From positions 62,001 to 126,000 of the forward strand of contig MPMV01000002.1 in NCBI GenBank assembly GCA_002238685.1: a stretch of 64,000 bases of DNA. Direction: 5' to 3'. Source of the stretch: a bacterium EF100-94H03 bin56 (GTDB lineage: Bacteria > Pseudomonadota > Alphaproteobacteria > SP197). The position numbers and the translations under genes were made by a program. The number at the start of each line of letters is the position of its first letter. Within the stretch, counting starts at the first letter, position 1. Of this stretch, positions 1 through 64,000 are shown piece by piece. The notes under the pieces were generated by a model that was not told the DNA's origin, did not search any database, and saw nothing but the letters and a program-made list of their open reading frames with translations.

Positions 1-592
1 GCGCCGCATCGTCGCGGTCGTGCAGTGCCCGCAGTCCCTTGTGCCTGATGCTCATGAGTCACTGTAGCGCGTCACGTTACACGCCGCAATCACCCGCCGG
101 GACGCCCGACCGTCGGCAGCGCTGCGGGAACCTCTGCGGTAGAATCGCGTGAGCCCGCACCGGCACCATCGGCGCGAGTCGAGTGAGTGACGCGGCCGAT
201 GCGGCCGCACCGACGGATTGATCTGTGCCCTCAGGCTTCCCAGGCAGACCACCAGTCACCCGACCGATCCGTTCAGCAGCTGTTTCGGCATCTCTGTCGG
301 CGATGTGGCATAGCGCGGGTCATCGAAGCCTGCCGGTGTCCCGGAAGGCGCGCCACCATCGGTATCGGAATTCCCTGCATGACAACATGAGAGGCAGAGC
401 TCGTGCAGGCCGTGAAGACGCACATCCTCGATCCCGGCGCGTATGCAAGCGAGGTGCCAGACCGATGGTGTTTGCGATGTGGGCAGGGAAAGGTCATTCG
501 GCGACGGAAGCACAAATGGGCTATCGGTGTGTCGGTTGAGCCGCTTGATGGCATGATCATCCGCAGTGCAGGGGAGACGGGGAGGACGAGGG
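1..592. other. Gene-poor left edge
   Basis: I see no intact gene before the prepilin peptidase. Reading frames on both strands here are short and arginine/serine-rich, as expected of noncoding GC-rich DNA. The only recognisable content is a broken tyrosine-recombinase end at about 256-490 on the minus strand, annotated separately. Confidence 0.6.
256..490 (-). pseudogene. Decayed tyrosine recombinase (integrase) C-terminal remnant
   Basis: Pieces of the catalytic end of a phage-type integrase can be read on the minus strand, but in different frames. The first piece reads RAGIEDVRLHGL (normally RAGI-DVRLHDLRH). A shifted frame gives VMQGIPIPMVARLPGHRQAS (normally ..MIGRLLGHxQ..T). The first frame then resumes with RYATSPTEMPKQLL, which still carries the nucleophile-type Tyr seen as RYAHL in the family. 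The box-II Arg region is destroyed. At least two frameshifts and the missing N-terminal domain make it non-functional. It marks an old integration event at or just outside the left edge of the window. Confidence 0.6.
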
Positions 593-1012
593 GTGAGTGA
601 GGCCACCCTTGTACTGGTGATCCTCGTCGCGATTGCGGCGGTCGAGGACCTGCGCCGGCAGAAGATCCCTGATCCCGTGGTGCTGGCGATTGCCGCCACC
701 TATGTCCTCGTCGCCATCCTTGACGGCGACCGGGACATCGCCTGGCACCTTGTCTGCGGCGGCGGCATTCTCGTCATCGGCCTCGCTCTCGCATGGGCTG
801 GATGGCTCGGCGCCGGTGACGCCAAACTGATGGCCGCGGTCGCCTGCTGGACCGGATTCGGCGGCCTCGTCCCCTTCCTTTGCGCCACGGCGCTCTCCGG
901 CGGTCTCATCGCCCTGGCGCTCGTCCTCACCGGCCGCCGGCACCGCGGCATGCCCTTCGCTCCGGCCATCGCCATCGGCACGCTTGTCGCCTTCCATGTC
1001 CCCGGCGCCTGA
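593..1012 (+). CDS. Prepilin peptidase, A24 family (CpaA/TadV-like)
   Basis: This small polytopic membrane protease would cleave and possibly N-methylate prepilins of a type IV/Flp (Tad) pilus at the inner membrane. The protein is about 139 residues, the usual length for the short CpaA/TadV branch that lacks the extra cytoplasmic loop of PilD. The two catalytic aspartates are visible: Asp19 in AVEDLRRQKIP and Asp76 in the diagnostic GxGD box (GAGDAKL). Hydrophobic segments surround both. I chose the GTG at 593, preceded by a GGAGGACGAGG ribosome-binding tract, over an in-frame GTG at 566. No pilin or Tad assembly genes lie next to it, so it may act on a distant pilus locus. Confidence 0.82.
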   Translation: MSEATLVLVILVAIAAVEDLRRQKIPDPVVLAIAATYVLVAILDGDRDIAWHLVCGGGILVIGLALAWAGWLGAGDAKLMAAVACWTGFGGLVPFLCATALSGGLIALALVLTGRRHRGMPFAPAIAIGTLVAFHVPGA

Positions 1013-1076
1013 CAGCCGGCGGCGGCGGGGACGTACTTGTCGTGGAACGGGTGGCGGACACCACCATGCCCTGCAC

Positions 1077-1589
1077 TCAGGCCTGGACGTGGTCTCCGTC
1101 GGCAGAGGCCACCAGGTCCCAGCGTTCACAGACGACCCGCAGATCTTCCTGCCACGGGATGCCCCAGAGAGCGCACTGGCGGCTGAAGTAGTCCCGATGG
1201 GCATCGCGCCACCACGCCAGGCTGCAATCGCCCTCTCCTTCCACCTCGGCCCAGGACTGCGGGACATCGCTGAACCGGAAGACAAGAACGTCGATGATCC
1301 GGACCAGGTAGAGAGGGGCGCTGTCAAAGTCCACGATGAGCCAGTAGTCGCCGATCGCGCGGCGCGGGACCCCGGTGCGCCCGAAATCGATCTCGAGGTG
1401 GGCCGTGCCGTTCTTCCGGCGGCTTCTGATGAGGCGCGGGTGATCCGACAGGTCAAGGTTCGGTACCGAGGGATCCAGGTACCGCGGGTCAGCCAGCGAG
1501 CATGCATGGTATGCGGATGTTTCGATGTCGAAGTTCTTCCGGCATTGTTGCCAGAAGAGTTCGACGGCCTTCGTCTTCTCACCGATCAT
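1077..1589 (-). CDS. ASCH-domain protein (YhfF-like)
   Basis: This 170-residue protein matches the ASCH family of the YhfF type. ASCH is a PUA-like beta-barrel fold thought to bind RNA or modified nucleosides; some members are amidohydrolases acting on acetylated cytidine. The hallmark second half is clear: GEGDCSLAWWRDAHRDYF at about residues 118-135, followed by the CERWDLV strand near residue 160. The N-terminal part (FWQQCRK, then the ligand-pocket motif FGRTGVPRRAIGDYW) is also typical. It is a single gene, convergent with the prepilin peptidase and 18 bases from the SDR gene upstream on the same strand. The substrate is unknown. Confidence 0.75.
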   Translation of the reverse strand: MIGEKTKAVELFWQQCRKNFDIETSAYHACSLADPRYLDPSVPNLDLSDHPRLIRSRRKNGTAHLEIDFGRTGVPRRAIGDYWLIVDFDSAPLYLVRIIDVLVFRFSDVPQSWAEVEGEGDCSLAWWRDAHRDYFSRQCALWGIPWQEDLRVVCERWDLVASADGDHVQA

Positions 1590-1607
1590 CGTTTCCGGTC
1601 CCGTGGG

Positions 1608-2363
1608 TCACATCGCGGTCAGTCCGCCGTCCACGACGACGACCGATCCCGTCATGTAGGACGACTCGTCCGATGCCAGAAACGCGATGACGTTCGCGAT
1701 TTCCTCCGGACGGCCAAGGCGCTTGAGGATCGTGGCATCAAGAAAACCCCGGAGCTCGGCTTGCGGGTCCTCGACACCTTCCACGAACGTGTCGAACAGG
1801 GGTGTCTTCACCGGCCCCGGCGCCACACAGTTGATCCGGATCCCGTCCTGTCCGTGATCGATGGCCATCGACTTCGTGAGCTGGATGATGCCGCCTTTGG
1901 TGGCGGTATAGGCCGCGTTCGTGGCGGCGCCGACCAGCCCCTGCTCCGACGCCACGTTGACGATCACCCCGCGGCGCCGTTGTCGCATCAGCGGAATCAC
2001 CGCCCTGCAACACAGGAAGGCACCCTTGAGGTTGACATCGAGGAGCCGGTCCCATTCTTCCAGGGTCGTGTCCGGGACGGTCCGCGCCAACACGATGCCG
2101 GCGTTGTTGACAAGGATGTCGACCTCGCCATTGCGGGAAACGACGCCGTCGATCAGAGCCTGAACTTCCGCCTCCCGGCTGACATCCGTACGCACGAACC
2201 GCACGTCGTTTCCAGCTTCGGCGAGTTGGGCGGCTTCCTCTCTGGCATCCCTGACATCCGCCATGATGACGGTCGCACCGTCAGCAGCGAACCGTTGCGT
2301 TGTGGCGAAACCGATGCCGCTCCTGGCACCGGTGACGATGACTGTCTTTCCGGCGAACGTCAT
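1608..2363 (-). CDS. SDR-family NAD(P)-dependent oxidoreductase
   Basis: This is a classical short-chain dehydrogenase/reductase of 251 residues. It has the cofactor glycine motif TGARSGIG (11-18), NNAG (86-89), catalytic Ser139, and the YxxxK pair Tyr152/Lys156 in YTATKGG. Such enzymes interconvert an alcohol and a ketone in the cytoplasm. It is the last gene of the run binding protein - permeases - ATPase - E1 alpha - E1 beta - SDR, starting 68 bases after E1 beta ends. The context suggests it oxidises an imported hydroxy compound to the keto substrate of the E1 pair, much as butanediol dehydrogenase feeds acetoin dehydrogenase. That role is inference; the family call is firm. Confidence 0.85.
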   Translation of the reverse strand: MTFAGKTVIVTGARSGIGFATTQRFAADGATVIMADVRDAREEAAQLAEAGNDVRFVRTDVSREAEVQALIDGVVSRNGEVDILVNNAGIVLARTVPDTTLEEWDRLLDVNLKGAFLCCRAVIPLMRQRRRGVIVNVASEQGLVGAATNAAYTATKGGIIQLTKSMAIDHGQDGIRINCVAPGPVKTPLFDTFVEGVEDPQAELRGFLDATILKRLGRPEEIANVIAFLASDESSYMTGSVVVVDGGLTAM

Positions 2364-2431
2364 GACCGGCGATCCGGGGTTTCACGGTGGGGAACACGCG
2401 GCGTGAGCCACTTTCCGGGAATGGTCATGTG

Positions 2432-3460
2432 TCATCCGCTCCCGACTATCGCCCGGGCCGCCGAGAGGATCCTCGCCTCGTTCGGGATGACCTCGCGCTC
2501 GAGGGAAAGGGCCGCCGGGATTGGCAGGTCGGGATTCGCGAGGCGGGACACTCCCTTGACCGCGGACGGTCCGAGATTCTCGACGACACGTGACACAAGC
2601 TCACCGGACAACCCGAAACTCAGGTAATCCTCGTCGACGACAAGCAACCGGCCGGTCCTGGCAACGGAGTCGGTAACCGTGGCGTCGTCGAGCGGCACGA
2701 CGGTGCGCAGGTCGATGACCTCGACGCCGACCCCCTCGGCATGGAGAACGTCTGCTGCGGCAAGACTCTTCTCGACCATGGTGCTCAAGGTGGCAAGAGT
2801 CAGGTCGCCACCCCGGCGAACGACATTCGCCTTGCCGAGTTCGACGGTGTAGCGCCCACGCGGAACTTCGGTGCCAAAGGGAAACTCTGTCGTCTTGCGG
2901 AGATAGGCATCCTTGTGTTCGATGACGATCACCGGATCCTCCGATTCGATCGATGCTGCAAGCAGTCCCCGATAGTCAAGGGGGTTGCTCGGCGCCACCA
3001 CCTTGAGCCCCGGCAGATGGGCCAGCATTCCCCACAGGGTCTGGGAGTGCTGCGCCGCAACGCCGATACAGCCGCCAGCTGCCCGGATCGTCACCGGCAT
3101 GGCGACATGACCTCCCGACATGTAGCGATTCTTGGCAATGGCGTTGTAGACCGGCTCGAGGCACACACCGATGAAATCCACGAACATGATCTCGACGAGC
3201 GGCCGCCAGCCACTCATGGCCAGACCGACGGCCATGCCCGCGAACCCCATCTCGGATATCGGCGTGTCACGGACGCGCCATTCCCCGAAACGCCGGAAGA
3301 GGTCGCGGCTGGCACCGAAGGTTCCACCCGAGTAACCGATATCCTCTCCGAGGAACACGATTCCGGGATCCCTTTCCATCTCGATTCCGATCGTCTCGGC
3401 AATCAGCTGGGAAATGTTCAGCTGTCGCCCGTCCGGCGCCTGTTTCCCGTTCTCACTCAT
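2432..3460 (-). CDS. TPP-dependent 2-oxo-acid/acetoin dehydrogenase E1, beta subunit
   Basis: This is the beta chain of a heterotetrameric thiamine-diphosphate E1 of the pyruvate/branched-chain/acetoin dehydrogenase family (342 residues, normal length). The N-terminal half has the conserved GEDIGYSGGTFGASRDLF and DTPISEMGFAGMAVGLA blocks, followed by the AKNRYMSGGH cation-binding loop. The transketolase C-terminal domain carries RTVVPLD near residue 253. Its start overlaps the E1 alpha stop by four bases, so the two are translationally coupled. No E2 acyltransferase or E3 lipoamide dehydrogenase lies in the window, so the complex must borrow them from elsewhere or pass its acyl group to another acceptor. 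Confidence 0.88.
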   Translation of the reverse strand: MSENGKQAPDGRQLNISQLIAETIGIEMERDPGIVFLGEDIGYSGGTFGASRDLFRRFGEWRVRDTPISEMGFAGMAVGLAMSGWRPLVEIMFVDFIGVCLEPVYNAIAKNRYMSGGHVAMPVTIRAAGGCIGVAAQHSQTLWGMLAHLPGLKVVAPSNPLDYRGLLAASIESEDPVIVIEHKDAYLRKTTEFPFGTEVPRGRYTVELGKANVVRRGGDLTLATLSTMVEKSLAAADVLHAEGVGVEVIDLRTVVPLDDATVTDSVARTGRLLVVDEDYLSFGLSGELVSRVVENLGPSAVKGVSRLANPDLPIPAALSLEREVIPNEARILSAARAIVGSG

Positions 3461-4425
3461 GCCGACACCTCCGCAAAGACATCCCGAAACGCTTCCGCCG
3501 CATCCGGGCCGGGAGCCTCTCTGACCTTCTGCAGGATGTCGCGGATCCGGTCCCGGGCCTCGCCTTCCACACCCGCAATCACCGCTTCGTCCACTTCGCC
3601 GCGTTCAAGCAGGCGATGGCGGACGATCGCCAGGGGATCACCCTCTTCGCGCATGCGGCGTTTCACCACAGACTTCCGGTAGTGGTCGATGTCGCCTTCG
3701 TAGTGCCCGCGAAACCGGAAGCACACGGCCTCCAGCAGTGCCGGTCCGCTGCCACCGCGCGCATGCCGGACGGCCTCCGCGAACGCGGCGGCAACCTCCT
3801 CGACGTCCGTGCCGTCGACACGGCGTCCCCACGCGCCGTAGGCTTCGGCGCGTTCGGCGATTCCCCTCCCGGCAATCACCTCCTCGGCCGGCACCGAGAT
3901 GGCGTAATGGTTGTTCTCGACCAGAATCACCAGGGGGAGCTTCCATATGGCGGCCATGTTCATCGTCTCATGGAATTGCCCGGTGTTGGTGCCCCCGTCG
4001 CCCGTGATTCCGACGGCGATACTGTCGGAATCGTCCAGGCGGCACGCGTAGGCGTGCCCGAGCGCAACCGGCAACGAGGATCCGACAATTCCCGTTACCG
4101 AGAACCTGCGCTCCATGTCGAACAGATGGACATGTCCGCCCTTGCCCCGACTCAAGCCCGTCACCCTCTCGTAGACCTCGGCCATCATCTCTTCGAGGGG
4201 AACACCCTTTGCTATGGCATGCTGGTGGCCGCGATGCGTGCTCACCATCCAGTCATCTGAGCGCAGGGCGCCCACCATTCCTGCCGCCACCGCCTCCTGA
4301 CCATCGGCAAGATGAAGCTCGCCGCGCAGTTCGCCCGTCGGAATGCCCTGCGCGCAGGCTTCCTCGAAGGCCCGCATGGTCACCATCAGACGGTATCGGT
4401 CCAGCAAGGTGGGAACTTTGGACAT
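3457..4425 (-). CDS. TPP-dependent 2-oxo-acid/acetoin dehydrogenase E1, alpha subunit
   Basis: This is the alpha chain of the E1 heterotetramer (322 residues, the compact form typical of acetoin dehydrogenase and bacterial PDH alpha). The TPP-binding GDG...NN motif runs from GDGGTNTGQFHE to ILVENN around residues 158-187. The preceding STHRGHQHAIAKG and GKGGHVHLFD blocks hold the family's catalytic-loop histidines. It decarboxylates or cleaves its substrate on TPP together with the beta chain. It is the first enzyme gene downstream of the ABC transporter genes on the same strand, separated by 206 bases that contain a perfect 20-base palindrome. Absence of E2/E3 and the transporter link argue against housekeeping pyruvate dehydrogenase. 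Confidence 0.88.
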   Translation of the reverse strand: MSKVPTLLDRYRLMVTMRAFEEACAQGIPTGELRGELHLADGQEAVAAGMVGALRSDDWMVSTHRGHQHAIAKGVPLEEMMAEVYERVTGLSRGKGGHVHLFDMERRFSVTGIVGSSLPVALGHAYACRLDDSDSIAVGITGDGGTNTGQFHETMNMAAIWKLPLVILVENNHYAISVPAEEVIAGRGIAERAEAYGAWGRRVDGTDVEEVAAAFAEAVRHARGGSGPALLEAVCFRFRGHYEGDIDHYRKSVVKRRMREEGDPLAIVRHRLLERGEVDEAVIAGVEGEARDRIRDILQKVREAPGPDAAEAFRDVFAEVSA

Positions 4426-4498
4426 GTCGCTCGCCTCTCCTTCTCGGCATGCCGGTCAGTGCTGCAGCATCATCCCGGTGACTTGGGCATCTCCCGGC

Positions 4499-4518
4499 GG
4501 CAACACTGCAGTGTTGCC
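4499..4518. promoter_or_regulatory. Perfect 20-base palindrome, candidate operator
   Basis: GGCAACACTGCAGTGTTGCC is perfectly self-complementary. It lies 74-93 bases upstream of the E1 alpha start and 114 bases after the ATPase stop. No T-run follows on either strand, which argues against an intrinsic terminator and for a dimeric regulator site controlling the E1-SDR genes separately from the transporter. Confidence 0.5.
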
Positions 4519-4631
4519 AGAATGGCCGGCTTTCTTCCCCCGGAGTGTCGGGGCCACCCTTCAACGACACGATTGCCGCATGATCGCTCCCGGGTGCTGC
4601 TCGTCTTCACGGCTCTTGCGGATACCGGACA

Positions 4632-5705
4632 TCAGTCCCGGAGAAACCGCACCCATCTCGGATCCGGCCTGATACCGACAAGATCACCGGACCGGGCCAC
4701 CCCATCCTCACCAACCTCTCCCTGCACGCGAATCTCGTGAGGTCCGACGTCGACACGCCACATGACATGCGCCCCCAGAAAGCTCCTGTCGGTGACCCTG
4801 CCCACGATCCCGGCCTCATCGGGAGGTGTCAGGCGGAGGGTTTCGGGCCGCATGCTGATCCAGCCGTTCCGCACATCCTCAGGGATGTCTTCTACGCGTA
4901 CCTTGACGTCGGTGTCCGCTACACGCACGCAGTCTCCGGTCTCGTGATCGCTGTCCACGATCACCGGCAGGACGTTGGCATTGCCGACGAAACTGGCCAC
5001 GAAGTAACAGTTCGGAGCATGATAGACATCCATCGGCGTCCCGCTTTGCCGGATCATCCCTTCATTCATGACGGCGATGCGATCGGACATCGCCATCGCT
5101 TCCTGCTGGTCGTGAGTCACGTAGAGAAAGGTGACGCCGGTCTCCCTGTGAATGCGTTTGAGTTCCGCCTGCATCTCCATGCGGACCTGAAGATCGAGAG
5201 CCGACAGCGGTTCATCCAGCAACAGCACACGGGGCTGATTGACGAGCGCCCTGGCAAGGTTGACGCGCTGCGCCTGACCACCACTGAGTTCGTCCGAGCG
5301 CCTCCGTTCATACCCTGCAAGGCGCACAACCTCGAGCATGCCCGTCACCGTCTTGCGGATCGAGTCTTCGGGCATCCGCCTTGACCGCAATCCGAAGGCG
5401 ATGTTCTCGAAGACATCCAGGTGAGGCAGGAGTACCGGCTTCTGGAAGACCGTGTTGACGGGTCGATGGTAGGGAGGAAGCCGGGTGATGTCCTGACCGT
5501 CGAGTACCACGGTGCCGTGATCCGGCCAGTCGAACCCGGCGACGATGCGAAGGAGTGTGGTCTTGCCGCAACCGCTGGGCCCCAGGAGAGTGACGAACTC
5601 TCCCTCCCGGAAATCCAGGCTGACACCGTCAAGGGCGACGACTTGCGAGAAGCGCTTGCGGACACCCGTGACAACAAGGCGTCCTCCCGAGCCTTGCTGC
5701 GTCAT
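4632..5705 (-). CDS. ABC transporter ATPase, spermidine/putrescine (PotA) type
   Basis: This is the energy-coupling subunit of an importer at the inner membrane (357 residues). The nucleotide-binding domain has Walker A GPSGCGKT (42-49), signature LSGGQAQRV, Walker B LLLDEPLSALD and the switch histidine in YVTHDQQEA. A C-terminal TOBE-type barrel (about 250-357) is the regulatory domain of the Pot/MalK group. It forms a unit with two permeases and a binding protein; its start overlaps the stop of the PotC-type permease by four bases. PotA-type transporters are often annotated as polyamine importers but move many small organic solutes. The neighbouring catabolic enzymes suggest a non-polyamine substrate here. 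Confidence 0.9.
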   Translation of the reverse strand: MTQQGSGGRLVVTGVRKRFSQVVALDGVSLDFREGEFVTLLGPSGCGKTTLLRIVAGFDWPDHGTVVLDGQDITRLPPYHRPVNTVFQKPVLLPHLDVFENIAFGLRSRRMPEDSIRKTVTGMLEVVRLAGYERRRSDELSGGQAQRVNLARALVNQPRVLLLDEPLSALDLQVRMEMQAELKRIHRETGVTFLYVTHDQQEAMAMSDRIAVMNEGMIRQSGTPMDVYHAPNCYFVASFVGNANVLPVIVDSDHETGDCVRVADTDVKVRVEDIPEDVRNGWISMRPETLRLTPPDEAGIVGRVTDRSFLGAHVMWRVDVGPHEIRVQGEVGEDGVARSGDLVGIRPDPRWVRFLRD

Positions 5706-6538
5706 CCTGCAACCCCCTTGCGGCCGCGTCCGGAGGTCCGCGCGTTACGGTTGAAACGCGCGCCGACGAGACCGAGGGCCGCTATCGCCGCAGTGATGCT
5801 GATCACGAGCAGAATCGTGGCCAGCGCGTTGACCGTCGGATCGCTACCTCTCCGGAACTGTCCCCACAACACGATGGGTATCGTGCTGTCGGGACCGATG
5901 GTGAACAACGTGCGGACAAATTCATCCGTCGACAGGGAGAACGCCAGGACCGCCCCGCCAATAAGGATGGGGAACGTGAGCGGCAGAACGATACGCCTGA
6001 ACTGACCCAGCGGAGCCAGGCCAAGATCGGCGCCCACTTCCTCGTACTGCGGGTCGAGCCGATCCAGTCCGGATCGAGCCACGATCAGGAAGTAGGGAAA
6101 GACCCACAGGAAATGGGCAACCGCCACCGTCCCGTGCGACAGGGGAACACCCACGGTGTCGAAATAGGCGAGAAGCGCCAGACCGACGAAAAGTGACGGT
6201 GTCGCCAGCGGCATGAAGAACAGGATGTTGCCCAGGGCGCCCAGCCTGCGGCCGGCCCGCCTGAGCCCGAGCGCCGTCATCGTTCCCAGGACCAGTGCTA
6301 TGACCATGCTGATGGCTGCCAGAACGATCGTGTTCCGGAATGCGTCCATGTAGACGGTGTTGTTGAACATTCTCCGGTACCAATGCAGCCCGATGTCCTC
6401 GAGGGGCGGCCCAAGCCTCGGTGGCCCCTGGAACGAGAACACGACGACGATCAGGACGGGTGCGAACAGGAACACGAAAACGGCAGTGACAAACACTCCC
6501 GCCAGGATGCGGTTTGCCAGTGCCGGCTTTCGTCCCAT
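5702..6538 (-). CDS. ABC transporter permease, PotC type
   Basis: This 278-residue inner-membrane permease has about six predicted helices. An EAA-type loop in the last third (DPQYEEVGADLGLAPLGQFRRI) docks on the ATPase. The first helix is near residues 10-32 (ILAGVFVTAVFVFLFAPVLI). The positively charged tail GARFNRNARTSGRGRKG is cytoplasmic by the positive-inside rule. It pairs with the upstream PotB-type subunit, from which it is separated by 24 bases. The fold and position fit the PotC member of a PotABCD system; the substrate cannot be read from the sequence. Confidence 0.88.
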   Translation of the reverse strand: MGRKPALANRILAGVFVTAVFVFLFAPVLIVVVFSFQGPPRLGPPLEDIGLHWYRRMFNNTVYMDAFRNTIVLAAISMVIALVLGTMTALGLRRAGRRLGALGNILFFMPLATPSLFVGLALLAYFDTVGVPLSHGTVAVAHFLWVFPYFLIVARSGLDRLDPQYEEVGADLGLAPLGQFRRIVLPLTFPILIGGAVLAFSLSTDEFVRTLFTIGPDSTIPIVLWGQFRRGSDPTVNALATILLVISITAAIAALGLVGARFNRNARTSGRGRKGVAG

Positions 6539-6562
6539 CGCTCCGCCTCCTCCCGCTATCGC

Positions 6563-7474
6563 CTAGAGACGTACAGAAACACGATGGAGCCGGGTCGCGA
6601 ACAGGAGCGACGTCAAGGCGAAATACAGCAGCACGAAGACCACGAGGAGCACAAGGGACATCGCGGCTCCCATCGGAAAATTGCCCGCTTCCGCAAACTG
6701 CTGCTGCACGAGAACGCCAACCAGCGTGCCCTTCGTTCCACCCAGAAGCTGCGGCGTCGCAAAGTCGCTCGCAGCGAGACCAAGGGTGAACATGAAGGGA
6801 GCGAGCGATGTCGACGCCATCAGGGGGAGAATGACGCGGCGCCAGCTCATGAGTCCGGTCGCCCCCAGATCCTCGGCCACTTCAAGCACCGTGCGGGGAA
6901 GATTGCGCATTGCCGCGTAGATCGCCAGTGTGACGAAGGGCAGATAGATATGCACGAGGGCGATGACCACCAGTGTGCGCGTGAAGAGCAGTTGCGGAGG
7001 CTCCGTGACTCCCAGTGACTCGATGAGGACGGTAAACACTCCGCTCGAGGTGAACAGTGCCCGCCAAGCGTAGATCCTGGCGAGGTAGCTCACGAACAGG
7101 GCCACGACCAGCAACACGAACAGCGGCGTCTCGAGTCTGCCTGCCCGGAACCTGAGGTAGAACGCCAGCGGCAGGGCAATCACGAGGCAGATGCCTGCAA
7201 CGATGAACCCCGTGATGAGCGAGCGAACAATCAGCAGCCCGACGAAGGGGTCTGTCAGAACGGTCACGAAGTTGTCGAGAGTGAAGTCCCATGTGACCGT
7301 GAACAGTCCGCCGCGCGCGAAGGCATAGGCCCCGAACAGCAGGAGCGGCGCAACAAACGTCAGCGCAAGGGCAAGGAAACCCGGCGCGAGGAGAACCCAG
7401 GCCCTCCCCGCGCCGTACTGTCCCCCGGGCAATGCCGGGGTACCAACTATCCGCCTGCCTTCAGTTTCGCCCAT
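6563..7474 (-). CDS. ABC transporter permease, PotB type
   Basis: This is the second inner-membrane permease of the same importer. The body begins with a membrane segment (AWVLLAPGFLALALTFVAPL) and carries the EAA loop LEVAEDLGATGLMSWRRVILP. The open frame reaches 7531, but that would overlap the binding-protein gene by 85 bases. I prefer the ATG at 7474 (MGETEGRR, about 303 residues), which still overlaps it by 28 bases. An internal TTG further down is also possible. The overlap implies tight translational coupling with the binding-protein gene upstream. Confidence 0.85.
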   Translation of the reverse strand: MGETEGRRIVGTPALPGGQYGAGRAWVLLAPGFLALALTFVAPLLLFGAYAFARGGLFTVTWDFTLDNFVTVLTDPFVGLLIVRSLITGFIVAGICLVIALPLAFYLRFRAGRLETPLFVLLVVALFVSYLARIYAWRALFTSSGVFTVLIESLGVTEPPQLLFTRTLVVIALVHIYLPFVTLAIYAAMRNLPRTVLEVAEDLGATGLMSWRRVILPLMASTSLAPFMFTLGLAASDFATPQLLGGTKGTLVGVLVQQQFAEAGNFPMGAAMSLVLLVVFVLLYFALTSLLFATRLHRVSVRL

Positions 7475-8604
7475 TCGTTCAACCATTCCAGATAGCCCAC
7501 AACCTCGTCGGTCGTTTCGTCCGGTGGCCATGGGGTCAGGGGGCTGCGCGCCAGCGCGTTTTCAAGATCACCATAGTCGTAGAGACTGGCGGACTTTTCA
7601 TCCATCAATGGCACGGCGTCCATGTTGACGACCGCCACCTGGATGTTGGAGCCGATCGCCGCCTGGACTTCAGGCTCGAGCACCTTGTTGATGAATGCCA
7701 GAGCGGTGGCCTTGTTGTCGGAGATCTCGGGAATCGCAAAGGCCTCGACCCAGCCGATTCCGCCTTCCTTCGGTTCGACATTCGCCGCATTGGCTCCACG
7801 ATCGTTGGCCCATGCCGATACGGGTTCCCAACCGTTGTAGGTGCACCAGATGTCACCGGACGCCATCAGTTCGGCCACATCTCCAAACGACATGCCGACC
7901 GCCGGCGCCTGATCACGCATCTTCCGCATGAAGTTCATGACTTCGTCGAACTCCTGCCGGCTGTAGAGCGGCGTACTCTCTATTCCGAGTGTACGGCCCG
8001 CGATCACCATGCCGCCATCAGGGCCGCCGCCCCAACCGACATGCCCCCTGTATTCGTCCTTCAGGAGGTCGAACCATGATTGCGGCGGATCGATGCGATC
8101 CGGCAGATAATTCGTCACGGAACGGCCCCATGTGAACGGGACAAGAATCCAGTCGCCGTTCTCGTTCTTGAAGAACCGTTCATCGGCAAAGGTCGGATGG
8201 ATCTTGTGCGAGAGCGGAACCTCGTCCGGACTGATGGGAATCACCAGATCTTCAAGCCTGCGGGCGAGGCCGTTGAAGGTACCGATCAGATCCCAGGTGA
8301 CACCTCCGGGACGCCGGAGCTTGGCAATGACGTCGGCGTTGGCCGAAATGTACGAGGATCGCATCGTGACCCCGGCCTCTTCCATCCAGGCGTCCATGGG
8401 TGCGAGACCCAGCATGTCGTAACCCTCGTACCAGAAATAGTCGATGTCTCCACCCACGGCTCCATCTGCGATGTTGGTCGAGGCGAGCGCCGGGGCAACA
8501 CTCAATCCGACGGCTGCCTGGGCCGATGCGTGAAGGAGACGACGGCGGGAGATAGGTGAACCGAACGATGAGACTGTCCTGATGATACCTCTGTCATCTG
8601 ACAT
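7447..8604 (-). CDS. Periplasmic solute-binding protein, PotD/PotF type
   Basis: This 385-residue substrate-binding protein leads the PotABCD-type operon. It starts with a twin-arginine signal (SRRRLLHAS, residues 19-27) followed by a hydrophobic stretch and an ALA-type cleavage region near residue 41. It would therefore be exported folded. The mature part opens with IDYFWYEGYD, the usual first strand of the polyamine-binding-like family (lobe I). The ligand pocket cannot be assigned; the acidic residues that bind polyamine amines are not obviously conserved. It is divergent from the TetR regulator across an 85-139-base gap with two short palindromes. Confidence 0.88.
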   Translation of the reverse strand: MSDDRGIIRTVSSFGSPISRRRLLHASAQAAVGLSVAPALASTNIADGAVGGDIDYFWYEGYDMLGLAPMDAWMEEAGVTMRSSYISANADVIAKLRRPGGVTWDLIGTFNGLARRLEDLVIPISPDEVPLSHKIHPTFADERFFKNENGDWILVPFTWGRSVTNYLPDRIDPPQSWFDLLKDEYRGHVGWGGGPDGGMVIAGRTLGIESTPLYSRQEFDEVMNFMRKMRDQAPAVGMSFGDVAELMASGDIWCTYNGWEPVSAWANDRGANAANVEPKEGGIGWVEAFAIPEISDNKATALAFINKVLEPEVQAAIGSNIQVAVVNMDAVPLMDEKSASLYDYGDLENALARSPLTPWPPDETTDEVVGYLEWLNEWAKLKAGG

Positions 8605-8647
8605 GACGATCCTCCCTGTTGTGTTGTGCCGGGGATCAAATCACCAA

Positions 8648-8683
8648 GTGTCAACCCGACACGTGAGCAAGAAATAATATTAT
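8648..8683. promoter_or_regulatory. Divergent promoter region with two palindromes
   Basis: Between the divergent binding-protein and TetR genes lies an inverted repeat, GTGTC-aaccc-GACAC (8648-8662), and a perfect AT palindrome, ATAATATTAT (8674-8683), that could supply a -10 element. TetR proteins commonly bind such sites and repress both directions. Assignment is by position only. Confidence 0.4.
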
Positions 8684-8743
8684 GGTATTGTGACCCTGTC
8701 GATAGCTTGCCGATCAAACAGGGTTGCCCCGCTACATTCGACG

Positions 8744-9481
8744 ATGAAGAGGGGATGTTCGCATCGGGAGAGAGGCTTGTCGCAGACGTCATCACAATGG
8801 GTGAGCGAGGGAGTCACCGGCGCCGGAACCTCCGGCGCTCGCGCACGGAAACGTCGCCGGGAGATACTGGAAGCGGCGGGCGGGGTCATCAGCAGACGGG
8901 GTGTCCACCACACGCGACTCATCGACATCGCGGACGAAGCCCACGTGTCTATCGGAATGATCCAGCACTATTTCAGGAGTCGCAACAATCTCGTCCGTGA
9001 GACCTTTCGGTGGAAACTCGAGGAATCCCTTGCCTCCTACGAGTCCCGTCTGCAGGACGACAGCACGGCCTGGCAGGACGTCGAACACCTTTGCCGCATG
9101 CTGACGAGGGAACCCTTCGAAGCCATCAACTCCCTGTGGCTCGAGTTCTTCTCCCTGTGCAACAGGGACCCGGACTTCGCCGCTCTTGGTTCGGAACTCT
9201 GGGAGCGCTGGGCAGGCCGGGTCCGGTCGGTCATCGACAAAGGCATCAAGAGCGGAGAATTCACAACCGATTCTCCGTCCGATGACGTGGCGGCCCGCTT
9301 CGTGTCCCTGGCTGACGGTCTCGGCATTCGCGTCGTCATCCACCACAAGGGCATGTCGGTCGACAGGGTGTATCAGCTCCTTCTCGAAGGAGCCGCGAGG
9401 GAACTCGGAATCGCGTTGGAGCGGGAGCCAAGTTCCGCCAAGGGCTGCTGGCCGACACGAAGCGTTGCGTTCGGCGAGTGA
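8744..9481 (+). CDS. TetR/AcrR-family transcriptional regulator
   Basis: The N-terminal helix-turn-helix is clear: RRREILEAAGGVISRRG, then TRLIDIADEAHVSIGMIQHYFRSRNNL. The C-terminal ligand-binding half has the LADGLGIRVVIHH pattern seen in the BetI/TetR_C_6 branch. It is transcribed away from the transporter/E1 operon, the usual position for its local repressor, and would bind a pathway compound. The start is uncertain: the frame is open from 8690, with a GTG there, an ATG at 8744 and a GTG at 8801. None has a strong ribosome-binding site. Homology begins near 8840, so any of the three leaves the fold intact. Confidence 0.85.
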   Translation: MKRGCSHRERGLSQTSSQWVSEGVTGAGTSGARARKRRREILEAAGGVISRRGVHHTRLIDIADEAHVSIGMIQHYFRSRNNLVRETFRWKLEESLASYESRLQDDSTAWQDVEHLCRMLTREPFEAINSLWLEFFSLCNRDPDFAALGSELWERWAGRVRSVIDKGIKSGEFTTDSPSDDVAARFVSLADGLGIRVVIHHKGMSVDRVYQLLLEGAARELGIALEREPSSAKGCWPTRSVAFGE

Positions 9482-9518
9482 GTCCACGTCCTCCGTGTGC
9501 CGCGTCAATCGGGGCGCA

Positions 9519-9690
9519 ATGATCATCCGCCAGGTTCGGCGCGGGGCATCGCAGGGTTCGGCATCACGAAGGGCGCCGGGTCTCAGAAGCGTTCGAGGAC
9601 GTTGCCGAGAAGGCGGGCAACCGGACTGTCGCAACCGTTGACCGGATGGACCTGGCGAAGATGATTGACGCAGCGCCCTGCTTGCGGTCA
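9519..9690 (-). pseudogene. Loose copy of the 3' end of the dimethylformamidase-like gene
   Basis: On the minus strand this reads SIIFARSI, then after a frameshift PVNGCDSPVARLLGNVLERF and a stop. The last block matches, almost residue for residue, the end of the dimethylformamidase-like gene at 12214-14467 (NGYDNPVARLLGNVLERF). DNA similarity to 12205-12335 is obvious over about 130 bases. Nothing of the rest of the gene is present. It is a truncated relic, not expressed as a functional protein. Confidence 0.65.
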
Positions 9691-10013
9691 CCGCGCTCGC
9701 CTGGGATTGCTGGCCCTGATGCTGGTGGCCGCACGCCCGGCGCCCCGACCCTTCAGTCTTTCCTTCGGCTCCGCCATCGCCGTTGGTGCCCCGGCGGACG
9801 TTCCCTTCCTGGAGGCTGCAGCCGAAATCCCCTGGACGCCCTCCTGCGCCAGACATGTTGTCATCATGAGTCGAATGGACTCCGGTCGGCGGCGCCACTG
9901 CCCCGAAGCCGGCTCCTTTCCGCGACGTCGCCCGAGGAGTGAACGGGGCGAATGACGGTGACCGACTCCCACGCTACCCGGGTGGTGGACGGCTACTCGG
10001 AATCGCCGGAGAA

Positions 10014-10045
10014 GTGAGCCCGGCACGAGGATGTGCCGGACTCAC
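10014..10045 (-). terminator. Terminator-like hairpin after the orphan binding protein
   Basis: Thirteen-base arms, GTGAGcCCGGCAC and GTGCCGGaCTCAC, with one mismatch and a six-base loop, lie 20 bases past the stop of the gene at 10065-11186. Only a short T/C-rich tail follows, so termination may be partial. Confidence 0.5.
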
Positions 10046-10064
10046 CTCAACCGTCGCGGTACGG

Positions 10065-11186
10065 TCAGTAGCTGGCGCGCACCTCGTCCCACAGCCGAAT
10101 GTAGCTTTCCTCGATCTCGGGAGCCAAGGCCTGGAAGAAAATCCCGTTGCCCAGAAGACTCTCGGGCGTCGAAAGCCCCAGTTCCTCGAGAACGTCATCA
10201 GAAACAAGCTCGAACGCCTTCATGTTGGCGTGACCATAGCCCCAGTTCGAGATCTCGAAGGCACCGGCTTCCGGACTCGCGAAGGCGTTGATCAGGTCAT
10301 AAGACTCGTCGACCAATTCGGTTTCTGCATGCATGACCAGACCGCAACACCACGTGAAGATACCCTCCTTGGGTATCCCCAGGCCGACATCGATACCCTG
10401 GGATTTCAGGGTCACATAGGCATCGTTCCACCCGTAGCTTGCGACCAGTTCACCAGACGCCAGGGCCTGCACGGCTTCCGTCTGGTCCCCCCAGTACATC
10501 CGCATGTTGTCGCGCTGGATGGCAACCATCTTGCGCACTTCAACCAGTTGTTCGTCGGTCAGTGTGAAGATGTTGTCGTAGCCGAGCACAAGAGCGGAAA
10601 TCTCGACAATCGCGCCGGCGGAGTCGTAGAAACCCAGACGATTGCGGAACTCGTCCGTATAGAAGATCTCCCAGGAAACGTTTTCGTCGCGCCATTTCTC
10701 GCCGACCAGATCGCGGCGATAGATGATGGTGGAGTTGCCCCAGTCAATCGGCATGAAGAAGCGCTGACCGTTCATGATCGATCCTTCGATGTTCTCGAGA
10801 CTGGGGAACATGTCGGGAAGGTGCACAAGGCGTTCCGGATCCAGCGGAGCGAGAAGACCTCCATCGTTCCACTTGAACAGTTCATAGGTGCAAGGCGCCA
10901 TGACGTCCGGCTGGAAGCCGCCGGCGCGCATTTTCTGGAACGCTTCGTCCTCCGATCCCCAGAATGAATAGTTGGGCGGCGCCCCGTGCTTTTCGAGATA
11001 GGAACCGATGAATCCCTCGTTGTCGTAACCGGCCCAGCCAAAATAGATGGGCGTGCCGGCAGCGGCAGCGTTTCGGGTCACCGGGACGGTCACAAGACCG
11101 ACACCCAGTGCGGATGCAAACTTGTTGAAATCACGACGCGAGATCTGCCCACTCTTGTAGAGATCCGCGATTTCTCTGGCTTTCAT
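10065..11186 (-). CDS. Orphan periplasmic binding protein, PotD/PotF type
   Basis: This solute-binding protein of about 373 residues has a twin-arginine signal (SRRDFNKFASALG, residues 16-28) before a hydrophobic segment. The mature first strand is IYFGWAGYDN. It contains conserved family blocks such as MPIDWGNSTIIYRRDL and SYGWNDAYVTLKSQG. I start it at the ATG at 11186, preceded by a GGAG site; the frame is open to 11330. No permease or ATPase genes adjoin it, so it must use another importer, possibly the related one at 4632-7474, or be a stranded leftover of a rearranged operon. A hairpin follows its stop. Confidence 0.87.
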   Translation of the reverse strand: MKAREIADLYKSGQISRRDFNKFASALGVGLVTVPVTRNAAAAGTPIYFGWAGYDNEGFIGSYLEKHGAPPNYSFWGSEDEAFQKMRAGGFQPDVMAPCTYELFKWNDGGLLAPLDPERLVHLPDMFPSLENIEGSIMNGQRFFMPIDWGNSTIIYRRDLVGEKWRDENVSWEIFYTDEFRNRLGFYDSAGAIVEISALVLGYDNIFTLTDEQLVEVRKMVAIQRDNMRMYWGDQTEAVQALASGELVASYGWNDAYVTLKSQGIDVGLGIPKEGIFTWCCGLVMHAETELVDESYDLINAFASPEAGAFEISNWGYGHANMKAFELVSDDVLEELGLSTPESLLGNGIFFQALAPEIEESYIRLWDEVRASY

Positions 11187-12151
11187 TTTGGTCTCCGGAA
11201 TGAGGATGAGGGTTACGATTGTGACTGTCCCTTGCGGCGAATACAACGTGAACGGGATCGTGGGTGGCGGCTTGTCATGGGGTACGAAGGCTCCGAAGAC
11301 ATGAGCAACACCTGGCCACATCCTCGTCATGGTGGCGACCCTCGCTCATGAGCGGGAATCCTGCCACCGGCGCAAGAATGTTCGTCAGCGTGGGTGAATT
11401 AGACAGACCAGCCGGACGCACAGGCCACGTCAGCCCCCGGGTGTGGCAACCGAGACAGCGCCGCATGACGTTGCCCAACAGCCGGACAACAGCGTTGACC
11501 ATTCACGGGCTGTAGCGCACCGCTGTCAGCCGGAACCTCATCGGGTCTCAGGTGGACGGGTTGTTTCCAACGTCGCGATTTGACGCGATTGTCGGGCTGA
11601 GGCCCGTGGTCTCGACCTGTCGTGTCCATGGGAACAGTCCGGTCCGGGTTGATCTCCGGGAGTTCGAAGGCGCGGCTCTGCAGCCTGGTCCGTCGGGTGA
11701 CGATGGTCGCGCGTTCCCTGCCGGCGCCAGGCGGACGGATGACGCTGGAGAGATCGTCGATGAGGGTGCGCAAGCTGTGCACCGGCAGTCCGCCGGGGGG
11801 TCTCTGCGCCTTCTTCACCGCCGTGGTGCGCTGGCGCCGCGCCGCCTGTCGGTCATCACTGCGTCGCAAGGCCTGGCGCATGTGCCATTCCACGTACCAG
11901 GCCTCCGTGCTCGGGAGCACATGTCCGCGGACGTGATCCTCGGCGGTGACGCAGACCGGTCGGATCCCGAGATCGGTCTTGGCACGCTCCACGGTGGCAT
12001 GGCTCTTGCGGGCCTCGACAGCGGCATCGGGCGCGATGTCCTCAAGGCTGGTGCGCATGACACAGACCCCGTCGAAGCAGGCCTCCTGATCGATCCTGTC
12101 CTGACGACGGCACCAGGTCAGGGAGGTGTCGGTGATGGTGATGTCGAAGTG
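11187..12151. other. Mobile-element debris between genes
   Basis: No intact gene. From left to right the stretch contains about 240 bases of unassigned sequence, a relic of the dimethylformamidase-like gene end (about 11430-11545) and an IS1634-family transposase fragment (about 11600-12200), both read on the minus strand. Confidence 0.6.
11430..11545 (-). pseudogene. Second loose copy of the dimethylformamidase-like 3' end
   Basis: Minus-strand frames read SGALQPVNG and, after a small deletion and frameshift, VNAVVRLLGNVMRRCLG. These line up with the LPVNGYDNPVARLLGNVLERF ending of the gene at 12214-14467. It is more diverged than the copy at 9519-9690. The match is short, so this is a moderate-confidence call. 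Confidence 0.45.
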
Positions 12152-12205
12152 CTATTCGACATCCTCGTTGATCCGGCTCCCCTCGGCTGTCTCGCCAGTG
12201 GGAAG
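11600..12205 (-). pseudogene. IS1634-family transposase fragment
   Basis: The minus strand reads HFDITITDTSLTW, then CFDGVCVMRTSLEDI, HVRGHVLPSTEAWYVEWHM and GLPVHSLRTLIDDL. These are the late catalytic-domain blocks of the IS1634 transposase, in order. Homology ends with AFELPEINP, the usual extreme C-terminus. An in-frame TAG at 12152-12154, small deletions and loss of the first half make it dead. I see no terminal inverted repeats. It abuts the damaged 3' end of the dimethylformamidase-like gene, so the insertion may have caused or followed that damage. Confidence 0.7.
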
Positions 12206-14467
12206 CGTGATGATCATCCACCAGGTTCGGCGCGGGGCATCGCGGGCACAGGCGTCACGAAGGGCGCCGGGTCGCGGAAGCGTTCGAGGACGTTGCCGAG
12301 AAGGCGGGCGACCGGGTTGTCGTAGCCGTTGACCGGCAGGGCCCAGCCGAAGGGGGTCGGCCCCGGGGGGGAACCCCGCCCCGCCTCCCGGGTGCTCGAA
12401 GAAGGTCATGTCGGCCCGCACCAGGGGATGATCGTCGGCAATCACCGGCTGGTTGGAGGTGAGTTCCTCGAGTACCACCAGCATGCCGGCGGCATGCTCT
12501 TGCGACCGGGCGACGACCAACGCATGGGGAGGTGTGCCGAGCCGGGGGTCGGCGCGATCGATCTCGAGGCCGGCGGCGCCGCCACCGACGAGGCCGGCAT
12601 CGCCGATGATCTCGTCATCGATGCCGGCGAAGATGAAGGCGGCGCGGGAATCATCGGCGGCAGGGGTGCGCCGGTACCATGTGGAACGATCGAAGCCCTG
12701 GGCCGTGAAGCCGATGCCGGCAAGCTGCTGTGGCGGACGCCCGCTGCGCCGCCACAGACCACCGTACTCTCCGGTGAGACTCATGAAGGACTCGCCCGCC
12801 CGCGACACCCAGGACCGGGTGCCGCCCTCGGTCTTGCGGCACTCCAGGACTCCCGGAACATCCTGCCTGAGGGCGATGCGCCAGTAGAACCCGTTGGCGC
12901 CGGTGTAGATCAACCGCCCACCCCGGGCCAGCCAGGCCTCCAGGGCGTCGAGCATGGCCGCGGTGTGGTACTCGGGATGGCTGCCGGTGACGACGACACG
13001 ATATCCCTCGAGCACGGCCAGCCCCTCTCCATCGAGTTCCTCGTCGGTGACGATGTCGAAGCCGTCGCTCGCCTGGTCCAGCCAGGAGGTGATGTGGGTA
13101 TCGGCAACGAGTCCCCACACGCGCCCCTTCGGCCGGAAGTTGAGCACCGGACGCAGGCGTGACGAGAGGCTGACGCCGCCGCCGTCGGAATGGGTGTCGT
13201 AGGTTGACAGCCCGTACTCCGAATGGGCCTGCAGAAAACAGTCGTCGCGCGTCATGACGGTGGCGCGAAACTGTTTCATCTCGACTGTGTCGTTGCGGAA
13301 GTGCCGGCCCGAGTTGGCATAGGCCATGTAGGTGGCGGTGGGCATGAGGAAGCAAACGTCAGAGGTCCGCCGGCCGCGGGGCGGCACGACGGCAAAGGGA
13401 ATGAAGTCCTCGGCGTCTCCGGCCGTGACATGGAGCGCATGGATGGCGCTCGGGGTGTCTTCGGGTACCTGCCAGACGTGGCTTGCCGGCCACCCGGCAT
13501 CATGGATGTCGTCATCGTGGAAGTGGATCGCGGCATAGTCCCCGGGCCGATGGCGCCAGGACATCTCGAGGCCGCTCCATGCGGCACCGGTCACGGCGCG
13601 TTCGGGGAGGTGAACGAGAGTCCCGTGGTGACCGTGACCGGACACATCCTCGATGGTGAACGTGTCGATCCCGCGCGAGAAGTCCCAGGCGGCCAGAACC
13701 GCATCACGGACCGCCGGGGCCGCCGGACGGGCTCCGGCGATGACGATCTCGTCGGGAGTGAAGGCACGGCACGCCACCCGTGGCGCCTCGATCCGGCCGT
13801 TGAAGCAGCCGGCGTGATAGCCGCGGCCATCCCCGGCATCACGATGCCAGGCGGCCATCAGCAAGCGGGTCGTCCGCAGCACCGGCGGGAACGGAATCGC
13901 GACCCGGCGCAGCAGCGGACGGCCTGTGTCGAGTGCCTGCTGGAGAAGGCTCATCATGCCTGAATCCGGATCAAGGGTTGCGGCGACGCGATACCAGGCG
14001 CCCGCCACCATCGCCTCGCCCGTGGTGGCAATGACGCTGGCTTGGCCGTTTCCGACAACCAGGCCCGCGGCGCCATCGTCGCCGACGACGAGGCTGGTAC
14101 CGGTGTGGTCGCTCTGCGACCAGGTTCCGATGATGCCCTGGCGCCCCTTCTCCGGCGTGGTCGGCATGACCAGCGCCTGGAGCGTGAAGGCACCAGCGGG
14201 AACAAGGTGCGGCGATTCCGGAACGACCGCGTGGGAACCGGCATGGATGACGTGTGCGCTGCCCTCGTGGAGGCCGCTGATCGGTGTCTCGACGGAATCA
14301 CTCCTGAACGGAGCGCCCGCGGGATTGTCGTCCGCCGAGTGGAGACGGACGATGCCGGCGCGGTAGGTGGCCGGACCGTCGCAGCTCACATGGAAGCGAA
14401 TGGTCTCTCCGGGCCGCACCGACATCCTGTCCGCATAGCCGTTGAGCGGCCGTAGTCCTGGTTCCAT
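12152..14467 (-). CDS. N,N-dimethylformamidase large-subunit-like protein, 3' frameshift
   Basis: The protein resembles the large (beta) subunit of N,N-dimethylformamidase, an iron amidohydrolase that splits dimethylformamide into dimethylamine and formate. A LamG-like domain (about 90-245) precedes the catalytic part with TYMAYAN (Tyr380, Tyr383), Tyr423 and SHPEYH (His497, Glu499). These probably supply the two-tyrosine-one-carboxylate iron site known in the family. Near 12345 one extra base in a C5 run shifts the frame. Undoing it restores PVNGYDNPVARLLGNVLERF and a natural stop at 12214, about 750 residues. No small-subunit gene is present, and the actual substrate may be another amide. 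It is divergent from the aldehyde dehydrogenase. Confidence 0.75.
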   Translation of the reverse strand: MEPGLRPLNGYADRMSVRPGETIRFHVSCDGPATYRAGIVRLHSADDNPAGAPFRSDSVETPISGLHEGSAHVIHAGSHAVVPESPHLVPAGAFTLQALVMPTTPEKGRQGIIGTWSQSDHTGTSLVVGDDGAAGLVVGNGQASVIATTGEAMVAGAWYRVAATLDPDSGMMSLLQQALDTGRPLLRRVAIPFPPVLRTTRLLMAAWHRDAGDGRGYHAGCFNGRIEAPRVACRAFTPDEIVIAGARPAAPAVRDAVLAAWDFSRGIDTFTIEDVSGHGHHGTLVHLPERAVTGAAWSGLEMSWRHRPGDYAAIHFHDDDIHDAGWPASHVWQVPEDTPSAIHALHVTAGDAEDFIPFAVVPPRGRRTSDVCFLMPTATYMAYANSGRHFRNDTVEMKQFRATVMTRDDCFLQAHSEYGLSTYDTHSDGGGVSLSSRLRPVLNFRPKGRVWGLVADTHITSWLDQASDGFDIVTDEELDGEGLAVLEGYRVVVTGSHPEYHTAAMLDALEAWLARGGRLIYTGANGFYWRIALRQDVPGVLECRKTEGGTRSWVSRAGESFMSLTGEYGGLWRRSGRPPQQLAGIGFTAQGFDRSTWYRRTPAADDSRAAFIFAGIDDEIIGDAGLVGGGAAGLEIDRADPRLGTPPHALVVARSQEHAAGMLVVLEELTSNQPVIADDHPLVRADMTFFEHPGGGAGFPPGADPLRLGPAGQRLRQPGRPPSRQRPRTLPRPGALRDACARDAPRRTWWMIITLPTGETAEGSRINEDVE
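12340..12400. other. G/C-homopolymer tract with frameshift
   Basis: This tract contains runs of five G, four C, seven G and further short C runs in a place where relatives encode a conserved strand (roughly GGAVFSTGS). The restored reading has the right length but scrambled residues. It could be a base-calling or assembly error, or a genuine mutation. Confidence 0.5.
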
Positions 14468-14544
14468 GCCACCTCCCTGGGAGACTTGAGGGGTCGGGGA
14501 TGATTCCTACAATGGCACCGGACCAGACCACGGGGAAAGAGATC

Positions 14545-16053
14545 ATGACGGTGACGGAGACGTTCAGGGACCTGTCGGGCCAGGTGTACATGGAAGGCCG
14601 CTGGCGCCGCAGCGAGTCGAGCGATGGATTCGATGCCATCGATCCGGCGACCGAAGCGGTCAACGGCGAACTGGCCTTCGCCACGGTTCACGAGGTCGAC
14701 GAGGCGGTCGCCATCGCCCGGCGCGCCCAGAAACAGTGGGACCGCATGAACGGCCTCAAGCGCTCCGAGGAACTTCACGAGGTGGCGCGCCGGCTGCGCG
14801 AAAGCACGCCGCGCCTCGCCGAGGCCCTCACCCGGGAGATGGGCAAGCCCTACAAGGAATCGGCGGATGAGGTGGAATGGACCGCGACTGCCTTCAACTA
14901 CTACGCGGAAGTCTCGCGCCACGAGGCCGGACGCGTTGTCGGTCCGGTGGTCGACGGGGACTTTCATGTCGTCACCAAGTCGCCACTGGGCGTGGTCGGC
15001 ATCATTCTTCCCTTCAACTTCCCCTATGTGCTGTTCGGCTGGGAAGCCGGCGCGGCACTTGGAGCCGGCAATGCGGTCATCCTCAAGCCATCTGAACTGA
15101 CGAGCTTTTCCTCGCTCATGATGATGGAGTGTTTCGACCACCTGCCAACCGGTCTCGTGCAGTGCCTCACCGGAGCCGTCGAGACGGGCAAGGCCCTGGT
15201 CGGTCATGACGGGGTCGACGGCGTCGCCTTTACCGGATCGATCCCTGCCGGCCAGGCTGTCGCCCAGACCTGCGCGTCCTCCTTCAAGCGCTGTCTCGTG
15301 GAAGCCAGCGGCAACGATCCGTTCCTTGTGTTGCCGTCGGCCGACATGGCCATGGCCACCCAGGGAGCGGTGTTCGGCGCCTATCTCAATTGCGGGCAGG
15401 TGTGCGCCGCTGCCGAGCGATTCTATGTCCATGACGCCGTGCACGACCGCTTCGTCGACGAGGTCACGCGCCTGACGCGCCAGCTGCGCATCGGCAACGG
15501 TCTCGACAAGGTGGACATGGGACCGATGGCTGCCCAGCGGGAGCGTGACCGCTATGAAGGCCTGCTCGCACGGGCCATCGACGAAGGTGCGAGCGTTGTC
15601 ACCGGCGGCGGCCGCCCGGAGGGTTTCAACCGCGGCTACTACTGCGACGCGACCATTCTCACCGAATGCACGCCGGACATGGAGATCATGAACAACGAGA
15701 GCTTCGGGCCGGTGATGCCCATCTGCCGGGTCGGCAGTTTCGACGAGGCCCTCGAACACGCCAACAACTCGCGCTACGGGCTTGGCTCCTTCGTCTTCAC
15801 GAACGATCTCGGCGAGACCATGCGGTCCATCAACGAGATCGAGGCGGGCATGACGTGGATCAACGCCACAGCACTTCTCGACAACGATGCCGGTCCCTTT
15901 GGCGGGCGCAAGATGTCGGGAACCGGCCGCCAGCTCGGCAGCGAGGGAATCGACCAGTTCCGCCACACCAAGCTCACCATGATCGACCACGAGAACAAGC
16001 CCGCGGACTTCTGGTGGTTCCCCTACAAGGACGAGGAGGCCTATCCCGGCTGA
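14545..16053 (+). CDS. Aldehyde dehydrogenase, NAD(P)-dependent
   Basis: This is a full-length ALDH-superfamily enzyme (about 502 residues) oxidising an aldehyde to a carboxylate in the cytoplasm. The Rossmann part has ILPFNFP and the cofactor lysine in LKPSE. The general-base glutamate is in LVEASGNDP, where the usual LELGG is altered to VEASG, and the catalytic cysteine is in GQVCAAAER. The C-terminal NNESFGPVMPI block is intact. The ATG at 14545 follows a GGGGAAAGAG tract; an alternative ATG at 14500 adds 15 residues. It starts 78 bases from the divergent dimethylformamidase-like gene and could oxidise an aldehyde derived from the same compound, which is inference. Confidence 0.88.
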   Translation: MTVTETFRDLSGQVYMEGRWRRSESSDGFDAIDPATEAVNGELAFATVHEVDEAVAIARRAQKQWDRMNGLKRSEELHEVARRLRESTPRLAEALTREMGKPYKESADEVEWTATAFNYYAEVSRHEAGRVVGPVVDGDFHVVTKSPLGVVGIILPFNFPYVLFGWEAGAALGAGNAVILKPSELTSFSSLMMMECFDHLPTGLVQCLTGAVETGKALVGHDGVDGVAFTGSIPAGQAVAQTCASSFKRCLVEASGNDPFLVLPSADMAMATQGAVFGAYLNCGQVCAAAERFYVHDAVHDRFVDEVTRLTRQLRIGNGLDKVDMGPMAAQRERDRYEGLLARAIDEGASVVTGGGRPEGFNRGYYCDATILTECTPDMEIMNNESFGPVMPICRVGSFDEALEHANNSRYGLGSFVFTNDLGETMRSINEIEAGMTWINATALLDNDAGPFGGRKMSGTGRQLGSEGIDQFRHTKLTMIDHENKPADFWWFPYKDEEAYPG

Positions 16054-16429
16054 ACCTCGCCGGAAGAGCAGACGCGCGGCCGGGCGACGTTTCGCTTCCC
16101 TTCGAATGTGTCTTGACGACGGCGACGCTCATCGGGGGCAACTTCCGATGTCCGGTGACATCCGCATGGGCACGGGTGGCAGTCGGTTGCCCGGTCAATT
16201 GGTGGCCGTCCACAAACACCTTTCTGTCCGGATATCCGCGCGTTCACCGGGGAGACTGTCACACAGTCGAGTCCGAACCCCTTCGGAACCATCGGTGCTT
16301 GTCAGGAATGGCAGGGCAGATGTCGCGTCATTCCCCATGATGCCGGTCATCCGGAACCGGATGTCGTCGGGTGTGCGACGGTCGCCACGTCACTCAATGC
16401 TGGCGATTGATCTCGCCGCGAAACGGAAC

Positions 16430-16760
16430 GCCGCCTATCGACGATGCGCCGCATCGGGCCGCTTGACCTTGAGGGCGGTGTCGATCACCTCAACCACGCG
16501 CTCGTCTTCATGGGTTCTGGGCCGCCCGGGCCGCAGTTCGTCGTGCAGGCCCCAAGTCCTTGCTCGAGGTAGCGACGGCGTCACTTGCCGACGGTGATGT
16601 GGCTCAGTCCCACGCGTCTGGCGATGGCCGTGTTGGACTCACCTTGGGCAAAGGCCAACACGATTTGCGCGCGTTGCACGACCGCGTGGGGCAGTGAGCG
16701 GGAGCGGGCGATGCAGAGCAGCTGGTACTCTTTGTCCTCGCTGAGCGGGACGGGGCAACC
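16430..16760 (-). pseudogene. IS630-family transposase N-terminal remnant
   Basis: The minus strand encodes LPHAVVQRAQIVLAFAQGES, then NTAIARRVGLSHITVGK, the helix-turn-helix of IS630-type transposases. A TGA at 16581-16583 sits where the family has Trp (GKWRRRYLEQGL). After a further frameshift the linker GLHDELRPGRPRTHEDERVV can still be read. The DDE catalytic half is absent. It is a dead fragment. Confidence 0.7.
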
Positions 16761-16868
16761 GGTCGACCACGGGGTATGAGCGGATTCCAGGAGTGGGATA
16801 CGCCACTATTGTATAGGTTATTTCCATGACATAACACTAGCTGCGTGCTTCCAAGATCTGTCTGTTCC

Positions 16869-16912
16869 CTTGTACAAGAGGCATTGGGTTTTCTGCGTCG
16901 TTGTGATATAAC
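16869..16912 (+). promoter_or_regulatory. Candidate promoter and operator of the AbiE module
   Basis: A TTGGGT box (16884-16889) and a TATAAC box (16907-16912) are 17 bases apart, a sigma-70-like arrangement. A perfect CTTGTACAAG palindrome (16869-16878) lies just upstream, where an autorepressor could bind. The predicted start of transcription is close to 16919, which favours translation from the ATG at 16942. Confidence 0.45.
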
Positions 16913-16941
16913 CTCTGCTCTTGCACATAGAATTAGAGCAA

Positions 16942-17565
16942 ATGTCACCTCAACCAGCCAAGCAGCGTGACAGGGCCCTGCACCTCTTCGGTCAGGGGGG
17001 GCTGGTGCGCATGCCCGATCTGCGCGACGCCGGCGTCGGACCCGAGACGGTTGCCCGCCTGGTTCGGGACGGGACTGTCGTCCGTGTCGCCCGGGGCCTC
17101 TACGAACTGGCCGACACGATTCCGGATACCCGGCGCAGCCTCGCGGAAGCCTCGGCTCTCGTGCCAAAGGGCGTGATCTGCCTGACATCCGCGCTGCAGT
17201 TTCACGAACTGACTCTCCAAATGCCCTCATCCGTCTGGATCGCCATCGATCGCGCCGGGTGGAAGCCCAGGGTCGATTACCCCCCGGTTCGCTTCGTGCG
17301 GTTCAGCAGCCACGCCCTTGCGGGAGAGGTGAAGCGGCATCTCATCGAGGGTATTGAGGTCCCTGTATTCGAGCCCGCCAAGTCGATCGTCGACTGCTTC
17401 CGGTATCGCAACAAGATCGGACTCGACATCGCGCTGGAAGGGCTCCTCAAGGGACTCCGCGGCGGGCGCGTCACACCCGACCAGCTCTGGGAATTCGCTC
17501 GCACGGCGCGTGTCTGGTCCGTGATGCGGCCCTATGTGGAAGCGATGGTCGCAGATGGCGCGTGA
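16942..17565 (+). CDS. AbiEi-like antitoxin/transcriptional regulator
   Basis: The protein resembles AbiEi, the antitoxin of type IV toxin-antitoxin/abortive-infection modules. A winged-helix domain at the N-terminus (FGQGGLVRMPDLRDAGV, then VARLVRDGTVVRVARGLYEL) is followed by the AbiEi C-terminal domain with EASALVPKGVICLTSALQFH and VFEPAKSIVDCFRYRNKIG. AbiEi binds its own promoter and counteracts the nucleotidyltransferase without direct contact. The frame is open from a TTG at 16921, but the ATG at 16942 fits the predicted transcript start. The stop overlaps the start of the toxin gene, the standard arrangement. Length (207 residues) is normal. Confidence 0.85.
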   Translation: MSPQPAKQRDRALHLFGQGGLVRMPDLRDAGVGPETVARLVRDGTVVRVARGLYELADTIPDTRRSLAEASALVPKGVICLTSALQFHELTLQMPSSVWIAIDRAGWKPRVDYPPVRFVRFSSHALAGEVKRHLIEGIEVPVFEPAKSIVDCFRYRNKIGLDIALEGLLKGLRGGRVTPDQLWEFARTARVWSVMRPYVEAMVADGA

Positions 17566-18466
17566 GCTTCGCAATATCGGCGCCTCTGTACGCGCCCGAT
17601 TGCTTGCGCGAGCCCGCGTTGAAAACACCGATTTTCAGATTCTCCTTACCCGCTACGCGCTTGAGCGATTGCTCTACCGCCTCGGCGTCTCCGACCAGCG
17701 CGAGCGGTTTGTCCTGAAGGGTGCAATGCTCTTCACCGTCTGGCAGGACGATCCCTTCCGTCCGACCCGGGACCTCGACTTGCTGGGTCATGGCGATCCC
17801 GATCCCGCAATCGTGGCGGCAAACATTCGCTCCATCTGCTCTGCGGAGGCACCTGACGATGGAGTCGTCTTCGACGTTGCAGGCGTCGACGCCGCTCCAA
17901 TCCGCAGCGAAGACGAATATCCCGGTGTGCGCGTCAGAACCGGCGCGACCATTGCCGGCGCGCGCCTGCCCATCCAGATCGATGTCGGTTTTGGCGACGT
18001 TATCACGCCCGAGCTAATCGAGATCGAATACCCCACCCTTCTCGACGCGCCCGCGCCCATCCTGCGCGCTTATCCGCCTGAAACCGTCGTCGCCGAGAAG
18101 ACTCAAGCGATCGTCTCGCTCGGCATCGCGAACAGCCGCATGAAGGACTTCTACGACCTCTGGATGATCGCGCAGACGTTCACGTTCGAAGGCGACAACC
18201 TGGCGAACGCCATCCAGCAAACCTTCGAGCGACGCCGAACCCTCTTGCCTGAGCAAGTGCCTGTCGGTCTCAGTGATCGTTTTGCCCTTGAGCGGGAAGC
18301 CCAGTGGCGGGCCTTCCTGGCCCGCGACCGGCTCGCAACAGCGTCCGATTCACTCGTCCAGGTCGTCAATGATCTGCGCATTTTCCTGCAGCCTGTGTTG
18401 GCCCGCACAGAGGTTGCATCATGGCCTCCAGGAGGCCCCTGGACGCTCCTGGAGGTTGCCCCGTGA
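17555..18466 (+). CDS. AbiEii-like nucleotidyltransferase toxin
   Basis: This is the toxin partner of the module: a DUF1814/AbiEii nucleotidyltransferase of about 303 residues. Family members add nucleotides to tRNA acceptor stems and stall growth. The catalytic block KGAMLF...TRDLDLLG is present near residues 49-71, with the paired aspartates of the minimal nucleotidyltransferase fold. The AEKTQAIVSLG and SRMKDFYDLWMIAQ blocks of the C-terminal helical part are also intact. I use the ATG at 17555 (MARELRN), which overlaps the antitoxin stop by 11 bases. Both genes look complete, so the module may be active. Confidence 0.85.
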   Translation: MARELRNIGASVRARLLARARVENTDFQILLTRYALERLLYRLGVSDQRERFVLKGAMLFTVWQDDPFRPTRDLDLLGHGDPDPAIVAANIRSICSAEAPDDGVVFDVAGVDAAPIRSEDEYPGVRVRTGATIAGARLPIQIDVGFGDVITPELIEIEYPTLLDAPAPILRAYPPETVVAEKTQAIVSLGIANSRMKDFYDLWMIAQTFTFEGDNLANAIQQTFERRRTLLPEQVPVGLSDRFALEREAQWRAFLARDRLATASDSLVQVVNDLRIFLQPVLARTEVASWPPGGPWTLLEVAP

Positions 18467-19717
18467 CTTCGCAGCCCCCAAGCAAACGACCAGAGTCAGG
18501 GGTTGATCCCCGCGAAGTTCTTTTCAGGAGCCCTTCGACCCTCACGGCAACCCGCTCTCCGGCCTCACGCACCAATTCCCGGGCGAGATGCGCGTGGCGC
18601 GCGGTCGTCTTCACCTCGCTGTAGTCGAACATCCTGCCGAGCGCCAGCGCCCGGGATGCGAAGGAATAATGGCGGCAGTCATGCAGGCGCATGTCCTCCA
18701 GCCCGGCGCGTTCCCGGATTGTCGCCCAACGGGATTGCAGGTTTGACATGGGTTCGCACCCCGCGCGCCCACAATGACATGGGGGTTGCCGTCTACCCGC
18801 GGGATACGCCCCAACAGCTCGACGGCGGCCGGTGACATCTGCACCGTCCGGGGGCCAGTCTTCGTGTCGGGGAGCCGCATCTCGCCGGACTTCAGGTCGA
18901 CATGGCCCCAGTGCAAGTTGACGATCTCGTTCTTGCGGCAGCCGGACCGCCATCGCGGCGTACATCCTGGCGCCTCCCTTTTCCTTTGCCTCGTCCAGCG
19001 CCCATCCGAGACGCTGGAACTCCTCGTCGGTCAGGAAGCCCTCGTGGCGGCGAGGCCGGTTCATCGCGATCTGTCGGCAGGGGTTGCTGCCCTCCGGGAT
19101 GGTCTCCCGCTCGTCGGCCGCGCGATAAATCCGGAACAACACGTCGACCGCCTTGTTGGCCGCCACGGGCGTGTCGCGCAGCGAATGATGGAACGCCGAC
19201 ACCGCCGCATGATCAATCGACAGCGCCGGCTTGCGCTCGAGCGCCGGCAGGATGTGGTTGTCGATCGAGCTGCGGTAGGTCCTCGCCGATCTCGGCTGCA
19301 GGCGCACCTCGACCACCTCCTTGAGATAGGCCTCCACCAGCTCGCCCACCATCGGCCCTTTCGCCGGCGTCATGGCCTCCTGCTCGGGGACAGGCTCCTC
19401 GCCGGCCTTGATCCGGGAGATGATCTGCGCCACCCAGCGGCGCCTCCTCCGGCGCAATGACTCCGACGCGCCCGATGGTCACGCGCGTGTGGTGCGGGCC
19501 GCCCGCGCGTGTCTGCAAAAGCAAAAGTTTTTTGTGACAACGAGTTATGGTCTCCAAGAGCACCCAAGTTCCCACTCCGCTCCCGTCTGTCCTGATGGTT
19601 CGGAAAGGTGAGTCTGACTTTGTCGAGTCTCAGGAATTGACGCGATCACTCGCAAAGTAAGTTGCCGCCCGGATTCAATCGATGCTGTGAGGTCGGCCAA
19701 CACGACAATGGGCGATC
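18467..19717. other. Gap occupied by a dead integrase
   Basis: Apart from the broken integrase (about 18470-19545) I see no gene. The remaining 170 bases next to the acetate kinase gene show nothing recognisable. Confidence 0.6.
18470..19545 (-). pseudogene. Tyrosine recombinase (phage-type integrase), multiply frameshifted
   Basis: The minus strand encodes a whole integrase in pieces. The N-terminal piece (HHTRVTIGRVGVIAPEEA) is in one frame, and the core-binding domain (ARTYRSSIDNHILPALERKP) in a second. The start of the catalytic domain (LHWGHVDLKSGEMRLPDTKT) needs a shift out, and LEDMRLHDCRHYSFASRALA needs a shift back. The box-II H-x-x-R is still visible in LHDCRHYS. The nucleophile Tyr of the usual TTARYAHLA is His here (codon 18594-18596). 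Three frameshifts plus loss of the catalytic Tyr make it inactive. It probably brought in or once mobilised the AbiE genes beside it. Confidence 0.78.
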
Positions 19718-20890
19718 TCAAGACGGGCGCGGCATTGTCCCGGAACGCACACATGCCAACGCGCTCGCGGCGATGACGCGTTCCTCGTCCGTGGCGATGA
19801 CGTGGGCGGAGGGGTGACCACGGGTGATGGTCGGCGCATGACGCCCGTTGGCGACGTCGTCGAGATGCAGGCCGAGCCAGCCGAGAGATTCTACCACCGC
19901 CGCTCTCACCGGCGTTGCGTTCTCGCCGATGCCTCCGGTAAAGACGAGGGCGTCGAGGCCACCGGTGGCCGCCACGGCCGAGCCGATCTCGAGGACCAGC
20001 CGGTCGACGAACATCGCGACCGCGAGCGCCGCCTTCTCGTCCCTGCTTGCCAGCAGCGTGCGCATGTCCGGCGAGACACCCGAGACTCCCAGCAATCCCG
20101 ATTCACGATTGAACAGGCGGTCGACGGCCGCGGTATCACCATCGTGGCGTTCGACGAGCCACAGCACCGCGCCCGGATCGAGCCTGCCTGGCCGCCGCCC
20201 CATCACCAGCCCGTCAAGAGGCGTGAATCCCATCGACGTGAAGACCGAGGCGCCATCGATGAGACCGGCAAGGCTGCAACCGTTGCCGAGATGGCAGATC
20301 ACCGTCCGCGGAGGGACCGTACCGCCGGTGACTTCAGGCAGTCTGGCAACGATGGACTGGTAGGAAAGGCCATGGAATCCGAAGCGCCGCAACCCTTCGG
20401 CGGCAAAGCGCTCCGGCAGCGCCATCAGCTGGCGCACCTCGGGAAGGGTGTGGTGGAAGGCGGTATCGAAGCACGCGACCTGGGGCACCCGGGGCAGCGC
20501 CTTCGCAAGTGCCCTGATCCCGGCGAGGTTGTGCGGCTGGTGGGAGGGCGCCAGGGCTGACAGCCCCTCGATTTCACCGGCAACCGCCGCGTTGACGAGC
20601 GCCGGCTCGGAAAAGCGCGTCCCGCCATGAACCACGCGGTGGCCGGCCGCCACGAGGCGTCCGGTTCGGGGCAGGATGACCGTATCGAGGAGATATCCGA
20701 TGATGAGTTCATGGCCGGCGAGCCCATGGGGCAGGGGGTCACCGGGCCGGCCGTCGAGCAGCAAACTCGGCTCGAGTCCTTCGGCGACATTTTCCACCTG
20801 GCCCCGGAACAGGGGCACGAGATCATTCCCGAAGACAGCAAAGCGGACAGACGACGACCCGCAGTTGAGCGCCAGCACGTGTCCCGTCAT
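19718..20890 (-). CDS. ackA: Acetate kinase
   Basis: This 390-residue ASKHA-fold kinase converts acetyl phosphate and ADP to acetate and ATP. It has the N-terminal signature LNCGSSSVRFAVF, the substrate block AAGHRVVHGG, FDTAFHHTLP, the phosphate-2 loop HLGNGCSLAGL and TGGIGENA near the C-terminus. It is divergent from xsc across 94 bases. Xsc releases acetyl phosphate, so this kinase would turn each sulfonate-derived C2 unit directly into ATP plus acetate, in place of the phosphotransacetylase often found with xsc. The C-terminal half is close to the usual length and no motif is missing. Confidence 0.92.
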   Translation of the reverse strand: MTGHVLALNCGSSSVRFAVFGNDLVPLFRGQVENVAEGLEPSLLLDGRPGDPLPHGLAGHELIIGYLLDTVILPRTGRLVAAGHRVVHGGTRFSEPALVNAAVAGEIEGLSALAPSHQPHNLAGIRALAKALPRVPQVACFDTAFHHTLPEVRQLMALPERFAAEGLRRFGFHGLSYQSIVARLPEVTGGTVPPRTVICHLGNGCSLAGLIDGASVFTSMGFTPLDGLVMGRRPGRLDPGAVLWLVERHDGDTAAVDRLFNRESGLLGVSGVSPDMRTLLASRDEKAALAVAMFVDRLVLEIGSAVAATGGLDALVFTGGIGENATPVRAAVVESLGWLGLHLDDVANGRHAPTITRGHPSAHVIATDEERVIAASALACVRSGTMPRPS

Positions 20891-20984
20891 GGTCGGTTGG
20901 TCCCTCGCCGGTGGCCATCATCTTGCGGTTGTCTTCCCTTGCGGTCTACAACGTCCCTGACACTCCGGCAAAGGTTGGCTCACC

Positions 20985-22754
20985 ATGAAAATGACCACGG
21001 AAGAAGCCTTCGTGAAGGTGCTGCAAGGGCACGGCATCCGGCACTGCTTCGGGATCATCGGGTCCGCGTTCATGCCGATCTCCGATCTCTTCCCCAGGGC
21101 CGGGATCACCTTCTGGGATGTCGCCCATGAGGCGAACGCGGGGTTCATGTGCGATGGCTACACCCGAGCCTGCGGCGAAATCGCGATGTGCATCGGCCAG
21201 AACGGCCCCGGCATCACCAATCTCGTCACGCCTGTGAAAACGGCCTACTGGAACCACACGCCCATGCTCCTCGTCACTCCCCAGGCGGCCAACCGGACGA
21301 TCGGCCAGGGCGGTTTCCAGGAAGTTCCGCAGATGGCCCTCTTTGAGGACATGGTCTGCTACCAGGAAGAGGTCCGCGATGCATCGCGCATCGCGGAAGT
21401 TCTCAACCGGGTGATCGAACAGGCGTTGCGGCGCTCGGCGCCGGCCCAGATCAACGTGCCGCGCGACATCTGGACTGCCGAGGTCGATATCGAGCTTCCC
21501 GTCACAGTGGAACTCGAACGCCAGGGCGGCGGCGAAAAATCGATCGCCGAGGCGGCGCGCCTCCTGTCGCAGGCGAGGTTTCCGGTGATCCTCTCCGGCG
21601 CCGGCGTCGTCATCGGCGGGGCCATCGACGACTGCGTCCGTCTGGCCGAACGCCTCTCGGCGCCGGTCTGTTCGGGCTACCAGCACAACGACAGTTTTCC
21701 AGGATCCCATCCGCTGGCCGTCGGCCCCCTCGGCTACAACGGTTCGCGGGCGGCGATGGAACTCATCGCGCAGGCCGATGTCGTTCTGGCTCTCGGAACG
21801 CGCCTCAATCCCTTCTCGACGCTGCCGGCCTACGGCATCGACTACTGGCCCAAGGATGCGGCCGTCATACAGGTCGACATGAACCCCGACCGCATCGGCC
21901 TCACCAAGAAGGTCAGCGTGGGTATCTGCGGCGATGCCGGGATCGTGGCACGCGACATCCTCGGCCATCTCTCACCCGGGGCCGGATCAAAGGGCCGCGA
22001 CGAGAGGAAGGCGCTGATCCACCAGACCCGATCGGCATGGCTGCAGGAACTCGCCGGCATGGATCATGAGGACGACGACCCGGGAACCTCGTGGAACGCC
22101 GATGCGCGGACACGCGAACCACAGAGAATGTCGGCACGCATGGCCTGGCGGGCGATCCAGGCGGGCCTGCCTGGGGATGCCATCATCTCCACCGATATCG
22201 GCAACAACTGCGCCGTCGGCAATGCCTACCCGACCTTCGAGGAGGGCAGGAAGTACCTCTCTCCTGGCCTCTTCGGACCCTGCGGGTACGGATTCCCGGC
22301 CATTCTCGGGGCCAAGATCGGCTGTCCCGACGTGCCGGTCGTCGGCTTTGCCGGCGACGGCGCCTTCGGCATCTCCATGAACGAGATGACGTCTTGCGGC
22401 CGCGATGACTGGCCCGCCATCACCATGGTGGTTTTCCGCAACTACCAGTGGGGCGCGGAAAAGCGCAACACGACACTGTGGTACGACAACAACTTCGTCG
22501 GCACGGAACTCAACCCCGGCCTCTCCTATGCCAGGGTGGCCGAGGGATGCGGCCTCAAGGGTGTCGAGGTGGCGACCATGGAAGAACTCACCGATGCCAT
22601 CAGGCAGGGTTGCGCAGCCCAGCACGACGGCGTCACCACCTTCATCGAGGTGCTGCTCAACCAGGAACTCGGTGAACCCTTCCGCCGCGATGCCATGAAG
22701 AAACCGGTCGTGGTCGCCGGCATCGACGCCAACGACATGCTGGCGATGGGATGA
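20985..22754 (+). CDS. xsc: Sulfoacetaldehyde acetyltransferase
   Basis: This TPP enzyme (589 residues) cleaves sulfoacetaldehyde with phosphate to sulfite and acetyl phosphate, the desulfonation step of taurine, isethionate and sulfoacetate degradation. It opens with MKMTTEEAFVKVLQGHGI, a start typical of Xsc. It also has the catalytic-Glu region AHEANAGFM, GQNGPGITNLVTPVKTAYWN and IGQGGFQEV, which distinguish Xsc from acetolactate synthase. The TPP/Mg motif begins GDGAFGISMNEM. The ATG at 20985 is the only sensible start. Neither a sulfonate dehydrogenase/transaminase nor a sulfite exporter lies in the window, so upstream steps are encoded elsewhere or by the neighbouring ureohydrolase operon. 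Confidence 0.93.
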   Translation: MKMTTEEAFVKVLQGHGIRHCFGIIGSAFMPISDLFPRAGITFWDVAHEANAGFMCDGYTRACGEIAMCIGQNGPGITNLVTPVKTAYWNHTPMLLVTPQAANRTIGQGGFQEVPQMALFEDMVCYQEEVRDASRIAEVLNRVIEQALRRSAPAQINVPRDIWTAEVDIELPVTVELERQGGGEKSIAEAARLLSQARFPVILSGAGVVIGGAIDDCVRLAERLSAPVCSGYQHNDSFPGSHPLAVGPLGYNGSRAAMELIAQADVVLALGTRLNPFSTLPAYGIDYWPKDAAVIQVDMNPDRIGLTKKVSVGICGDAGIVARDILGHLSPGAGSKGRDERKALIHQTRSAWLQELAGMDHEDDDPGTSWNADARTREPQRMSARMAWRAIQAGLPGDAIISTDIGNNCAVGNAYPTFEEGRKYLSPGLFGPCGYGFPAILGAKIGCPDVPVVGFAGDGAFGISMNEMTSCGRDDWPAITMVVFRNYQWGAEKRNTTLWYDNNFVGTELNPGLSYARVAEGCGLKGVEVATMEELTDAIRQGCAAQHDGVTTFIEVLLNQELGEPFRRDAMKKPVVVAGIDANDMLAMG

Positions 22755-22764
22755 GGAATTCCGT

Positions 22765-23745
22765 TCAGCCGGATGACGACAGGAACACCGGCGAACGGGC
22801 CATGAGGCAGAGGAAATCCTGGGCCAGCGTGGCCCCGGCGAGAGCCGTGATCTCCCCGACATCGTAGATCGGCGCCACCTCCACCAGGTCGGCTCCGATC
22901 ACCGAGAGACCCGAGAGACCGCGCACGATCTCGCGTGCCTGGTGGGAGCTGAGACCGCCACAGACCGGCGTGCCCGTTCCCGGGGCAAAGGCCGGATCGA
23001 GGCAATCGATATCGAAGGTGAGATAGGCCTTCCTGTCGCCGACGATGCGGCGCACCTCCTCGACGACCGCATCGGTGCCGTGACGGTGAACGAAGGGGCC
23101 ATCGAAGATGTTGAACCCCATGGTGTCCGGATTGGGTGTTCTCAGGCCGATCTGCACCGATGTCGCGGGGTCGACATAGCCCTGGCGGGTGGCGTGCCAG
23201 AACATGGTGCCGTGATTGACGCCGTCCTCGTGCTCATCGGGCCAGGTGTCGGAATGGGCATCGAAGTGGATGAGCGACAACGGTTGACCGTGACGCCTGG
23301 CGTGGGCTTTCAGAAGGGGCCATGTGATGAAGTGATCGCCTCCCAGCGACAGCACCATGACGTCCTTCTCCAGCATCCACGCGACATAGTTCTCGATGGT
23401 TTCCGGAATGGTGGCCGGTCTGGAGAAGTCGAAGGGAAGATCCCCGTGATCGGCGATCCTCATCTCGGCCACGGGGTGGAAATCCCAGCCGTAGACCCGC
23501 CTCTCGAATGCAAGGCCTGTCGAAGCGGCGCGAATCCCGCGGGGGCCGAAGCGGGTTCCCGGACGGTTGGTCGTCGCCGTGTCGAAGGGGATGCCGAGCA
23601 CCGCGACGTCGACATCGTCGAGGTCCTTGCGGTAGGGCCGCCTCAGGAAACTCGTCACGCCGGCATAGGTGATTTCGTCGGGAAAGGCCCGGAGATCGTT
23701 CGCCGTGATAGCGTGGTCGCCTCTGAACATGTCTGACCCGGTCAT
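22765..23745 (-). CDS. Ureohydrolase-family amidinohydrolase (agmatinase-like)
   Basis: This binuclear-manganese ureohydrolase (about 326 residues) splits a guanidino compound into urea and an amine. Metal-binding motifs are intact: GGDHFITWPL, HFDAHSDTWPD and DIDCLDPAFAPG. The substrate-recognition region differs among agmatinase, guanidinobutyrase and related enzymes, and I cannot decide the substrate. I chose the ATG at 23745, which follows a GGAGG site; the frame is open to a GTG at 23781. It lies 111 bases downstream of the LIV-type permease operon on the same strand and ends 10 bases from the convergent xsc. The transporter may therefore import its substrate. Confidence 0.85.
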   Translation of the reverse strand: MTGSDMFRGDHAITANDLRAFPDEITYAGVTSFLRRPYRKDLDDVDVAVLGIPFDTATTNRPGTRFGPRGIRAASTGLAFERRVYGWDFHPVAEMRIADHGDLPFDFSRPATIPETIENYVAWMLEKDVMVLSLGGDHFITWPLLKAHARRHGQPLSLIHFDAHSDTWPDEHEDGVNHGTMFWHATRQGYVDPATSVQIGLRTPNPDTMGFNIFDGPFVHRHGTDAVVEEVRRIVGDRKAYLTFDIDCLDPAFAPGTGTPVCGGLSSHQAREIVRGLSGLSVIGADLVEVAPIYDVGEITALAGATLAQDFLCLMARSPVFLSSSG

Positions 23746-23855
23746 CGCCGTCACCCCCACCTCCGCGATTGAACGCCACACTTACATCCGTCCGTGCGGA
23801 CTGTCGAGAGAGGCCGGCGTGTGACGCAAGTCCGCCAACGGCCCCGGGTCGGTTC

Positions 23856-24881
23856 TCAAGGGCCCCGTGAGCGGCGGCGGAACAGGTAGTAGCCGACCTC
23901 GCGGGAGGGACATATTCCGCCCGGACGCAGGGCAAGGACGGCGATCATCGCCACGGCGAGTGTCAGCTCGGTCATTCCCACGAGGGGTTCCGAGAGGACG
24001 TCGGCACGGTTGATGGCTCCTTCGAGCGATCGCAGGCCCTCGAAACTCGCCGTGACGACCAGCACGCCGACCACGGCGCCGGTCACCGTTCTCGGTCCAC
24101 CGATGACCAGCATGGCGAGAATCACGAAGGTCTCCTTCAGCCACAGCTGCTTGGGCGAGAAGGAGGTGATGAAATGGCCCCAGAGCGCGCCACCGATGCC
24201 GGCAAGCAGCGCGGAGACGATGAAGGCCTGCCAGCGGAGCCTCGGAATGTGCGCTCCCAGCGAGGCGGCCGCGATTTCATCATCCCGGCTCGCACGAAGA
24301 AGCCGGCCGACCCGCGACTCCTTGAAGAGCAGAGCGGCCAGCACGGCCACGATCGCGACGCCCGCGGCAAGCGGCAGCGTCGTTCCCTTCGGTATCCCGA
24401 ACAGGGTGCGCGGACCGTTGGTCACATCGCTCCAGTGGTACATGATCGTGTGCAGCACGACGAAGAGTGCGAAGGACGTGATGACGGCCGCGGCGTCCGA
24501 CAGACGCATGAGCGGGTAGACGGCCAGCGCCGCAACGAGGGCCGCAGCCAGTCCCCCGAGGGCCATTCCGACGACAGGAAGCATCGCCACGTCGGCGAGG
24601 AACGGGTAGAGATTCGGCAGCGCCATGCCCTTCATCTGCACCGGGATGGTGAGGACCGCCGAGGTATAGGCGCCGACCCCCATGAACCCCACATGGGCAA
24701 AGGAGAGAATGCCGGAATTCCCCATGAAGATCTGCAGGCCGACCACGAGCACCATCGAGATGCACAGGTTGGTCGTGATACGCAGCAGAAGCCGGTCGCC
24801 CACGAGGTCCGCCGCCACGGCAACGAGGACTATCACCCCGCCAAGGAGCACGAACGTCAACCAGTTTCGTCGTGCCATCAT
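23856..24881 (-). CDS. Branched-chain-amino-acid-type ABC permease, LivM family
   Basis: This inner-membrane permease has about 341 residues and eight or more predicted helices. It contains the LivM block GNSGILSFAHVGFMGVGAYT and the ATPase-contact loop LRASRDDEIAAASLGAHI. The C-terminus LALRPGGICPSREVGYY is a usual tail of the family. The frame is open much further upstream, but that part is the antisense of LivH; the ATG at 24881 overlaps the LivH stop by four bases. It is the last transporter gene of the LIV-type operon, with the ureohydrolase gene following. LIV-type importers also carry amides, ureas and guanidino compounds. Confidence 0.9.
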   Translation of the reverse strand: MMARRNWLTFVLLGGVIVLVAVAADLVGDRLLLRITTNLCISMVLVVGLQIFMGNSGILSFAHVGFMGVGAYTSAVLTIPVQMKGMALPNLYPFLADVAMLPVVGMALGGLAAALVAALAVYPLMRLSDAAAVITSFALFVVLHTIMYHWSDVTNGPRTLFGIPKGTTLPLAAGVAIVAVLAALLFKESRVGRLLRASRDDEIAAASLGAHIPRLRWQAFIVSALLAGIGGALWGHFITSFSPKQLWLKETFVILAMLVIGGPRTVTGAVVGVLVVTASFEGLRSLEGAINRADVLSEPLVGMTELTLAVAMIAVLALRPGGICPSREVGYYLFRRRSRGP

Positions 24882-25765
24882 GTTCGCTGACCCGATGCCG
24901 GCCCGCGCACAATTCCCTCCGGACGCCACAGCAGGATCAGGATGACCAGCGAGAAGGTGAATGCGTCGCGGAACTTGAGAAGGTCCTGGGGAAGAGTGTA
25001 GTTCAGCGACGTGTCGATGAGCGCCAGCAGAAATCCGCCGAGCACCGCACCCTGCAGACTGCGCATGCCGCCTATGACCGTCGCGATGAAGGCGATCAGC
25101 AGGGGCTGAAGGCCGATCCCCGGCACGACGGTGCCGATCCGTCCGATCCAGAGGATGGCGACGGCCCCAGCCAGCAGGCCTGAAATCGCAAAGGCCGCCG
25201 AGATGATGAGATTGGCCGGAATGCCCATCATCCGCGCCATCCGGAAGTTCGTGGCCGCGGCCCGCATGGCGATACCCAGCGCCGTCGACCGCATGAGCCA
25301 GGAGAAGATCCCCAGCATGATCACCGCGACGGCGATCGTGATGAGGTTGCGAACCGGCGTGATGACGCCGGCGAATTCGACGGTGCGGGAGAACAGCTCC
25401 GGCAGCGGTACCGCGCGGGGCCTTGGCGAGATGAAGAGGAGTGCAGCGTTCTGCAACAGGGTCGAGAAGGCAAAGGACGTGATGAGGACGGCGGTGACGG
25501 ACTTGGCGCGCACGGGGCGGAACGCGAGATAATCCGTCGCAATCCCGGCAGCGACCGCCATGATCACGCCGCACGCCGCCATCGCGAGCCAGGGGAGTCC
25601 GGAGCCGCTGACGAGGAACATGGTGTAGCCGCTGACCATGATCAGTTCGCCATAAGCGAAGTTCACGAGGCGGAGGATCCCGTAGACGATGACGAGGCCG
25701 AGCGCCATCAGCGCGTAGGCTCCGCCGAGACTCAGGACATCCAGCACGAACTGTGCCGGGTTCAT
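24878..25765 (-). CDS. Branched-chain-amino-acid-type ABC permease, LivH family
   Basis: This is the partner membrane subunit (295 residues). It starts with LSLGGAYALMALGLVIVYGI and RLVNFAYGELIMVSGY, the canonical LivH opening. The ATPase-contact loop is GIAMRAAATNFRMARMMGI. The stretch VVPGIGLQPLLIAFIATVIG precedes the GGMRSLQGAVLGG motif. The C-terminal RPEGIVRG is typical. Its start overlaps the LivF stop by four bases, and its own stop overlaps LivM, so the permeases are translationally coupled. Confidence 0.9.
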   Translation of the reverse strand: MNPAQFVLDVLSLGGAYALMALGLVIVYGILRLVNFAYGELIMVSGYTMFLVSGSGLPWLAMAACGVIMAVAAGIATDYLAFRPVRAKSVTAVLITSFAFSTLLQNAALLFISPRPRAVPLPELFSRTVEFAGVITPVRNLITIAVAVIMLGIFSWLMRSTALGIAMRAAATNFRMARMMGIPANLIISAAFAISGLLAGAVAILWIGRIGTVVPGIGLQPLLIAFIATVIGGMRSLQGAVLGGFLLALIDTSLNYTLPQDLLKFRDAFTFSLVILILLWRPEGIVRGPASGQRT

Positions 25766-26475
25766 GGTTCTGCGCCCAGGTAGAGGGATTTGAGTTCCGT
25801 CGCGGCCGCGATCTCCGAGGCCGGCCCCTCCGCCTCGATGCGGCCGAGCCGCATGACGTAGGCGTGATCGCTGACCGCAAGAGCTTTCGCCGCGTTCTGT
25901 TCGACGAGCAGGATGGTGAGGCCGGATTCCTTCAGGCTGCGGATCATGCCGAAGATCTGGTCCACCACAAGCGGCGCCAGGCCAAGCGACGGCTCATCCA
26001 GGAGAAGGACGGCCGGACGCGACATGAGCGCCCGCGCGATGACCAGCATCTGCTGTTCGCCTCCCGACAGGTTTCCCGCCGGCAGGTGCAGTCGCTCGGC
26101 AAGAATGGGAAAGCGGGCGAAGTGCGTGTCGCGATCATGGAGCACGCCGGCCTGATCGCGGCGGCGCGTGAACGCGCCGAGCTGAAGGTTCTGCGCCACC
26201 GTCAGGTCCGGAAACACGTCACGGGTCTCCGGCACGGCTGCCACGCCACGCCGGACCATGGCCTCCGGCGTTGCCCCGCTCACGTCTGCGCCATCCAGCC
26301 GGACCCTGCCGGCGGTGGCCCGCACCGCTCCGGCAATCGCCATCAATGTCGACGACTTTCCCGCGCCGTTGGCCCCGAGAAGGGTCACGAGTTCGCCCTT
26401 GCGGACCCTGAGCGACACACCGCGCACCGCACGCACGGCGCCGTAGCTCACCTCCAGGGAATCGATGTCAAGCAT
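25762..26475 (-). CDS. LIV-type ABC transporter ATPase, LivF family
   Basis: This ATP-binding subunit (about 237 residues) has Walker A LGANGAGKSS, signature NLSGGEQQML, Walker B LLLDEPSLGLAP and the switch His-equivalent region LLVEQN, all standard for LivF. I place the start at the ATG at 26475 (MLDIDSLEV), overlapping the LivG stop by eight bases; the longer open frame to 26550 is an alternative with a TTG start. It would pair with LivG to drive the LivHM permeases. Confidence 0.9.
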   Translation of the reverse strand: MLDIDSLEVSYGAVRAVRGVSLRVRKGELVTLLGANGAGKSSTLMAIAGAVRATAGRVRLDGADVSGATPEAMVRRGVAAVPETRDVFPDLTVAQNLQLGAFTRRRDQAGVLHDRDTHFARFPILAERLHLPAGNLSGGEQQMLVIARALMSRPAVLLLDEPSLGLAPLVVDQIFGMIRSLKESGLTILLVEQNAAKALAVSDHAYVMRLGRIEAEGPASEIAAATELKSLYLGAEP

Positions 26476-27196
26476 GCCCGGTATCGCTGCCGAGATAGGC
26501 CTCGATGACCGCCGGATCGTCACGGACCGTCCGGCGGTCCCCCTCGGCAATGGTGCGCCCGGACGCCAGCACGTGCAGCCTTTCGCAAAGGCGCATGATC
26601 AGGCCCATGTCGTGGTCGATGATGAGCAGGCCGAGCCCTCGGTCCTTCGGCAGCATGGCGAGGATGTCGATCAGCGACTCGGTCTCTTCCTCGTTCATCC
26701 CTGCAGCAGGCTCGTCGAGCAGGAGGTAGTGTGGTTCGCCGGCCAGGGCCCGCGCAATTTCCACGCGGCGCTTCTCGCCGTAACTGAGCACCTCGGCCAG
26801 ATCGTCGAGGCGTCGGCCGAGTCCGAACTCCTCGATCAGCGCGGTGGCGCGCTGCAGGGCCACGCGCACCGGGGCGCCCTTGCCGAGAGCGGCCGTGGCA
26901 ACATTCTCGAGAATCGTCAGGTTGTCGAAATGCCTGCCGATCTGGAAGGTCCGGGAAACCCCCGCATGGGCGATCTCGCGGGGCTTTCGTCCGGTCAGGA
27001 CGGTATCCCCCAGCGTGATCGCGCCGCCGGCCACGGGGACCTGACCGGTCATGGCGTTGACCAGCGTTGTCTTCCCGGATCCATTCGGCCCGATGAGCCC
27101 GAGTATCTCCCCGGGCTCAAGGGTGAGCGACACGTCGTCGAGTGCACGCAGGCCGGCAAACTCGACCGTGACGGACGCCGCTTCAAGTGGGGCCAT
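26468..27196 (-). CDS. LIV-type ABC transporter ATPase, LivG family
   Basis: This 242-residue ATPase has Walker A IGPNGSGKTT, the Q-loop SRTFQIGRHF, a signature reading LSYGEKRRVEIA (LivG-type, with YGE rather than GGQ), Walker B LLLDEPAAGMNEEE and the switch region LLIIDHDM. The NEEE extension after Walker B is diagnostic of LivG. It is the second gene of the operon, after the binding protein. A strong hairpin lies between the two. Confidence 0.9.
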   Translation of the reverse strand: MAPLEAASVTVEFAGLRALDDVSLTLEPGEILGLIGPNGSGKTTLVNAMTGQVPVAGGAITLGDTVLTGRKPREIAHAGVSRTFQIGRHFDNLTILENVATAALGKGAPVRVALQRATALIEEFGLGRRLDDLAEVLSYGEKRRVEIARALAGEPHYLLLDEPAAGMNEEETESLIDILAMLPKDRGLGLLIIDHDMGLIMRLCERLHVLASGRTIAEGDRRTVRDDPAVIEAYLGSDTGHA

Positions 27197-27218
27197 GGCG
27201 CTCCGGGATACCGCGGTT

Positions 27219-27250
27219 CCTGCCGGCGCGGACGAGTCCGCGCCGGCAGG
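27219..27250 (-). terminator. Strong hairpin between binding protein and LivG
   Basis: Perfect 15-base arms CCTGCCGGCGCGGAC and GTCCGCGCCGGCAGG are separated by two bases, just after the binding-protein stop. There is no T-run. Such structures commonly stabilise the upstream message or reduce read-through so that binding protein outnumbers the membrane subunits. Confidence 0.6.
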
Positions 27251-27265
27251 GTGGTTCAGGCGATT

Positions 27266-28435
27266 CTATGGTGCCGGTACGTTGGACGGCGTCCGCCAGC
27301 CAAGGAAATGCGTCTCCGCCCCCTTGACTTCGACGAGCACCGCCGCCTTGTCCGGGGCATGGCCTTCTTCGGCGTTGCGGTATGTCAGATCGCCGGTGAG
27401 AAGACTGAACACGTTCTCCTCCAGCACTTTCGCAACAGCCGCGCCATCCGTCGTGCCTGCGATCTCCGCAGCCTGGGCAAGAAGCATCACGGCGTCCCAG
27501 CCGGTCGCCACGAAGGACGTGTCAGGCGGTTCGTTGAACATGTCCTCGAAGAGTCCGATGAACTGGTCCATTTCCGGATGTGCTTCGGAACTCATGAAGG
27601 TATGGGTCACGAAGTAGATGTCGTTGCCAAGCGGGCCAAGCGACTGGATCATCGCCGGGTCGTCGTAGGAATCCCCGCCGAGCACCGGTGCGTCATAGCC
27701 GACTTCGCGCAGGGACCGGATGATGAAGCCGATATCCTGCCCGTAGGAGGAGATGAAGATGACATCCGGCTTCTCGTCGAGCGCCTGCAGGCGCGCAAGC
27801 TGGGCCGAGAAATCGTTGTCTCCGTTGTTGTACGTGTCCTCCGCCAGGATGTTGCCGCCCAGGGCCTTGAAATGCTCGACGAAGTACTTGGAGAGCGACA
27901 CGGTGTAGGCGATGAACTGGTCGGTCACGACATAGGCGTTCTTCCAGCCGCGCTCGTTGATGGCATATTCGGCGGCAGTCGCCCCCATGGTGGTGTTCCA
28001 CATCGACAGGGTGAACTGCTTGTCTCCCAGCGACCAGGAACTGTAGAGCGGGTCCGACGCGCACAGTGACAGGCCAACCAGTCCCGACTCCTGTGCCGCG
28101 CGACTCGCCGGTCCACCGAAGTCGAAGTCGCAGGGTGCCAGAATGAAGTCGGCGCCGTCGTCGATCAGTTCCACGGCCGCGTTGCCGACCGTGACCGGAT
28201 CGGTCTTGCCGTCGATGGCGACCATCTCAACCTGCTGGCCGAGCAACCCGCCCTGATCATTGAGGGCCTTGATGGCGACCTGCGCACCCCGGAAGCCGGG
28301 CGTGTCCAGGGGCGCCTGGTCCCCGGTCAGGCACAGGGGCGCACCGAAGGTGATCGTGTCCCCGAGGGCGCTCCCCCCGCCGGCCATAGCCAGGGCGCCG
28401 ACCGATGCCAGTACTGCTAAGAAACGGGATCTCAT
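27266..28435 (-). CDS. Periplasmic binding protein, LIV/amide-type
   Basis: This type-I periplasmic binding protein (389 residues) leads the LIV-type operon. It has a Sec signal peptide at 1-25 (hydrophobic VLASVGALAMAGGGSAL). The mature N-terminus ITFGAPLCLTGDQAPLD is followed by the helix FRGAQVAIKALNDQGG and the KTDPVTVGNAAVELID block usual for the Peripla_BP_6 group. Conserved serine/threonine-type ligand contacts for amino acids are not obvious, so the solute need not be a branched-chain amino acid. The operon order SBP-G-F-H-M-ureohydrolase suggests a guanidino or amide compound. Confidence 0.88.
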   Translation of the reverse strand: MRSRFLAVLASVGALAMAGGGSALGDTITFGAPLCLTGDQAPLDTPGFRGAQVAIKALNDQGGLLGQQVEMVAIDGKTDPVTVGNAAVELIDDGADFILAPCDFDFGGPASRAAQESGLVGLSLCASDPLYSSWSLGDKQFTLSMWNTTMGATAAEYAINERGWKNAYVVTDQFIAYTVSLSKYFVEHFKALGGNILAEDTYNNGDNDFSAQLARLQALDEKPDVIFISSYGQDIGFIIRSLREVGYDAPVLGGDSYDDPAMIQSLGPLGNDIYFVTHTFMSSEAHPEMDQFIGLFEDMFNEPPDTSFVATGWDAVMLLAQAAEIAGTTDGAAVAKVLEENVFSLLTGDLTYRNAEEGHAPDKAAVLVEVKGAETHFLGWRTPSNVPAP

Positions 28436-29112
28436 GGAGTTCCTCCTCTTGTTCTCTCTGCAAGATCGAACTGGATCTTGTGTTGTGTTGCATTCGATGA
28501 TGTCCGGGAAGGAAAGTCAAACACACGATGGCTGTTGCCAAGGCCGGACAGTGACCGAGGCCGGGGACCTGCGGAGCCCGCAAATCCCGCTCCGCCCGTG
28601 TGATGGATACGAATCCCGCGAGGGCCGACAAGGTATCGCTCCACCGTACCCTGGCAGAGCCGGGGCGCACCAGCTTCAGGGGCCGCAATCGCGATGAACC
28701 ATGCAACCCTCCCGTTCATCAGACGCCTCCTCGTTGGGGCACAGGCCGGACAATCCGTGCGCGGGCGTTCCCATGCCGCGTCACGCTGGACACCTGTGCA
28801 GGTCACCGAGGTCAGGGTCGAGCGGCGGCTTCCGATATCCCGACGAGGCGTTTCCCTTTCACGACCGGGTTGCCGGACTGTCCGGCGACGCACTACCGTT
28901 CCACCCGGACGTCTCGGTGAGGAGCCACGCCATGTTTCGTGCACTGCGCCAAGTCGTGGTGTCGCGAGGTGCGGCAAGATGAAGCAACATCGTGGCAGCA
29001 ACCCGCCTTCGTGCTGCAACTCCAACCGACCCGGCCTTCAGCACAACGTGAATCGTCAATGACGATAGCAGGAAGCCCTGCCTGTCGAAGCGACCGTGAT
29101 GGAGAGTGCGGA
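28436..29112. other. Gene-free stretch
   Basis: About 680 bases between the LIV operon and higA. Frames are short, arginine-rich and uninformative. It presumably holds the promoter of the LIV operon near 28436-28550; I see no clear operator, RNA gene or element end. Confidence 0.5.
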
Positions 29113-29400
29113 TCACGCCGCCGCAAACCGCTCCACTGCGATTTCACCCGCGCGGTCACGGACTTGCCAGAGGTCCCAGGCCATCTGCATTCCCAGCCAT
29201 GTCTCGGGCGTCGAGCCGAAGGCCTTTGACAGCCGTATCGCCATCTCCACCGAAACCCCCGTGCGCTCGTTCACCAACTCCGACAGCGCCTGCCGCGTGA
29301 CGCCCAGCCCTTCGGCGGCCCGTGTCACGGTAAGCCCGAGGGGCTCGAGGCACTGTCGCTTCACGATGCCGCCCGGATGCGGCGGGTTGTGCATCCCCAT
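29113..29400 (-). CDS. higA: HigA-family antitoxin
   Basis: This 95-residue Xre-type antitoxin has the typical opening MGMHNPPHPGGIVKRQCLEP. Its helix-turn-helix is TVTRAAEGLGVTRQALSELV, followed by the end block PETWLGMQMAWDLWQV. It neutralises HigB and represses their shared promoter. It is the downstream gene, 11 bases after the toxin reading frame, the inverted toxin-first order of higBA loci. The gene looks intact. Confidence 0.9.
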   Translation of the reverse strand: MGMHNPPHPGGIVKRQCLEPLGLTVTRAAEGLGVTRQALSELVNERTGVSVEMAIRLSKAFGSTPETWLGMQMAWDLWQVRDRAGEIAVERFAAA

Positions 29401-29411
29401 GACTGGTCTCC

Positions 29412-29690
29412 TCAGTGATAGTCCAGGTAGTCCACATCAACCGCCACACCGTCCTCAAACCGGAAGGTCACGCGCCAGTTGCCCGATACCGCAACTGCCC
29501 AGTGCCCTTTCAGGCGACCCTTCAGCTCGTGCAGGCGAAACCCTGGCAGGTTCATGTTCTCCGGCCCGCGGCTCAGGTCGAGCGCCGCCAGGATGTCCCG
29601 CAGCTTCTCGACATGCGCCGGCGCCACGCGCCGTGCCGTCCGGCCATCATAAAGCGCCTTCAGACCGCGATGGCGGAACGATGCGATGAT
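29412..29690 (-). CDS. higB: HigB/RelE-type toxin, apparent start-codon loss
   Basis: HigB toxins are ribosome-dependent mRNA interferases of about 92 residues. Homology here starts with IASFRHRGLKALYDG and runs through LHELKGRLKGHWAVAVSGNW to FRFEDGVAVDVDYLDYH. The codons where relatives start are ATC ATC (29690-29685) instead of ATG; an in-frame TAG lies just upstream. The first ordinary start is a GTG at 29627, which would give 71 residues and lose the first strand and helix. Either a rare ATC start is used at low level, or the toxin is silenced while the antitoxin remains intact. Confidence 0.75.
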   Translation of the reverse strand: MIASFRHRGLKALYDGRTARRVAPAHVEKLRDILAALDLSRGPENMNLPGFRLHELKGRLKGHWAVAVSGNWRVTFRFEDGVAVDVDYLDYH

Positions 29691-30222
29691 GCTACGATCC
29701 TAGCTTGTCGCCTGTCAGATGACAATTTACAATCCACTGAATCCGACCTGCCAGGCAACATCTCACATCCGTCTCGGTGAACGCGTCCGGCACGCTCCTC
29801 GTCACCTATCACAATCCCAGGTCTACGTCCCTCGATCTACCTCGGTCGGGCGAGGGCATCTCCCGACCCTTCCCGATGGCTCATTCAAGAGCCCGACACC
29901 ACCCGGAGCTCACCGGGAGCCGCATGCCGAACGTGGAATTCCCGGACGCGTTGTTGCCGAAGATGTTGATGCGCCGGAATGTGAGCGAGGTGATTTCAAT
30001 GTTGTACACAGCAGAACGGTAAAGTCTGCTTGCTCGCGGCGTGACCAGTTGTGCAAGTGAATCACATATCTACCTTGGTATGACGTCATGCAGGGAGTAA
30101 CCGGCAAACCCGAAAGCCGATGCCGAACCGCGCCGGCCTGAAGTTGGCGGGTGTGGTTCGTATTCCGATATCGTTCGTGGGACAGTTCAGGCGCGATCGA
30201 AACACGCAAAGGAGACTCGCCC
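29691..30222. other. Gene-free stretch
   Basis: No gene is supported. It includes the higBA promoter region and a short GGTCGGG/CCCGACC hairpin (29844-29868) of unknown purpose. The last bases contain the AAAGGAG ribosome-binding site of the following gene. Confidence 0.5.
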
Positions 30223-31437
30223 TTGGCTACACGACATGATGCCTATGGACCCGTCATCGCAATGCGGCCCGGCGCTGGCGAGCCAGCGGTCACCCTCGAG
30301 CGCGTCAAGTTCGCCGCCCGCGGCGACACCGAAGGCAGCATAGACGAGGAAACCCTGAGAGACCTGCTGTTCGAACATCCACAGGCGTTGCCCATCGCCC
30401 AGATCGACACCAGCTACGACGGCCTCTTGCCGGTGTGCCGGGAGCTTTCGACCCCGGCCGGCTTCGTCGATGCGCTCTATGTGAACCGTCTGGGCAATCT
30501 CACGCTTGCCGAATTCAAGCTGTGGCGCAATCCGCAGGCGCGCCGGGAGGTGATTGGACAGATCCTCGACTACGCCAAGGACCTGGCGTCGTGGGACTAC
30601 GAAGATCTCCAGCGCGAGGTCTCGCGCGCCCTGAAGCGGCCCGGAAACGTCCTCTGGGAACTGGTCGCCGACGCCGACCCGACCGTCGGCGAGGCCGCCT
30701 TCGTCGACAATGTCACCCGCCATCTTCGCAGGGGCGAGTTCCTGATGCTCATCGTCGGAGACGGGATTCGGGAGGGAGCCGCCAACATCGTCGAGTTCGT
30801 GCAACGGCACAGCGGCCTTCAGTTCAACCTGGCGCTGGTCGAAGCCGCGCTCTGGCGCGATGGCGCGGACCGGCTGATCGTGCAGCCTCGCGTTCTGGCA
30901 CGGACCGAGATCGTTCGGCGACACGTCGCCGGTCCGACCTCTGTAGCTGCCTCTCAAGGCGAGGCCGACGATGATCCGCTCTCCACCCAGGAAGAAGAGA
31001 ACCTCCGGTTCTGGAGTGCCGTGCTTGGCGGCTTCTCGTTCTCCGATGCGACGGTGGAGGCGCCCAAACCGCGGCATGACTCGAGGATCGATGTCCTCGA
31101 TGCCGGCGCCAAGGGTCTGTGGTTCAGCGCCTATCTGCAGCGCCGCGATGCGGAGATGGGCTGCTACCTGGCGCGGTACAACAATACGCCGCCCGCCCAG
31201 CGCATGTTCGATGAGATCGAGGGATCGATCGGCGAAATGCGATGTGAATTCGGGGATGATCTCACGTCATGGCGCAACCCCAAGGGTAACCCCCGCATTG
31301 GCTTCCGCCACGGCGCACGGTTCCTCAAGGGAGGTGACGACTTCGACAGTGCGGTCGAATGGATGCGGGAACGCCTGGATCGTCTCGTCAGCACACTGCG
31401 GCCGCGATTGCGGAAAATGAGCCAGGACCTCTCGTGA
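30223..31437 (+). CDS. Putative PD-(D/E)XK-type nuclease with DUF4268-like C-terminus
   Basis: I do not know a named homolog with certainty. The central part reads VDALYVNRLGNLTLAEFKLW and then NPQARREVIGQILDYAKDLA, the D...ExK...Q arrangement of PD-(D/E)XK nucleases. The last 140 residues (GLWFSAYLQRRDAEMGCYLA, then CEFGDDLTSW) resemble DUF4268, found in nuclease-like and defence-associated proteins. I start it at the TTG at 30223 because a strong AAAGGAG precedes it by eight bases; the frame is open to 30151. Length is then 404 residues. It stands alone among toxin-antitoxin modules, which hints at a defence role, but nothing proves it. Confidence 0.6.
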   Translation: MATRHDAYGPVIAMRPGAGEPAVTLERVKFAARGDTEGSIDEETLRDLLFEHPQALPIAQIDTSYDGLLPVCRELSTPAGFVDALYVNRLGNLTLAEFKLWRNPQARREVIGQILDYAKDLASWDYEDLQREVSRALKRPGNVLWELVADADPTVGEAAFVDNVTRHLRRGEFLMLIVGDGIREGAANIVEFVQRHSGLQFNLALVEAALWRDGADRLIVQPRVLARTEIVRRHVAGPTSVAASQGEADDDPLSTQEEENLRFWSAVLGGFSFSDATVEAPKPRHDSRIDVLDAGAKGLWFSAYLQRRDAEMGCYLARYNNTPPAQRMFDEIEGSIGEMRCEFGDDLTSWRNPKGNPRIGFRHGARFLKGGDDFDSAVEWMRERLDRLVSTLRPRLRKMSQDLS

Positions 31438-31472
31438 AACTCCGCTCCGTCTCCCGCGCTCATCGACAGACC

Positions 31473-32145
31473 TCAGGTCAACCGCCAGTTCTCTTCGCCG
31501 TAGGTCAACCAGGCGTCCGCCCGGTTGCCGTCCCATCGGTAGCACAGGTGTCGTCCCTGCACCGGAATGCCCACCACGTCGGGTCAGAATGCCGCAATGG
31601 CCTCGCCGCCGGGATGGCGTACGCTCGGCCAGACGATGCCGTCGCTGGCATGATTCCGGCGCAGCTCCCGCGCCAACGTCTGGGCGCCGGCATAGTCGTC
31701 TGCGTCGAGCGCAAACGCGAAGGCAACGGCATCCCGCAGGTCGTGCAGTTCCGCGTCGAGGCGGCCGATCAACTCGCGATAGTCCGCGGTGGCGGGACCC
31801 TCTTGCGCGGCCGCCATGAAACGCTCGAAATGGAACATCGTCTCCGCCAGTGCGACTTCGAAGCGATCGCCTGCGAAGTACACACCGTAGCTTCCGTCGG
31901 CGAAGCGGCTCGGGCGATCAGGCGAAACATGACAGAACGGCGCCATGACCCAACTGGCGCCGGCACCCGAGACGCGTCGTTCAGGCGGCACCAGATGAAT
32001 GGAACCGATGGAGTCTCGCGGCCGCGGCAACCAGTTCCCGGTCGGCTGGATCTGCGATGTCCTCGAACAGATCGACCGGGGGATAGATCAACCGGATCAG
32101 GCGGAAATTCCGGGGCCAGAGGACACGACTGAGGGGCGGGATCAC
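31473..32145 (-). pseudogene. RES-domain toxin, inactivated
   Basis: RES toxins are NAD+-phosphorylases that deplete NAD+. The gene starts at a GTG (32145) overlapping the antitoxin stop. It reads FRLIRLIYPPVDLFEDIADP, then frameshifts near 32025 to continue as RDSIGSIHLVPPERRVSGAG, GSYGVYFAGD and ALAETMFHFERF. A TGA at 31584-31586 replaces the Trp of the usual AAFWPD; beyond it the normal end (DVVGIPVQGRHLCYRWDGNR) can still be read to 31473. One frameshift plus one nonsense codon make it inactive. The partner antitoxin is broken as well. Confidence 0.78.
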
Positions 32146-32556
32146 CAACCGCCCCGTTCCGCATCCAGGTAGCCGCGCACCGCGACGAGATCCGGGATCG
32201 ATCCGGCCTACAGCCGGTCCAGGGCGGTATCGCCACCGAATGCCCGGTTTGGCCTTCGCAACCAGTGATAGCCGCGCTCAGGGTCGGTGAACAGGTAGGC
32301 TCTTATGGATGCCCATCACCATCGACAGACGCTCTCGGGTGTCGCGCGAAATGCGCGACGGGTCGACCTGTCCGGCTTTCCAGCGCGCATAGGTTCTTGC
32401 AGCCGGCCTTCCGAGCAGGATGCGTCCTTGCCCGTCGTTGAGTGCCCAACGCGCCGTCAGGTTGAAAAAGGCGCGCAGCATCGCGCCGGTTTCGGTGTCG
32501 CTGATCTCGTCAACGCCACTGTGATCAGGGCCGGGAGTGACATGAGGTGTAGCCAT
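32142..32556 (-). pseudogene. Xre/MbcA/ParS-type antitoxin, inactivated
   Basis: This is the partner of the RES toxin. The first 85 residues are normal (ARWALNDGQGRILLGRPAAR, then SMVMGIHKSL). A deletion near 32300 then shifts the frame. The rest, LFTDPERGYHWLRRPNRAFG and LVAVRGYLDAERGGW, is readable in another frame but contains a TAG at 32208-32210. It has thus lost the C-terminal toxin-binding domain. A palindrome upstream of the start is a probable relic operator. Confidence 0.75.
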
Positions 32557-32907
32557 GTGGCGAAATTTCTATTGCCTATGCCATTTGGCAACAGATGAAT
32601 TGCCCTTGACAAGCATCCGCCGATTTGTCGGATTTGTGATTTGGCGAGCGTGTTCAACGCCGCTGCGCATACTGACGCGACACCTTGCAGGAGAGCAGGG
32701 TCGTGACCGTTCGCCTGGTTTGGGGGGCATCCGGGAACGGATGGTTGCGGGCTCCGTTCCCGCGCTACGGGTTCAGGGAAAGGCGGCCATTCATCAAGTG
32801 GTGGCGCCGGCGGGTGTGCGCAGGTTAAATCGGCCTGCGGAGGCGCTTGTCGGTACATGCCTTCCGTCGATAGACTGCTGGCCGGCGCCGGTGATGATGG
32901 AGTGGCG
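32557..32907. other. Gene-free stretch
   Basis: About 350 bases between the dead antitoxin and the flavoprotein operon. It contains TTGCC-n10-GGCAA (32572-32591) with an inner TGCCA-tt-TGGCA, probably the antitoxin's old operator, and a TTGACA box near 32608 without a convincing partner. No gene seen. Confidence 0.5.
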
Positions 32908-35397
32908 ATGGCGGACTTACCGGGAACCGCACGGGTGGTGATCATCGGCGGGGGGGGCGGGGGGGGCCGGGTGCCCCACTATCTGGGGGGCGCCGTGGGA
33001 GCCTCGTGCCTCTATCACCTGGCGCGCGCCGGCTGGACCGACTGCGTGCTGCTGGAGAAGAACGAGCTGACGGCCGGTTCGACCTGGCACGCCGCCGGCA
33101 ACGTGCCGACCTTCTCGGCCAGCTGGTCGGTCATGAACATGCAGCGCTACTCTGCCGAACTCTACCGCGGCCTCGCCGAAGCGGTCGATTACCCGATGAA
33201 CTATCACGTGACCGGCTCGATCCGCCTGGCGCATTCCGACAACCGAATGCTGGAGTTCGAGAGGGTGGTCGGCATGGGCCGCTACCAGGGCATGGATGTC
33301 AGGACCTGCACGAACGACGAACTGAAGGAACTCTATCCCTATCTCGAGACCCACGATCTCGCCGGCGGCCTCTACGATCCCTACGACGGCGACATCGATC
33401 CAGCCCAGCTGACCCAGGCCCTGGCCAAGGGGGCGCGGGATCTCGGCGCCACCGTCGTGCGGTTCTGCCCGGTCACCGGGGCGCGGCGCGAGGGTGAATG
33501 GGTGGTGGAAACCACGCACGGCGACATCCGTTGCCGGTACGTGGTGAATGCCGCCGGCTATCGTGCCGGAGAGGTCGGCGCCATGTTTGGCCGCGAGGTG
33601 CCGGTCGTCGCCATGGCGCACCAGTACATGCTCACCGGGGACATCCCCGAACTGAAGGCCTACACGGAAAACACCGGACGCAAGCTTCCCCTGCTGCGCG
33701 ACGTCGACAGCAGCTACTACCTGCGCCAGGAGAAGTCCGGCCTCAATCTCGGCCCCTACGAGAGAAACTGCCGGGCCCACTGGATCAGCGACGACGATCC
33801 CATGCCCGAGGATTTCTCCTTCATGCTCTACCCCGAGGATCTCGAACGCCTCGAGTGGTACATCGAGGACGCCATGGCGCGGGTGCCGCTGCTCGCCGAG
33901 GGCGGCGTCAGCCGGACCATCAACGGACCGATTCCCTATGCGCCGGACGGCAATCCCCTGATCGGTCCGATGCCGGGCGTCCCGGACGCCTTCGAGGCCT
34001 GCGTCTTCACCTTCGGCATCGCCCAGGCAGGCGGCGCCGGCAAGGTGCTCGCCGAGTGGGTGACCGAGGGCGCCACCGAGTGGGACATGTGGTCCTGTGA
34101 TCCACGCAGGTTCACCGACTATGCCGACCGGGATCACGCCATCGCCAAGGGCATCGAGGTCTACGGCCACGAGTATGCCATGCACTTCCCGCATCACGCC
34201 TGGCCCGCCGGACGCGACAAGCGCGTGTCGCCGGTCCACGACAGGATCCGGTCCATGGGGGGCCAGATGGGCGCCTATGGCGGATGGGAACGCGCCAACT
34301 GGTTTGCCTGTCCCGGCGACGACACGTCCGAGGAGGCAACGCAGACCTGGGAGCGCGATGGTCCGTGGTTTCCGCGGGTTCGCGAGGAATGCCTCGCCGT
34401 GCGTGATGCCGTGGGCGTTCTCGATCTCGCGGGATTCTCCTGGTTCCACCTGAAGGGCGACGGGGCGAGGGACTGGCTGAGGGGAATGATCACGGGCGGC
34501 GTGCCGCGGGTCGGCCGCCTGGGGCTGGGCTATTTCGCCGACGATGCCGGGCGGATCATCACCGAACTCTCGATCATCCGTCTCGACGAGAACGAGATGT
34601 ACCTCATCAGTGCGGGCGCTGCGCAGTGGCACGACCGCGACTGGCTGGTGAAACACCTGCCGGCGCAATCGTCCGTGACACTGGAGAACCAGACGGGCCG
34701 GCGGTGCTGCCAGATCGTCTCCGGACCCCATTCCCGCACCCTGCTGGGTGATCTCTGCGATGCCGACCTCACCCTGCCGTGGCTCACCTGGCAGGAGACG
34801 ACGATCGCAGGCGCCCGCGTGCTGCTGATCCGGGTGTCCTATGCCGGCGCCCTGGGCTGGGAGATCCACAGCGAGAACGCCGATACGCCCGCCGTCTACG
34901 ATGCTCTTCTTGAAGCCGGGAAGCGCCACGGTCTCAGACCCTTCGGCATGTTCGCCCTCGACAGCCTGCGCCTGGAGAAGGGCTACCGGGCCTGGAAGGC
35001 GGACCTGTCGACGGACTACACCATCCTCGAAGGCGGCCTCGAACGCTTCGTGAAGTGGGACAAGGACTCCTTCAAGGGCAAGGTGGCCCTGGAAAACCAG
35101 CGCCAGCAGGGAGTCGCGAAACGCTTTGCCACCATGACCGTCGAGGCGGGTGCCTATGATGCTCCCTACATGTCCACCATCTGGAAGAATGACACCATGG
35201 TCGGAGAAACCACCTCCGGTGGCTGGGGACACCGGGTCGGCAAGTCCATTGCCCTCGGCATCGTGAGAAGCGACCTTGCCGAACCCGGCACCAGCCTGGA
35301 AATCGAGATGTACGGCCGCCGCTATCCGGCGACCGTCCAGCCAGACCGGCCGGTCTTCGATCCGGACAACCTGTCGCTGAAGGATCCCGGGCCATGA
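32908..35397 (+). CDS. FAD-dependent dimethylglycine/sarcosine dehydrogenase-like protein with GcvT domain
   Basis: An N-terminal D-amino-acid-oxidase-type FAD domain (about 1-400) is fused to a GcvT folate-binding domain (about 430-820), as in dimethylglycine and sarcosine dehydrogenases. These oxidise N-methyl groups and pass them to tetrahydrofolate. The flavin-attachment-type motif TAGSTWHAAGN is present with its His. The dinucleotide motif is abnormal: VVIIGGG is followed by about 12 extra residues (GGGGRVPHYLGG) before AVGASCLYHLA, from a G-rich tract. I start at the ATG at 32908, which follows GGAG. Its stop overlaps the next flavoprotein start by four bases. Without the insert, length (about 817) is normal. 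Confidence 0.87.
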   Translation: MADLPGTARVVIIGGGGGGGRVPHYLGGAVGASCLYHLARAGWTDCVLLEKNELTAGSTWHAAGNVPTFSASWSVMNMQRYSAELYRGLAEAVDYPMNYHVTGSIRLAHSDNRMLEFERVVGMGRYQGMDVRTCTNDELKELYPYLETHDLAGGLYDPYDGDIDPAQLTQALAKGARDLGATVVRFCPVTGARREGEWVVETTHGDIRCRYVVNAAGYRAGEVGAMFGREVPVVAMAHQYMLTGDIPELKAYTENTGRKLPLLRDVDSSYYLRQEKSGLNLGPYERNCRAHWISDDDPMPEDFSFMLYPEDLERLEWYIEDAMARVPLLAEGGVSRTINGPIPYAPDGNPLIGPMPGVPDAFEACVFTFGIAQAGGAGKVLAEWVTEGATEWDMWSCDPRRFTDYADRDHAIAKGIEVYGHEYAMHFPHHAWPAGRDKRVSPVHDRIRSMGGQMGAYGGWERANWFACPGDDTSEEATQTWERDGPWFPRVREECLAVRDAVGVLDLAGFSWFHLKGDGARDWLRGMITGGVPRVGRLGLGYFADDAGRIITELSIIRLDENEMYLISAGAAQWHDRDWLVKHLPAQSSVTLENQTGRRCCQIVSGPHSRTLLGDLCDADLTLPWLTWQETTIAGARVLLIRVSYAGALGWEIHSENADTPAVYDALLEAGKRHGLRPFGMFALDSLRLEKGYRAWKADLSTDYTILEGGLERFVKWDKDSFKGKVALENQRQQGVAKRFATMTVEAGAYDAPYMSTIWKNDTMVGETTSGGWGHRVGKSIALGIVRSDLAEPGTSLEIEMYGRRYPATVQPDRPVFDPDNLSLKDPGP
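32945..32995. other. G-rich insertion inside the FAD-binding motif
   Basis: Runs of eight, eight and six G break the otherwise conserved IIGGGAVGAS dinucleotide loop and add roughly 36 bases in frame. Its neighbour at 35394 has the normal motif (VIIGGGVSGSS). An insertion at this position should disrupt FAD binding, which makes a sequence error or a recent mutation likely. Confidence 0.55.
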
Positions 35398-37844
35398 AGG
35401 ATCTTCCGGCCAGGGCCCGCGCCGTCATCATCGGCGGCGGCGTCTCGGGATCATCGGTCGCCTACCATCTCGCCAAGCTCGGCTGGAGGGACGTTGTCCT
35501 CCTCGAACGACAGCAACTGACGTCTGGCACGACGTGGCACGCTGCCGGACTGGTGGGCCAGCTGCGGTCGGGCCAGAACATGACGCGCCTGGCGAAGTAC
35601 TCGGCAGACCTCTACGTCAGGCTCGAGGAGGAGACCGGTGTTGCCACGGGCATGCGCCAGAACGGTTCCATCACCGTGGCCCTCACCGATGAACGCCTGG
35701 AGGAGATCACCCGCACGGCTTCGCTGGCCCGCGCCTTCGGGGTAGAGGTCAACGAGGTCTCGGCGAGCCAGGTCAAGGACCTCTATCCCTGGCTCAACGT
35801 GACGGATGTCGTCGGCGCCGTCCATCTCCCCCTCGACGGACAGTGCGATCCCGCGAACATCGCCCTTGCGCTTGCCGCCGGGGCCCGCCAGAACGGCGTC
35901 ACCATCGCCGAAGGCGTGAAGGTGACGGGTGTCCACCAGGAAGGCGGGCGGGTCACCGGGGTCTCCTGGGAGTCGGAGGACGCCAGGGGGACGATCGCCA
36001 GCGACATCGTGGTCAATTGCGCCGGCATGTGGGCGCGCGATCTTGGCGCCATGTCCGGGGTCAACATTCCACTCCACGCCTGCGAGCATTTCTACATCGT
36101 CACCGAACCCGTGGAGGGACTGGGTCAGCTGCCCGTGTTGCGGGTGCCCGACGAATGGGCCTACTACAAGGAAGACGCCGGCAAGATGATGCTCGGGGCC
36201 TTCGAGCCGGATGCCAAGCCCTGGGGCATGGAGGGAATCCCGGAGGATTTCTGCTTTGACCAGTTGCCCGAGGATATCGCCCATTTCGAACCGGTTCTCG
36301 AAAAGGCGATCAACCGCTTGCCGATGCTGGCCGAGGCCGGCATCCACACGTTTTTCAACGGACCGGAGAGCTTCACGCCGGACAACAGCTACTACCTGGG
36401 CGAAGCGCCGGAACTGAGGGGCTACTTCGTCGCCTGCGGCTACAACTCCATCGGCATCGTTTCGTCTGGCGGCGCCGGCATGGCCCTGGCGCAGTGGATC
36501 GAGGACGGCGAACCGCCCTTCGACCTGTGGGACGTCGATATCCGCCGCGTCCAGCCCTTCCAGAAAAACCGGACCTACCTGGAACACCGGGTGACCGAGT
36601 CGCTGGGCCTGCTCTACGCCGACCACTTCCCCTATCGGCAACCGCAGACCGCCCGTGGCGTGCGCCGTTCTCCCATCCATGACCATCTCAAGACGCGCGG
36701 TGCCTGCTTTGGCGTCGTCGCCGGATGGGAGCGGGCGAACTGGTTCGCCCGCGACGGCATGGAGGCGCAGTACCGCTATTCGTGGAAGCGGCAGAACTGG
36801 TTCGACTGCGCGCACGACGAACACCTCGCCGTGCGCAACGGTGTCGGCCTCTTCGACATGACCTCGTTCGGCAAGATCCGGGCCGAGGGTGCAGACGCCG
36901 CGGCAGTGCTGAACCGCATCTGCGCCAACGAGATCGATGTTCCGGCGGGGCGCCTCGTCTACACGCAGTTTCTCAACGGCCGCGGCGGTATCGAGTGCGA
37001 CTGCACCGTCACCCGCCTCTCCGGGAACGCCTTTCTCATCGTCACTCCGGGGGCGACCCTGATGCGCGACCTCGCATGGCTGAAGCGTCACACGCCGGAC
37101 GATGCACATGTCGTCTACACTGACGTCACGGCCGGGGAAGCGGTCCTGTGTCTCATGGGTCCGCGATCGCGCGACGTGCTCAACGCCTGCTCCCCGGCGG
37201 ATCTTTCAAACGATCACCATCCCTTCGGGACCATGAGGGAGATCGAGGTCGGCTACGCCATCTGCCGCGCCCATCGCGTCAGCTATGTGGGCGAGCTCGG
37301 CTGGGAGCTCTACGTCAGTTCCGAGATGGCGGCCCATGTCTTCGAGACCCTGGAGGAGGCGGGACGGCCCTTCGATCTGCGTCTCGCCGGCCTCCACGTC
37401 CTCGACAGCTGCCGCATCGAGAAGGCCTTCCGGCACTTCGGCCACGACATCACGGACGAGGATCACGTGCTCGAGGCGGGCCTGGGATTTGCCGTGCGCC
37501 TGCAAAAGCCCGACTTCATCGGCCGCGACGCCGTCCTCAGGAAAAAGGACGAGGGCCTGCAGCGACGCATGATGCAGTTCATGCTCGAGGATCCCGAGCC
37601 CCTGCTTTACCACAACGAGCCGATCGTACGGGACGGTCGCATCGTCAGTTACCTGACATCCGGCAACTACGGTCACCATCTCGGCGGCGCCATCGGCATG
37701 GGCTACGTTCCTCTCGAGGCGGGCGAAACTGCGGACGGACTCCTCGCGTCCTCCTTCGAAATCGAGGTCGCCGGGACGAGAGCCACTGCCCGCGCCTCTC
37801 TGAAACCCATGTACGATCCCAAGTCCGAGCGTGTGCGCATGTAG
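35394..37844 (+). CDS. FAD-dependent dimethylglycine/sarcosine dehydrogenase-like protein with GcvT domain (second copy)
   Basis: This is a paralog of the upstream gene with the same architecture (816 residues). It has an intact FAD loop VIIGGGVSGSSVAYHLAKLG, flavin-type TSGTTWHAAGL, and a GcvT half beginning near WKRQNWFDCAHDEHLAVRNG. The GcvT C-terminal barrel (about 730-816) ends SLKPMYDPKSERVRM. The pair probably removes successive N-methyl groups from a methylated amine such as dimethylglycine and sarcosine, delivering one-carbon units to tetrahydrofolate. It is co-translated with the first copy and followed closely by the methyltransferase gene. Confidence 0.88.
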   Translation: MKDLPARARAVIIGGGVSGSSVAYHLAKLGWRDVVLLERQQLTSGTTWHAAGLVGQLRSGQNMTRLAKYSADLYVRLEEETGVATGMRQNGSITVALTDERLEEITRTASLARAFGVEVNEVSASQVKDLYPWLNVTDVVGAVHLPLDGQCDPANIALALAAGARQNGVTIAEGVKVTGVHQEGGRVTGVSWESEDARGTIASDIVVNCAGMWARDLGAMSGVNIPLHACEHFYIVTEPVEGLGQLPVLRVPDEWAYYKEDAGKMMLGAFEPDAKPWGMEGIPEDFCFDQLPEDIAHFEPVLEKAINRLPMLAEAGIHTFFNGPESFTPDNSYYLGEAPELRGYFVACGYNSIGIVSSGGAGMALAQWIEDGEPPFDLWDVDIRRVQPFQKNRTYLEHRVTESLGLLYADHFPYRQPQTARGVRRSPIHDHLKTRGACFGVVAGWERANWFARDGMEAQYRYSWKRQNWFDCAHDEHLAVRNGVGLFDMTSFGKIRAEGADAAAVLNRICANEIDVPAGRLVYTQFLNGRGGIECDCTVTRLSGNAFLIVTPGATLMRDLAWLKRHTPDDAHVVYTDVTAGEAVLCLMGPRSRDVLNACSPADLSNDHHPFGTMREIEVGYAICRAHRVSYVGELGWELYVSSEMAAHVFETLEEAGRPFDLRLAGLHVLDSCRIEKAFRHFGHDITDEDHVLEAGLGFAVRLQKPDFIGRDAVLRKKDEGLQRRMMQFMLEDPEPLLYHNEPIVRDGRIVSYLTSGNYGHHLGGAIGMGYVPLEAGETADGLLASSFEIEVAGTRATARASLKPMYDPKSERVRM

Positions 37845-37854
37845 GAAGCAAGCC

Positions 37855-39438
37855 ATGACCGACCGCGAATCTGCCGACACCTCTCCCCGGCGCAGCCGCC
37901 GTGGCGGTGGCCGTGCCGCCCGCAAGGCGGCGCGCGCCGCGCCGTTGCCCGACAACATGAGGCCGGTGAGACCCGGTCTCGAGGGCGGGACCTACAGGCC
38001 GCTCAGCGACGCCGACATGGAGAAGATCAACAACACGGCCCTTGCCGCCCTCGAGGAAGTCGGCCTGATCGAAGCTCCTCCAAGCGGTGTCGAGATTCTC
38101 ACGGGCGCCGGCGCCATCGCCGGTGACGACGGCCGCATCCGCTTCCCCCGTGCCCTTGTCGAGGACATGGTTGCCATCGCGGCACGCGACTTCACGCTTC
38201 ATGGCCAGGACCCGCTCCACGACATACGTCCGGGAGGGCACCGCGTACACTTCGGCACCGCTGGCGCCGCCGTCTTCGTCTACGATCCGGCGACGCGCGA
38301 GAACCGCGAACCGAACGTCCAGGACCTCTATAATTCGGCGCGAATCGTCGATTCCCTGGACAACATCCATTTCTTCCAGCGCACCCTGACGCCGCGCGAC
38401 ACGGTCGATCCGCGCGACATGGACCTCAACACGCTCTACGCCTGCATCTCGGGCACCACCAAGCATATCGGCACGGCCTTCACCCAGGCGGATCACGCCG
38501 CCGAGGGACTCGACATGCTCCACATGGTTGCCGGATCCGAGGAAACCTGGCGGCGGCGCCCCTTCGTTTCGAACTCGAACTGCTTCGTCGTGCCGCCGAT
38601 GAAGTTCGCCACCGAGAGTTGCCTGGTGATGGAGACCCTGATCCGGGGCGGCATGCCGATCCTGCTGCTTTCGGCCGGCCAGGCCGGCGCCACCGCGCCG
38701 GCACCCCTTGCGGGTGCCGTCGTGCAGGCCGTGGCCGAATGCCTGGCCGGCCTCGTCTACGTCAACGCGCTCTCCCCCGGTCATCCGGCCATCTTCGGCA
38801 CCTGGCCCTTTGTCTCCGATCTGCGCACCGGCGCCATGTCGGGTGGTTCACCCGAACAGGGTCTGCTCACGGCCGCCTGCGGACAGATGGCGCGCTACTA
38901 TGATCTCCCGGGAGGGTCGGCCTGCGCGATGTCCGATTCCAAGGAGATGGACATGCAGGCCGGCTACGAACGGGGCCTCGCCAATGTCATGGCCGGGCTC
39001 TCCGGGCTCAATCTCGTCTACGAGAGCGTCGGCATGCATTCGTCCCTGCTGTCGCACTGCCTCGAGGCCCTCATCGTCGACAACGACGTCATCGGCGCCT
39101 GCATGCGCTGCGTGCGCGGCATCGAGGTCAATGACGAGACCATGGCGCTCGACACCATGAAGGAAGTGTGCCTCGGCGGTCCCGGCCACTATCTCGGTTC
39201 CGATCAGACCCTGAGGCTGATGCAGACCGAGTACGTCTACCCGACGGTCGGCGACCGTTCGAGCCCGAAGGAGTGGCTGGAGAACGACCGTCCCGATCTC
39301 GTGTCAAAGGCGATCGGACGCAAGGACGCGCTGCTCGCAACGCACTATCCGGCCCACATTCCGGAAGCGACCGACGCCGCCATCCGCAAGCGCTACGACA
39401 TTTTCCTCCCCCGTGAGAACATGTTGCCGGCGGCCTGA
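37855..39438 (+). CDS. MttB-family (trimethylamine methyltransferase-like) protein, non-pyrrolysine
   Basis: This 527-residue protein belongs to the MttB superfamily. Archaeal trimethylamine methyltransferases use pyrrolysine; the many bacterial members without it include glycine-betaine methyltransferase. The reading frame has no internal TAG, so it is a non-pyrrolysine member. Conserved blocks include SGTTKHIGTAFTQADH, SGGSPEQGLLTAACGQMARY and GGPGHYLG. The N-terminal RRSRRGGGRAARKAARAAP stretch is basic, a usual family feature. The ATG at 37855 follows an AGGAAG site. MttB proteins methylate a corrinoid protein, yet no corrinoid-protein gene lies here. With the two flavoproteins it suggests stepwise demethylation of a betaine. 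Confidence 0.85.
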   Translation: MTDRESADTSPRRSRRGGGRAARKAARAAPLPDNMRPVRPGLEGGTYRPLSDADMEKINNTALAALEEVGLIEAPPSGVEILTGAGAIAGDDGRIRFPRALVEDMVAIAARDFTLHGQDPLHDIRPGGHRVHFGTAGAAVFVYDPATRENREPNVQDLYNSARIVDSLDNIHFFQRTLTPRDTVDPRDMDLNTLYACISGTTKHIGTAFTQADHAAEGLDMLHMVAGSEETWRRRPFVSNSNCFVVPPMKFATESCLVMETLIRGGMPILLLSAGQAGATAPAPLAGAVVQAVAECLAGLVYVNALSPGHPAIFGTWPFVSDLRTGAMSGGSPEQGLLTAACGQMARYYDLPGGSACAMSDSKEMDMQAGYERGLANVMAGLSGLNLVYESVGMHSSLLSHCLEALIVDNDVIGACMRCVRGIEVNDETMALDTMKEVCLGGPGHYLGSDQTLRLMQTEYVYPTVGDRSSPKEWLENDRPDLVSKAIGRKDALLATHYPAHIPEATDAAIRKRYDIFLPRENMLPAA

Positions 39439-39550
39439 TTGAGGGCTGGAATTCGGTGATTTTCGGTGGTGAACAAAGCGGGTGCCTTGCTTGCCCGCGC
39501 AAACGGCGCCGTCTCATTTTCCGGCAGGGTCGCGGCGCATTTCGCCAGTG

Positions 39551-40327
39551 TCAGAAATTGGCGGTGATGCCGCCATCCACCGCGAGGATCTGGCCGGTGA
39601 TGTAGGCCGCGTCGGACGAGACGAGAAAGGCCGCTGGTCCGGCGAGGTCTTCCGGAAAGCCGGTCCGGCCCAGCGGGATCTTGCGGTACTTCAGATACAC
39701 CGTCCTGAAGTACTCGGTATCGTGTTCGTGACTGCCGTCGGGGAGGCGCGCCATGCGGGTGTCGATAGCGCCCGGGGCGATAGCGTTGACGGTGATTCCC
39801 CGGGGCGCCAGATCGCATGCGAGGGCACGAACCATGTTCACGATTCCTCCCTTGGCGGTGCTGTAGGGAAGGGAGTCGGGGGAGCCGACAAGCCCCATGA
39901 TGCTCGCCGTCATCAGAATGCGTCCCCCGCTTCGCTCCATGAGCGGCAGGGCGGCGAGCGTGCAGACCAGCGCACCGTCGAGATTGACTCGCGTCACCTT
40001 GCGGAAATGCTCGATCGTCAGGTCCCCGATCGGGCTGAGATCGTGTATCGCGGCATTGTTGACGAGCACGTCGAGACGCCCGTGCTCCTCGTCGATGCTG
40101 GCGAGCGTTCGCTGACAGGCGGACTGATCGGTGATGTCCAGGGTGACGGCAGTCGCGCGGGTTGCATCGCCGGCCGGCAGCCGGTCGATGGCCCGTTGCG
40201 CCTCGTCACCATCAACGTCGGCGAGGAAGACGTGTCCGCCCTCTGCCAGCAAGCGTGCTGCGATTGCAAGGCCGATGCCCCGTGCGGCGCCGGTGACGAG
40301 CGCCACCTGTTCCTCGAAGCGTTTCAT
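39551..40327 (-). CDS. SDR-family oxidoreductase
   Basis: This classical short-chain dehydrogenase of about 258 residues has the cofactor motif TGAARGIG and NNAAI. The catalytic Ser is in LMTASIMG, and the YxxxK pair is in YSTAKGG. I start at the ATG at 40327, which follows AAGGGAGAA; a GTG at 40345 is in frame. It is the last gene of the operon GntR - binding protein - enolase-superfamily enzyme - ATPase - two permeases - SDR. It is two bases from, and partly overlaps, the permease gene. With the lactonase and dehydratase nearby, a role as sugar or polyol dehydrogenase is reasonable inference. Confidence 0.87.
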   Translation of the reverse strand: MKRFEEQVALVTGAARGIGLAIAARLLAEGGHVFLADVDGDEAQRAIDRLPAGDATRATAVTLDITDQSACQRTLASIDEEHGRLDVLVNNAAIHDLSPIGDLTIEHFRKVTRVNLDGALVCTLAALPLMERSGGRILMTASIMGLVGSPDSLPYSTAKGGIVNMVRALACDLAPRGITVNAIAPGAIDTRMARLPDGSHEHDTEYFRTVYLKYRKIPLGRTGFPEDLAGPAAFLVSSDAAYITGQILAVDGGITANF

Positions 40328-40328
40328 G

Positions 40329-41150
40329 TCACGTTCTCCCTTCACCAGAAGTCATCCTTGCGGAATCGGCGTTCCGACGCCACGCCAGGGCCACCGCGAC
40401 GGTGAGCAGAATCGAGAACCCGAGTATGAGCGTGACGAGGGCGTTGATCGTCGGGGTGAAGCCGACCCGCATCATCGCGTAGAGACGCACTGGCAGGGTG
40501 GCGTCCGTTCCACTGAGAAACAGGGTGATCATCGTCTCGTCGAAGGACAGGGCAAAGGCGAGCAGCCCGCCGGTCAGGAGCGGCATGCGCAGGTTCGGCA
40601 AGATGATGAAGCGAAAGGTCTGGATTCGGGTGGCGCCCAGGTCCAGGGCAGCCTCCACGAGGTTTCGGCTGAGGGCGTTCAGGCGTGTCAGCACGATGCG
40701 GTAGATGATGGCCGAAACGAAGAGGGTGTGGCCGACGGTGATCGTGAGAATGCCACGGCCGACTCCCGCTTCCCGGAAGTAGATGAGCAGCGAGAGGCCC
40801 GTGATGATGGGCGGCAGCAGGAAGGGCAGGAAGATCACGTATTCGAGCAGTCGCGCCGAATGACTGTCGGGCCGGGATCTGACGAGGATCGCGGCGGACG
40901 TCGCGAAGGCGGCGGCCGCCGTCACCGCGAGACTGCCGACAAGGAGCGAGTTCCACAGAGCCCCGCCGAGTGCGTCGTTCTCGAGGAGCTTCGCGTACCA
41001 CGACAGGGAAAAGGTGTCCCAGTTCACCTTGCCGCGCCGCATCGAGAAGAAGGAGAGAAGGAAGATGAGCAGGATCGGCAGATAGAGCGACACGTAGACC
41101 AGCATCGCAACCGCAGCGAGGGGGAGGTCGATGAACCGGTTGCGCGTCAT
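40329..41150 (-). CDS. ABC transporter permease, PotC type
   Basis: This 273-residue permease has six predicted helices. The first is LAAVAMLVYVSLYLPILLIF, and the EAA loop is NLVEAALDLGATRIQTFRFI. FALSFDETMITLFLSG is the diagnostic PotC stretch after the loop. Its start overlaps the stop of the PotB-type gene by four bases. It belongs to an importer distinct from the one at 4632-7474. Confidence 0.88.
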   Translation of the reverse strand: MTRNRFIDLPLAAVAMLVYVSLYLPILLIFLLSFFSMRRGKVNWDTFSLSWYAKLLENDALGGALWNSLLVGSLAVTAAAAFATSAAILVRSRPDSHSARLLEYVIFLPFLLPPIITGLSLLIYFREAGVGRGILTITVGHTLFVSAIIYRIVLTRLNALSRNLVEAALDLGATRIQTFRFIILPNLRMPLLTGGLLAFALSFDETMITLFLSGTDATLPVRLYAMMRVGFTPTINALVTLILGFSILLTVAVALAWRRNADSARMTSGEGRT

Positions 41151-41998
41151 GACTGCCAGCGCGGGTTCGAGAGACGGCGCGCGACGGAGATCACCGCGAG
41201 TGCGACCACCATCAACAGGACCGACAGTGCGGCCCCCAGCGGCCAGTTGAAGGCGAGTCCGAACTGGCTGAACACCAGTCTTCCGAATGTGAACCCTTCG
41301 ATCCCGCCCACGAGTTCCGGTGCGAGAAAGTCGCCGCTGGCGAGGACAAAGGTGAACATCGCGCCCACGATGGCGCCCGGAAGGCTGAGCGGCAGGATGA
41401 CCCAGCGGAATGTCTGGATTTCACTGGCGCCAAGATCGGCCGCAGCCTGCAGCACCTGAGGAGCGATGCGCTCCAGTGCGACACAGATCGGCAGTACCAT
41501 GAAGGGCAGGAGAACGACGCTGAGCGTGATCCGCACGGCCGTGAGGTTGAAGAGCAGGGCGCTCACCGGCTCGTCGACCACGCCGAACGCAAGCAATGCG
41601 CTGTTCAGAAGACCGTTCGTTCCGAGCACGCCGCGCATCGCATAGATCTTGATGATGTAGCTCATCAGAAGCGGGATCGCGAGGGCAATGACGAGGGCGT
41701 TCCGCCAGGCGGGCGGGCGCCTCCAGATGAAGTACGCCGTGGCGTAGCCGAGCACGAAGTTGAAGACCGAGACCTCGAAGGCCAGCAGCATCGTCCGCAG
41801 GAACGTGGTCCGATAGGAAGAGTTGGAGAAAATGTTGACGAAATTGTCGAGTGTCGGCTCGTAGACGATGGCGTTGTCGATGACCGGCAGGAAGCCGTAG
41901 GCGAGGAAGCTCGCAAGCGGGACCAGGATGAAGAGGATGCAGATGGCCCAGAGCACGATTGTGCCCGGCACATGCCCGGTCATGCGCTTGTCGGTCAT
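41147..41998 (-). CDS. ABC transporter permease, PotB type
   Basis: This 283-residue permease has a first helix IVLWAICILFILVPLASFLA and the EAA loop QVLQAAADLGASEIQTFRWV. LASGDFLAPELVGG is typical of PotB. Start and stop both overlap the neighbouring genes by four bases, so ATPase, PotB and PotC are translated as a block. Confidence 0.88.
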   Translation of the reverse strand: MTDKRMTGHVPGTIVLWAICILFILVPLASFLAYGFLPVIDNAIVYEPTLDNFVNIFSNSSYRTTFLRTMLLAFEVSVFNFVLGYATAYFIWRRPPAWRNALVIALAIPLLMSYIIKIYAMRGVLGTNGLLNSALLAFGVVDEPVSALLFNLTAVRITLSVVLLPFMVLPICVALERIAPQVLQAAADLGASEIQTFRWVILPLSLPGAIVGAMFTFVLASGDFLAPELVGGIEGFTFGRLVFSQFGLAFNWPLGAALSVLLMVVALAVISVARRLSNPRWQS

Positions 41999-43119
41999 TC
42001 TCGTGCCCCTTTGACCAGTGCGCAGGCGGCGGCATCGAAACCGACTTCAAGGCGCGAACCGACAACGGGTTGTCGCGTCGAGGGATCGCTGCGTGTCTTC
42101 ATCGTCAGGACATGGCGTGTCCGGGAATGCTCCAGTTCGGTGATTGTCTCCGAGCCGACGAAGGAGACCGAGACCACCTCGCACTCGATCCGGTTGCAGG
42201 CATCGCCGGCGGCCGGAACGAGAGCTTCCGGGCGCACCGCCAGCGCCAGCCCTTCCCGGACCCGCGGCGGAGGACCATCGACCCTTATCGTGCCGAAGGG
42301 AGTCGAGACCATGGTCGTGTCCTCCCCGGTGCTTTCGATGCGGCACGGCTCGAGGATGTTGCTCGCCCCGAAGAACGCGGCAACGAAGCGGCTGCGTGGC
42401 CGGTAGTAGAGATCTCTGGGCGTGCCGATCTGCTCGATGCTTCCGGACCGCATCACGCAGATGCGGTCGGACACCGTGATGGCTTCGGACTGATCGTGAG
42501 TGACGAAGACGAAGGTGATGCCGCTCCGCCGTTGCACGACCTTGAGGAACTTCTGCATCTGGCGCCGCAAGGTCGCATCGAGCGCGGCGAGCGGCTCGTC
42601 GAGCAGGATGAGACGCGGTTCGCAGATCATGGCGCGTGCGAGTGCGGTTCTCTGCTGCTGTCCGCCGCTCAGTTGCGCCGGATAGCGATCGCCGAGATCT
42701 TCGAGTTCGACAATCCCGAGTGCGTCCTCGACGCGCGCGTCACGCGTCGCCCGGGCAATGCCCCGCACCCGCAGTCCGAACGCGACGTTTTCCCGCACCG
42801 TCAAGTGGGGGAAGAGTGCATAGTCCTGAAAGACGGTGTTGAAGGGACGGCGGTTGATCGGCACGTCGGCGATGTCACGCCCGTCGAACTCGATGCGTCC
42901 GGCCGTGGGCTGCTGGAATCCGGCAATCGTGCGCAGCAGCGTGGTCTTCCCCGACCCCGAGGGGCCGAGCACGGTCAGGAACTCGCCGTTCAGGACGTCA
43001 AGGTCCAGGGGACGAATCGCCTCGAAGTCCTGGAAGCGGACACCCAGCCCGCGGATTCGCAGAAGGGGCGTCCTGTCGCCTGCCACCTCGTGCCTGCTGT
43101 CGGTGTCAGGGGCGTCCAT
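41995..43119 (-). CDS. ABC transporter ATPase, PotA type
   Basis: This ATPase of about 374 residues has Walker A GPSGSGKTT, signature QLSGGQQQRTAL, Walker B LILLDEPLAALD and switch His in FVTHDQSEA. A C-terminal TOBE-type domain follows. The frame is open to 43404, but that part is antisense to the enolase-superfamily gene. The ATG at 43119 (MDAPDTDSR) overlaps that gene's stop by 14 bases. It energises the permeases at 40329-41998. Confidence 0.9.
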   Translation of the reverse strand: MDAPDTDSRHEVAGDRTPLLRIRGLGVRFQDFEAIRPLDLDVLNGEFLTVLGPSGSGKTTLLRTIAGFQQPTAGRIEFDGRDIADVPINRRPFNTVFQDYALFPHLTVRENVAFGLRVRGIARATRDARVEDALGIVELEDLGDRYPAQLSGGQQQRTALARAMICEPRLILLDEPLAALDATLRRQMQKFLKVVQRRSGITFVFVTHDQSEAITVSDRICVMRSGSIEQIGTPRDLYYRPRSRFVAAFFGASNILEPCRIESTGEDTTMVSTPFGTIRVDGPPPRVREGLALAVRPEALVPAAGDACNRIECEVVSVSFVGSETITELEHSRTRHVLTMKTRSDPSTRQPVVGSRLEVGFDAAACALVKGARE

Positions 43120-44284
43120 AGGCGCGCACGGCGTCCCAGTTGATCTCCACCCCGAGACCCGGCCGTGTGGGAGGAAGGATTTCGCCGTTCTCCAGAACGA
43201 GATCCTCCATGGCGAGTTCACGACGGAGCTTCTCGATACACAGCTGCGGCGGAAGGAACTCGACAAAGGCGATTCCGGGGGTTGCGAAGGCCAGATGGGC
43301 GGTGGCGGACAGCGACACACCCGTTTTCCAGCAGTGCGGAACCACCGGCAAGTTCCTTTCGGCCGCCATCGCACACACCGCGCGTGCCTCGCCCACGCCG
43401 CCAACGCGCCCGACGTCCGGCTGGACGACGCCGATCCGGCCGCGCTCGATCAGATCCTCGAATTCCCAGCGGGTCGAAAGCCATTCCCCCGAGGCGATCC
43501 GGAAGGGTGCCCGGGCCGCCAGCCTGGCATGCTCGTCGAGGAAGTCAGGCCAGATTGGAGTCTCGACGAAGTAGAGGTCGAACTCCTCCCAGTCGCGCAG
43601 GACCGACCATGCCGTCTCCGCATCGCGCCACAGGTACTGCACGTCCACCATCAGCGTCATGTCCGGTCCGAGTGTCCGCCGCACCGCCGCCACAACCTCC
43701 GTGTGGCGATCGTAGCTTTCGTTCATGCCGTCGTGAGCGTAGGGGCCGGCCATGGTGCACTCGGCCTTGACGGCTTTGAAACCGAGCTTCTTCGCATTCT
43801 CGGCCGATTGGCAGAGCGCGTCACGATAGGCTTCGAAGCTGCTGCCGGCCGGCTGCAGGGATGCATAGGGAACAAGCGGGGTCGGGCGGGGATCACCGAG
43901 AAGCTTCCACAACGGCTCACCCGCGATCTTTCCGGCGAGATCCCGGAGCGCCATCTCGACAGCACCCAGCGCGTGGATCACCGCACCACGGCGTCCGTTC
44001 ATCGCCGTCATCGTGTAGACATGGTCCCAGAGAGCCTCGATGTCGCGGGGGTCCTTGCCCTTCAGCAGTTCCGCCATGCCGAGACCCATGGTGTGGGTGC
44101 CGGAAGCCTCGATGCAGGCACGTCCGATCCACGGATTGAGATCGCTTTCGCCGTAACCCTCGAGGCCCTCGTCAGTAGAAACGACGACGAGCAGGCTGTC
44201 CTGGGCTGAGGAAGTCAGACCCGGGTCGACGTCGTCGGCAACCAGAACGTGGCACGCGATGTCGGTGATCTTCACTTGCAGCAC
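43106..44284 (-). CDS. Enolase-superfamily (mandelate racemase/muconate lactonizing type) enzyme
   Basis: This 392-residue TIM-barrel enzyme abstracts a proton next to a carboxylate, usually to dehydrate a sugar acid. Metal ligands are Asp214 (LMVDVQYLW), Glu241 (YFVETP) and Glu267 (ASGEWLS). Lys170/Lys173 (KAVKAE) and the His317-Asp290 pair (PHCWKTG; QPDVGR) supply candidate bases, a mandelate-racemase-group pattern. The N-terminal capping domain (1-130) is complete. It sits between binding protein and ATPase genes of the importer, so it very probably acts on the imported solute. With an SMP-30 lactonase and SDR nearby, a non-phosphorylating sugar-acid pathway is the best guess. Confidence 0.85.
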   Translation of the reverse strand: MLQVKITDIACHVLVADDVDPGLTSSAQDSLLVVVSTDEGLEGYGESDLNPWIGRACIEASGTHTMGLGMAELLKGKDPRDIEALWDHVYTMTAMNGRRGAVIHALGAVEMALRDLAGKIAGEPLWKLLGDPRPTPLVPYASLQPAGSSFEAYRDALCQSAENAKKLGFKAVKAECTMAGPYAHDGMNESYDRHTEVVAAVRRTLGPDMTLMVDVQYLWRDAETAWSVLRDWEEFDLYFVETPIWPDFLDEHARLAARAPFRIASGEWLSTRWEFEDLIERGRIGVVQPDVGRVGGVGEARAVCAMAAERNLPVVPHCWKTGVSLSATAHLAFATPGIAFVEFLPPQLCIEKLRRELAMEDLVLENGEILPPTRPGLGVEINWDAVRAYGRP

Positions 44285-44415
44285 CCCCTGGCCGACATGC
44301 AGGTCATCCGGACGGCAACCGGAATGCCGGGCTCCGTGAGAACCGTGGACATGATTGTGCGGTTACAAACCCGGTTGAAGCCAGACCCGGATCAACCGGC
44401 CCGGACACGGTGAAA

Positions 44416-44449
44416 GGCGACGGGCATCCCACGCGGCATGCCCGTCGCC
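44416..44449 (-). terminator. Terminator-like hairpin after binding protein
   Basis: Perfect 12-base arms GGCGACGGGCAT and ATGCCCGTCGCC with a 10-base loop begin eight bases after the binding-protein stop. Only three Ts follow, so it may be a partial terminator or an mRNA stabiliser that raises binding-protein levels over the downstream operon. Confidence 0.65.
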
Positions 44450-44456
44450 CTGTCCG

Positions 44457-45461
44457 TTACTGCGCGGCCTTGACCTCGTTCCAGACACTCACCCGGCGGT
44501 CGAAGTCCTCAACCGGACGGAGCCACACCAGCTTGTCGGCGTAATCCAGTCCGGGACTTTCGTTCGTCGTGTTCCCGTATCCGTTCTTCGCGGTCATGGC
44601 CGGACCCGTCTCGCCGTTGAGGTAGTGATTGACCCACTGATGGGCGCACTCGGAGTCCTTCACGCCTTTGGAGAGGGCCCAGGTGTCGAGCCAGCCGATG
44701 CCGCCCTCATCCGGGATCGAGTACACCACGTCGTAGCCGCGATTGGCGAGTTCGACGGTCTGGAACTCGCCCATCGAGAACATCAGCGTCGCCTCGCTCG
44801 AATCCCACATGTTCACGCCTTCCTCGAATCCGGCGTAGTAGCTGATGAGGTATTGCTTCTGCTCGATCAGCTTCATCTTGACGGCATCGAAATCGGCGTC
44901 GCTGAGGTTGAATGGCTCCGCGAGTCCAAGAACGATTGCGGCGTTGGTCACATTGTTGTTGGCGTCATCGAGGGCGAGCACGTGTCCCGCGTTCTCGGGG
45001 CTCCACAGGGCTTCCCAGGAATTGACCCCGTCAGGGAACGCCTCCTTGTCGTAGATGAGACCAAGCGAGCCCCAGGCGATGGGGACTCCGTAGGTTTCGC
45101 CACCGCTCATGACTTCCGCCACCGAGCTGAACGAGGCAAGCAGGTTCGAGGTGTTGGGTATCTTTGACATGTCGAAGGGAATGATCAGGCCCTGGTCGAG
45201 GTAGCGCTCGACAATCGAGGTGTCGATCGAGACAAGGTCGTAGTCGGCGCCGTCGCTTCCCACCATCTTGGCGAACATTTCGTCCACCGACCCGGTGTAG
45301 GCCACGTTCACCTCACAGCCCGTGGCCTCGGTGAAGGGTTCCACCCATTCAGGTTCGGAATAGCCTTCGAAGCTGAAGAGCCGGACCTCCTGCGCCGAAG
45401 CCTGTGTGCCCGCGGCCAGGACGAGTGCCGCCGCCAGTTTCCATTCAAGCGATCGAAACAT
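44457..45461 (-). CDS. Periplasmic solute-binding protein, PotD/PotF type
   Basis: This 334-residue binding protein has a Sec signal peptide (KLAAALVLAAGTQASAQ, cleavage near residue 24). The mature start VRLFSFEGYSEPEWVEPF is followed by the hinge-region block YGVPIAWGSLGLIYDKEAFP. Its start codon lies inside the end of the GntR gene, so regulator and binding protein are translated together. It supplies the importer encoded at 40329-43119. The adjacent sugar-acid-type enzymes point to a hydroxylated solute rather than a polyamine. Confidence 0.9.
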   Translation of the reverse strand: MFRSLEWKLAAALVLAAGTQASAQEVRLFSFEGYSEPEWVEPFTEATGCEVNVAYTGSVDEMFAKMVGSDGADYDLVSIDTSIVERYLDQGLIIPFDMSKIPNTSNLLASFSSVAEVMSGGETYGVPIAWGSLGLIYDKEAFPDGVNSWEALWSPENAGHVLALDDANNNVTNAAIVLGLAEPFNLSDADFDAVKMKLIEQKQYLISYYAGFEEGVNMWDSSEATLMFSMGEFQTVELANRGYDVVYSIPDEGGIGWLDTWALSKGVKDSECAHQWVNHYLNGETGPAMTAKNGYGNTTNESPGLDYADKLVWLRPVEDFDRRVSVWNEVKAAQ

Positions 45462-46176
45462 GTTTCATCTCCCAGTTATCTGTTTCGTTGTGGTGCTCCG
45501 GCTGGTCTTCCGAGGACGACCACCAGCCGGTGATGTGTTCGCGCAGCACCGATGCCAGATCCGAGGGATCACCCTCGGCCAGAAACCGGCGAAGTTCCTC
45601 GTGCTGCGCGACGACGGCGTCGAGTTCCGGATGGCTGCGGATCTCGAGTCCGAAGATGATGAGAACCTGGCGCGAGATGCCTTCCCAGATGCCAAGGCCC
45701 AGTGAGTGTTCGGCCACCGACAGGGCGGCGCGGTGAAAATCGACATCGGCGCGCTGGACCTGCTCGACGTTTCCGTCCGCAGCACCCTTGCGTATCTCGT
45801 CCAGGGCTCTGTCGATCTCCGCGAAACGGGAGGGGTCGGCGCGCAACCGGGGCATCGCCTCGGCAAGCAGCATCGTCTCGAGCGAGATGCGCACACTGCA
45901 CACCTCCCGGATCTGGCGATCATCAAAGGCGGCGACTTTCCAGCCTCGTCCCGGAGAGGAACTCACAATTCCCTGCAACCAGAGCTCGCGCATGGCCTCA
46001 CGGACCGGAACGCGGCTCACGCCGAACTCGGCGGCGAGACTCTCCTCGACGAGGCGGTGACCGGGCGGCAACGCACCGATGGCGATCGCGACGATAAGCC
46101 GGTCGATGACCTCGTCGGTAACCAGGCGCCTGCGGATCGGCGTGATCGGAGCCAGTCCATGATCGCGTTGTCGCAT
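45445..46176 (-). CDS. GntR-family (FCD domain) transcriptional regulator
   Basis: This 243-residue protein has an N-terminal winged helix (LVEESLAAEFGVSRVPVREA, then MRELWLQGIVSS) and a C-terminal all-helical FCD ligand-binding domain. The latter has the metal-site pattern with Asp in RADVDFHRAAL and later His residues. FCD regulators respond to carboxylates such as sugar acids, which fits the neighbouring enzymes. It is the first gene of the operon and divergent from the SMP-30 gene; an inverted repeat overlaps its start codon, indicating autoregulation. Confidence 0.88.
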   Translation of the reverse strand: MRQRDHGLAPITPIRRRLVTDEVIDRLIVAIAIGALPPGHRLVEESLAAEFGVSRVPVREAMRELWLQGIVSSSPGRGWKVAAFDDRQIREVCSVRISLETMLLAEAMPRLRADPSRFAEIDRALDEIRKGAADGNVEQVQRADVDFHRAALSVAEHSLGLGIWEGISRQVLIIFGLEIRSHPELDAVVAQHEELRRFLAEGDPSDLASVLREHITGWWSSSEDQPEHHNETDNWEMKHVSIA

Positions 46177-46202
46177 ACTGTCATGCTATGAGACTGTATG
46201 CG
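46172..46202. promoter_or_regulatory. Inverted repeat over the GntR start, candidate operator
   Basis: Perfect seven-base arms CGCATAC (46172-46178) and GTATGCG (46196-46202) lie 17 bases apart. They cover the GntR start codon and lie 44 bases before the divergent SMP-30 gene, so one regulator could control both directions. Confidence 0.5.
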
Positions 46203-46245
46203 GTGAGTAAAGCACGACAAATGACACGCAAGGGAACTCTTGACC

Positions 46246-47145
46246 ATGCCGTTCAGGATCATCCGCCACATTGCCGCCGCAGCCCATCTGGGAGAGGCGC
46301 CGCTGTGGCTTCCGGCTTCCGGCGTATTCCTGTGGCTCGATCTTCACGGCCGAGAGGTGCACCGCTTCGATCCGCAAAGTGGAAGCGACCGGGTGGTCGC
46401 GAGCGGATTCACCGAGAACCTCGCGTGTCTTGTTCGCCTGAACGACGGGTTCGTTCTTCTTGTGACGGCGACGCAGTTCCTGCGCCTCGATCCTGCAAGC
46501 GGCGTCACAACGCCTCTGCCTGCAGCACTCCGGCCGACCGCGGGAACCTGCTTCAATGACGGCAAGGTCGCCCCTGACGGGGCCCTTTGGATCGGGACTT
46601 CGGATGTCGGAGAGGTCGATCCGGCCGGATCGCTTTACCGCGTGAGCGCCAGTGGCGCCGAATGTGTTGACCGGGGCTTTGTCGTCGCGAACGGCCCGGC
46701 ATTCTCTCCCGACGGCGGGGCTGCGTACTTTGCCGACACCGTGGGTGGCCGGATTCTGCGCTACGCGCTCGATGCCGCAGGGCGCCCGGTCGAACGTACG
46801 CTGTTCGCGAAGGTTCCGGCCGACAAGGGCATGCCCGACGGCATGACCACCGACAGCGACGGACTCCTCTACAGCGCCCATTGGCAGGGCAGCTGCATCA
46901 GCGTCCGCGATCCCGAAGGCACGACGGTGGAGACGATCGCGCTTCCGGCCGGCAACGTCACGTCCTGCGCTTTCGGAGGCGAGGACGGATCGCTGCTTCT
47001 TGCGACCAGCGCGGCCCGGGACGATGACGACGGTCCCAGCTCACCGCACGGCGATGCGTTCGTGCTCCGTGGCCAGTCCAGGGGGATGCCGGAGCCACAG
47101 TTCGATTCGGCCTGGCTCGGAAGGGAAGGCCCCCCGCAACCATGA
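46246..47145 (+). CDS. SMP-30/gluconolactonase-family protein
   Basis: This six-bladed beta-propeller lactonase (about 299 residues) would open sugar-acid lactones. Metal-site motifs include the Glu of HLGEAPLWLP near the N-terminus, the Asn of CFNDGKVAPDG followed by ALWIGT, and NGPAFSPDG before AYFADT. I start at the ATG at 46246; a TTG two codons earlier is in frame. It is divergent from the GntR-led operon and shares its control region. A dehydrogenase (SDR), this lactonase and the enolase-superfamily dehydratase form a plausible three-step route from an aldose to a 2-keto-3-deoxy acid. Confidence 0.87.
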   Translation: MPFRIIRHIAAAAHLGEAPLWLPASGVFLWLDLHGREVHRFDPQSGSDRVVASGFTENLACLVRLNDGFVLLVTATQFLRLDPASGVTTPLPAALRPTAGTCFNDGKVAPDGALWIGTSDVGEVDPAGSLYRVSASGAECVDRGFVVANGPAFSPDGGAAYFADTVGGRILRYALDAAGRPVERTLFAKVPADKGMPDGMTTDSDGLLYSAHWQGSCISVRDPEGTTVETIALPAGNVTSCAFGGEDGSLLLATSAARDDDDGPSSPHGDAFVLRGQSRGMPEPQFDSAWLGREGPPQP

Positions 47146-47190
47146 GTCCGCCCGCCATTCGCAGCATCCGGGGTTGATCGGTTCCGGCCG

Positions 47191-47205
47191 GGTTGTTCAA
47201 CAACC
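47191..47205. terminator. Palindrome between convergent genes
   Basis: GGTTGTT-c-AACAACC lies in the 68-base gap between the convergent SMP-30 and dehydrogenase genes. It might act as a bidirectional terminator, but the loop is too small for certainty and no T-run follows. Confidence 0.3.
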
Positions 47206-47213
47206 GGCGCCGG

Positions 47214-48272
47214 CTACCGATCACGATGAGCGTAGGCCCGGGCCAGGCGGTCCTTCAGGTCAGCGACGAAACCTGTCGTCAGGGCGGCATCGTGGGCTAT
47301 GGAGTGCCAGAGTCCGACCTGGTTGACATAGGACCGCATCGTCATCAGACCCTCCTCGAGCTGGTCCCACGTCAAGCCCATCGCCTCGGGGCGAATGTCG
47401 AGGCCGATGCCCGAGATGGTATCGAGCATTTCCTCGGCTCCGGCATCGTGCAGCATCGAGCCGACGATGACGCCGAGGCACACGGGCTGACCGTGGAGGA
47501 ACTTCTTCCCCGTCAGTTTTTCCAGTGTGTAGAAGAGGAAGTGGTCGGTTCCCTCGATGTGGCGGGGACACCATCCCGACCCGTGATAGCTCGTACCCCA
47601 TTTCAGTCCGTCGGCCAGTGCGTCGATGCCACGGTCGTTCATTGCACGGATGTTGTCGATGTTCCCGACGACCGTCCTGACCTTCGCCAGCGACTGCCTC
47701 GCCAGGTTCTCGTCGAACCGCCACTTTTCTTCGACCTTCCCTTCCCTCTCGGCATAGCGCCAGTCCAGAACCCCGGTGTGAAAACAGAGGATGTCGCCGA
47801 TTCCCGACCAGTTCAGCGCCGGCGGACAGCCGGCAAGGACATCGTAGTCGATGTAGATGGCCTGTGGCACGGCCCAGCCGCGATAGGCGACCCGTCCCTG
47901 GATCCGGACTCCCGAACGCTGGCCGTAGACGGCATTCACCGACAGGGCCGTCGGCGCCTGGAAGAGCGGCAGGTTCAGGCGCCACGAAAAGTACTTCGCG
48001 ACGTCCAGCGCCTGGCCTCCACCGAGCCCGACGATGGCGCGCACCTCGCCGAGGCTCGCGGCCTCCCGGTCAAGGTCGGCCTGTTCGATCGACCCGCAGA
48101 AGTAGGGCCTGCAGTCGGCGCCGGAAAAATGACGCGAGAAGAGTGGCCAGAGATCGTCCATCGTGACCACGAGGAAAGGCGGATTGACGAAATGGCGGAA
48201 CTCGTCCAGCAGACCGCGACCAAACACGGTCGGAAAGCCGTAGGCAAGGTCCTGGGCGTGATCGTGAGGCAA
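47214..48272 (-). CDS. Glycerol-1-phosphate-dehydrogenase-like (iron-containing ADH fold) protein, copy 1
   Basis: The protein belongs to the AraM/glycerol-1-phosphate dehydrogenase branch of the metal-dependent alcohol dehydrogenases. It has the NAD-loop VGLGGGQALDVAKYFSW, the metal/substrate region SGIGDILCFHTGVLDW and SGWCPRHIEGTDHFLFYTLE. It would interconvert a polyol (or its phosphate) and a ketone. I prefer the TTG at 48272 (SLPHDHAQD context, preceded by GGGAGAG), giving about 352 residues; the frame is open to 48368. It is the last gene of the operon and clearly paralogous to the gene at 51149-52192. Confidence 0.78.
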   Translation of the reverse strand: MPHDHAQDLAYGFPTVFGRGLLDEFRHFVNPPFLVVTMDDLWPLFSRHFSGADCRPYFCGSIEQADLDREAASLGEVRAIVGLGGGQALDVAKYFSWRLNLPLFQAPTALSVNAVYGQRSGVRIQGRVAYRGWAVPQAIYIDYDVLAGCPPALNWSGIGDILCFHTGVLDWRYAEREGKVEEKWRFDENLARQSLAKVRTVVGNIDNIRAMNDRGIDALADGLKWGTSYHGSGWCPRHIEGTDHFLFYTLEKLTGKKFLHGQPVCLGVIVGSMLHDAGAEEMLDTISGIGLDIRPEAMGLTWDQLEEGLMTMRSYVNQVGLWHSIAHDAALTTGFVADLKDRLARAYAHRDR

Positions 48273-48388
48273 ACTGGTCTCTCCCGTGCTTGCGGCATGC
48301 CGGTCGTTCAGACGGCGCCGTGGGTCCTCAATCGTGGATCGGGTTTCGGCGGCTGTCGTGGCCTGCACCGCTGACGCAATTGGCCGCG

Positions 48389-49600
48389 CTACAGGGCGCC
48401 ATCACGGTTCCCCGACCAGCTCAGGATCGCGGCCTCGCGGGCGAGCTTGACATCACTCCAGCTCTGGCGACGGCCATCACCTCGTGCCTGGAAGCGGTCA
48501 ACTTCCTCCCGGATGGCGACGGCGACCGCAGCGGCTTCCGCATCGGTCAGATTGCAGGGGTCGAGGTAGAGTTCCTGCCTCTCGACGAGATCGTCGCGTA
48601 CCACGATCCCGGGAGTCCGGGCGGCAAGCCGGGCGGCCAGTTCCCAGGCATGGAAACCCGAGTTCCGGGGCGCGATGGTGATGCGGAGACGCGTGATCGG
48701 GTTGCCGGTCCAGTCGGCATGGGTGGTGACGCAGACGCCAGGCATGTCCGCGAGTTCGCGCATCCAGTGGGCCACCCGCGTCTCCTCGGCACGCCGGACG
48801 GCGTCATGATCGCGTTTTTCCCACAACTCGAGCGCCGCCATGGCGCCGACAACACTCTCCTTGCCTGCTTTCATCGTCCGTCCGATTCCGCGGTGCTGAA
48901 GATAGGTGGCACGAATGAGATCGGAGCTTCCCGCAACGACGGCGCTGGTGACTCCCGACAGGAACTTGTGGCCGGAATGGATCACGGCGGATGCACCGAG
49001 TTCGATGGGTCCGGTCAGGTCGTGCTCCGAGGCCATGTCGACGATCGCCGGCACGCCATGCTCGCGGCACAGGTTGATGAAGACATCCATGGGAAGCTCG
49101 TTTTCGCGCACGGTATGGTGCGAGACGATGTACATGGCCGCTGCCGCACCAGCCGCCAGAGCGTCGGCGAGGTGCCAGGTCTCGCAGGCCGCAGCGGTGC
49201 CCACGGGAACGACCTCGGCCCCGGCAAGGCGGATCGCCTGATCGATCGGCGCGCCATAGTTCACCATGTGTCCCATGGGCAACAGGACACGCCGCTCGCC
49301 GGCCGCCCAGGGCAGCGCCTCGATCCTTGCCAGATCCGCGCCCGTGAGACATGCGGCGACCGTCTGCGTCATTGCGGCCGCGGAACACGAGGCGATGCAC
49401 CCCGCCTGAGCCCCGGTCACGCGTGCGATAACGGAGCCTGCGCGCGACTGCAGCTCGTCCATGTCGACGAAGGAGGCGAGGATCCGGTCGACGCACGCAC
49501 GTACGTCACAGGGAACCCTCGATGCACCGATGCGGGTCATCGTCCCGGAAGCATTGATGACCGGGGTGAGATGCCAACGGGCGAAGGGGTCGTCTGTCAT
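48389..49600 (-). CDS. SelA-like PLP-dependent enzyme (ammonia-lyase/aminotransferase fold)
   Basis: This 403-residue fold-type I PLP enzyme is in the SelA/DgaE neighbourhood. SelA itself makes selenocysteyl-tRNA, but operon-borne relatives are catabolic, such as D-glucosaminate-6-phosphate ammonia-lyase. The opening VINASGTMTRIGASRVP is typical. The PLP aspartate is Asp188 (AIVDMASEHD) and the Schiff-base lysine is Lys212 (IHSGHKFLSG). SCSAAAMTQTVAACLTG forms the phosphate-binding loop. Its start overlaps the ATPase stop by four bases. A RidA protein in the same operon suggests that it releases an enamine or imine. The substrate is unknown. Confidence 0.8.
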   Translation of the reverse strand: MTDDPFARWHLTPVINASGTMTRIGASRVPCDVRACVDRILASFVDMDELQSRAGSVIARVTGAQAGCIASCSAAAMTQTVAACLTGADLARIEALPWAAGERRVLLPMGHMVNYGAPIDQAIRLAGAEVVPVGTAAACETWHLADALAAGAAAAMYIVSHHTVRENELPMDVFINLCREHGVPAIVDMASEHDLTGPIELGASAVIHSGHKFLSGVTSAVVAGSSDLIRATYLQHRGIGRTMKAGKESVVGAMAALELWEKRDHDAVRRAEETRVAHWMRELADMPGVCVTTHADWTGNPITRLRITIAPRNSGFHAWELAARLAARTPGIVVRDDLVERQELYLDPCNLTDAEAAAVAVAIREEVDRFQARGDGRRQSWSDVKLAREAAILSWSGNRDGAL

Positions 49601-50640
49601 GGCAGCCGTTCTCCGGTCGTGCTGTCGAAAGCGTGAAGACGGTCCGGCCGGAGCGCGAGCGACAGCGTCTCGCCGGCACGGACCACACCGCGTATGTCAC
49701 CGCTGGTCCGAACGGTCAGGTGCGCACCACGGACATTGCCGAGATGGACAAGCGCCTCGTGGCCAAGGTCCTCGATCCTGTTGACGCGTGCCTCACCAAC
49801 CGGGACCGCGCCTTCGGTCAACCCGATCAGGAGATGCTCTGGCCGGATTCCGAGCGTTGATCCACGACCGCGATCGACCGTCGCTGCGGCATCGCCCAGG
49901 AGGTCCTCCGCGTCGAGGAGGTTCATTCTCGGACTGCCGATGAAACCGGCGACGAAGGTGTTCCGCGGTCGTTCGTAGAGTTCGGTGGGAACGCCGACCT
50001 GCATGATCCGGCCCCGGTTCATCACCGCGATCCGGTCACCCATCGTCATGGCTTCGACCTGGTCATGGGTCACGTAGACCGTCGTCGTCGTCAGCTGGCG
50101 CTGCATCTCGGAGATTTCTCCTCGCATCTGAACCCTGAGCTCCGCATCGAGATTGGACAGCGGCTCGTCGAAGAGGAACGCATCCGGCCTGCGAATCATG
50201 GCGCGTCCCAGGGCAACACGTTGCGCCTGGCCACCTGAAAGCTGGCGGGGTTTCCGGTCGAGCAGCTCGCCGAGGCCCAGCGTGTCGGCGACGCGCGCAA
50301 CCTCGGACTTGACGGTGGCGGGATCGGTCTTCCTGACTCTCAGTCCGAAGGAAAGATTGTCGCGCACCGACATGTTCGGGAACAGCGCATAGGACTGGAA
50401 CACCATCGAGATGTTGCGCTGCGCGGGCGACAGATGGTTGGCGCGTTCACCGCCAATCATCAGGTCGCCCGACGAGATGGATTCGAGACCCGCGATCATC
50501 CGGAGCGTGGTCGACTTGGCGCAGCCCGAGGGGCCGACCAACACCATGAACTCTCCCTCGTGGACGTGCAGGTCGAGGCCGGAGATGACCTCGACATCGC
50601 CGTAGCTCTTCGCAACGTCCAGAAACCGGATATCTCTCAT
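49597..50640 (-). CDS. Sugar ABC transporter ATPase, MalK/UgpC type
   Basis: This 347-residue ATPase has signature [13 protein letters not shown], Walker [13 protein letters not shown], switch His in [16 protein letters not shown] and a C-terminal MalK-type regulatory (TOBE) domain. Its Walker A reads GPSGCAKST: Ala41 replaces the usual last Gly of GxxGxGK. The neighbouring residues are normal, and several MalK-like sequences tolerate this. It powers the permeases at 52196-53931, although RidA and dehydrogenase genes separate them. Confidence 0.88.
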
Positions 50641-51152
50641 CGGGATGTGTTCCTGTCCGGGGAGATCGAGACGATCGCATCGATTTCGACGGTGATGTTG
50701 CCGGGCAGGGACCCCATGCCAACTGCCGTGCGCGCATGTCTGCCCCGTTCACCGAAGACATCGCAAAACAGGTTGGAGCAACCGTCGATGACCGCCGGAT
50801 GATCCACGAAATCGGGGCCGGCATTGACCATGCCGAAGACGCGTCGAATCTGCACGACGTGTTCAAGCGAGCCGAGGATTTCCTTCATCACGGCGATCAG
50901 CACGAGTCCGGTTCTCTGCGCGTGGTGGAACGCTTCATGGACCGGAACATCAAGCCCGACTTTGCCGGTCGCCAGTCTGCCGCATTCCAGTAGCGGCCCC
51001 TGACCCGACAGATAGAGCGTCGTGTCGGCGATGGAACCGAGATCGAAATTTCCGACCGGTGCGGGCGCCGCGGGGAGGACATGGCCGAGGACGGCGAGCC
51101 GCCGGTCCGCGACACTCTCCGGGTGAGACGATTCGCGTCGTGGTGTGTTCAT
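50637..51152 (-). CDS. RidA (YjgF/YER057c/UK114)-family protein
   Basis: RidA proteins hydrolyse reactive enamines/imines, for instance those released by PLP enzymes. This member has 171 residues, longer than the usual 130 because of an N-terminal extension. The catalytic-type arginine is Arg141 in ARTAVGMGSLPGNITVE, the family's closing block. LYLSGQGPL is the usual second strand. Its position between the ATPase and a dehydrogenase, with a SelA-like PLP enzyme in the operon, supports a role in finishing that enzyme's deamination. Start and stop overlap the neighbouring genes by four bases. Confidence 0.85.
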   Translation of the reverse strand: MNTPRRESSHPESVADRRLAVLGHVLPAAPAPVGNFDLGSIADTTLYLSGQGPLLECGRLATGKVGLDVPVHEAFHHAQRTGLVLIAVMKEILGSLEHVVQIRRVFGMVNAGPDFVDHPAVIDGCSNLFCDVFGERGRHARTAVGMGSLPGNITVEIDAIVSISPDRNTSR

Positions 51153-52192
51153 GCGGCAAAAGCTCCCTCAATCCTGTCACGGGCAGCGCTCAGGAACTCT
51201 TCTGTCACGTCGAAGTCGTTGGCGATGCCGTAGGCGAGGCTCTCCCGCTCGACGAAGGTCTTCAGCCCGCGCACGGCTTCGAAGACGTCGCGCCACGTCA
51301 CGTTCATGGCGGCGGGGCGAATGTCGAGGCCAAGACGGGTTACCGCGCCGAGCAGTTCATCAACACGCTGACCGTGCATCATCGCGCCGAGAACGAGGCC
51401 CAGACACACCGCCTGGCCATGCAGGAACGTTTTCCCCGTTCCCGCTTCGAGGGCATAGAAGATGTAGTGTTCGACACCTTCGATGTGACGCGGATTCCAG
51501 CCGGCTCCGTGGTAGGAGGCGCCGCCCCATTTCAGGCCATCGACCAGAATCCGGATGCCCCGCGGCGAAAGCGTCCTGATTTCGTCAAGTTCGGCCAGCG
51601 CCGCCTCGGCCTTCGCCAGCGAGATGGCCGCAAGGCTGTCATCGTAGGGCCAGCGTGGCTCGCACTTTCCCCGGGCCTCGGCGTGACGCCAGTCCATGAC
51701 GCCTGTGACGAAGCACAAGACGTCGCCCACGCCGCCAACGTTGAGCGCGCGGGGGGCGGACTCGATGATGTCGAGATCGATGTAGACGGTCTGCGGGACC
51801 GCCCATCCGACATACCTGACGATGCTGTCTTCCCGGATCCCCGCACGATGTCCGAAGACGGCATCGACGGAAAGTGATGTCGGAAACTGGAAGAGCGGCA
51901 GGTTGCGACGCCAGGCGACATACTTGGCGGCATCGATCGCCTGACCACCTCCCAGACCGACGACCGAGGCAACGTCCGCCAGCGTCTCGAGATCGGCTTC
52001 CAGCACAGCACGTTCCATGGAACGCACCATGTAGGGCACGGCATCGTCCGGCAGGGAGTCGCGAAAGAGGGGCCAGAGATCCTCCATCGTCACGACCAGC
52101 ATGTGCGGACGCACGAAGTTCGCCGCTTCACGTAGAAGGTTGCGTCCGAAGACGGTCGTAAACTGCGGGATATCGGATTCCTTGAACGGCAT
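51149..52192 (-). CDS. Glycerol-1-phosphate-dehydrogenase-like (iron-containing ADH fold) protein, copy 2
   Basis: This 347-residue paralog of the gene at 47214-48272 shares VVTMEDLWPLF, VGLGGGQAIDAAKYVAWRRN, GGVGDVLCFVTGVMDWRHAE and SYHGAGWNPRHIEGVEHYIF. The histidines of the last block are the likely metal ligands. Two different copies in one operon suggest two successive or parallel oxidations of related hydroxyl compounds. It begins immediately after the permease gene (three bases) and overlaps RidA by four bases. Archaeal-type lipid synthesis is unlikely in this setting. Confidence 0.78.
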   Translation of the reverse strand: MPFKESDIPQFTTVFGRNLLREAANFVRPHMLVVTMEDLWPLFRDSLPDDAVPYMVRSMERAVLEADLETLADVASVVGLGGGQAIDAAKYVAWRRNLPLFQFPTSLSVDAVFGHRAGIREDSIVRYVGWAVPQTVYIDLDIIESAPRALNVGGVGDVLCFVTGVMDWRHAEARGKCEPRWPYDDSLAAISLAKAEAALAELDEIRTLSPRGIRILVDGLKWGGASYHGAGWNPRHIEGVEHYIFYALEAGTGKTFLHGQAVCLGLVLGAMMHGQRVDELLGAVTRLGLDIRPAAMNVTWRDVFEAVRGLKTFVERESLAYGIANDFDVTEEFLSAARDRIEGAFAA

Positions 52193-52195
52193 GGT

Positions 52196-53053
52196 TCAGC
52201 CCTTGACTGCGCCAAGGGACAGCCCCTTGACGATGTGTTTCTGTGCGGCGACTGCGAACAGCAGCATCGGCACGATGGCAATGATCGACGCGGCTGTCAT
52301 CGCACCCCAGTCAAGCGCCGCATAGCCACGGAAACTCGTTATCCCGAGCGTGACCGTCTCCGCCCTGGAGAATGTCAGGCCCAGTGCGATGGCAAGTTCG
52401 TTCCAGATCCAGATGGCGTTCAGGACGGCCGTGGCAGCCATCCCGGGCAGGGTGCACGGTACGTAGATCCTCGTCAGGATCTGCCAGTTGGACGCGCCTT
52501 CGATGCGCGCGGCCTCGTCGATGGCCGGATTGATCTCGCGGAAGAACGAACTCAGGAGCCAGATCGACAGCGGCAGGACATGCACCTGGTACATGAGGGC
52601 GAGGCCGACATGGGTGTCATAGAGCCCTGTCCACTGGTAGAGAGAGAACATCGGAATGACGAAGAGAAATTCGGGAAGCATGTAGGCAAGGATCAGCCAG
52701 ACGCCGACGAGGTTCCGGCCCCTGATCTTCATCCGAACGATGGCATAGGCGGTCGGAATGGCGATGGCGAGCGACAGGGCCACGCCGATGGCCGTGATGA
52801 TGACGGAGTTCAGGAACGTGTACTTGAACGTCTCGTGGCTCCAGAGCTTGAGGTAGTTGGCCGTTGTCGGATCGAAGATCCAGAGCGGAGGGCTGGCAAG
52901 GCCATCGCGCCTGGACTTGAGCGAGACCGTCAGCACCCAGTAGACCGGGAACAGACTGAACAGGATCATGGCGCCGGTGAAGGCATAGGCCCACGCCCGG
53001 GAGAGGCCTTGTCCCCGACCGTCGTGGAACTGCAGGGCGGTGCGCGCCGTCAT
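52196..53053 (-). CDS. Sugar ABC transporter permease, MalG/UgpE type
   Basis: This 285-residue permease has a first helix AYAFTGAMILFSLFPVYWVL. The EAA loop is INPAIDEAARIEGASNWQIL, followed by the MalG-type tail VTLGITSFRGYAALDWGAMT and then AAQKHIVKGLSLGAVKG. It overlaps the upstream permease by four bases. The CUT1-type transporter would import an oligosaccharide, polyol or sugar derivative. Confidence 0.9.
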   Translation of the reverse strand: MTARTALQFHDGRGQGLSRAWAYAFTGAMILFSLFPVYWVLTVSLKSRRDGLASPPLWIFDPTTANYLKLWSHETFKYTFLNSVIITAIGVALSLAIAIPTAYAIVRMKIRGRNLVGVWLILAYMLPEFLFVIPMFSLYQWTGLYDTHVGLALMYQVHVLPLSIWLLSSFFREINPAIDEAARIEGASNWQILTRIYVPCTLPGMAATAVLNAIWIWNELAIALGLTFSRAETVTLGITSFRGYAALDWGAMTAASIIAIVPMLLFAVAAQKHIVKGLSLGAVKG

Positions 53054-53931
53054 GCGGCGTCTTCACCGCGCCGCTGCAGCGCCTGCAACGCCAAAGAAAT
53101 GACGAGAATAAGGAGCGAGAACAAGATCATCGTCGCCATCGCCTTGCCGATCTGCTGATAGCTGTACGCGGTACGGTAGACGAAGGTCTGCACGACTTCG
53201 GTTGCCAGGGCCGGTCCGCCACCGGTCGTGCCGAAAACGATGTCAAAGACCTTCAGGGTGTCGATGGCGCGGATGATGACGACGGTGATCAGCAGCGAGC
53301 GAAGCATCGGCAGCTTGATGAACCAGAAGATGGTGAACTCGCTCGCACCCTCGACACGGGCAGCCTCGACAGGCTCCGCCGGCAAGCTTCGCAATCCGGC
53401 AAGCATGATGATGAAGACGAAGGCGGTCTGCCACCAGACATCGACCGCGACGATGGATGCCATCGCCGTTTCTGCGGCTCCGTAGAAGGCCGAAGGGCCC
53501 AGGCCGAACACACCGATCAGGTGATTGATGATGCCGAGGAAGGGATCGAACATGACCTTCGACATCAGGGCAACGACGATGCCCGAAACCATGAGCGGCA
53601 GCATGATGACCGCGCGGATAAGATCCGTCCGGATGGCCAGCCTGTCTACTTGCACCGCGAGGTAGAACCCCAGTGCGATCTCGATGGCCGTCGCCGAGGC
53701 GGCGAACACCACCGTGTTCCTCATGACGCTCCAGAACTCGGCGTCGGCGAGAAGGTTGGCATAGTTCGCCCAGCCAACAAACTCGAACTGGTTGCCCCAG
53801 TTCCAGTTGGTGAACGACACCGCCAGTCCGAACCCGACGGGGTAGACTGACGTGAACGCGAGAACCAGGAGGCAGGGCAGGACGAACCAGAAGGCCGATG
53901 CGCTGCCGAGGCACCTGAGCGCAGACGTCAT
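53050..53931 (-). CDS. Sugar ABC transporter permease, MalF/UgpA type
   Basis: This permease of about 293 residues starts at the ATG at 53931, preceded by GGAGAG; the frame is open to 54081 over the end of the binding-protein gene. The first helix is ASAFWFVLPCLLVLAFTSVY. SFTNWNWGNQFEFVGWANYA is the classic MalF-type periplasmic start. The EAA loop is AEPVEAARVEGASEFTIFWF. It pairs with the MalG-type subunit and the ATPase at 49597-50640. Confidence 0.9.
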   Translation of the reverse strand: MTSALRCLGSASAFWFVLPCLLVLAFTSVYPVGFGLAVSFTNWNWGNQFEFVGWANYANLLADAEFWSVMRNTVVFAASATAIEIALGFYLAVQVDRLAIRTDLIRAVIMLPLMVSGIVVALMSKVMFDPFLGIINHLIGVFGLGPSAFYGAAETAMASIVAVDVWWQTAFVFIIMLAGLRSLPAEPVEAARVEGASEFTIFWFIKLPMLRSLLITVVIIRAIDTLKVFDIVFGTTGGGPALATEVVQTFVYRTAYSYQQIGKAMATMILFSLLILVISLALQALQRRGEDAA

Positions 53932-54016
53932 GGTGCTCTCCGGACCGGAAAGCTGGATGAACTTCCCGGAAAGATGCCCCGGATGGCAGGAAATTGCCAT
54001 CCGGGGCGAGGCGCAT

Positions 54017-55384
54017 TCAGTTGGCGAGCATTGTCTCGAAGTCGGCCTGGGCCGAGGCGCCGGCCTCGGCTGGGTCCGCACCGCCGTAGATGTCCTGAAT
54101 CACGTCAACGATGCGCAGCGCGAACTCGCTCCAGCCGGCGCGCTGAACAACCGACGTCTGCGAGTTCGGCATGGCCGCAGCAACGGCGTCGACATACGTC
54201 TGGGGGAAGCTCGCCGCATACTCGGGATCCTGCCACGTCGACAGACGCGGGGCGCCGCCGTGCAGCTTGCCGATGGCAGTCGCGTTGTCGGTGTTCGACA
54301 TGTACTGGATGAAGAGCCAGCCGGCATCGGGCGACGCGGCGTTCTGCGGAATTCCGAAACCCCATTGCCAGTGGGCCGTGTAGGGCGCGCCCTCGGCGTT
54401 GTCGACGGGGATGACCGAGTAGCCGATCCTGCCGGCGACAAGGCTGTCGTCCGGGTTCTCGAAGCCGGGCGCGAAGAGGCTTGCGTCAATGAAGAACGCC
54501 GCACCGCCGGCCATGAAGAACTGCGAGGCATCGGGCCAGTCCATGGCCTGGATGTTGACGGGACCGGCTTTCATCAGTTCCGCATAGTTCGCGAGCCCCC
54601 GCACGATATCGGGATCGTCCATCCTCGGCTTCGACCAGTCGCCGTCGAACCAGACGTTGTGGGGAGCGGAGCGGTCGGCCGCACCGACCGAGTTGTTCAC
54701 GAAACCGGTGACGGTATCGATCAGCGTGTCCGACCGGATGCCACGGAGGACGGCGCCCGCGATGGCGCCCTCGCTTTCCTCCTTCACCTCGCGCGCCGCT
54801 GCGATCAGTTCTGCCATCGTTGTCGGCATCTGGCCGTCAAGATACTGGTTCACGTGATCCATGTTGGCGAACAGGATGTAGGTCTCGAACGATGCCGGGA
54901 TACCGTGGTACTCCCAACGGCCGTCGATGTCGTACTTCGTTGCATCAAGGAAGCCTGCCGGGATGTCATCCAGATTGTAGTCGGGGGCCGTGAGATCGGG
55001 GCTGTCGATGAAACCCTGAAGGGAATGGACGAGGCCATTGGTGTGCTGGGTGTAGGCCGTGGAATCCATCGGCAGGAAGTAGACGTCCATCTGCGAGTTG
55101 CCGCCGGAGCCGCGCAGCGCCACTTCCATGCGGTCGAAGTAGAGATCTTCGGCCATGGTCTGCAGGGTGACGTCGATCCCGGTGTCGGCCTCAAACTGGT
55201 CGAGCACCACACGCACGCCGTCGGTGACGGGATGTTCCGGCATCATGACCGTGATCGACTCTCCCGAGAGCTGGTCCCACGAAAAGTCGGCAGCGGCGAC
55301 CGTGGCACTGACCGCAAGGGCCACCGACGATGCGGTGACCAGCTTGGTCGCTCTGACAAGGGCTCCTCTCCGCGATGTGTTCAT
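54017..55384 (-). CDS. Sugar ABC transporter substrate-binding protein (CUT1 type)
   Basis: This extracellular binding protein (about 455 residues) leads the operon. The ATG at 55384 follows a GGAGG site. The signal has an RR pair (NTSRRGALVRATKLV) and a hydrophobic run ending AVSATVAAADF. The mature part opens ESITVMMPEHPVTDGVRVVL and has the DQFEADTGIDVTLQTMAED and YFLPMDS blocks of family 1 binding proteins. An inverted repeat just upstream is a likely operator for the divergent GntR regulator. The ligand is not deducible. Confidence 0.88.
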   Translation of the reverse strand: MNTSRRGALVRATKLVTASSVALAVSATVAAADFSWDQLSGESITVMMPEHPVTDGVRVVLDQFEADTGIDVTLQTMAEDLYFDRMEVALRGSGGNSQMDVYFLPMDSTAYTQHTNGLVHSLQGFIDSPDLTAPDYNLDDIPAGFLDATKYDIDGRWEYHGIPASFETYILFANMDHVNQYLDGQMPTTMAELIAAAREVKEESEGAIAGAVLRGIRSDTLIDTVTGFVNNSVGAADRSAPHNVWFDGDWSKPRMDDPDIVRGLANYAELMKAGPVNIQAMDWPDASQFFMAGGAAFFIDASLFAPGFENPDDSLVAGRIGYSVIPVDNAEGAPYTAHWQWGFGIPQNAASPDAGWLFIQYMSNTDNATAIGKLHGGAPRLSTWQDPEYAASFPQTYVDAVAAAMPNSQTSVVQRAGWSEFALRIVDVIQDIYGGADPAEAGASAQADFETMLAN

Positions 55385-55422
55385 CGTATCCTCCGTGTGT
55401 TCTGACAGCCTGCTGACCAGGC

Positions 55423-55466
55423 ATTGGTCAACCGGATTTTCCAGGAACGGAAATCGGTTGACCAAT
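55423..55466. promoter_or_regulatory. Perfect 12-base inverted repeat, candidate GntR operator
   Basis: Arms ATTGGTCAACCG (55423-55434) and CGGTTGACCAAT (55455-55466) are exact reverse complements 20 bases apart. Each arm contains GGTCAACC or GGTTGACC, a half-site shape common for FadR-type GntR proteins. The repeat lies 39 bases upstream of the binding-protein gene and 105 bases before the regulator. Confidence 0.65.
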
Positions 55467-55570
55467 TGGCGCAGATGCTCAACCATTTGTCAATTCCCGT
55501 GTTCGTCGCCACGTGAGCATGACGCTGCCCTCCCGGAGCGCGGCCGGAGGGTCATTCGAAAGGAAACGTC

Positions 55571-56263
55571 GTGTCGATTGCCTTTGATGTGACCGACCGG
55601 GTTTATCGGGAGATCCGCGATCTCCTGCGCTCTGGCGACATTCTGCCCGGCCAGAGACTGCCCAACGAGCGCAAGCTGGCCGAGATGAGGGGGGCCTCAC
55701 GCACCCAGGTGCGCGATGCGCTTCTCATGCTCCAGAAGGAAGGGCTGGTCGAACGCAAGATCGGCAGCGGCACCTACCTGTCCGAGCGTGCGCCCCAGAT
55801 CATCGAGCTGGCAGACGCCGCGGTCCACATGTCGCCCGAGCGCTCCCACGGTTTCCACGAGACCCTTGAGGCGCGGCTGCTGGTCGAGCCATCGGTCGCG
55901 GCACGTGCCGCCGAGTCGCCGACACCGCAGTTCTGCACGGATCTCGAGGCGGCGCTGGAACGCATCCTGGCGGCGCCTACCTGGCTCCAGTTCAAGGAGG
56001 ATATCTACGCCTTCTCACGCCTCTACTACGTTGAGGCGGGCAACGACTTCCTGTGCTGGACCTTTGATCAGATTGTGGCCGCCCGTCGCGCGAACAAGTT
56101 TGACGGCGGGAGCGACCAGGCTCCGGTGGCCAACATTGTCCGCAAGCATTTCCACGACCGTCTGTCGAAGATTGCGGATGCCATAGCTTCCGGGGATCCC
56201 CAACGGGCCAGAGCCGAAGTGGAGAGCTTCCTGGTCGCCATGGCCGCTTCGTTGGCGCTTTGA
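55571..56263 (+). CDS. GntR-family (FadR/FCD type) transcriptional regulator
   Basis: This 230-residue regulator is divergent from the sugar-transporter operon. The winged helix is LPNERKLAEMRGASRTQVRD, then ALLMLQKEGLVERKIGSGTYL. The C-terminal FCD-type domain includes ETLEARLLVEPSVAARAAES and VRKHFHDRLSKIADAI, whose His residues match the metal/ligand site. The GTG start at 55571 follows AAAGGAAA. It most likely represses the operon at the inverted repeat between them and is released by a pathway metabolite. Confidence 0.87.
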   Translation: MSIAFDVTDRVYREIRDLLRSGDILPGQRLPNERKLAEMRGASRTQVRDALLMLQKEGLVERKIGSGTYLSERAPQIIELADAAVHMSPERSHGFHETLEARLLVEPSVAARAAESPTPQFCTDLEAALERILAAPTWLQFKEDIYAFSRLYYVEAGNDFLCWTFDQIVAARRANKFDGGSDQAPVANIVRKHFHDRLSKIADAIASGDPQRARAEVESFLVAMAASLAL

Positions 56264-56288
56264 CCGAACAGCGGGCCAGAACTTCAAG

Positions 56289-56666
56289 TCAGGGATCCCG
56301 CGACAGACCCTCGGCATCCAGGCGATCGAGATAGGCCTGCCAGATATCCTCCTGGTTGCAGCCGAGCTCGTGGAGATAGTTCCAGGAAAAGATGCCGGTA
56401 TCGTGCAGATCGTCGAACGCGATGCGTATGGCGTAGTTGCCGACGGGCTCCACCGACATGATGCCAACATGGCGGCGGCCGGGAACCGCCTTCTTCTGGC
56501 CCGCGCCATGGCCCTGGACCTCGGCCGAGGGGCTTTCGACACGCAGAAGCTCGGCGGGCAGGCTGACGGACGTGCCGTCGTCAAAGTCGATCTCGAGGGT
56601 CTTCTGTTGCGACTTCAGGCGGATTTCCAGAGGCCGATGGCGGCTGGGATGGGCCTCGCCTTTCAC
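56289..56666 (-). CDS. DUF971-family protein
   Basis: This 125-residue protein contains the DUF971 fold, also found as the N-terminal domain of gamma-butyrobetaine hydroxylase. Blocks seen are [40 protein letters not shown] and [10 protein letters not shown]. It is a conserved, uncharacterised cytoplasmic protein, possibly linked to iron-sulfur maintenance. Here it overlaps the Trm112-like gene by four bases, an arrangement often seen in alphaproteobacteria. Confidence 0.85.
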
Positions 56667-56854
56667 GTCTCCTCCCCATCGAGACGTCGCGCCTCGTCAA
56701 CCAGCATGATCGGGATGCCATCCCGGATTGGGTAGGCGAGACCCGCTTCGGCGCTCACCAGTTCCTGGCGTTCGCGATCCAGGGTGAGCGGTCCCTTGGT
56801 CAGCGGGCAGACCAGAATCTCGAGGAGCCGGGGATCAACGTCGGTTCCACTCAT
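56663..56854 (-). CDS. Trm112-family (UPF0434) protein
   Basis: This short protein of 63 residues has [20 protein letters not shown], then [20 protein letters not shown], the standard Trm112/UPF0434 pattern. Zinc-binding cysteines are reduced to the single Cys16, as is usual in the bacterial UPF0434 group. In eukaryotes Trm112 activates methyltransferases; the bacterial role is unclear. The start is the ATG at 56854. It is coupled to the DUF971 gene downstream. Confidence 0.85.
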
Positions 56855-57827
56855 CGCGTCAGCCTCCCGCAGGTATGTCCCGTGATGTCCATGTCGTCCT
56901 TCACTCCCGACGTGCACCTGATGCGCAGTTTGCCTGTTTCCATCAGTCAGCCGTAGTCCGAAGGTATCTACTCGACGCGTCCGCCTTGCTGCAATGGCGA
57001 AGTGAGACCGTCGATGCGCCCGAACAGATCGTTGGGCCACAATGGGCTCACAATGAACTCGATGTCCTCGCGGTGAACAGGGTTCTCTGTGCCGCACGCC
57101 GGAATTCGGCTGCGCGCGATGCCGTCGAGCTCGACGCACCGCTCGGCCCGCTGGTTTGGGCGGTGAGCGGCAAGCCACCCGACATGGCGCCCCCGTCCAT
57201 ATTGCGCGCCATTCGTGCCAACACCTTCGGCTACGTCGAGGAAGAGGTCGAGACCGTGCGTATGGAGGACGGTTCCAGGATGGAATGGCGGCGTCTGCGA
57301 CGAGTACTTGACCAGGCATTGGAGGTTGCCTCGGACTACTGCGCGCATATCGCTCCCATGAACATCCCGGCCGCCTGTTCGTCGAGGCTGATGACGCCAC
57401 GATCACTGACGGAACGGCCATGGCAAGGGCCATTCGGAATTCTTCCGGCATTCCGGTGATCGAAGGCAACTGACGGGAGCAGATCTTCAGTTGCGGCACT
57501 CTCGTCAGAGTCGTGGCTGATGCTTGTTTCGACATCTTCTGACGTCCCGCTGGCATCAATCGACCTTTCACCCTGGGACGCTCGGGATCACGATCAATCC
57601 TTCGTTGCGCACCACTGATCGACGGGACCGTGCAGGCCCTCGAAGCCGCGGTGTGTGCAGCATCTCCACTGCATGGCCGGCCTGCACCCAACCAGCGTTG
57701 CCGTTCAGGCATTGGTATCGAGCGTGCCGTCCGGGTCCGTCAGCGAATGAGCCGTCGACGAGCGCCATTACGGGAAAAGTCGTCGATCGCCTACAAGTAA
57801 AGTTTGTCTTCGTTCGACGACAATAGT
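56855..57827. other. Long stretch without a recognisable gene
   Basis: Nearly 1 kb separates Trm112 from hipB. A 194-residue forward frame (56875-57459) and overlapping reverse frames are open, but none shows a recognisable domain, ribosome-binding site or consistent codon bias. A fragment reading [20 protein letters not shown] at about 57385-57450 hints at a decayed gene. It interrupts an otherwise compact housekeeping cluster. Confidence 0.4.
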
Positions 57828-57848
57828 ATGAAGTTGGCGTTCGACGAC
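57811..57848 (+). repeat. Direct repeat around the hipB start
   Basis: CGTTCGACGAC occurs at 57811-57821 and 57838-57848, 27 bases apart, flanking the ATG at 57828. HipB binds repeated sites near its own promoter, so these may be operator half-sites; the second copy is inside the coding region. Confidence 0.35.
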
Positions 57849-58151
57849 TTTCGTAAGATCATGAGAATCCGAACCCCCCTGGACATCGGTCTGGCCATCC
57901 GCGACAGACGCCGCAAGCTCAAGCTGAGCCAGGCCGCGCTCGCCCGCAAGACGGGAGTCGGACGACAGTGGATTGTCGCTGTCGAGCACGGCAAGTCCCG
58001 TGCCGAGCTTGGCCTGGTTCTCCGCATCCTTTCCGTCCTCAAACTTCCGTTGACGATTGGACCCGACCATCGCCGGCTTGTGTTGGACGACGGCCCCGAC
58101 CCCGTCGATATTGACGCAATCGTGAATGCCGCCAGGGACGACCGCACGTGA
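57828..58151 (+). CDS. hipB: HipB-like Xre-family antitoxin
   Basis: This protein of about 107 residues has a helix-turn-helix: IRDRRRKLKLSQAALARKTG, then VGRQWIVAVEHGKSRAELGL, the typical HipB core. It would repress the operon and inhibit HipA. I use the ATG at 57828; a TTG at 57804 is in frame. Its stop overlaps the GTG start of hipA. A C-terminal tail (DGPDPVDIDAIVNAARDD) is longer than that of E. coli HipB, a common alphaproteobacterial form. Confidence 0.85.
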   Translation: MKLAFDDFRKIMRIRTPLDIGLAIRDRRRKLKLSQAALARKTGVGRQWIVAVEHGKSRAELGLVLRILSVLKLPLTIGPDHRRLVLDDGPDPVDIDAIVNAARDDRT

Positions 58152-59434
58152 CGAAGCTTCTTTTCGTCATCACCGATCGCCGGATCATGGGTGAGATCCG
58201 GCGTGACCGACGCGGCCGTCTCACATTCGTCTACGATGATCGCTGGCGATCCCTGGATAATGCCTACCCGCTTTCTCTCTCGATGCCGCTAGCCGCTTCC
58301 GAACATGAACACGCAAGGATCGAACCCTGGTTATGGGGGTTGCTTCCCGACAACGAGTTCATTCTGGACCGCTGGGGACAGCGGTTTCATGTATCGCCCC
58401 GCAACGCATTTGCCTTGCTCGGTGCGGTTGGGGAGGACTGCCCGGGTGCCATCCAACTGGTACGACCGGGCAGGGTCGACGATGTTCTCCAGGACGTTGA
58501 TCAGCAGATTGAGTGGTTGACCGAAGCCGACATCGCCGAACGCCTGCGTATCCTGAGACAAGATCAGGCGGCGTGGCGCATACCGCGCGACACCGGCCAA
58601 TTCAGTCTCCCCGGCGCCCAGCCGAAGACGGCGCTCATGTTCGACGGTCAGCGCTGGGGCGTTCCTTACGGCCCTGTGCCGACGACCCACATCCTGAAAC
58701 CGCCGCTGGATGGACTCGACGGTCACACCGAGAATGAACACCTGTGCCTGGCGCTGGCCCGGGCACTCGGATTGCCTGCGGCGCGCTCGGAGGTGCGTCG
58801 ATTCGAGGATGAACCGGCAATCATCGTGGAGCGATATGACCGACTCAGGCGCGCCGGTTCTATTCGGCGCCTTCACCAGGAAGACATGTGCCAGGTCCTT
58901 GGGATTCCCCCGACAAGGAAGTACCAGAATGAGGGCGGTCCCGGGTGCGCCGAATTGAGCGAGGCGATCCGGACGCACTCAGGAGAACCCGGTGACGACG
59001 CGTGGACCTTCGCGCGCGCCATCATGCTGAACTGGATCATCGGCGGCACCGACGCCCACGCAAAGAACTTCTCCATGCTCATCGGCGCGGCTGGTCGGGC
59101 GCGCCTGGCACCGCTCTACGACATGGCAAGCACACTGCCTTACGGATTCGATCCGATGAAGCTGAAGATGGCGACCAGGATCGGTGGCAAGTACCGGTTG
59201 GAAGAGGTCCGTTCACGCCATTGGGCGACCTTCGCAACACATGTACGCCTGCCGCCCGCTGAAGTCCTCGCCATGGGAATATCCATGGCCGAAACGGTTC
59301 CGGCGGCGTGTGGCAGGACAGTGGCTGACGCTCGGGCCAATGGGCTCGACCACCCAATTCTGCAGAGTATGACCGACATACTGAGCGCTCGCTCGAGTCT
59401 TTGTGCACGTGTCCTGGCAGCGCCGACCGGTTGA
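58148..59434 (+). CDS. hipA: HipA-like serine/threonine kinase toxin
   Basis: HipA phosphorylates an aminoacyl-tRNA synthetase (glutamyl-tRNA synthetase in E. coli) and induces persistence. This 428-residue protein has the N-terminal subdomain and the P-loop-type QFSLPGAQPK with Ser153, the likely autophosphorylation site. Catalytic GTDAHAKNFS carries Asp302, and the metal-binding Asp325 is in LAPLYDMAST. All key residues are present, so it looks active. The GTG start overlaps the hipB stop. The module has been placed into a gap of the conserved LON-thioredoxin-Trm112 cluster. Confidence 0.88.
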   Translation: MTKLLFVITDRRIMGEIRRDRRGRLTFVYDDRWRSLDNAYPLSLSMPLAASEHEHARIEPWLWGLLPDNEFILDRWGQRFHVSPRNAFALLGAVGEDCPGAIQLVRPGRVDDVLQDVDQQIEWLTEADIAERLRILRQDQAAWRIPRDTGQFSLPGAQPKTALMFDGQRWGVPYGPVPTTHILKPPLDGLDGHTENEHLCLALARALGLPAARSEVRRFEDEPAIIVERYDRLRRAGSIRRLHQEDMCQVLGIPPTRKYQNEGGPGCAELSEAIRTHSGEPGDDAWTFARAIMLNWIIGGTDAHAKNFSMLIGAAGRARLAPLYDMASTLPYGFDPMKLKMATRIGGKYRLEEVRSRHWATFATHVRLPPAEVLAMGISMAETVPAACGRTVADARANGLDHPILQSMTDILSARSSLCARVLAAPTG

Positions 59435-60061
59435 TCCGCGCTTGGTTGCCATGAGGGTGTTGCGGCACGCCGGAGAAAGTCGGTTCCGGCGGAAGGCTCT
59501 GGGACGGCCCTGGAGTTGCATCCGTTTGTGGGAAGGTCTTCCCGTTGCTGGTCACGATCTCCGGACAAACAGGGGATACCGAGGCGTTTGGTGGGGTTCC
59601 CGGCAACAAAGGCCAAGGTGTGGCGAATCTGGAATCCGGTGCGAAGACCCGGGCGACGATGGCGCGCAAGCGGCCGCTCGCCACAGTCGTTCCGGTCAGG
59701 CCGGTCAGGCGATCGCGGACATGGCCGCCGCCGACATCCTCCCGATGACGGCCCGGGCGCCATTCGCGAGCATCGAGAGGTTGGCGATGGCCCGCTTGTT
59801 GACTTCACGCCGGGCATGACCTCGATCTTGAGGGTCAAGGGGCGTCCGCATCGGAACGCGTTGACGGCCTTCACGTCCCCGTCACGCTGATTGCGCGGGT
59901 CGACAGGCTGGGTGCTGACGACATTGTCCGGCATTGCACCCTGCCGGGCCTGTTCGTCGCGGCCCGCTACCGGGGGCGTCATGTCACTGCCGGACGGGAT
60001 TGTCGTCGTCTTCCCGGCTGCCGATCTCGAGGAGGGTGGTGAGGATGTTGGCGCGTGGAAT
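59435..60061. other. Gap with duplicated LON gene end
   Basis: No intact gene. Bases 59983-60055 are a second copy of the 3' end of the LON-domain gene, annotated separately. The remainder shows no domain. Confidence 0.5.
59983..60055 (-). repeat. Displaced copy of the LON gene 3' end
   Basis: These 73 bases match 61285-61357 with five mismatches. On the minus strand they encode RANILTTLLEIGSREDDDNP and VRQ-stop; the intact gene ends RANILTTLLEIGSQEDDDSL and VRQ-stop. Weaker similarity continues about 100 bases beyond the stop in both copies. The two copies bracket the exonuclease-type gene. Confidence 0.8.
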
Positions 60062-60955
60062 TCACCCGGTGTCCACTTCGATCAGCAGTCGGCAATGGTC
60101 GCTCGATCCCCATTCTTCGACCCCGTTGAGAGCGCGGACCTCGACCTTTTCGTGGAAGCCGCGCGACGCGAAGGCGTAGTCGAGCTGGCGGTTGGCTTCC
60201 GCCGGGGACTGTCGGCGAGTGTGGTATGTCGGAACATTCTGCGTATCACCGGGAACATCCGGTTGGGGCGACGACGCCGGCCGGCCGTTCGGTGCCTGCG
60301 GCCCGAGGAACTTCAGGCCGATCGCTTCGAAACGGTCCCAGACCGTGCGCTCGCGCCCGAACCACGGTGTGCACCTCGTCTCGGTGTAGCACAGGTTCAG
60401 ATCGCCCGCGGCGAGAACGCGGTGTCGGGACGGGTCTGCATAGTCGATGAAGGTCGACAGGTCCGAGAGGATGCGGTGCGCCGAAACGTCGGCATGAATT
60501 CCCGGGCGTTTTTTCGTGGAGGGGTGTGCTCTTATCCATCGCGCGTACATGGACACGGCCACGAACGCCTCCTCCGGCCGGTCGCGCGGCGTCACCCTCG
60601 CAGCGGCCATCGTCCCGATACCGCTGGCGCCGATATCGTGGCCGCCGAGCTCGCCGAACGGAGGAACCTGCCGGAACCACTCGATCTCGACCCGCTCGGA
60701 CAACCGCACGACCAGCGGCCAGCGGTCGAAATAGGGCGGTTCCCAAATGATATCGTCCTCGGGGCGCTCATAGCGGTACGAACACCGGTCCCAGAAGATG
60801 TCATTCTCAAAGCGGAACGAATGGCCGAGATCCTCGGGCGGGCTTCCAGTCTCCTGCAACAGCGCAACATCCGCCTCATCCCGGCGCGCCATCCCTGCCA
60901 GTTCACGCCACGGCTCTGTCTTCTTGGCAATGTTCCAGCTTACGATTCGGATCAT
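60062..60955 (-). CDS. Endonuclease/exonuclease/phosphatase-superfamily protein
   Basis: This 297-residue protein has all the EEP-fold landmarks. These are SWNIAKKTEPW at the N-terminus, LLQETG (metal Glu), AAGDLNLCYTE (Asp/Asn), LDYAFAS and the closing SSDHCRLLIEV with the catalytic His. The group includes exonuclease III, DNases and phosphodiesterases. It is shorter in the specificity loops than XthA and may not be a repair enzyme. It is bracketed by duplicated ends of the LON gene, so it is probably a later arrival in this cluster. Confidence 0.82.
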   Translation of the reverse strand: MIRIVSWNIAKKTEPWRELAGMARRDEADVALLQETGSPPEDLGHSFRFENDIFWDRCSYRYERPEDDIIWEPPYFDRWPLVVRLSERVEIEWFRQVPPFGELGGHDIGASGIGTMAAARVTPRDRPEEAFVAVSMYARWIRAHPSTKKRPGIHADVSAHRILSDLSTFIDYADPSRHRVLAAGDLNLCYTETRCTPWFGRERTVWDRFEAIGLKFLGPQAPNGRPASSPQPDVPGDTQNVPTYHTRRQSPAEANRQLDYAFASRGFHEKVEVRALNGVEEWGSSDHCRLLIEVDTG

Positions 60956-61285
60956 TCAGAAATCTCGCCTTCGCGCGAGCAGAAACATAGGGCTCGATGC
61001 ATCTGTCGTCACGCAGCCGGCGCGACGAGCACAGGCAATCCTGAAGGTTGGCGTTGGTCTGCCTGTGGGTCCGGGATTCTTCATGCCAGTCCTGTTGGAG
61101 AAGAACGGCGGGCATGGTCGCGACGTTCAGGACCCCACCATCGGAATACACTGACCGTTTGCACGCTGATCGCGCATTTCGATCGGTTGGGTGTTGATGA
61201 CATTCCGGCAAACGCTCCTCGGGATTGCACCCGGCTGTCGACGCCATGCCGGTCTCCCCGGGCATATCCGTCCTCGTTCGCCGTG
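60956..61285. other. Gene-free stretch
   Basis: About 330 bases between the exonuclease-type gene and the LON gene. Bases 61158-61285 show patchy similarity to 59886-59983, part of the duplicated unit. No gene or RNA seen. Confidence 0.45.
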
Positions 61286-61954
61286 TCACTGCCGGACGAG
61301 GCTGTCGTCGTCTTCCTGGCTGCCGATCTCGAGAAGGGTGGTGAGGATGTTGGCGCGCTCGAGAAAGTCTGCGGCTTCGAGCAGGGCCTGTTTCTCCAGG
61401 GGAGTGAAGGGACAGACCATGGAGAGCGCGGTCACGAGGGTTTCGTCGTTCGCCTTCCCGATCGCCTCCCAGTCGGCCTCGATCTGCTTCCTGTGAAAGA
61501 ACTGCTTGAGGTGGGTGATGAGGCTGGTGCGTTCGATCAGGTCGGTGGCGGAGACGGGCTTCATGTCGTCGGCGAAGTCCGTGTAGTCGGCTTCGACCAG
61601 ACGGTAGGCGCCGGCGGCAAGGGCGAGTTCCCGCGCCACGCGGTAGCGCGCCAGTCCGATCAGCGTGATCAGGTAGCGGCCGTCGTCGGTTTCGGTGAAC
61701 TGGATGATGCGTCCGGCACAACCGATGGCAAAGCAGTGGGCCGAGCCGATATCGTCGGCCTCCTCGTCGGGCTGGATCATGCCGATCACACGGCCGTCGG
61801 ACTTCAGCGCATCCTCGACCATGGAAACATAGCGCGGTTCGAAGATGTTGAGTGGCAGGGTGCCACGCGGCAACAGGAGAGCCCCGGGCAGGGGAAAGAC
61901 GGGAATTGTCGACGGCAGCCCGTCGACGGTGCGGTAGTACGGCAGGCCCGCCAT
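61286..61954 (-). CDS. LON substrate-binding-domain protein
   Basis: This 222-residue protein contains only the N-terminal substrate-recognition domain of Lon protease. It opens TIPVFPLPGALLLPRGTLPL, then NIFEPRYVSMVEDAL. The central ARYRVARELALAAGAYRLVE and the end block of helices (FTPLEKQALLEAADFLERAN) are intact. No ATPase or protease domain follows, as is normal in this family, whose function is unknown. It starts 18 bases downstream of the thioredoxin gene. A diverged copy of its last 73 bases lies 1.3 kb downstream. Confidence 0.88.
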   Translation of the reverse strand: MAGLPYYRTVDGLPSTIPVFPLPGALLLPRGTLPLNIFEPRYVSMVEDALKSDGRVIGMIQPDEEADDIGSAHCFAIGCAGRIIQFTETDDGRYLITLIGLARYRVARELALAAGAYRLVEADYTDFADDMKPVSATDLIERTSLITHLKQFFHRKQIEADWEAIGKANDETLVTALSMVCPFTPLEKQALLEAADFLERANILTTLLEIGSQEDDDSLVRQ

Positions 61955-61972
61955 TACGCCACGACCGGAACC

Positions 61973-62884
61973 CTAGCTGAACCAGGCCGACGACAGCTTG
62001 CGGCGGCCGTCGATGGCCGCCTGATCGGTCGGACCCCAGGCCTCGAAGAACTTCAGGAGCTCCTTGCGCGCCGCCTCGTCATTCCAGTCGCGCTTGAGGA
62101 CAATGATGGCGATCAGCTGATCGACCGCATCCTCGCGCCGGTCGATGGCGGCCAAGGCCCGCGCCAGCTCGAGCCGTGCCTCGAAATCCTTGCCGTCGGC
62201 CGCGACTCTCGCCTCGAGAGCCGCCATGTCGCCGGTGGCGCTGCCCAGGAGTTCCATCTGGGCCCTGACACTCTTGATGCGCTCGTCGTCGGCAACGGCG
62301 TCGTCAAAGCTGTCGAGAAGATCCGTCACTTCGCCTGTGCGTCCCAGGGCAATGAGTGAGCGGCACAGACCGGCGGCCGCATCGACATTGTCGGTGTCGC
62401 GCGTCAGGACCTGGCGGTAGATGGCCGCCGCCTGCTCCGCAGAACCCCCTTCCAGGGCTTCGTCCGCCTGGGCGAGGGCCTGCTCCACGGCACTCGGTCC
62501 GATGTCGCCGACCAGGCGCTCGACGAAGGCCTTGATCTGGCTCTCCGGCTGGACCCCGACGAAGCCGTCCACCGGCTGCCCCTGATCAAAGGCAAACACC
62601 GCCGGAATCGACTGCACCCTCAGGGCCTGGGCGATCTGCGGCTCCTCGTCGATGTTGATCTTCACCAGGGTGACCTTGCCGGCAGCCGCCCGGACCACCT
62701 TCTCGAGAATGGGGGCGATCTGCTTGCACGGCCCGCACCAGGGCGCCCACAGATCGACGACGACCGGCTTTTCGCGGGACGCCAGCAGGACATCCTGCTG
62801 GAATGTCGCCGTGGTCACGTCCTTGACCTCGCCGCCGGTCTCTGCCGCAGCCTGTCCCTCTCCGCCCTGGATGATGAACGCCAT
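61973..62884 (-). CDS. Thioredoxin-like co-chaperone, CnoX/YbbN type
   Basis: This protein of 303 residues has a thioredoxin domain at about 22-130 with WAPWCGPCKQ (Cys50/Cys53) and VKINIDEEPQIAQALRVQSI. Tetratricopeptide-like helices follow (about 140-290). CnoX protects unfolded proteins during oxidative stress and hands them to GroEL/DnaK. In E. coli the active cysteines are partly lost; here both are present, as in many alphaproteobacteria. It heads the pair with the LON-domain gene. The N-terminal extension AFIIQGGEGQAAAETGGEV is variable in the family. Confidence 0.88.
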   Translation of the reverse strand: MAFIIQGGEGQAAAETGGEVKDVTTATFQQDVLLASREKPVVVDLWAPWCGPCKQIAPILEKVVRAAAGKVTLVKINIDEEPQIAQALRVQSIPAVFAFDQGQPVDGFVGVQPESQIKAFVERLVGDIGPSAVEQALAQADEALEGGSAEQAAAIYRQVLTRDTDNVDAAAGLCRSLIALGRTGEVTDLLDSFDDAVADDERIKSVRAQMELLGSATGDMAALEARVAADGKDFEARLELARALAAIDRREDAVDQLIAIIVLKRDWNDEAARKELLKFFEAWGPTDQAAIDGRRKLSSAWFS

Positions 62885-62964
62885 GATCGCCGCCTTCCTG
62901 GTCTCGTCTCTGGTGCTGGTCCGTTAGGTGGGACGGTTGTCGCCGAATCGCAAGGCCGGATCCC

Positions 62965-64000
62965 CTATTCAGCCGCCTTCACGAAGGCGCGTGAATTCGG
63001 AAACGCCGGCATCACCTCGTCGATGAACAGGCGCAACGAGGACTTCTGCAGTTCGAACGTCGGACCGGTCACGCGATAGAGGAACTTGTCGACGCCAAGG
63101 GCCTCGTAGCGGCGCAGCTTGGCAATCACCTCGTCGGGCGTGCCAAAGACGAGGTTGGTGCGCAGCATCTCGGGATCGTACTCGGCGACATTGTCGAGCG
63201 AGGCAAGATCGACCGCCTCGACGAAGCCGTTCTTCACCTCTCCGAGCTGCTTGAACAGGTTCTCGAACTGCACGCCGCCCCTCTGCACCGCCTCGACAAA
63301 GGGCCGCCAGCCATGTTCCTGGTCCTGGTAGACGGCAGCATGGCGCATCGTCAGGAATTGCGGCCGTGGAACGCCCGGGACCCTCGCCAGCGCATCCTCG
63401 AACTGCTGCCTGTACTTCTCGACCTCGCTGAAGGGGCGGGTCAGCGCCCAGGACATGATGTTGCACCCCTGGCTCAAGGCCCAGTCGTAGGTCGAGGGAT
63501 GGCGTGCCGCGATCCACAGGGGAGGATGGGGCTTCTGCAAGGGCTTGGGACAGGCGGTTGCCGAAGGAAAGGACCAGAATTCGCCGCGGTGCTCGTAGTC
63601 TCCGGCCCACAGGCCCTTGAGCACCGGCAGCATCTCCTGCATGTAGGCGACCCCCTTGTGCTGGTCCATGCCTCCCATCATGCGGTCGAATTCACGCTGA
63701 TAGGCGCCGCGGCCGATTCCGAACTCCACCCGTCCGCCCGACATGAGATCGAGCAGGCCGACTTCGCCGGCCACCTTGATCGGGTGCCAGTAGGGGGCCT
63801 GGACCACCGCGATGCCGAGGCGGATCTGGTCGGTGTTGGCGCCGAACCAGGCCAGAAGCTGGAAGGGATTGGGCGCGATCGTCATCTCGATCGCATGGTG
63901 TTCGGCCGCCCAGACAATCTCGAATCCCCCCGATTCGGCCATCTGCACCATGTCCATGGCGTGGCGTGCGACATCCCGCATGTCGACCGACGGGTTGTCG
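62965..64000 (-). CDS. LLM-class flavin-dependent oxidoreductase (partial)
   Basis: This is a luciferase-like monooxygenase-fold protein, running off the right edge of the window. The N-terminal methionine(s) lie outside; the frame is open through 64000 (DNPSVDMRDVARHAMDMVQM). AESGGFEIVWAAEHHAIE, then PNPFQLLAWFGANTDQIRLG and VEFGIGRGAYQREFDRMMGG, are typical. FMN/F420-dependent enzymes of this family oxidise a wide range of organic compounds, including alkanesulfonates, amines and amides. The flavin type and substrate cannot be decided. It is 80 bases from the thioredoxin gene on the same strand. Confidence 0.85.
   Translation of the reverse strand, partial: DNPSVDMRDVARHAMDMVQMAESGGFEIVWAAEHHAIEMTIAPNPFQLLAWFGANTDQIRLGIAVVQAPYWHPIKVAGEVGLLDLMSGGRVEFGIGRGAYQREFDRMMGGMDQHKGVAYMQEMLPVLKGLWAGDYEHRGEFWSFPSATACPKPLQKPHPPLWIAARHPSTYDWALSQGCNIMSWALTRPFSEVEKYRQQFEDALARVPGVPRPQFLTMRHAAVYQDQEHGWRPFVEAVQRGGVQFENLFKQLGEVKNGFVEAVDLASLDNVAEYDPEMLRTNLVFGTPDEVIAKLRRYEALGVDKFLYRVTGPTFELQKSSLRLFIDEVMPAFPNSRAFVKAAE

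Follow-up and report, generated by a model that had tools for sequence, protein, structure and literature searches.

A conserved alphaproteobacterial operon linking a CUT1-type importer to a DgaE/Cap15-branch PLP enzyme, a Rid1-type protein and two G1PDH-fold dehydrogenases

Results

Gene content and layout

In the window, the whole 64,000-nucleotide stretch of DNA that we analysed, a minus-strand operon spans positions 47214-55384 and is faced by a divergent GntR/FCD-family regulator (Table 1). The operon genes follow in the order solute-binding protein (SBP), permease, permease, FeADH1, Rid1-type deaminase (RidA), ATPase, PLP enzyme and FeADH2. The original prediction had described a divergently regulated operon that combines a CUT1-type importer with a PLP enzyme, RidA and two related dehydrogenases, and Pfam and NCBIfam matches recover every one of these. 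Overlaps of 4 bp join permease to permease, FeADH1 to RidA, RidA to the ATPase and the ATPase to the PLP gene, the last two being the overlaps that had been proposed to tie the enzymes to the ATPase. The gap between permease 2 and FeADH1 is 3 bp, and that between the PLP gene and FeADH2 is 20 bp.

Table 1. Features of the operon, its leader and the adjoining genes (window coordinates)
Feature	Position	Strand	Basis
GntR/FCD-family regulator, divergent from operon	55571..56263	+	PF00392, PF07729
TTGACA element in operon leader, candidate operator/promoter	55488..55493		
AATTGGTCAACCGATT, 16-bp near-palindrome in leader, candidate operator/promoter	55452..55467	none	read directly
SBP, CUT1 type, signal peptide	54017..55384	-	PF01547 (SBP_bac_1); conserved ATG
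Importer permease 1 (UgpA/MalF-like)	53050..54081	-	PF00528 (BPD_transp_1), NCBIfam
Importer permease 2 (MalG/GlcU-like)	52196..53053	-	PF00528 (BPD_transp_1), NCBIfam
FeADH1, G1PDH/glycerol-dehydrogenase-fold NAD(P) dehydrogenase	51149..52192	-	PF13685
Rid1-type imine/enamine deaminase	50637..51152	-	PF14588
Importer ATPase (UgpC/MalK type)	49597..50640	-	NF008653, 434 bits (cut-off 432)
PLP enzyme, DgaE/Cap15 branch of SelA-like proteins, PLP lysine K212	48389..49600	-	TIGR01437, 278 bits
FeADH2, FeADH1 paralogue	47214..48368	-	PF13685
SMP-30/gluconolactonase, convergent with operon end	46240..47145	+	PF08450, E=1.6e-58
Second GntR/FCD regulator, heads neighbouring operon	45445..46176	-	PF00392, PF07729
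PotD/YdcS-type solute-binding protein, second importer	44457..45461	-	NCBIfam; homologue c24 in L060
Enolase-superfamily (mandelate racemase-like) sugar-acid dehydratase candidate	43106..44284	-	NCBIfam, PDB matches
Second importer ATPase and two permeases	40329..43404 (frames 41995-43404, 41147-41998, 40329-41150)	-	ORF sequences, assigned by reading
SDR dehydrogenase	39551..40345	-	NCBIfam

The longest reading frame for the SBP starts at 55486; a conserved ATG preceded by GGAGG lies at 55384 and was taken as the start. Blocks reading TTGACA-AATGGT and AATTGGTCAACC are kept in most of seven aligned leaders, and the near-palindrome may, judging from its sequence, serve as an operator. The divergent regulator occupies the same place in two other loci (L018 and L019), where it is 97% identical. 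A search of the window for structured RNAs with Rfam gave no match. At the right edge of the window lies a further minus-strand reading frame (about 62965-63999).

Protein families of the operon

An SBP_bac_1 protein, two BPD_transp_1 permeases and a MalK/UgpC-type ATPase with a TOBE domain, encoded in one operon, identify the importer as CUT1-type. The nearest PDB entries to the SBP are the sugar/sorbitol-binding proteins 5iai and 4rya, at low identity.

FeADH1 and FeADH2 are 52% identical and fall into separate clades of a tree. Both belong to the metal-dependent polyol dehydrogenase superfamily (Fe-ADH_2/G1PDH fold), which we recognised by its fold, by metal ligands of the Asp/His/His type and by a GGG nucleotide motif. 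Both proteins match PF13685 above its cut-off, and the AF2 model of FeADH1 (pLDDT 94.8) matches 5fb3, 3ce9 and 4rgq in Foldseek with TM scores of 0.73-0.77. The ligands are D157, H242 and H258 in FeADH1, which also has D110; FeADH2 retains the ligands and carries Asn in place of Asp110, and Asp or Glu, His and His are present in 48 of 48 alignment rows. Foldseek places the DHQ- and valiolone-synthase folds in the same superfamily. The pair had been called G1PDH-like, which holds for fold and metal ligands; the proteins are not true G1PDHs, because FeADH1 reaches only 121 bits and FeADH2 only 98, where the G1PDH equivalog NF002022 sets its cut-off at 413. They are about 20% identical to G1PDH/AraM proteins and glycerol dehydrogenases and differ from both in setting, being encoded next to amino-group enzymes in catabolic operons that include an importer. 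A role in archaeal-lipid synthesis or sn-glycerol-1-phosphate use was rejected on score and gene context.

Structure prediction, named beforehand as a check on the PLP enzyme, gave an AF2 model (pLDDT 87.3) that Foldseek places with DgaE (7lc0; 33% identity, TM 0.80/0.87) and Cap15 (8t7j; 31% identity, TM 0.83/0.91) in one fold branch. The family profile scores DgaE at 323 bits and Cap15 at 290 bits, and in a tree the operon enzymes form their own clade, with DgaE and Cap15 grouped together outside it. Of the predicted SelA/DgaE-like identity the branch stands, but the enzyme is neither a true DgaE nor a SelA, because it misses the NCBIfam cut-offs (DgaE equivalog NF047797, 244 bits against 600; subfamily model TIGR01437, cut-off 385). 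A role in selenocysteine synthesis was rejected (TIGR00474, 28 bits against 268; TM only about 0.6). Since DgaE and the O2-dependent PLP oxygenase Cap15 are equally near to the enzyme, ammonia-lyase chemistry, like the alternative of an oxidase, can be proposed only provisionally.

Both solved relatives act on sugar-type amino acids. DgaE, by its PDB name, uses glucosaminate-6-phosphate, and its dga operon offers a parallel in amino-sugar-acid logic as well as in fold. The dga system imports via a PTS, whereas the operon described here has an ABC importer, lacks a kinase and is linked to FeADH and RidA genes. Cap15, a monooxygenase-decarboxylase of capuramycin biosynthesis, acts on the sugar-linked beta-hydroxy-alpha-amino acid glycyluridine (PMC7497351); it differs in belonging to a biosynthetic cluster and in requiring O2, and a published table of shared genes lists no RidA (PMC6384614).

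PDB matches of the Rid protein include the Rid1 proteins PA0814 and ACIAD3089, a likeness of detected sequence similarity with retention of the catalytic Arg. Membership of RidA and Rid1-3 is marked by a conserved Arg equivalent to RidA Arg105 (PMC4433059), which is needed for imine hydrolysis (PMC4433059, PMC5619798); the corresponding R141 is invariant in 11 homologues, as befits an imine-hydrolysing Rid protein.

Conservation and neighbouring genes

Two further members of the genus have the same gene string in their genomes (88-97% identity), and it recurs in other alphaproteobacterial MAGs (50-90% identity). A neighbourhood search, specified in advance, found the importer, both FeADHs, the PLP enzyme and RidA together in 10 alphaproteobacterial loci (the window, L022, L024, L025, L026, L034, L038, L040, L042 and L060), two of them rearranged and one from a distant marine lineage. 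Because these genes recur together, the operon is no chance assembly; rare co-occurrence had been named as the result that would refute the prediction, and the outcome thus favours it. RidA is missing beside the ATPase in L023 and L080; in the part of L080 that was covered, FeADH2 is absent too. FeADH is rare in the class, occurring in 1 of 384 sampled genomes beyond the window's own.

The system had been drawn as positions 47214-56263. The operon does lie there, but conserved linkage leads us to count the SMP-30 lactonase and the adjacent operon, with its PotD-type importer, enolase-superfamily enzyme and SDR, as part of the same system. An SMP-30 protein is present also in the distant L060 cluster, together with an aldose epimerase, and a homologue of the enolase-superfamily enzyme, 56% identical, adjoins FeADH2 there. 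The enolase-superfamily enzyme of the window falls below the NCBIfam cut-offs of all galactonate, arabinonate and talarate dehydratase models, the best specific equivalog being galactonate dehydratase (158 bits against 311). The second importer's ATPase and permeases are syntenic in L018 and L019. In other alphaproteobacterial copies a homologous SDR gene separates the PLP gene from FeADH2; the SDR cluster, c17, occurs in L024, L025, L038 and L042, and adjoins the PLP gene in L080.

FeADH partners in other phyla

Outside the Pseudomonadota, FeADH, often with the same importer, adjoins different amino-handling enzymes. Chloroflexota loci keep FeADH and importer, lack the PLP lyase and RidA, and carry a DegT aminotransferase that most resembles AHBA synthase and 2-deoxy-scyllo-inosose aminotransferases, with a Gfo/Idh/MocA protein whose best NCBIfam model, below its cut-off, is inositol 2-dehydrogenase. 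Bacillota have a class-III aminotransferase. Further partners are NagB (L032), GlmS/NagB-II-like SIS proteins (L072-L074), PIG-L deacetylases (L033, L034, L038 and L072), ROK and GH4. In Verrucomicrobia, FeADH stands with an APC amino-acid-type permease, which would suit an amine smaller than a hexosamine. At least one amino enzyme lies within 6 kb in 46 of 63 FeADH loci, and none is nearby in the other 17. Matches to such enzymes number 66 in the inner and 1 in the outer neighbourhoods, a contrast that is descriptive only because the queries were chosen from the same neighbourhoods and many of the MAGs are related.

Discussion

Starting from what was observed directly, namely gene content, linkage, retained catalytic residues and folds, we moderately favour reading the locus as a substrate-induced route for the catabolism of an aminated polyhydroxy compound, by dehydrogenation, PLP-dependent deamination and clearance of the imine by RidA. 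The predicted amino-polyol or amino-sugar-like substrate gains support because FeADH relatives elsewhere adjoin other amino-group enzymes; its class, presumably an amino sugar, an amino-sugar acid or a close relative, is our extrapolation. In the reaction order that we propose, the CUT1 importer would take up the compound, FeADH1, FeADH2 and probably the SDR would oxidise hydroxyl groups with NAD(P), and the SMP-30 lactonase would open any lactone. The PLP enzyme would then strip the amino group, most likely, in the manner of DgaE, through loss of water by alpha,beta-elimination from a unit carrying an alpha-amino and a beta-hydroxy group, a presumed chemistry, and its enamine/imine product would be hydrolysed by the Rid1 protein to a keto compound and ammonia. 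The enolase-superfamily enzyme may dehydrate a sugar acid, so both branches could reach 2-keto-3-deoxy acids. The two FeADHs could as well perform an oxidation and a re-reduction as a double oxidation. In other phyla the FeADH family, often with the same importer, would have stayed while the nitrogen-removing enzyme was swapped.

Several observations count against this reading: the SBP has only low-identity relatives among sugar-binding proteins, the alphaproteobacterial operon contains neither kinase nor aldolase, the PLP lyase and RidA are absent in Chloroflexota and RidA is not beside the ATPase in L023 and L080, and the PLP enzyme could be a Cap15-like oxidase. The absence of a kinase would suit a more specific route, unlikely in our judgement though worth weighing, through an unphosphorylated 2-amino-2-deoxyaldonate, in which the SDR or an FeADH oxidises C1 to a lactone, SMP-30 opens it, and the DgaE-like enzyme with RidA yields 2-keto-3-deoxyaldonate and ammonia. 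DgaE is among the nearest solved relatives of the PLP enzyme and SMP-30 adjoins the operon, with a second linkage in L060; however, G1PDH and glycerol-dehydrogenase enzymes act on alcohols, not on anomeric carbons, SMP-30 lies outside the FeADH operon, and the DgaE equivalog cut-off is missed. The Cap15-like reading itself, in which an O2-dependent oxidase or oxygenase converts an amino acid to an imine or amide and RidA hydrolyses the imine, we hold to be improbable: by fold and sequence Cap15 and DgaE are equally close, but the family profile ranks DgaE higher, and the tree does not favour Cap15, since DgaE and Cap15 group apart from the operon clade.

The Chloroflexota partners recall aminocyclitol aminotransferases working with inositol dehydrogenases, as in the hygromycin A pathway (PMC10949010); those systems are biosynthetic, whereas the loci studied here are linked to an importer, and DegT is absent from the window operon. 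Catabolism of an inosamine-like cyclitol, with FeADH oxidising the ring hydroxyl next to the amine and the PLP enzyme (DegT in Chloroflexota) deaminating the alpha-aminoketone, would draw on these partners and on the kinship of FeADH with DHQ- and valiolone-synthase folds. We nevertheless give it a low probability: NagB, SIS, PIG-L, ROK and GH4 are sugar enzymes, the PLP enzyme has known relatives whose substrates are alpha-amino acids and thus carry a carboxylate, and SMP-30 and an enolase of the sugar-acid-dehydratase type would be out of place with a carbocycle. Equally doubtful is the more novel idea of an undescribed route in which the FeADH pair, by oxidation at the hydroxyl adjoining an amine, forms an alpha-aminoketone that a carboxylate-independent DgaE-branch enzyme would deaminate before RidA finishes, within an old, multi-phylum dehydrogenase module whose nitrogen-removing enzyme is exchanged by lineage. 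The amino enzymes might instead be incidental, FeADH1 and FeADH2 using an amine-free polyol and PLP/RidA serving another compound from the second importer. PLP and RidA genes do pair without FeADH beside other ABC importers (Thalassospira, and Rhizobium and Aminobacter plasmids), and 17 FeADH loci have no amino enzyme nearby; we think this improbable, given the overlaps that join FeADH1, RidA, ATPase and PLP genes, a linkage that outlasts rearrangement in L034, L038 and L060, and the recurrence of several unrelated amino enzymes next to FeADH.

In keeping with the original prediction, which knew no pathway with exactly this set, our literature search on the gene combination found no described pathway, and no report that ties Rid1 genomically to DgaE-like enzymes or FeADH. 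The enzyme families are familiar, and the operon is conserved yet uncharacterised. On the reading that we favour, the family usually labelled "glycerol-1-phosphate dehydrogenase-like" probably belongs to amino-sugar-type catabolism in Pseudomonadota, Chloroflexota and Bacillota, and the operon points to substrates that can be tried on it. Judging by isolate names, many carrier MAGs appear sponge-associated; in sponge symbionts such a route would bear on carbon and nitrogen supply from the host or from dissolved matter. PLP-RidA adjacency does not hold for the PLP family at large: among its class-wide loci, only two (L095 and L097) have a detectable RidA within the roughly 1.5 kb of flank covered. 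The pairing of a DgaE/Cap15-branch enzyme with a Rid protein is, all the same, shared by this operon and some rhizobial plasmids.

Operon organization and conservation of the gene set

The catabolic operon put forward in the original prediction is real and complete on the minus strand, and Pfam and NCBIfam confirm its gene families. It encodes a CUT1-type ABC importer, two paralogous G1PDH-fold dehydrogenases (FeADH1 and FeADH2), a PLP enzyme of the DgaE/Cap15 branch and a Rid1-type imine deaminase (RidA). Genes overlap by 4 bp at four junctions, and the binding protein likely starts at a conserved ATG (55384). When seven leaders are aligned, the TTGACA element and the near-palindrome are both kept in most of them, and may serve as an operator.

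Features of the window

Feature	Coordinates	Strand	Content or position
DMFA2_C-domain protein	12152-14467	-	N,N-dimethylformamidase beta-like; also a laminin-G-like domain
Three genes in a row	32857-39438	+	Two FAD-oxidoreductase/GCV_T fusions (dimethylglycine or sarcosine dehydrogenase-like), MttB-family methyltransferase
Adjacent operon	39551-46176	-	GntR/FCD regulator, PotD/YdcS-type binding protein, enolase-superfamily enzyme, ATPase, two permeases, SDR
SMP-30 lactonase	46240-47145		Between the two operons
FeADH operon	From 55384 downward	-	Solute-binding protein, permease, permease, FeADH1, RidA, ATPase, PLP enzyme, FeADH2
Near-palindrome AATTGGTCAACCGATT	55452-55467		Leader between regulator and operon
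TTGACA element	55488-55493		Leader between regulator and operon
GntR/FCD regulator	55571-56263	Divergent from operon
HipBA-like pair	57804-59434	+	HTH_3 protein, then HipA-family protein; just past the operon's regulator

The genes do not seldom occur together: the window, L022, L024, L025, L026, L034, L038, L040, L042 and L060, ten loci in all, each carry the importer, FeADH1, FeADH2, the PLP enzyme and RidA. L034 and L038 split this five-part set into two divergent arms, and protein identity is just 35-56% for L060, from a MarineAlpha5 genome. In L023 and L080 the gene string persists, with RidA absent between FeADH1 and the ATPase. DgaE-branch PLP enzymes with a RidA gene adjoining or near, and with ABC importers, also occur without FeADH on Thalassospira, Rhizobium and Aminobacter plasmids (L085, L086, L087); PLP enzyme matches appear in 240 plasmid records.

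At L060, the FeADH/PLP/RidA genes have as neighbors an SMP-30 protein, an enolase from the cluster of the adjacent operon's enzyme, an aldose epimerase and a PotD-type binding protein. The PLP and FeADH2 genes flank an SDR gene in L024, L025, L038 and L042; in L080 the SDR gene comes after the PLP gene. Because of these L060 neighbors and SDR placements, we consider the adjacent operon, the SMP-30 lactonase and the FeADH operon, on grounds of linkage, to be probable parts of one system. All its parts belong to known families; the gene combination is undescribed, as far as literature searches reached. Elsewhere in the window, the fusion and methyltransferase genes likely act in methylamine/betaine demethylation.

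Predicted enzymes

The FeADH1 fold, predicted with confidence (pLDDT 94.8), matches G1PDH and glycerol dehydrogenases (TM 0.73-0.77, ~20% identity). The two dehydrogenases are G1PDH-like in fold but not G1PDH by the NCBIfam cut-off, below which both fall. Metal ligands D/E157, H242 and H258 are kept in 48/48 aligned rows. At position 110 the FeADH1 group carries Asp, whereas FeADH2, like most relatives, has Asn, which suggests a division of roles; within Pseudomonadota, FeADH1 and FeADH2 form two distinct clades.

The predicted PLP enzyme (pLDDT 87.3) matches DgaE (7lc0) and Cap15 (8t7j) nearly equally, whereas SelA is a poor structural match. Cap15 depends on O2 as well as PLP, and its substrate is a beta-hydroxy-alpha-amino acid (PMC6384614, PMC7497351); given this near-equal match, the modeled enzyme could be either a lyase or an oxidase. 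Operon PLP enzymes other than that of L060, a long branch of unsure placement, form one clade (SH-aLRT 99) apart from DgaE and Cap15, which cluster with each other. L042 holds two DgaE-branch PLP genes (1-801 and 9141-10346), the former cut by the contig end and falling outside the operon clade. PDB matches of the Rid protein, in which the Arg is conserved, include the Rid1 proteins PA0814 and ACIAD3089, which deaminate imines in vitro (PMC5619798).

Proposed pathway and FeADH neighborhoods

From the observed gene content, linkage, folds and residues, we infer the substrate, step order and chemistry; in our best model the imported compound would undergo NAD(P)-linked oxidation and lactone opening, lose its amino group by PLP-dependent elimination, and yield a keto compound and ammonia upon Rid1 hydrolysis of the imine. 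A narrower reading would convert a 2-amino-2-deoxyaldonate to a 2-keto-3-deoxyaldonate. Alternatively, the substrate class could be aminocyclitols, as the DegT partner of Chloroflexota FeADH resembles 2-deoxy-scyllo-inosose aminotransferases. These Chloroflexota loci have neither PLP lyase nor RidA; FeADH there adjoins an importer (binding protein and permeases ~50-57% identical to the window's), the DegT aminotransferase and a Gfo/Idh/MocA protein.

Other FeADH neighbors include a class-III aminotransferase in Bacillota (with kinase and NagB in L083), NagB in L032, GlmS/NagB-II-like SIS proteins, ROK kinase and GH4 in L072-L074, and PIG-L deacetylase in L033, L034, L038 and L072; in Verrucomicrobia the neighbor is an APC amino-acid-type permease. 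An amino-handling enzyme lies within 6 kb of FeADH in 46 of the 63 loci found by scanning ~85,000 species (one genome each); because the query families were picked from these very neighborhoods and many MAGs are related, the inner-versus-outer enrichment of such enzymes around FeADH is descriptive and does not amount to an unbiased test. L057 and 16 other Chloroflexota loci share, near FeADH, a large conserved protein (cluster c7) that has no Pfam match and is 954 aa long in L057.

Within the class, FeADH is rare (2/385 genomes at E<=1e-25, including the window's own; the second match sits on a 4.5 kb contig), and PLP relatives are commoner (20/385 at E<=1e-40, again counting the window's own). 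FeADH2 and SMP-30 genes (95% and 86% identical) adjoin a transposase-like ORF on a 4.5 kb contig (L046/L020, 1-4545) binned to another family, reflecting recent transfer or mis-binning. The FeADH of L036, titled Mycobacterium sp. KBS0706, clusters with Pseudomonadota and adjoins NagB-like and DegT genes; the organism label may be wrong.

Follow-up and report, generated by a model that had tools for sequence, protein, structure and literature searches.

Gene organization of the locus

The window, by which we mean the whole stretch of 64,000 nucleotides that was analyzed, carries a minus-strand operon whose genes follow one another, in the order of transcription, as an ABC substrate-binding protein (54017..55486), two ABC permeases (permease 1 at 53050..54081, with an uncertain frame start, and permease 2 at 52196..53053), a dehydrogenase that we term copy B (51149..52192), a Rid/YjgF family protein (50637..51152), an ABC transporter ATPase of the UgpC type (49597..50640), a SelA/DgaE-like PLP enzyme (48389..49600) and copy A (47214..48272), a Fe-ADH_2/G1PDH-like dehydrogenase of which B is a paralog. 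The nearest solved chains of the binding protein are 5iai, of a sugar ABC transporter, and 4rya, of a sorbitol ABC transporter. By their coordinates, neighbors among the B, Rid, UgpC and SelA-like genes abut or overlap, and the SelA-like gene is separated from copy A by a gap of 116 bp in which no terminator-like site was found on the minus strand; six consensus matches on the minus strand lie farther upstream, within operon genes. From this layout we infer a single transcript. A scan for sigma-70-type promoters found none against 1.6 expected, and an Rfam scan of the window gave no matches at gathering thresholds. The start of copy A is taken as the TTG at 48272, preceded by GGGAGAG, and is best regarded as probable, since the frame stays open as far as a GTG at 48368.

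Divergent from the operon lies a GntR/FCD regulator (55571..56263, plus strand) and, convergent with copy A, an SMP-30/gluconolactonase-like gene (46240..47145, plus strand). Past the latter come a GntR regulator, a PotD-like binding protein, an enolase-superfamily protein resembling sugar-acid dehydratases that belongs to an adjoining cluster (43106..44284, minus strand; under all curated cut-offs) and an ABC ATPase frame, for which PotA is our own provisional name.

Family placement and the metal site

Both dehydrogenases pass the gathering score of Pfam PF13685 (Fe-ADH_2), A with 49.2 and B with 59.3 bits against 28, and their AlphaFold2 models (mean pLDDT 93.9 and 95.2, respectively) find as nearest solved folds AraM 9h4x, 3ce9, the G1PDH chains 5fb3/4rgq and GldA 5zxl, at Z of about 30-32.5. 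The Asp/His/His metal triad of the Fe-ADH_2 superfamily is present in each by alignment, D160/H244/H260 of A and D157/H242/H258 of B matching D171/H254/H271 of GldA, which we take to be the metal ligands of that enzyme. Purifying selection acts on both copies, with dN/dS of about 0.08-0.09 for A and 0.12-0.16 for B (two ortholog pairs each). Glycerol dehydrogenases are described in PMC5125639 as holding zinc by two His and one Asp. In one clade of the family (L047, L049-L067, L069-L072, L074, L075, L085:9956-11020 and L131, 30 family rows; loci and genomes are cited by L and G numbers), the first metal ligand is Glu instead of Asp (e.g., GICE for GIGD), giving Glu/His/His as aligned in E. coli AroB E184/H247/H264.

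The best NCBIfam match of both copies is NF002022 (G1PDH, EgsA-AraM), at 98.6 bits for A and 120.8 for B versus a cut-off of 413, each thus more than 290 bits short. The glycerol dehydrogenase model NF006941 is missed as well (40.1 and 45.1 versus 336 bits), as is the 3-dehydroquinate synthase model TIGR01357 (B 42.7 versus 305 bits; A unlisted at E 0.001), and by these missed cut-offs a plain G1PDH or glycerol dehydrogenase is ruled out. A further difference lies around the first metal His, which in the compared G1PDH, AraM and 3ce9-type sequences sits within SxxEHxxxH, a motif read from those sequences and distinct from any curated signature. This stretch is replaced by EGTDHFLFY in A and EGVEHYIFY in B; Ser has become Glu and the second His has become Tyr in 82 of the 82 family rows readable at both columns, whereas the Ser and His are kept in all seven outgroup rows and in four PDB stretches. 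The lost His is present in E. coli AroB (H251), whose counterpart in dehydroquinate synthase presumably touches the substrate phosphate. We read the Glu/Tyr replacement, from the alignment, as a probable loss of phosphate recognition, which would fit an unphosphorylated substrate imported by the ABC system.

It is highly improbable, given the shortfall in score, the Glu/Tyr replacement and the purifying selection on A, that both copies make or oxidize glycerol-1-phosphate with B as the real enzyme and A as a spare, even though the G1PDH model is the best NCBIfam match and G1PDH/AraM provide the nearest folds. Judged by sequence, A and B are not G1P dehydrogenases. The earlier note had described the two genes, at 47214-48272 and 51149-52192, as diverged G1PDH-like paralogs. 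Both open reading frames are indeed found on the minus strand, and BLASTP aligns their products with 174 of 337 residues identical (52%, E=4e-124), which makes them real paralogs and not near-identical copies; the G1PDH likeness survives at the level of fold and superfamily, as the structure matches attest, but not as family membership, so that this label is superfamily-deep only. A recent duplication is ruled out by the 52% identity and the separate, supported clades described below, and catalytic loss in A by the retained metal triad, which B keeps as well, together with purifying selection.

An Asn/Asp difference at the GldA-121 position

With the metal triad common to both, the comparison of active sites singles out one substrate-side residue: N113 of A and D110 of B both align with D121 of E. 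coli GldA, and the position holds Asn in 16 of 16 A-type and Asp in 16 of 16 B-type sequences. This fixed split, for which engineering supplies a precedent at the same position, is in our view the main new point of the analysis. PMC4731958 counts Asp121 among the sites that bind glycerol and reports Cys there in a second glycerol dehydrogenase. Across 13 A rows and 15 B rows, 120 columns reach a conservation of at least 92% within each clade, and 14 of them differ between the clades; these 14 include, besides GldA-121, the deletion of one residue in A at 225 and the pairs T242/V240 and D243/E241, which adjoin the first metal His.

The precedent is the crystallized protein 6csj, whose title names a double mutant of a polyol dehydrogenase from Bacillus coagulans that acquired activity as a D-lactate dehydrogenase; counted along its sequence, residue 121 is N and residue 245 is S, against D and F in E. 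coli GldA (5zxl). The wild-type B. coagulans enzyme presumably has D121 and F245, and we assume the protein of 6csj to be the enzyme of the report cited in the next sentence. A mutated B. coagulans glycerol dehydrogenase reduces pyruvate with NADH, as stated in PMC4222570. Given that 6csj is also changed at 245, it does not establish that D121N alone suffices. A plausible inference is that Asn relieves a substrate carboxylate of repulsion by Asp. Asn at GldA-121 also occurs in the AraM-like proteins L012 and L013, which come from other genomes of the class and family, and is therefore not unique to the subfamily. A third, AraM-like family member, with Asp (L095), lies on the window's own contig about 11 kb past the window end (G000:C91:137201-137647).

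Distribution, phylogeny and pairing

The family is thinly spread. At 1e-50, two of the 385 genomes in a class sample contain a match, one of them the window's own; in a genus sample three of ten do, the window's own included, and each of the three has both copies. A contig scan yielded 63 loci, nearly all in metagenome assemblies, under titles that range over Pseudomonadota, Chloroflexota, Planctomycetota, Verrucomicrobiota, Bacillota and others; among plasmid records there were only distant relatives, in nine records, none covering 80% of the query.

In a tree of 70 rows (out of 92, after removal of 17 near-identical rows and five that were partial, duplicate or foreign), the B sequences form a clade of 15 rows (100/98) and the A sequences another of 13 rows (100/100), both lying within a group of 32 rows (100/99). 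The minimum number of Asn/Asp changes is five in the subfamily rows and eight with the seven outgroup rows. In a planctomycete-titled assembly, L069:5655-6707 and L131:7233-8507 are sister paralogs that differ at GldA-121, apparently through a later, separate Asn/Asp split. In another tree, of 39 rows and including AraM, archaeal G1PDH stretches, GldA and AroB, the subfamily fell on one side as 25 rows (90/92), apart from all four, with a deep placement made unsure by the very long AroB and GldA branches.

Genomes were searched whole for 50 of the 63 loci, the remainder being L032, L033, L034, L055, L056, L059, L061, L063, L064, L066, L071, L079 and L087 (L033 corresponds to G007 and L034 to G001, L079 comes from the assembly of L077, and L032 fits G425). 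One match was found in 31 genomes (26 Asn-type, 5 Asp-type), two readable copies in 16, and a fragment as the second piece in three; G169, G176 and G186 were accordingly excluded from the 19 two-match genomes, their second piece being fragmentary or without the site. With the three genus members included, 18 of the 19 readable two-copy genomes have a copy of each type, Asn and Asp. Only G177 (titled Rhizobium sp. Q54) departs from this, as its copies L077 and L079, on two contigs, are both Asp-type. Roughly five lineages account for the pairs: the alphaproteobacterial A/B pair; L085, whose Asn copy falls in another clade; the Chloroflexota L080/L082/L083/L090, which have a distant Asp partner; L069/L131; and L047 with L134, a distant, long-branched partner. 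Counted by lineage on the 70-row tree, about five of six are Asn+Asp by our own tally, a number that is only suggestive, as chance could give the same.

This recurrent co-occurrence in alphaproteobacteria, the 18 of 19 pairings, the common operon and the octameric state of glycerol dehydrogenase, as given in the title of PMC10939272, would all suit a single dehydrogenase assembled as a heteromer, with an Asn subunit altered in catalysis or regulation. Such a heteromer nonetheless seems rather improbable, since A retains all three metal ligands, the single-copy genomes comprise both types, and an A-type copy is the sole match in five assemblies, G146, G147 and G148 (titled Deltaproteobacteria), G150 (titled proteobacterium; these four at 79-82% identity) and G425 (95%). 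Conversely, a B-clade member stands alone in G173 (titled Deltaproteobacteria) and in G191, where B, UgpC and SelA-like are followed at locus L093 by an SDR-like frame and the contig contains no A. Five assemblies with A but without B and two with B but without A argue against an obligate heteromer, with A- and B-type always together, which we rule out on these single-copy drafts, although in a draft each absence is weak evidence.

Two of the lone A-type settings are worth describing. The A-type copy of L032, 95% identical, lies on a contig of 4.5 kb from a genome placed in a different family of the class, beside SMP-30 and GntR genes and with no SelA-like gene found beside it, and may reflect either transfer or a misbinned contig. 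In L038 and L040, a lone A-type copy adjoins a GH3 glycosidase, ABC permeases and a distant SelA-like protein without the His pair.

Neighboring genes and the PLP enzyme

The gene order B, Rid, UgpC, SelA-like, A is repeated in L033, L034, L036, L037, L041 and L078, most of which have an extra gene before A; an SDR lies between the PLP gene and A in L035, L036, L037, L041, L044, L078 and L132. An SMP-30-like frame is found too in L037 (48 bits) and L132 (90), and the enzyme of the enolase superfamily also in L033, L034 and L085. At about 45% identity, L085 has both copies together with Rid, SelA-like, SMP-30, enolase and PotD/PotA-like genes. The window's SelA-like protein scores 277.9 on the broader model TIGR01437 versus a cut-off of 385.3, and 243.9 on a narrower model.

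Other lineages vary this theme. Many Chloroflexota copies adjoin a GFO/IDH/MocA oxidoreductase, a cupin and a DegT/StrS aminotransferase, and in the Bacillota L089 and L092 the copy lies beside a class III aminotransferase; L080 is beside GH4 and SIS proteins, and L084 beside a mannitol dehydrogenase and an FGGY kinase. A PLP enzyme of one of these kinds is found no more than 10 kb away at 31 of 38 loci, versus 2 of 37 control windows (loci with less than 5 kb on either side were left out, so that 38 of the 63 were used, as were 3 of 40 control windows shorter than 15 kb), a comparison biased by five queries drawn from the same loci, by the close kinship of many loci and by controls from two genomes, and thus to be read as a tendency, not a rate.

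These surroundings raise the idea that Asn113 of A recognizes an amine or imine and not a carboxylate, which would make A an amino-sugar or aminocyclitol dehydrogenase next to PLP enzymes. Three PLP families (SelA-like, DegT/StrS and class III) adjoin Asn-type copies across phyla, and the Rid protein fits amine chemistry; we nevertheless think this idea unlikely, for the Asp-type copies of Verrucomicrobia (L074, L075) are also beside DegT and class III aminotransferases, and no precedent for Asn in this role was seen.

A proposed pathway with two substrates

The explanation that we favor is that A and B probably act on two compounds of one breakdown pathway. They would belong to an uncharacterized subfamily within the G1PDH/glycerol dehydrogenase superfamily, made up of NAD(P)-dependent dehydrogenases of polyols or sugars, and the ABC importer of the operon would bring in an unphosphorylated sugar or (amino-)polyol, on which the two enzymes may serve different redox steps of one catabolic pathway. 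B, with its substrate-side Asp, would be expected to work on a neutral hydroxyl substrate; Asn in A removes a negative charge and may thereby admit a carboxylated intermediate, e.g., a sugar acid or a 2-keto/2-hydroxy acid. Nitrogen would then be removed by the DgaE/SelA-like PLP enzyme with the Rid protein. The order of the pathway, the substrate classes, the cofactor and co-transcription are all deduced from the genes and their arrangement. To the specific version, in which the substrates differ and B takes a neutral (amino-)polyol or sugar and A possibly a carboxylated intermediate, we give roughly even chances. It has against it that Chloroflexota often carry a lone Asn-type copy next to an aminotransferase, and that the neighbors examined in that phylum included no recognized sugar-acid enzyme. 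The earlier note had offered different substrates or a heteromer as alternatives; the fixed Asn/Asp residues and purifying selection on both copies favor the former, and the (draft) assemblies with A but not B, or B but not A, tell against the latter.

A bolder extension, which we put forward as speculation with a modest chance of being right, is that Asp-to-Asn at GldA-121 repeatedly split an ancestral polyol-type dehydrogenase into neutral- and acid-substrate enzymes kept side by side, a natural counterpart of the laboratory glycerol-to-lactate conversion, and that the operon encodes an oxidative pathway, so far undescribed, for amino-polyols or amino sugars.

Comparison with known systems

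The G1PDH superfamily is poorly assigned outside archaeal lipid synthesis. A limited search of the open-licence literature found no description of the subfamily, and this gene set is absent from the papers found on the pathway, on G1PDH structure and on the GldA change D121A; a term search for active-site residues had no result in PMC10939272 or PMC9728185. The subfamily can be recognized by a short signature, the Glu and Tyr around the first metal His. Because an Asn and an Asp form occur naturally together in one operon, the idea that a single residue sets the class of substrate is open to direct testing, and the engineered mutant offers a point of comparison.

Among systems with which the operon can be compared, the reference PLP enzyme of PMC9529869 shares with the window's SelA-like protein a His pair including His-163 and the SGxK lysine; in the reference enzyme, His-163 is the proton donor, Arg-226 is near the substrate carboxylate and Arg-346 belongs to the phosphate cluster. 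In the window's SelA-like protein, Ser225 aligns with Arg-226 and Cys349 with Arg-346; elsewhere the Arg-226 position holds R in L043, L044 and L132 and K in L085. The reference system has a PTS, and the window operon an ABC importer.

EgsA/AraM (4rgq, 5fb3, 9h4x) share with A and B the fold (Z 31-32.5), the metal triad, a glycine-rich GGG motif and a DW motif, yet structural alignments give 16-25% identity, A and B fall far under the curated cut-off, and Ser and His near the metal in EgsA/AraM are Glu and Tyr in A and B, whose operon, unlike those systems, would import a sugar-like solute. The best sequence match among solved chains is 3ce9, a putative glycerol dehydrogenase of Clostridium acetobutylicum (E=1.3e-40, profile of A3), which with its relatives L007, L008, L138 and L188 forms a separate clade in which, unlike in A and B, SxxEHxxxH still has its Ser and His. 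GldA and the mutant 6csj belong to the same superfamily as A and B, but at 15-19% identity and with A and B under the glycerol dehydrogenase cut-off; and while 6csj is a laboratory product, the Asn of A is a natural, fixed state.
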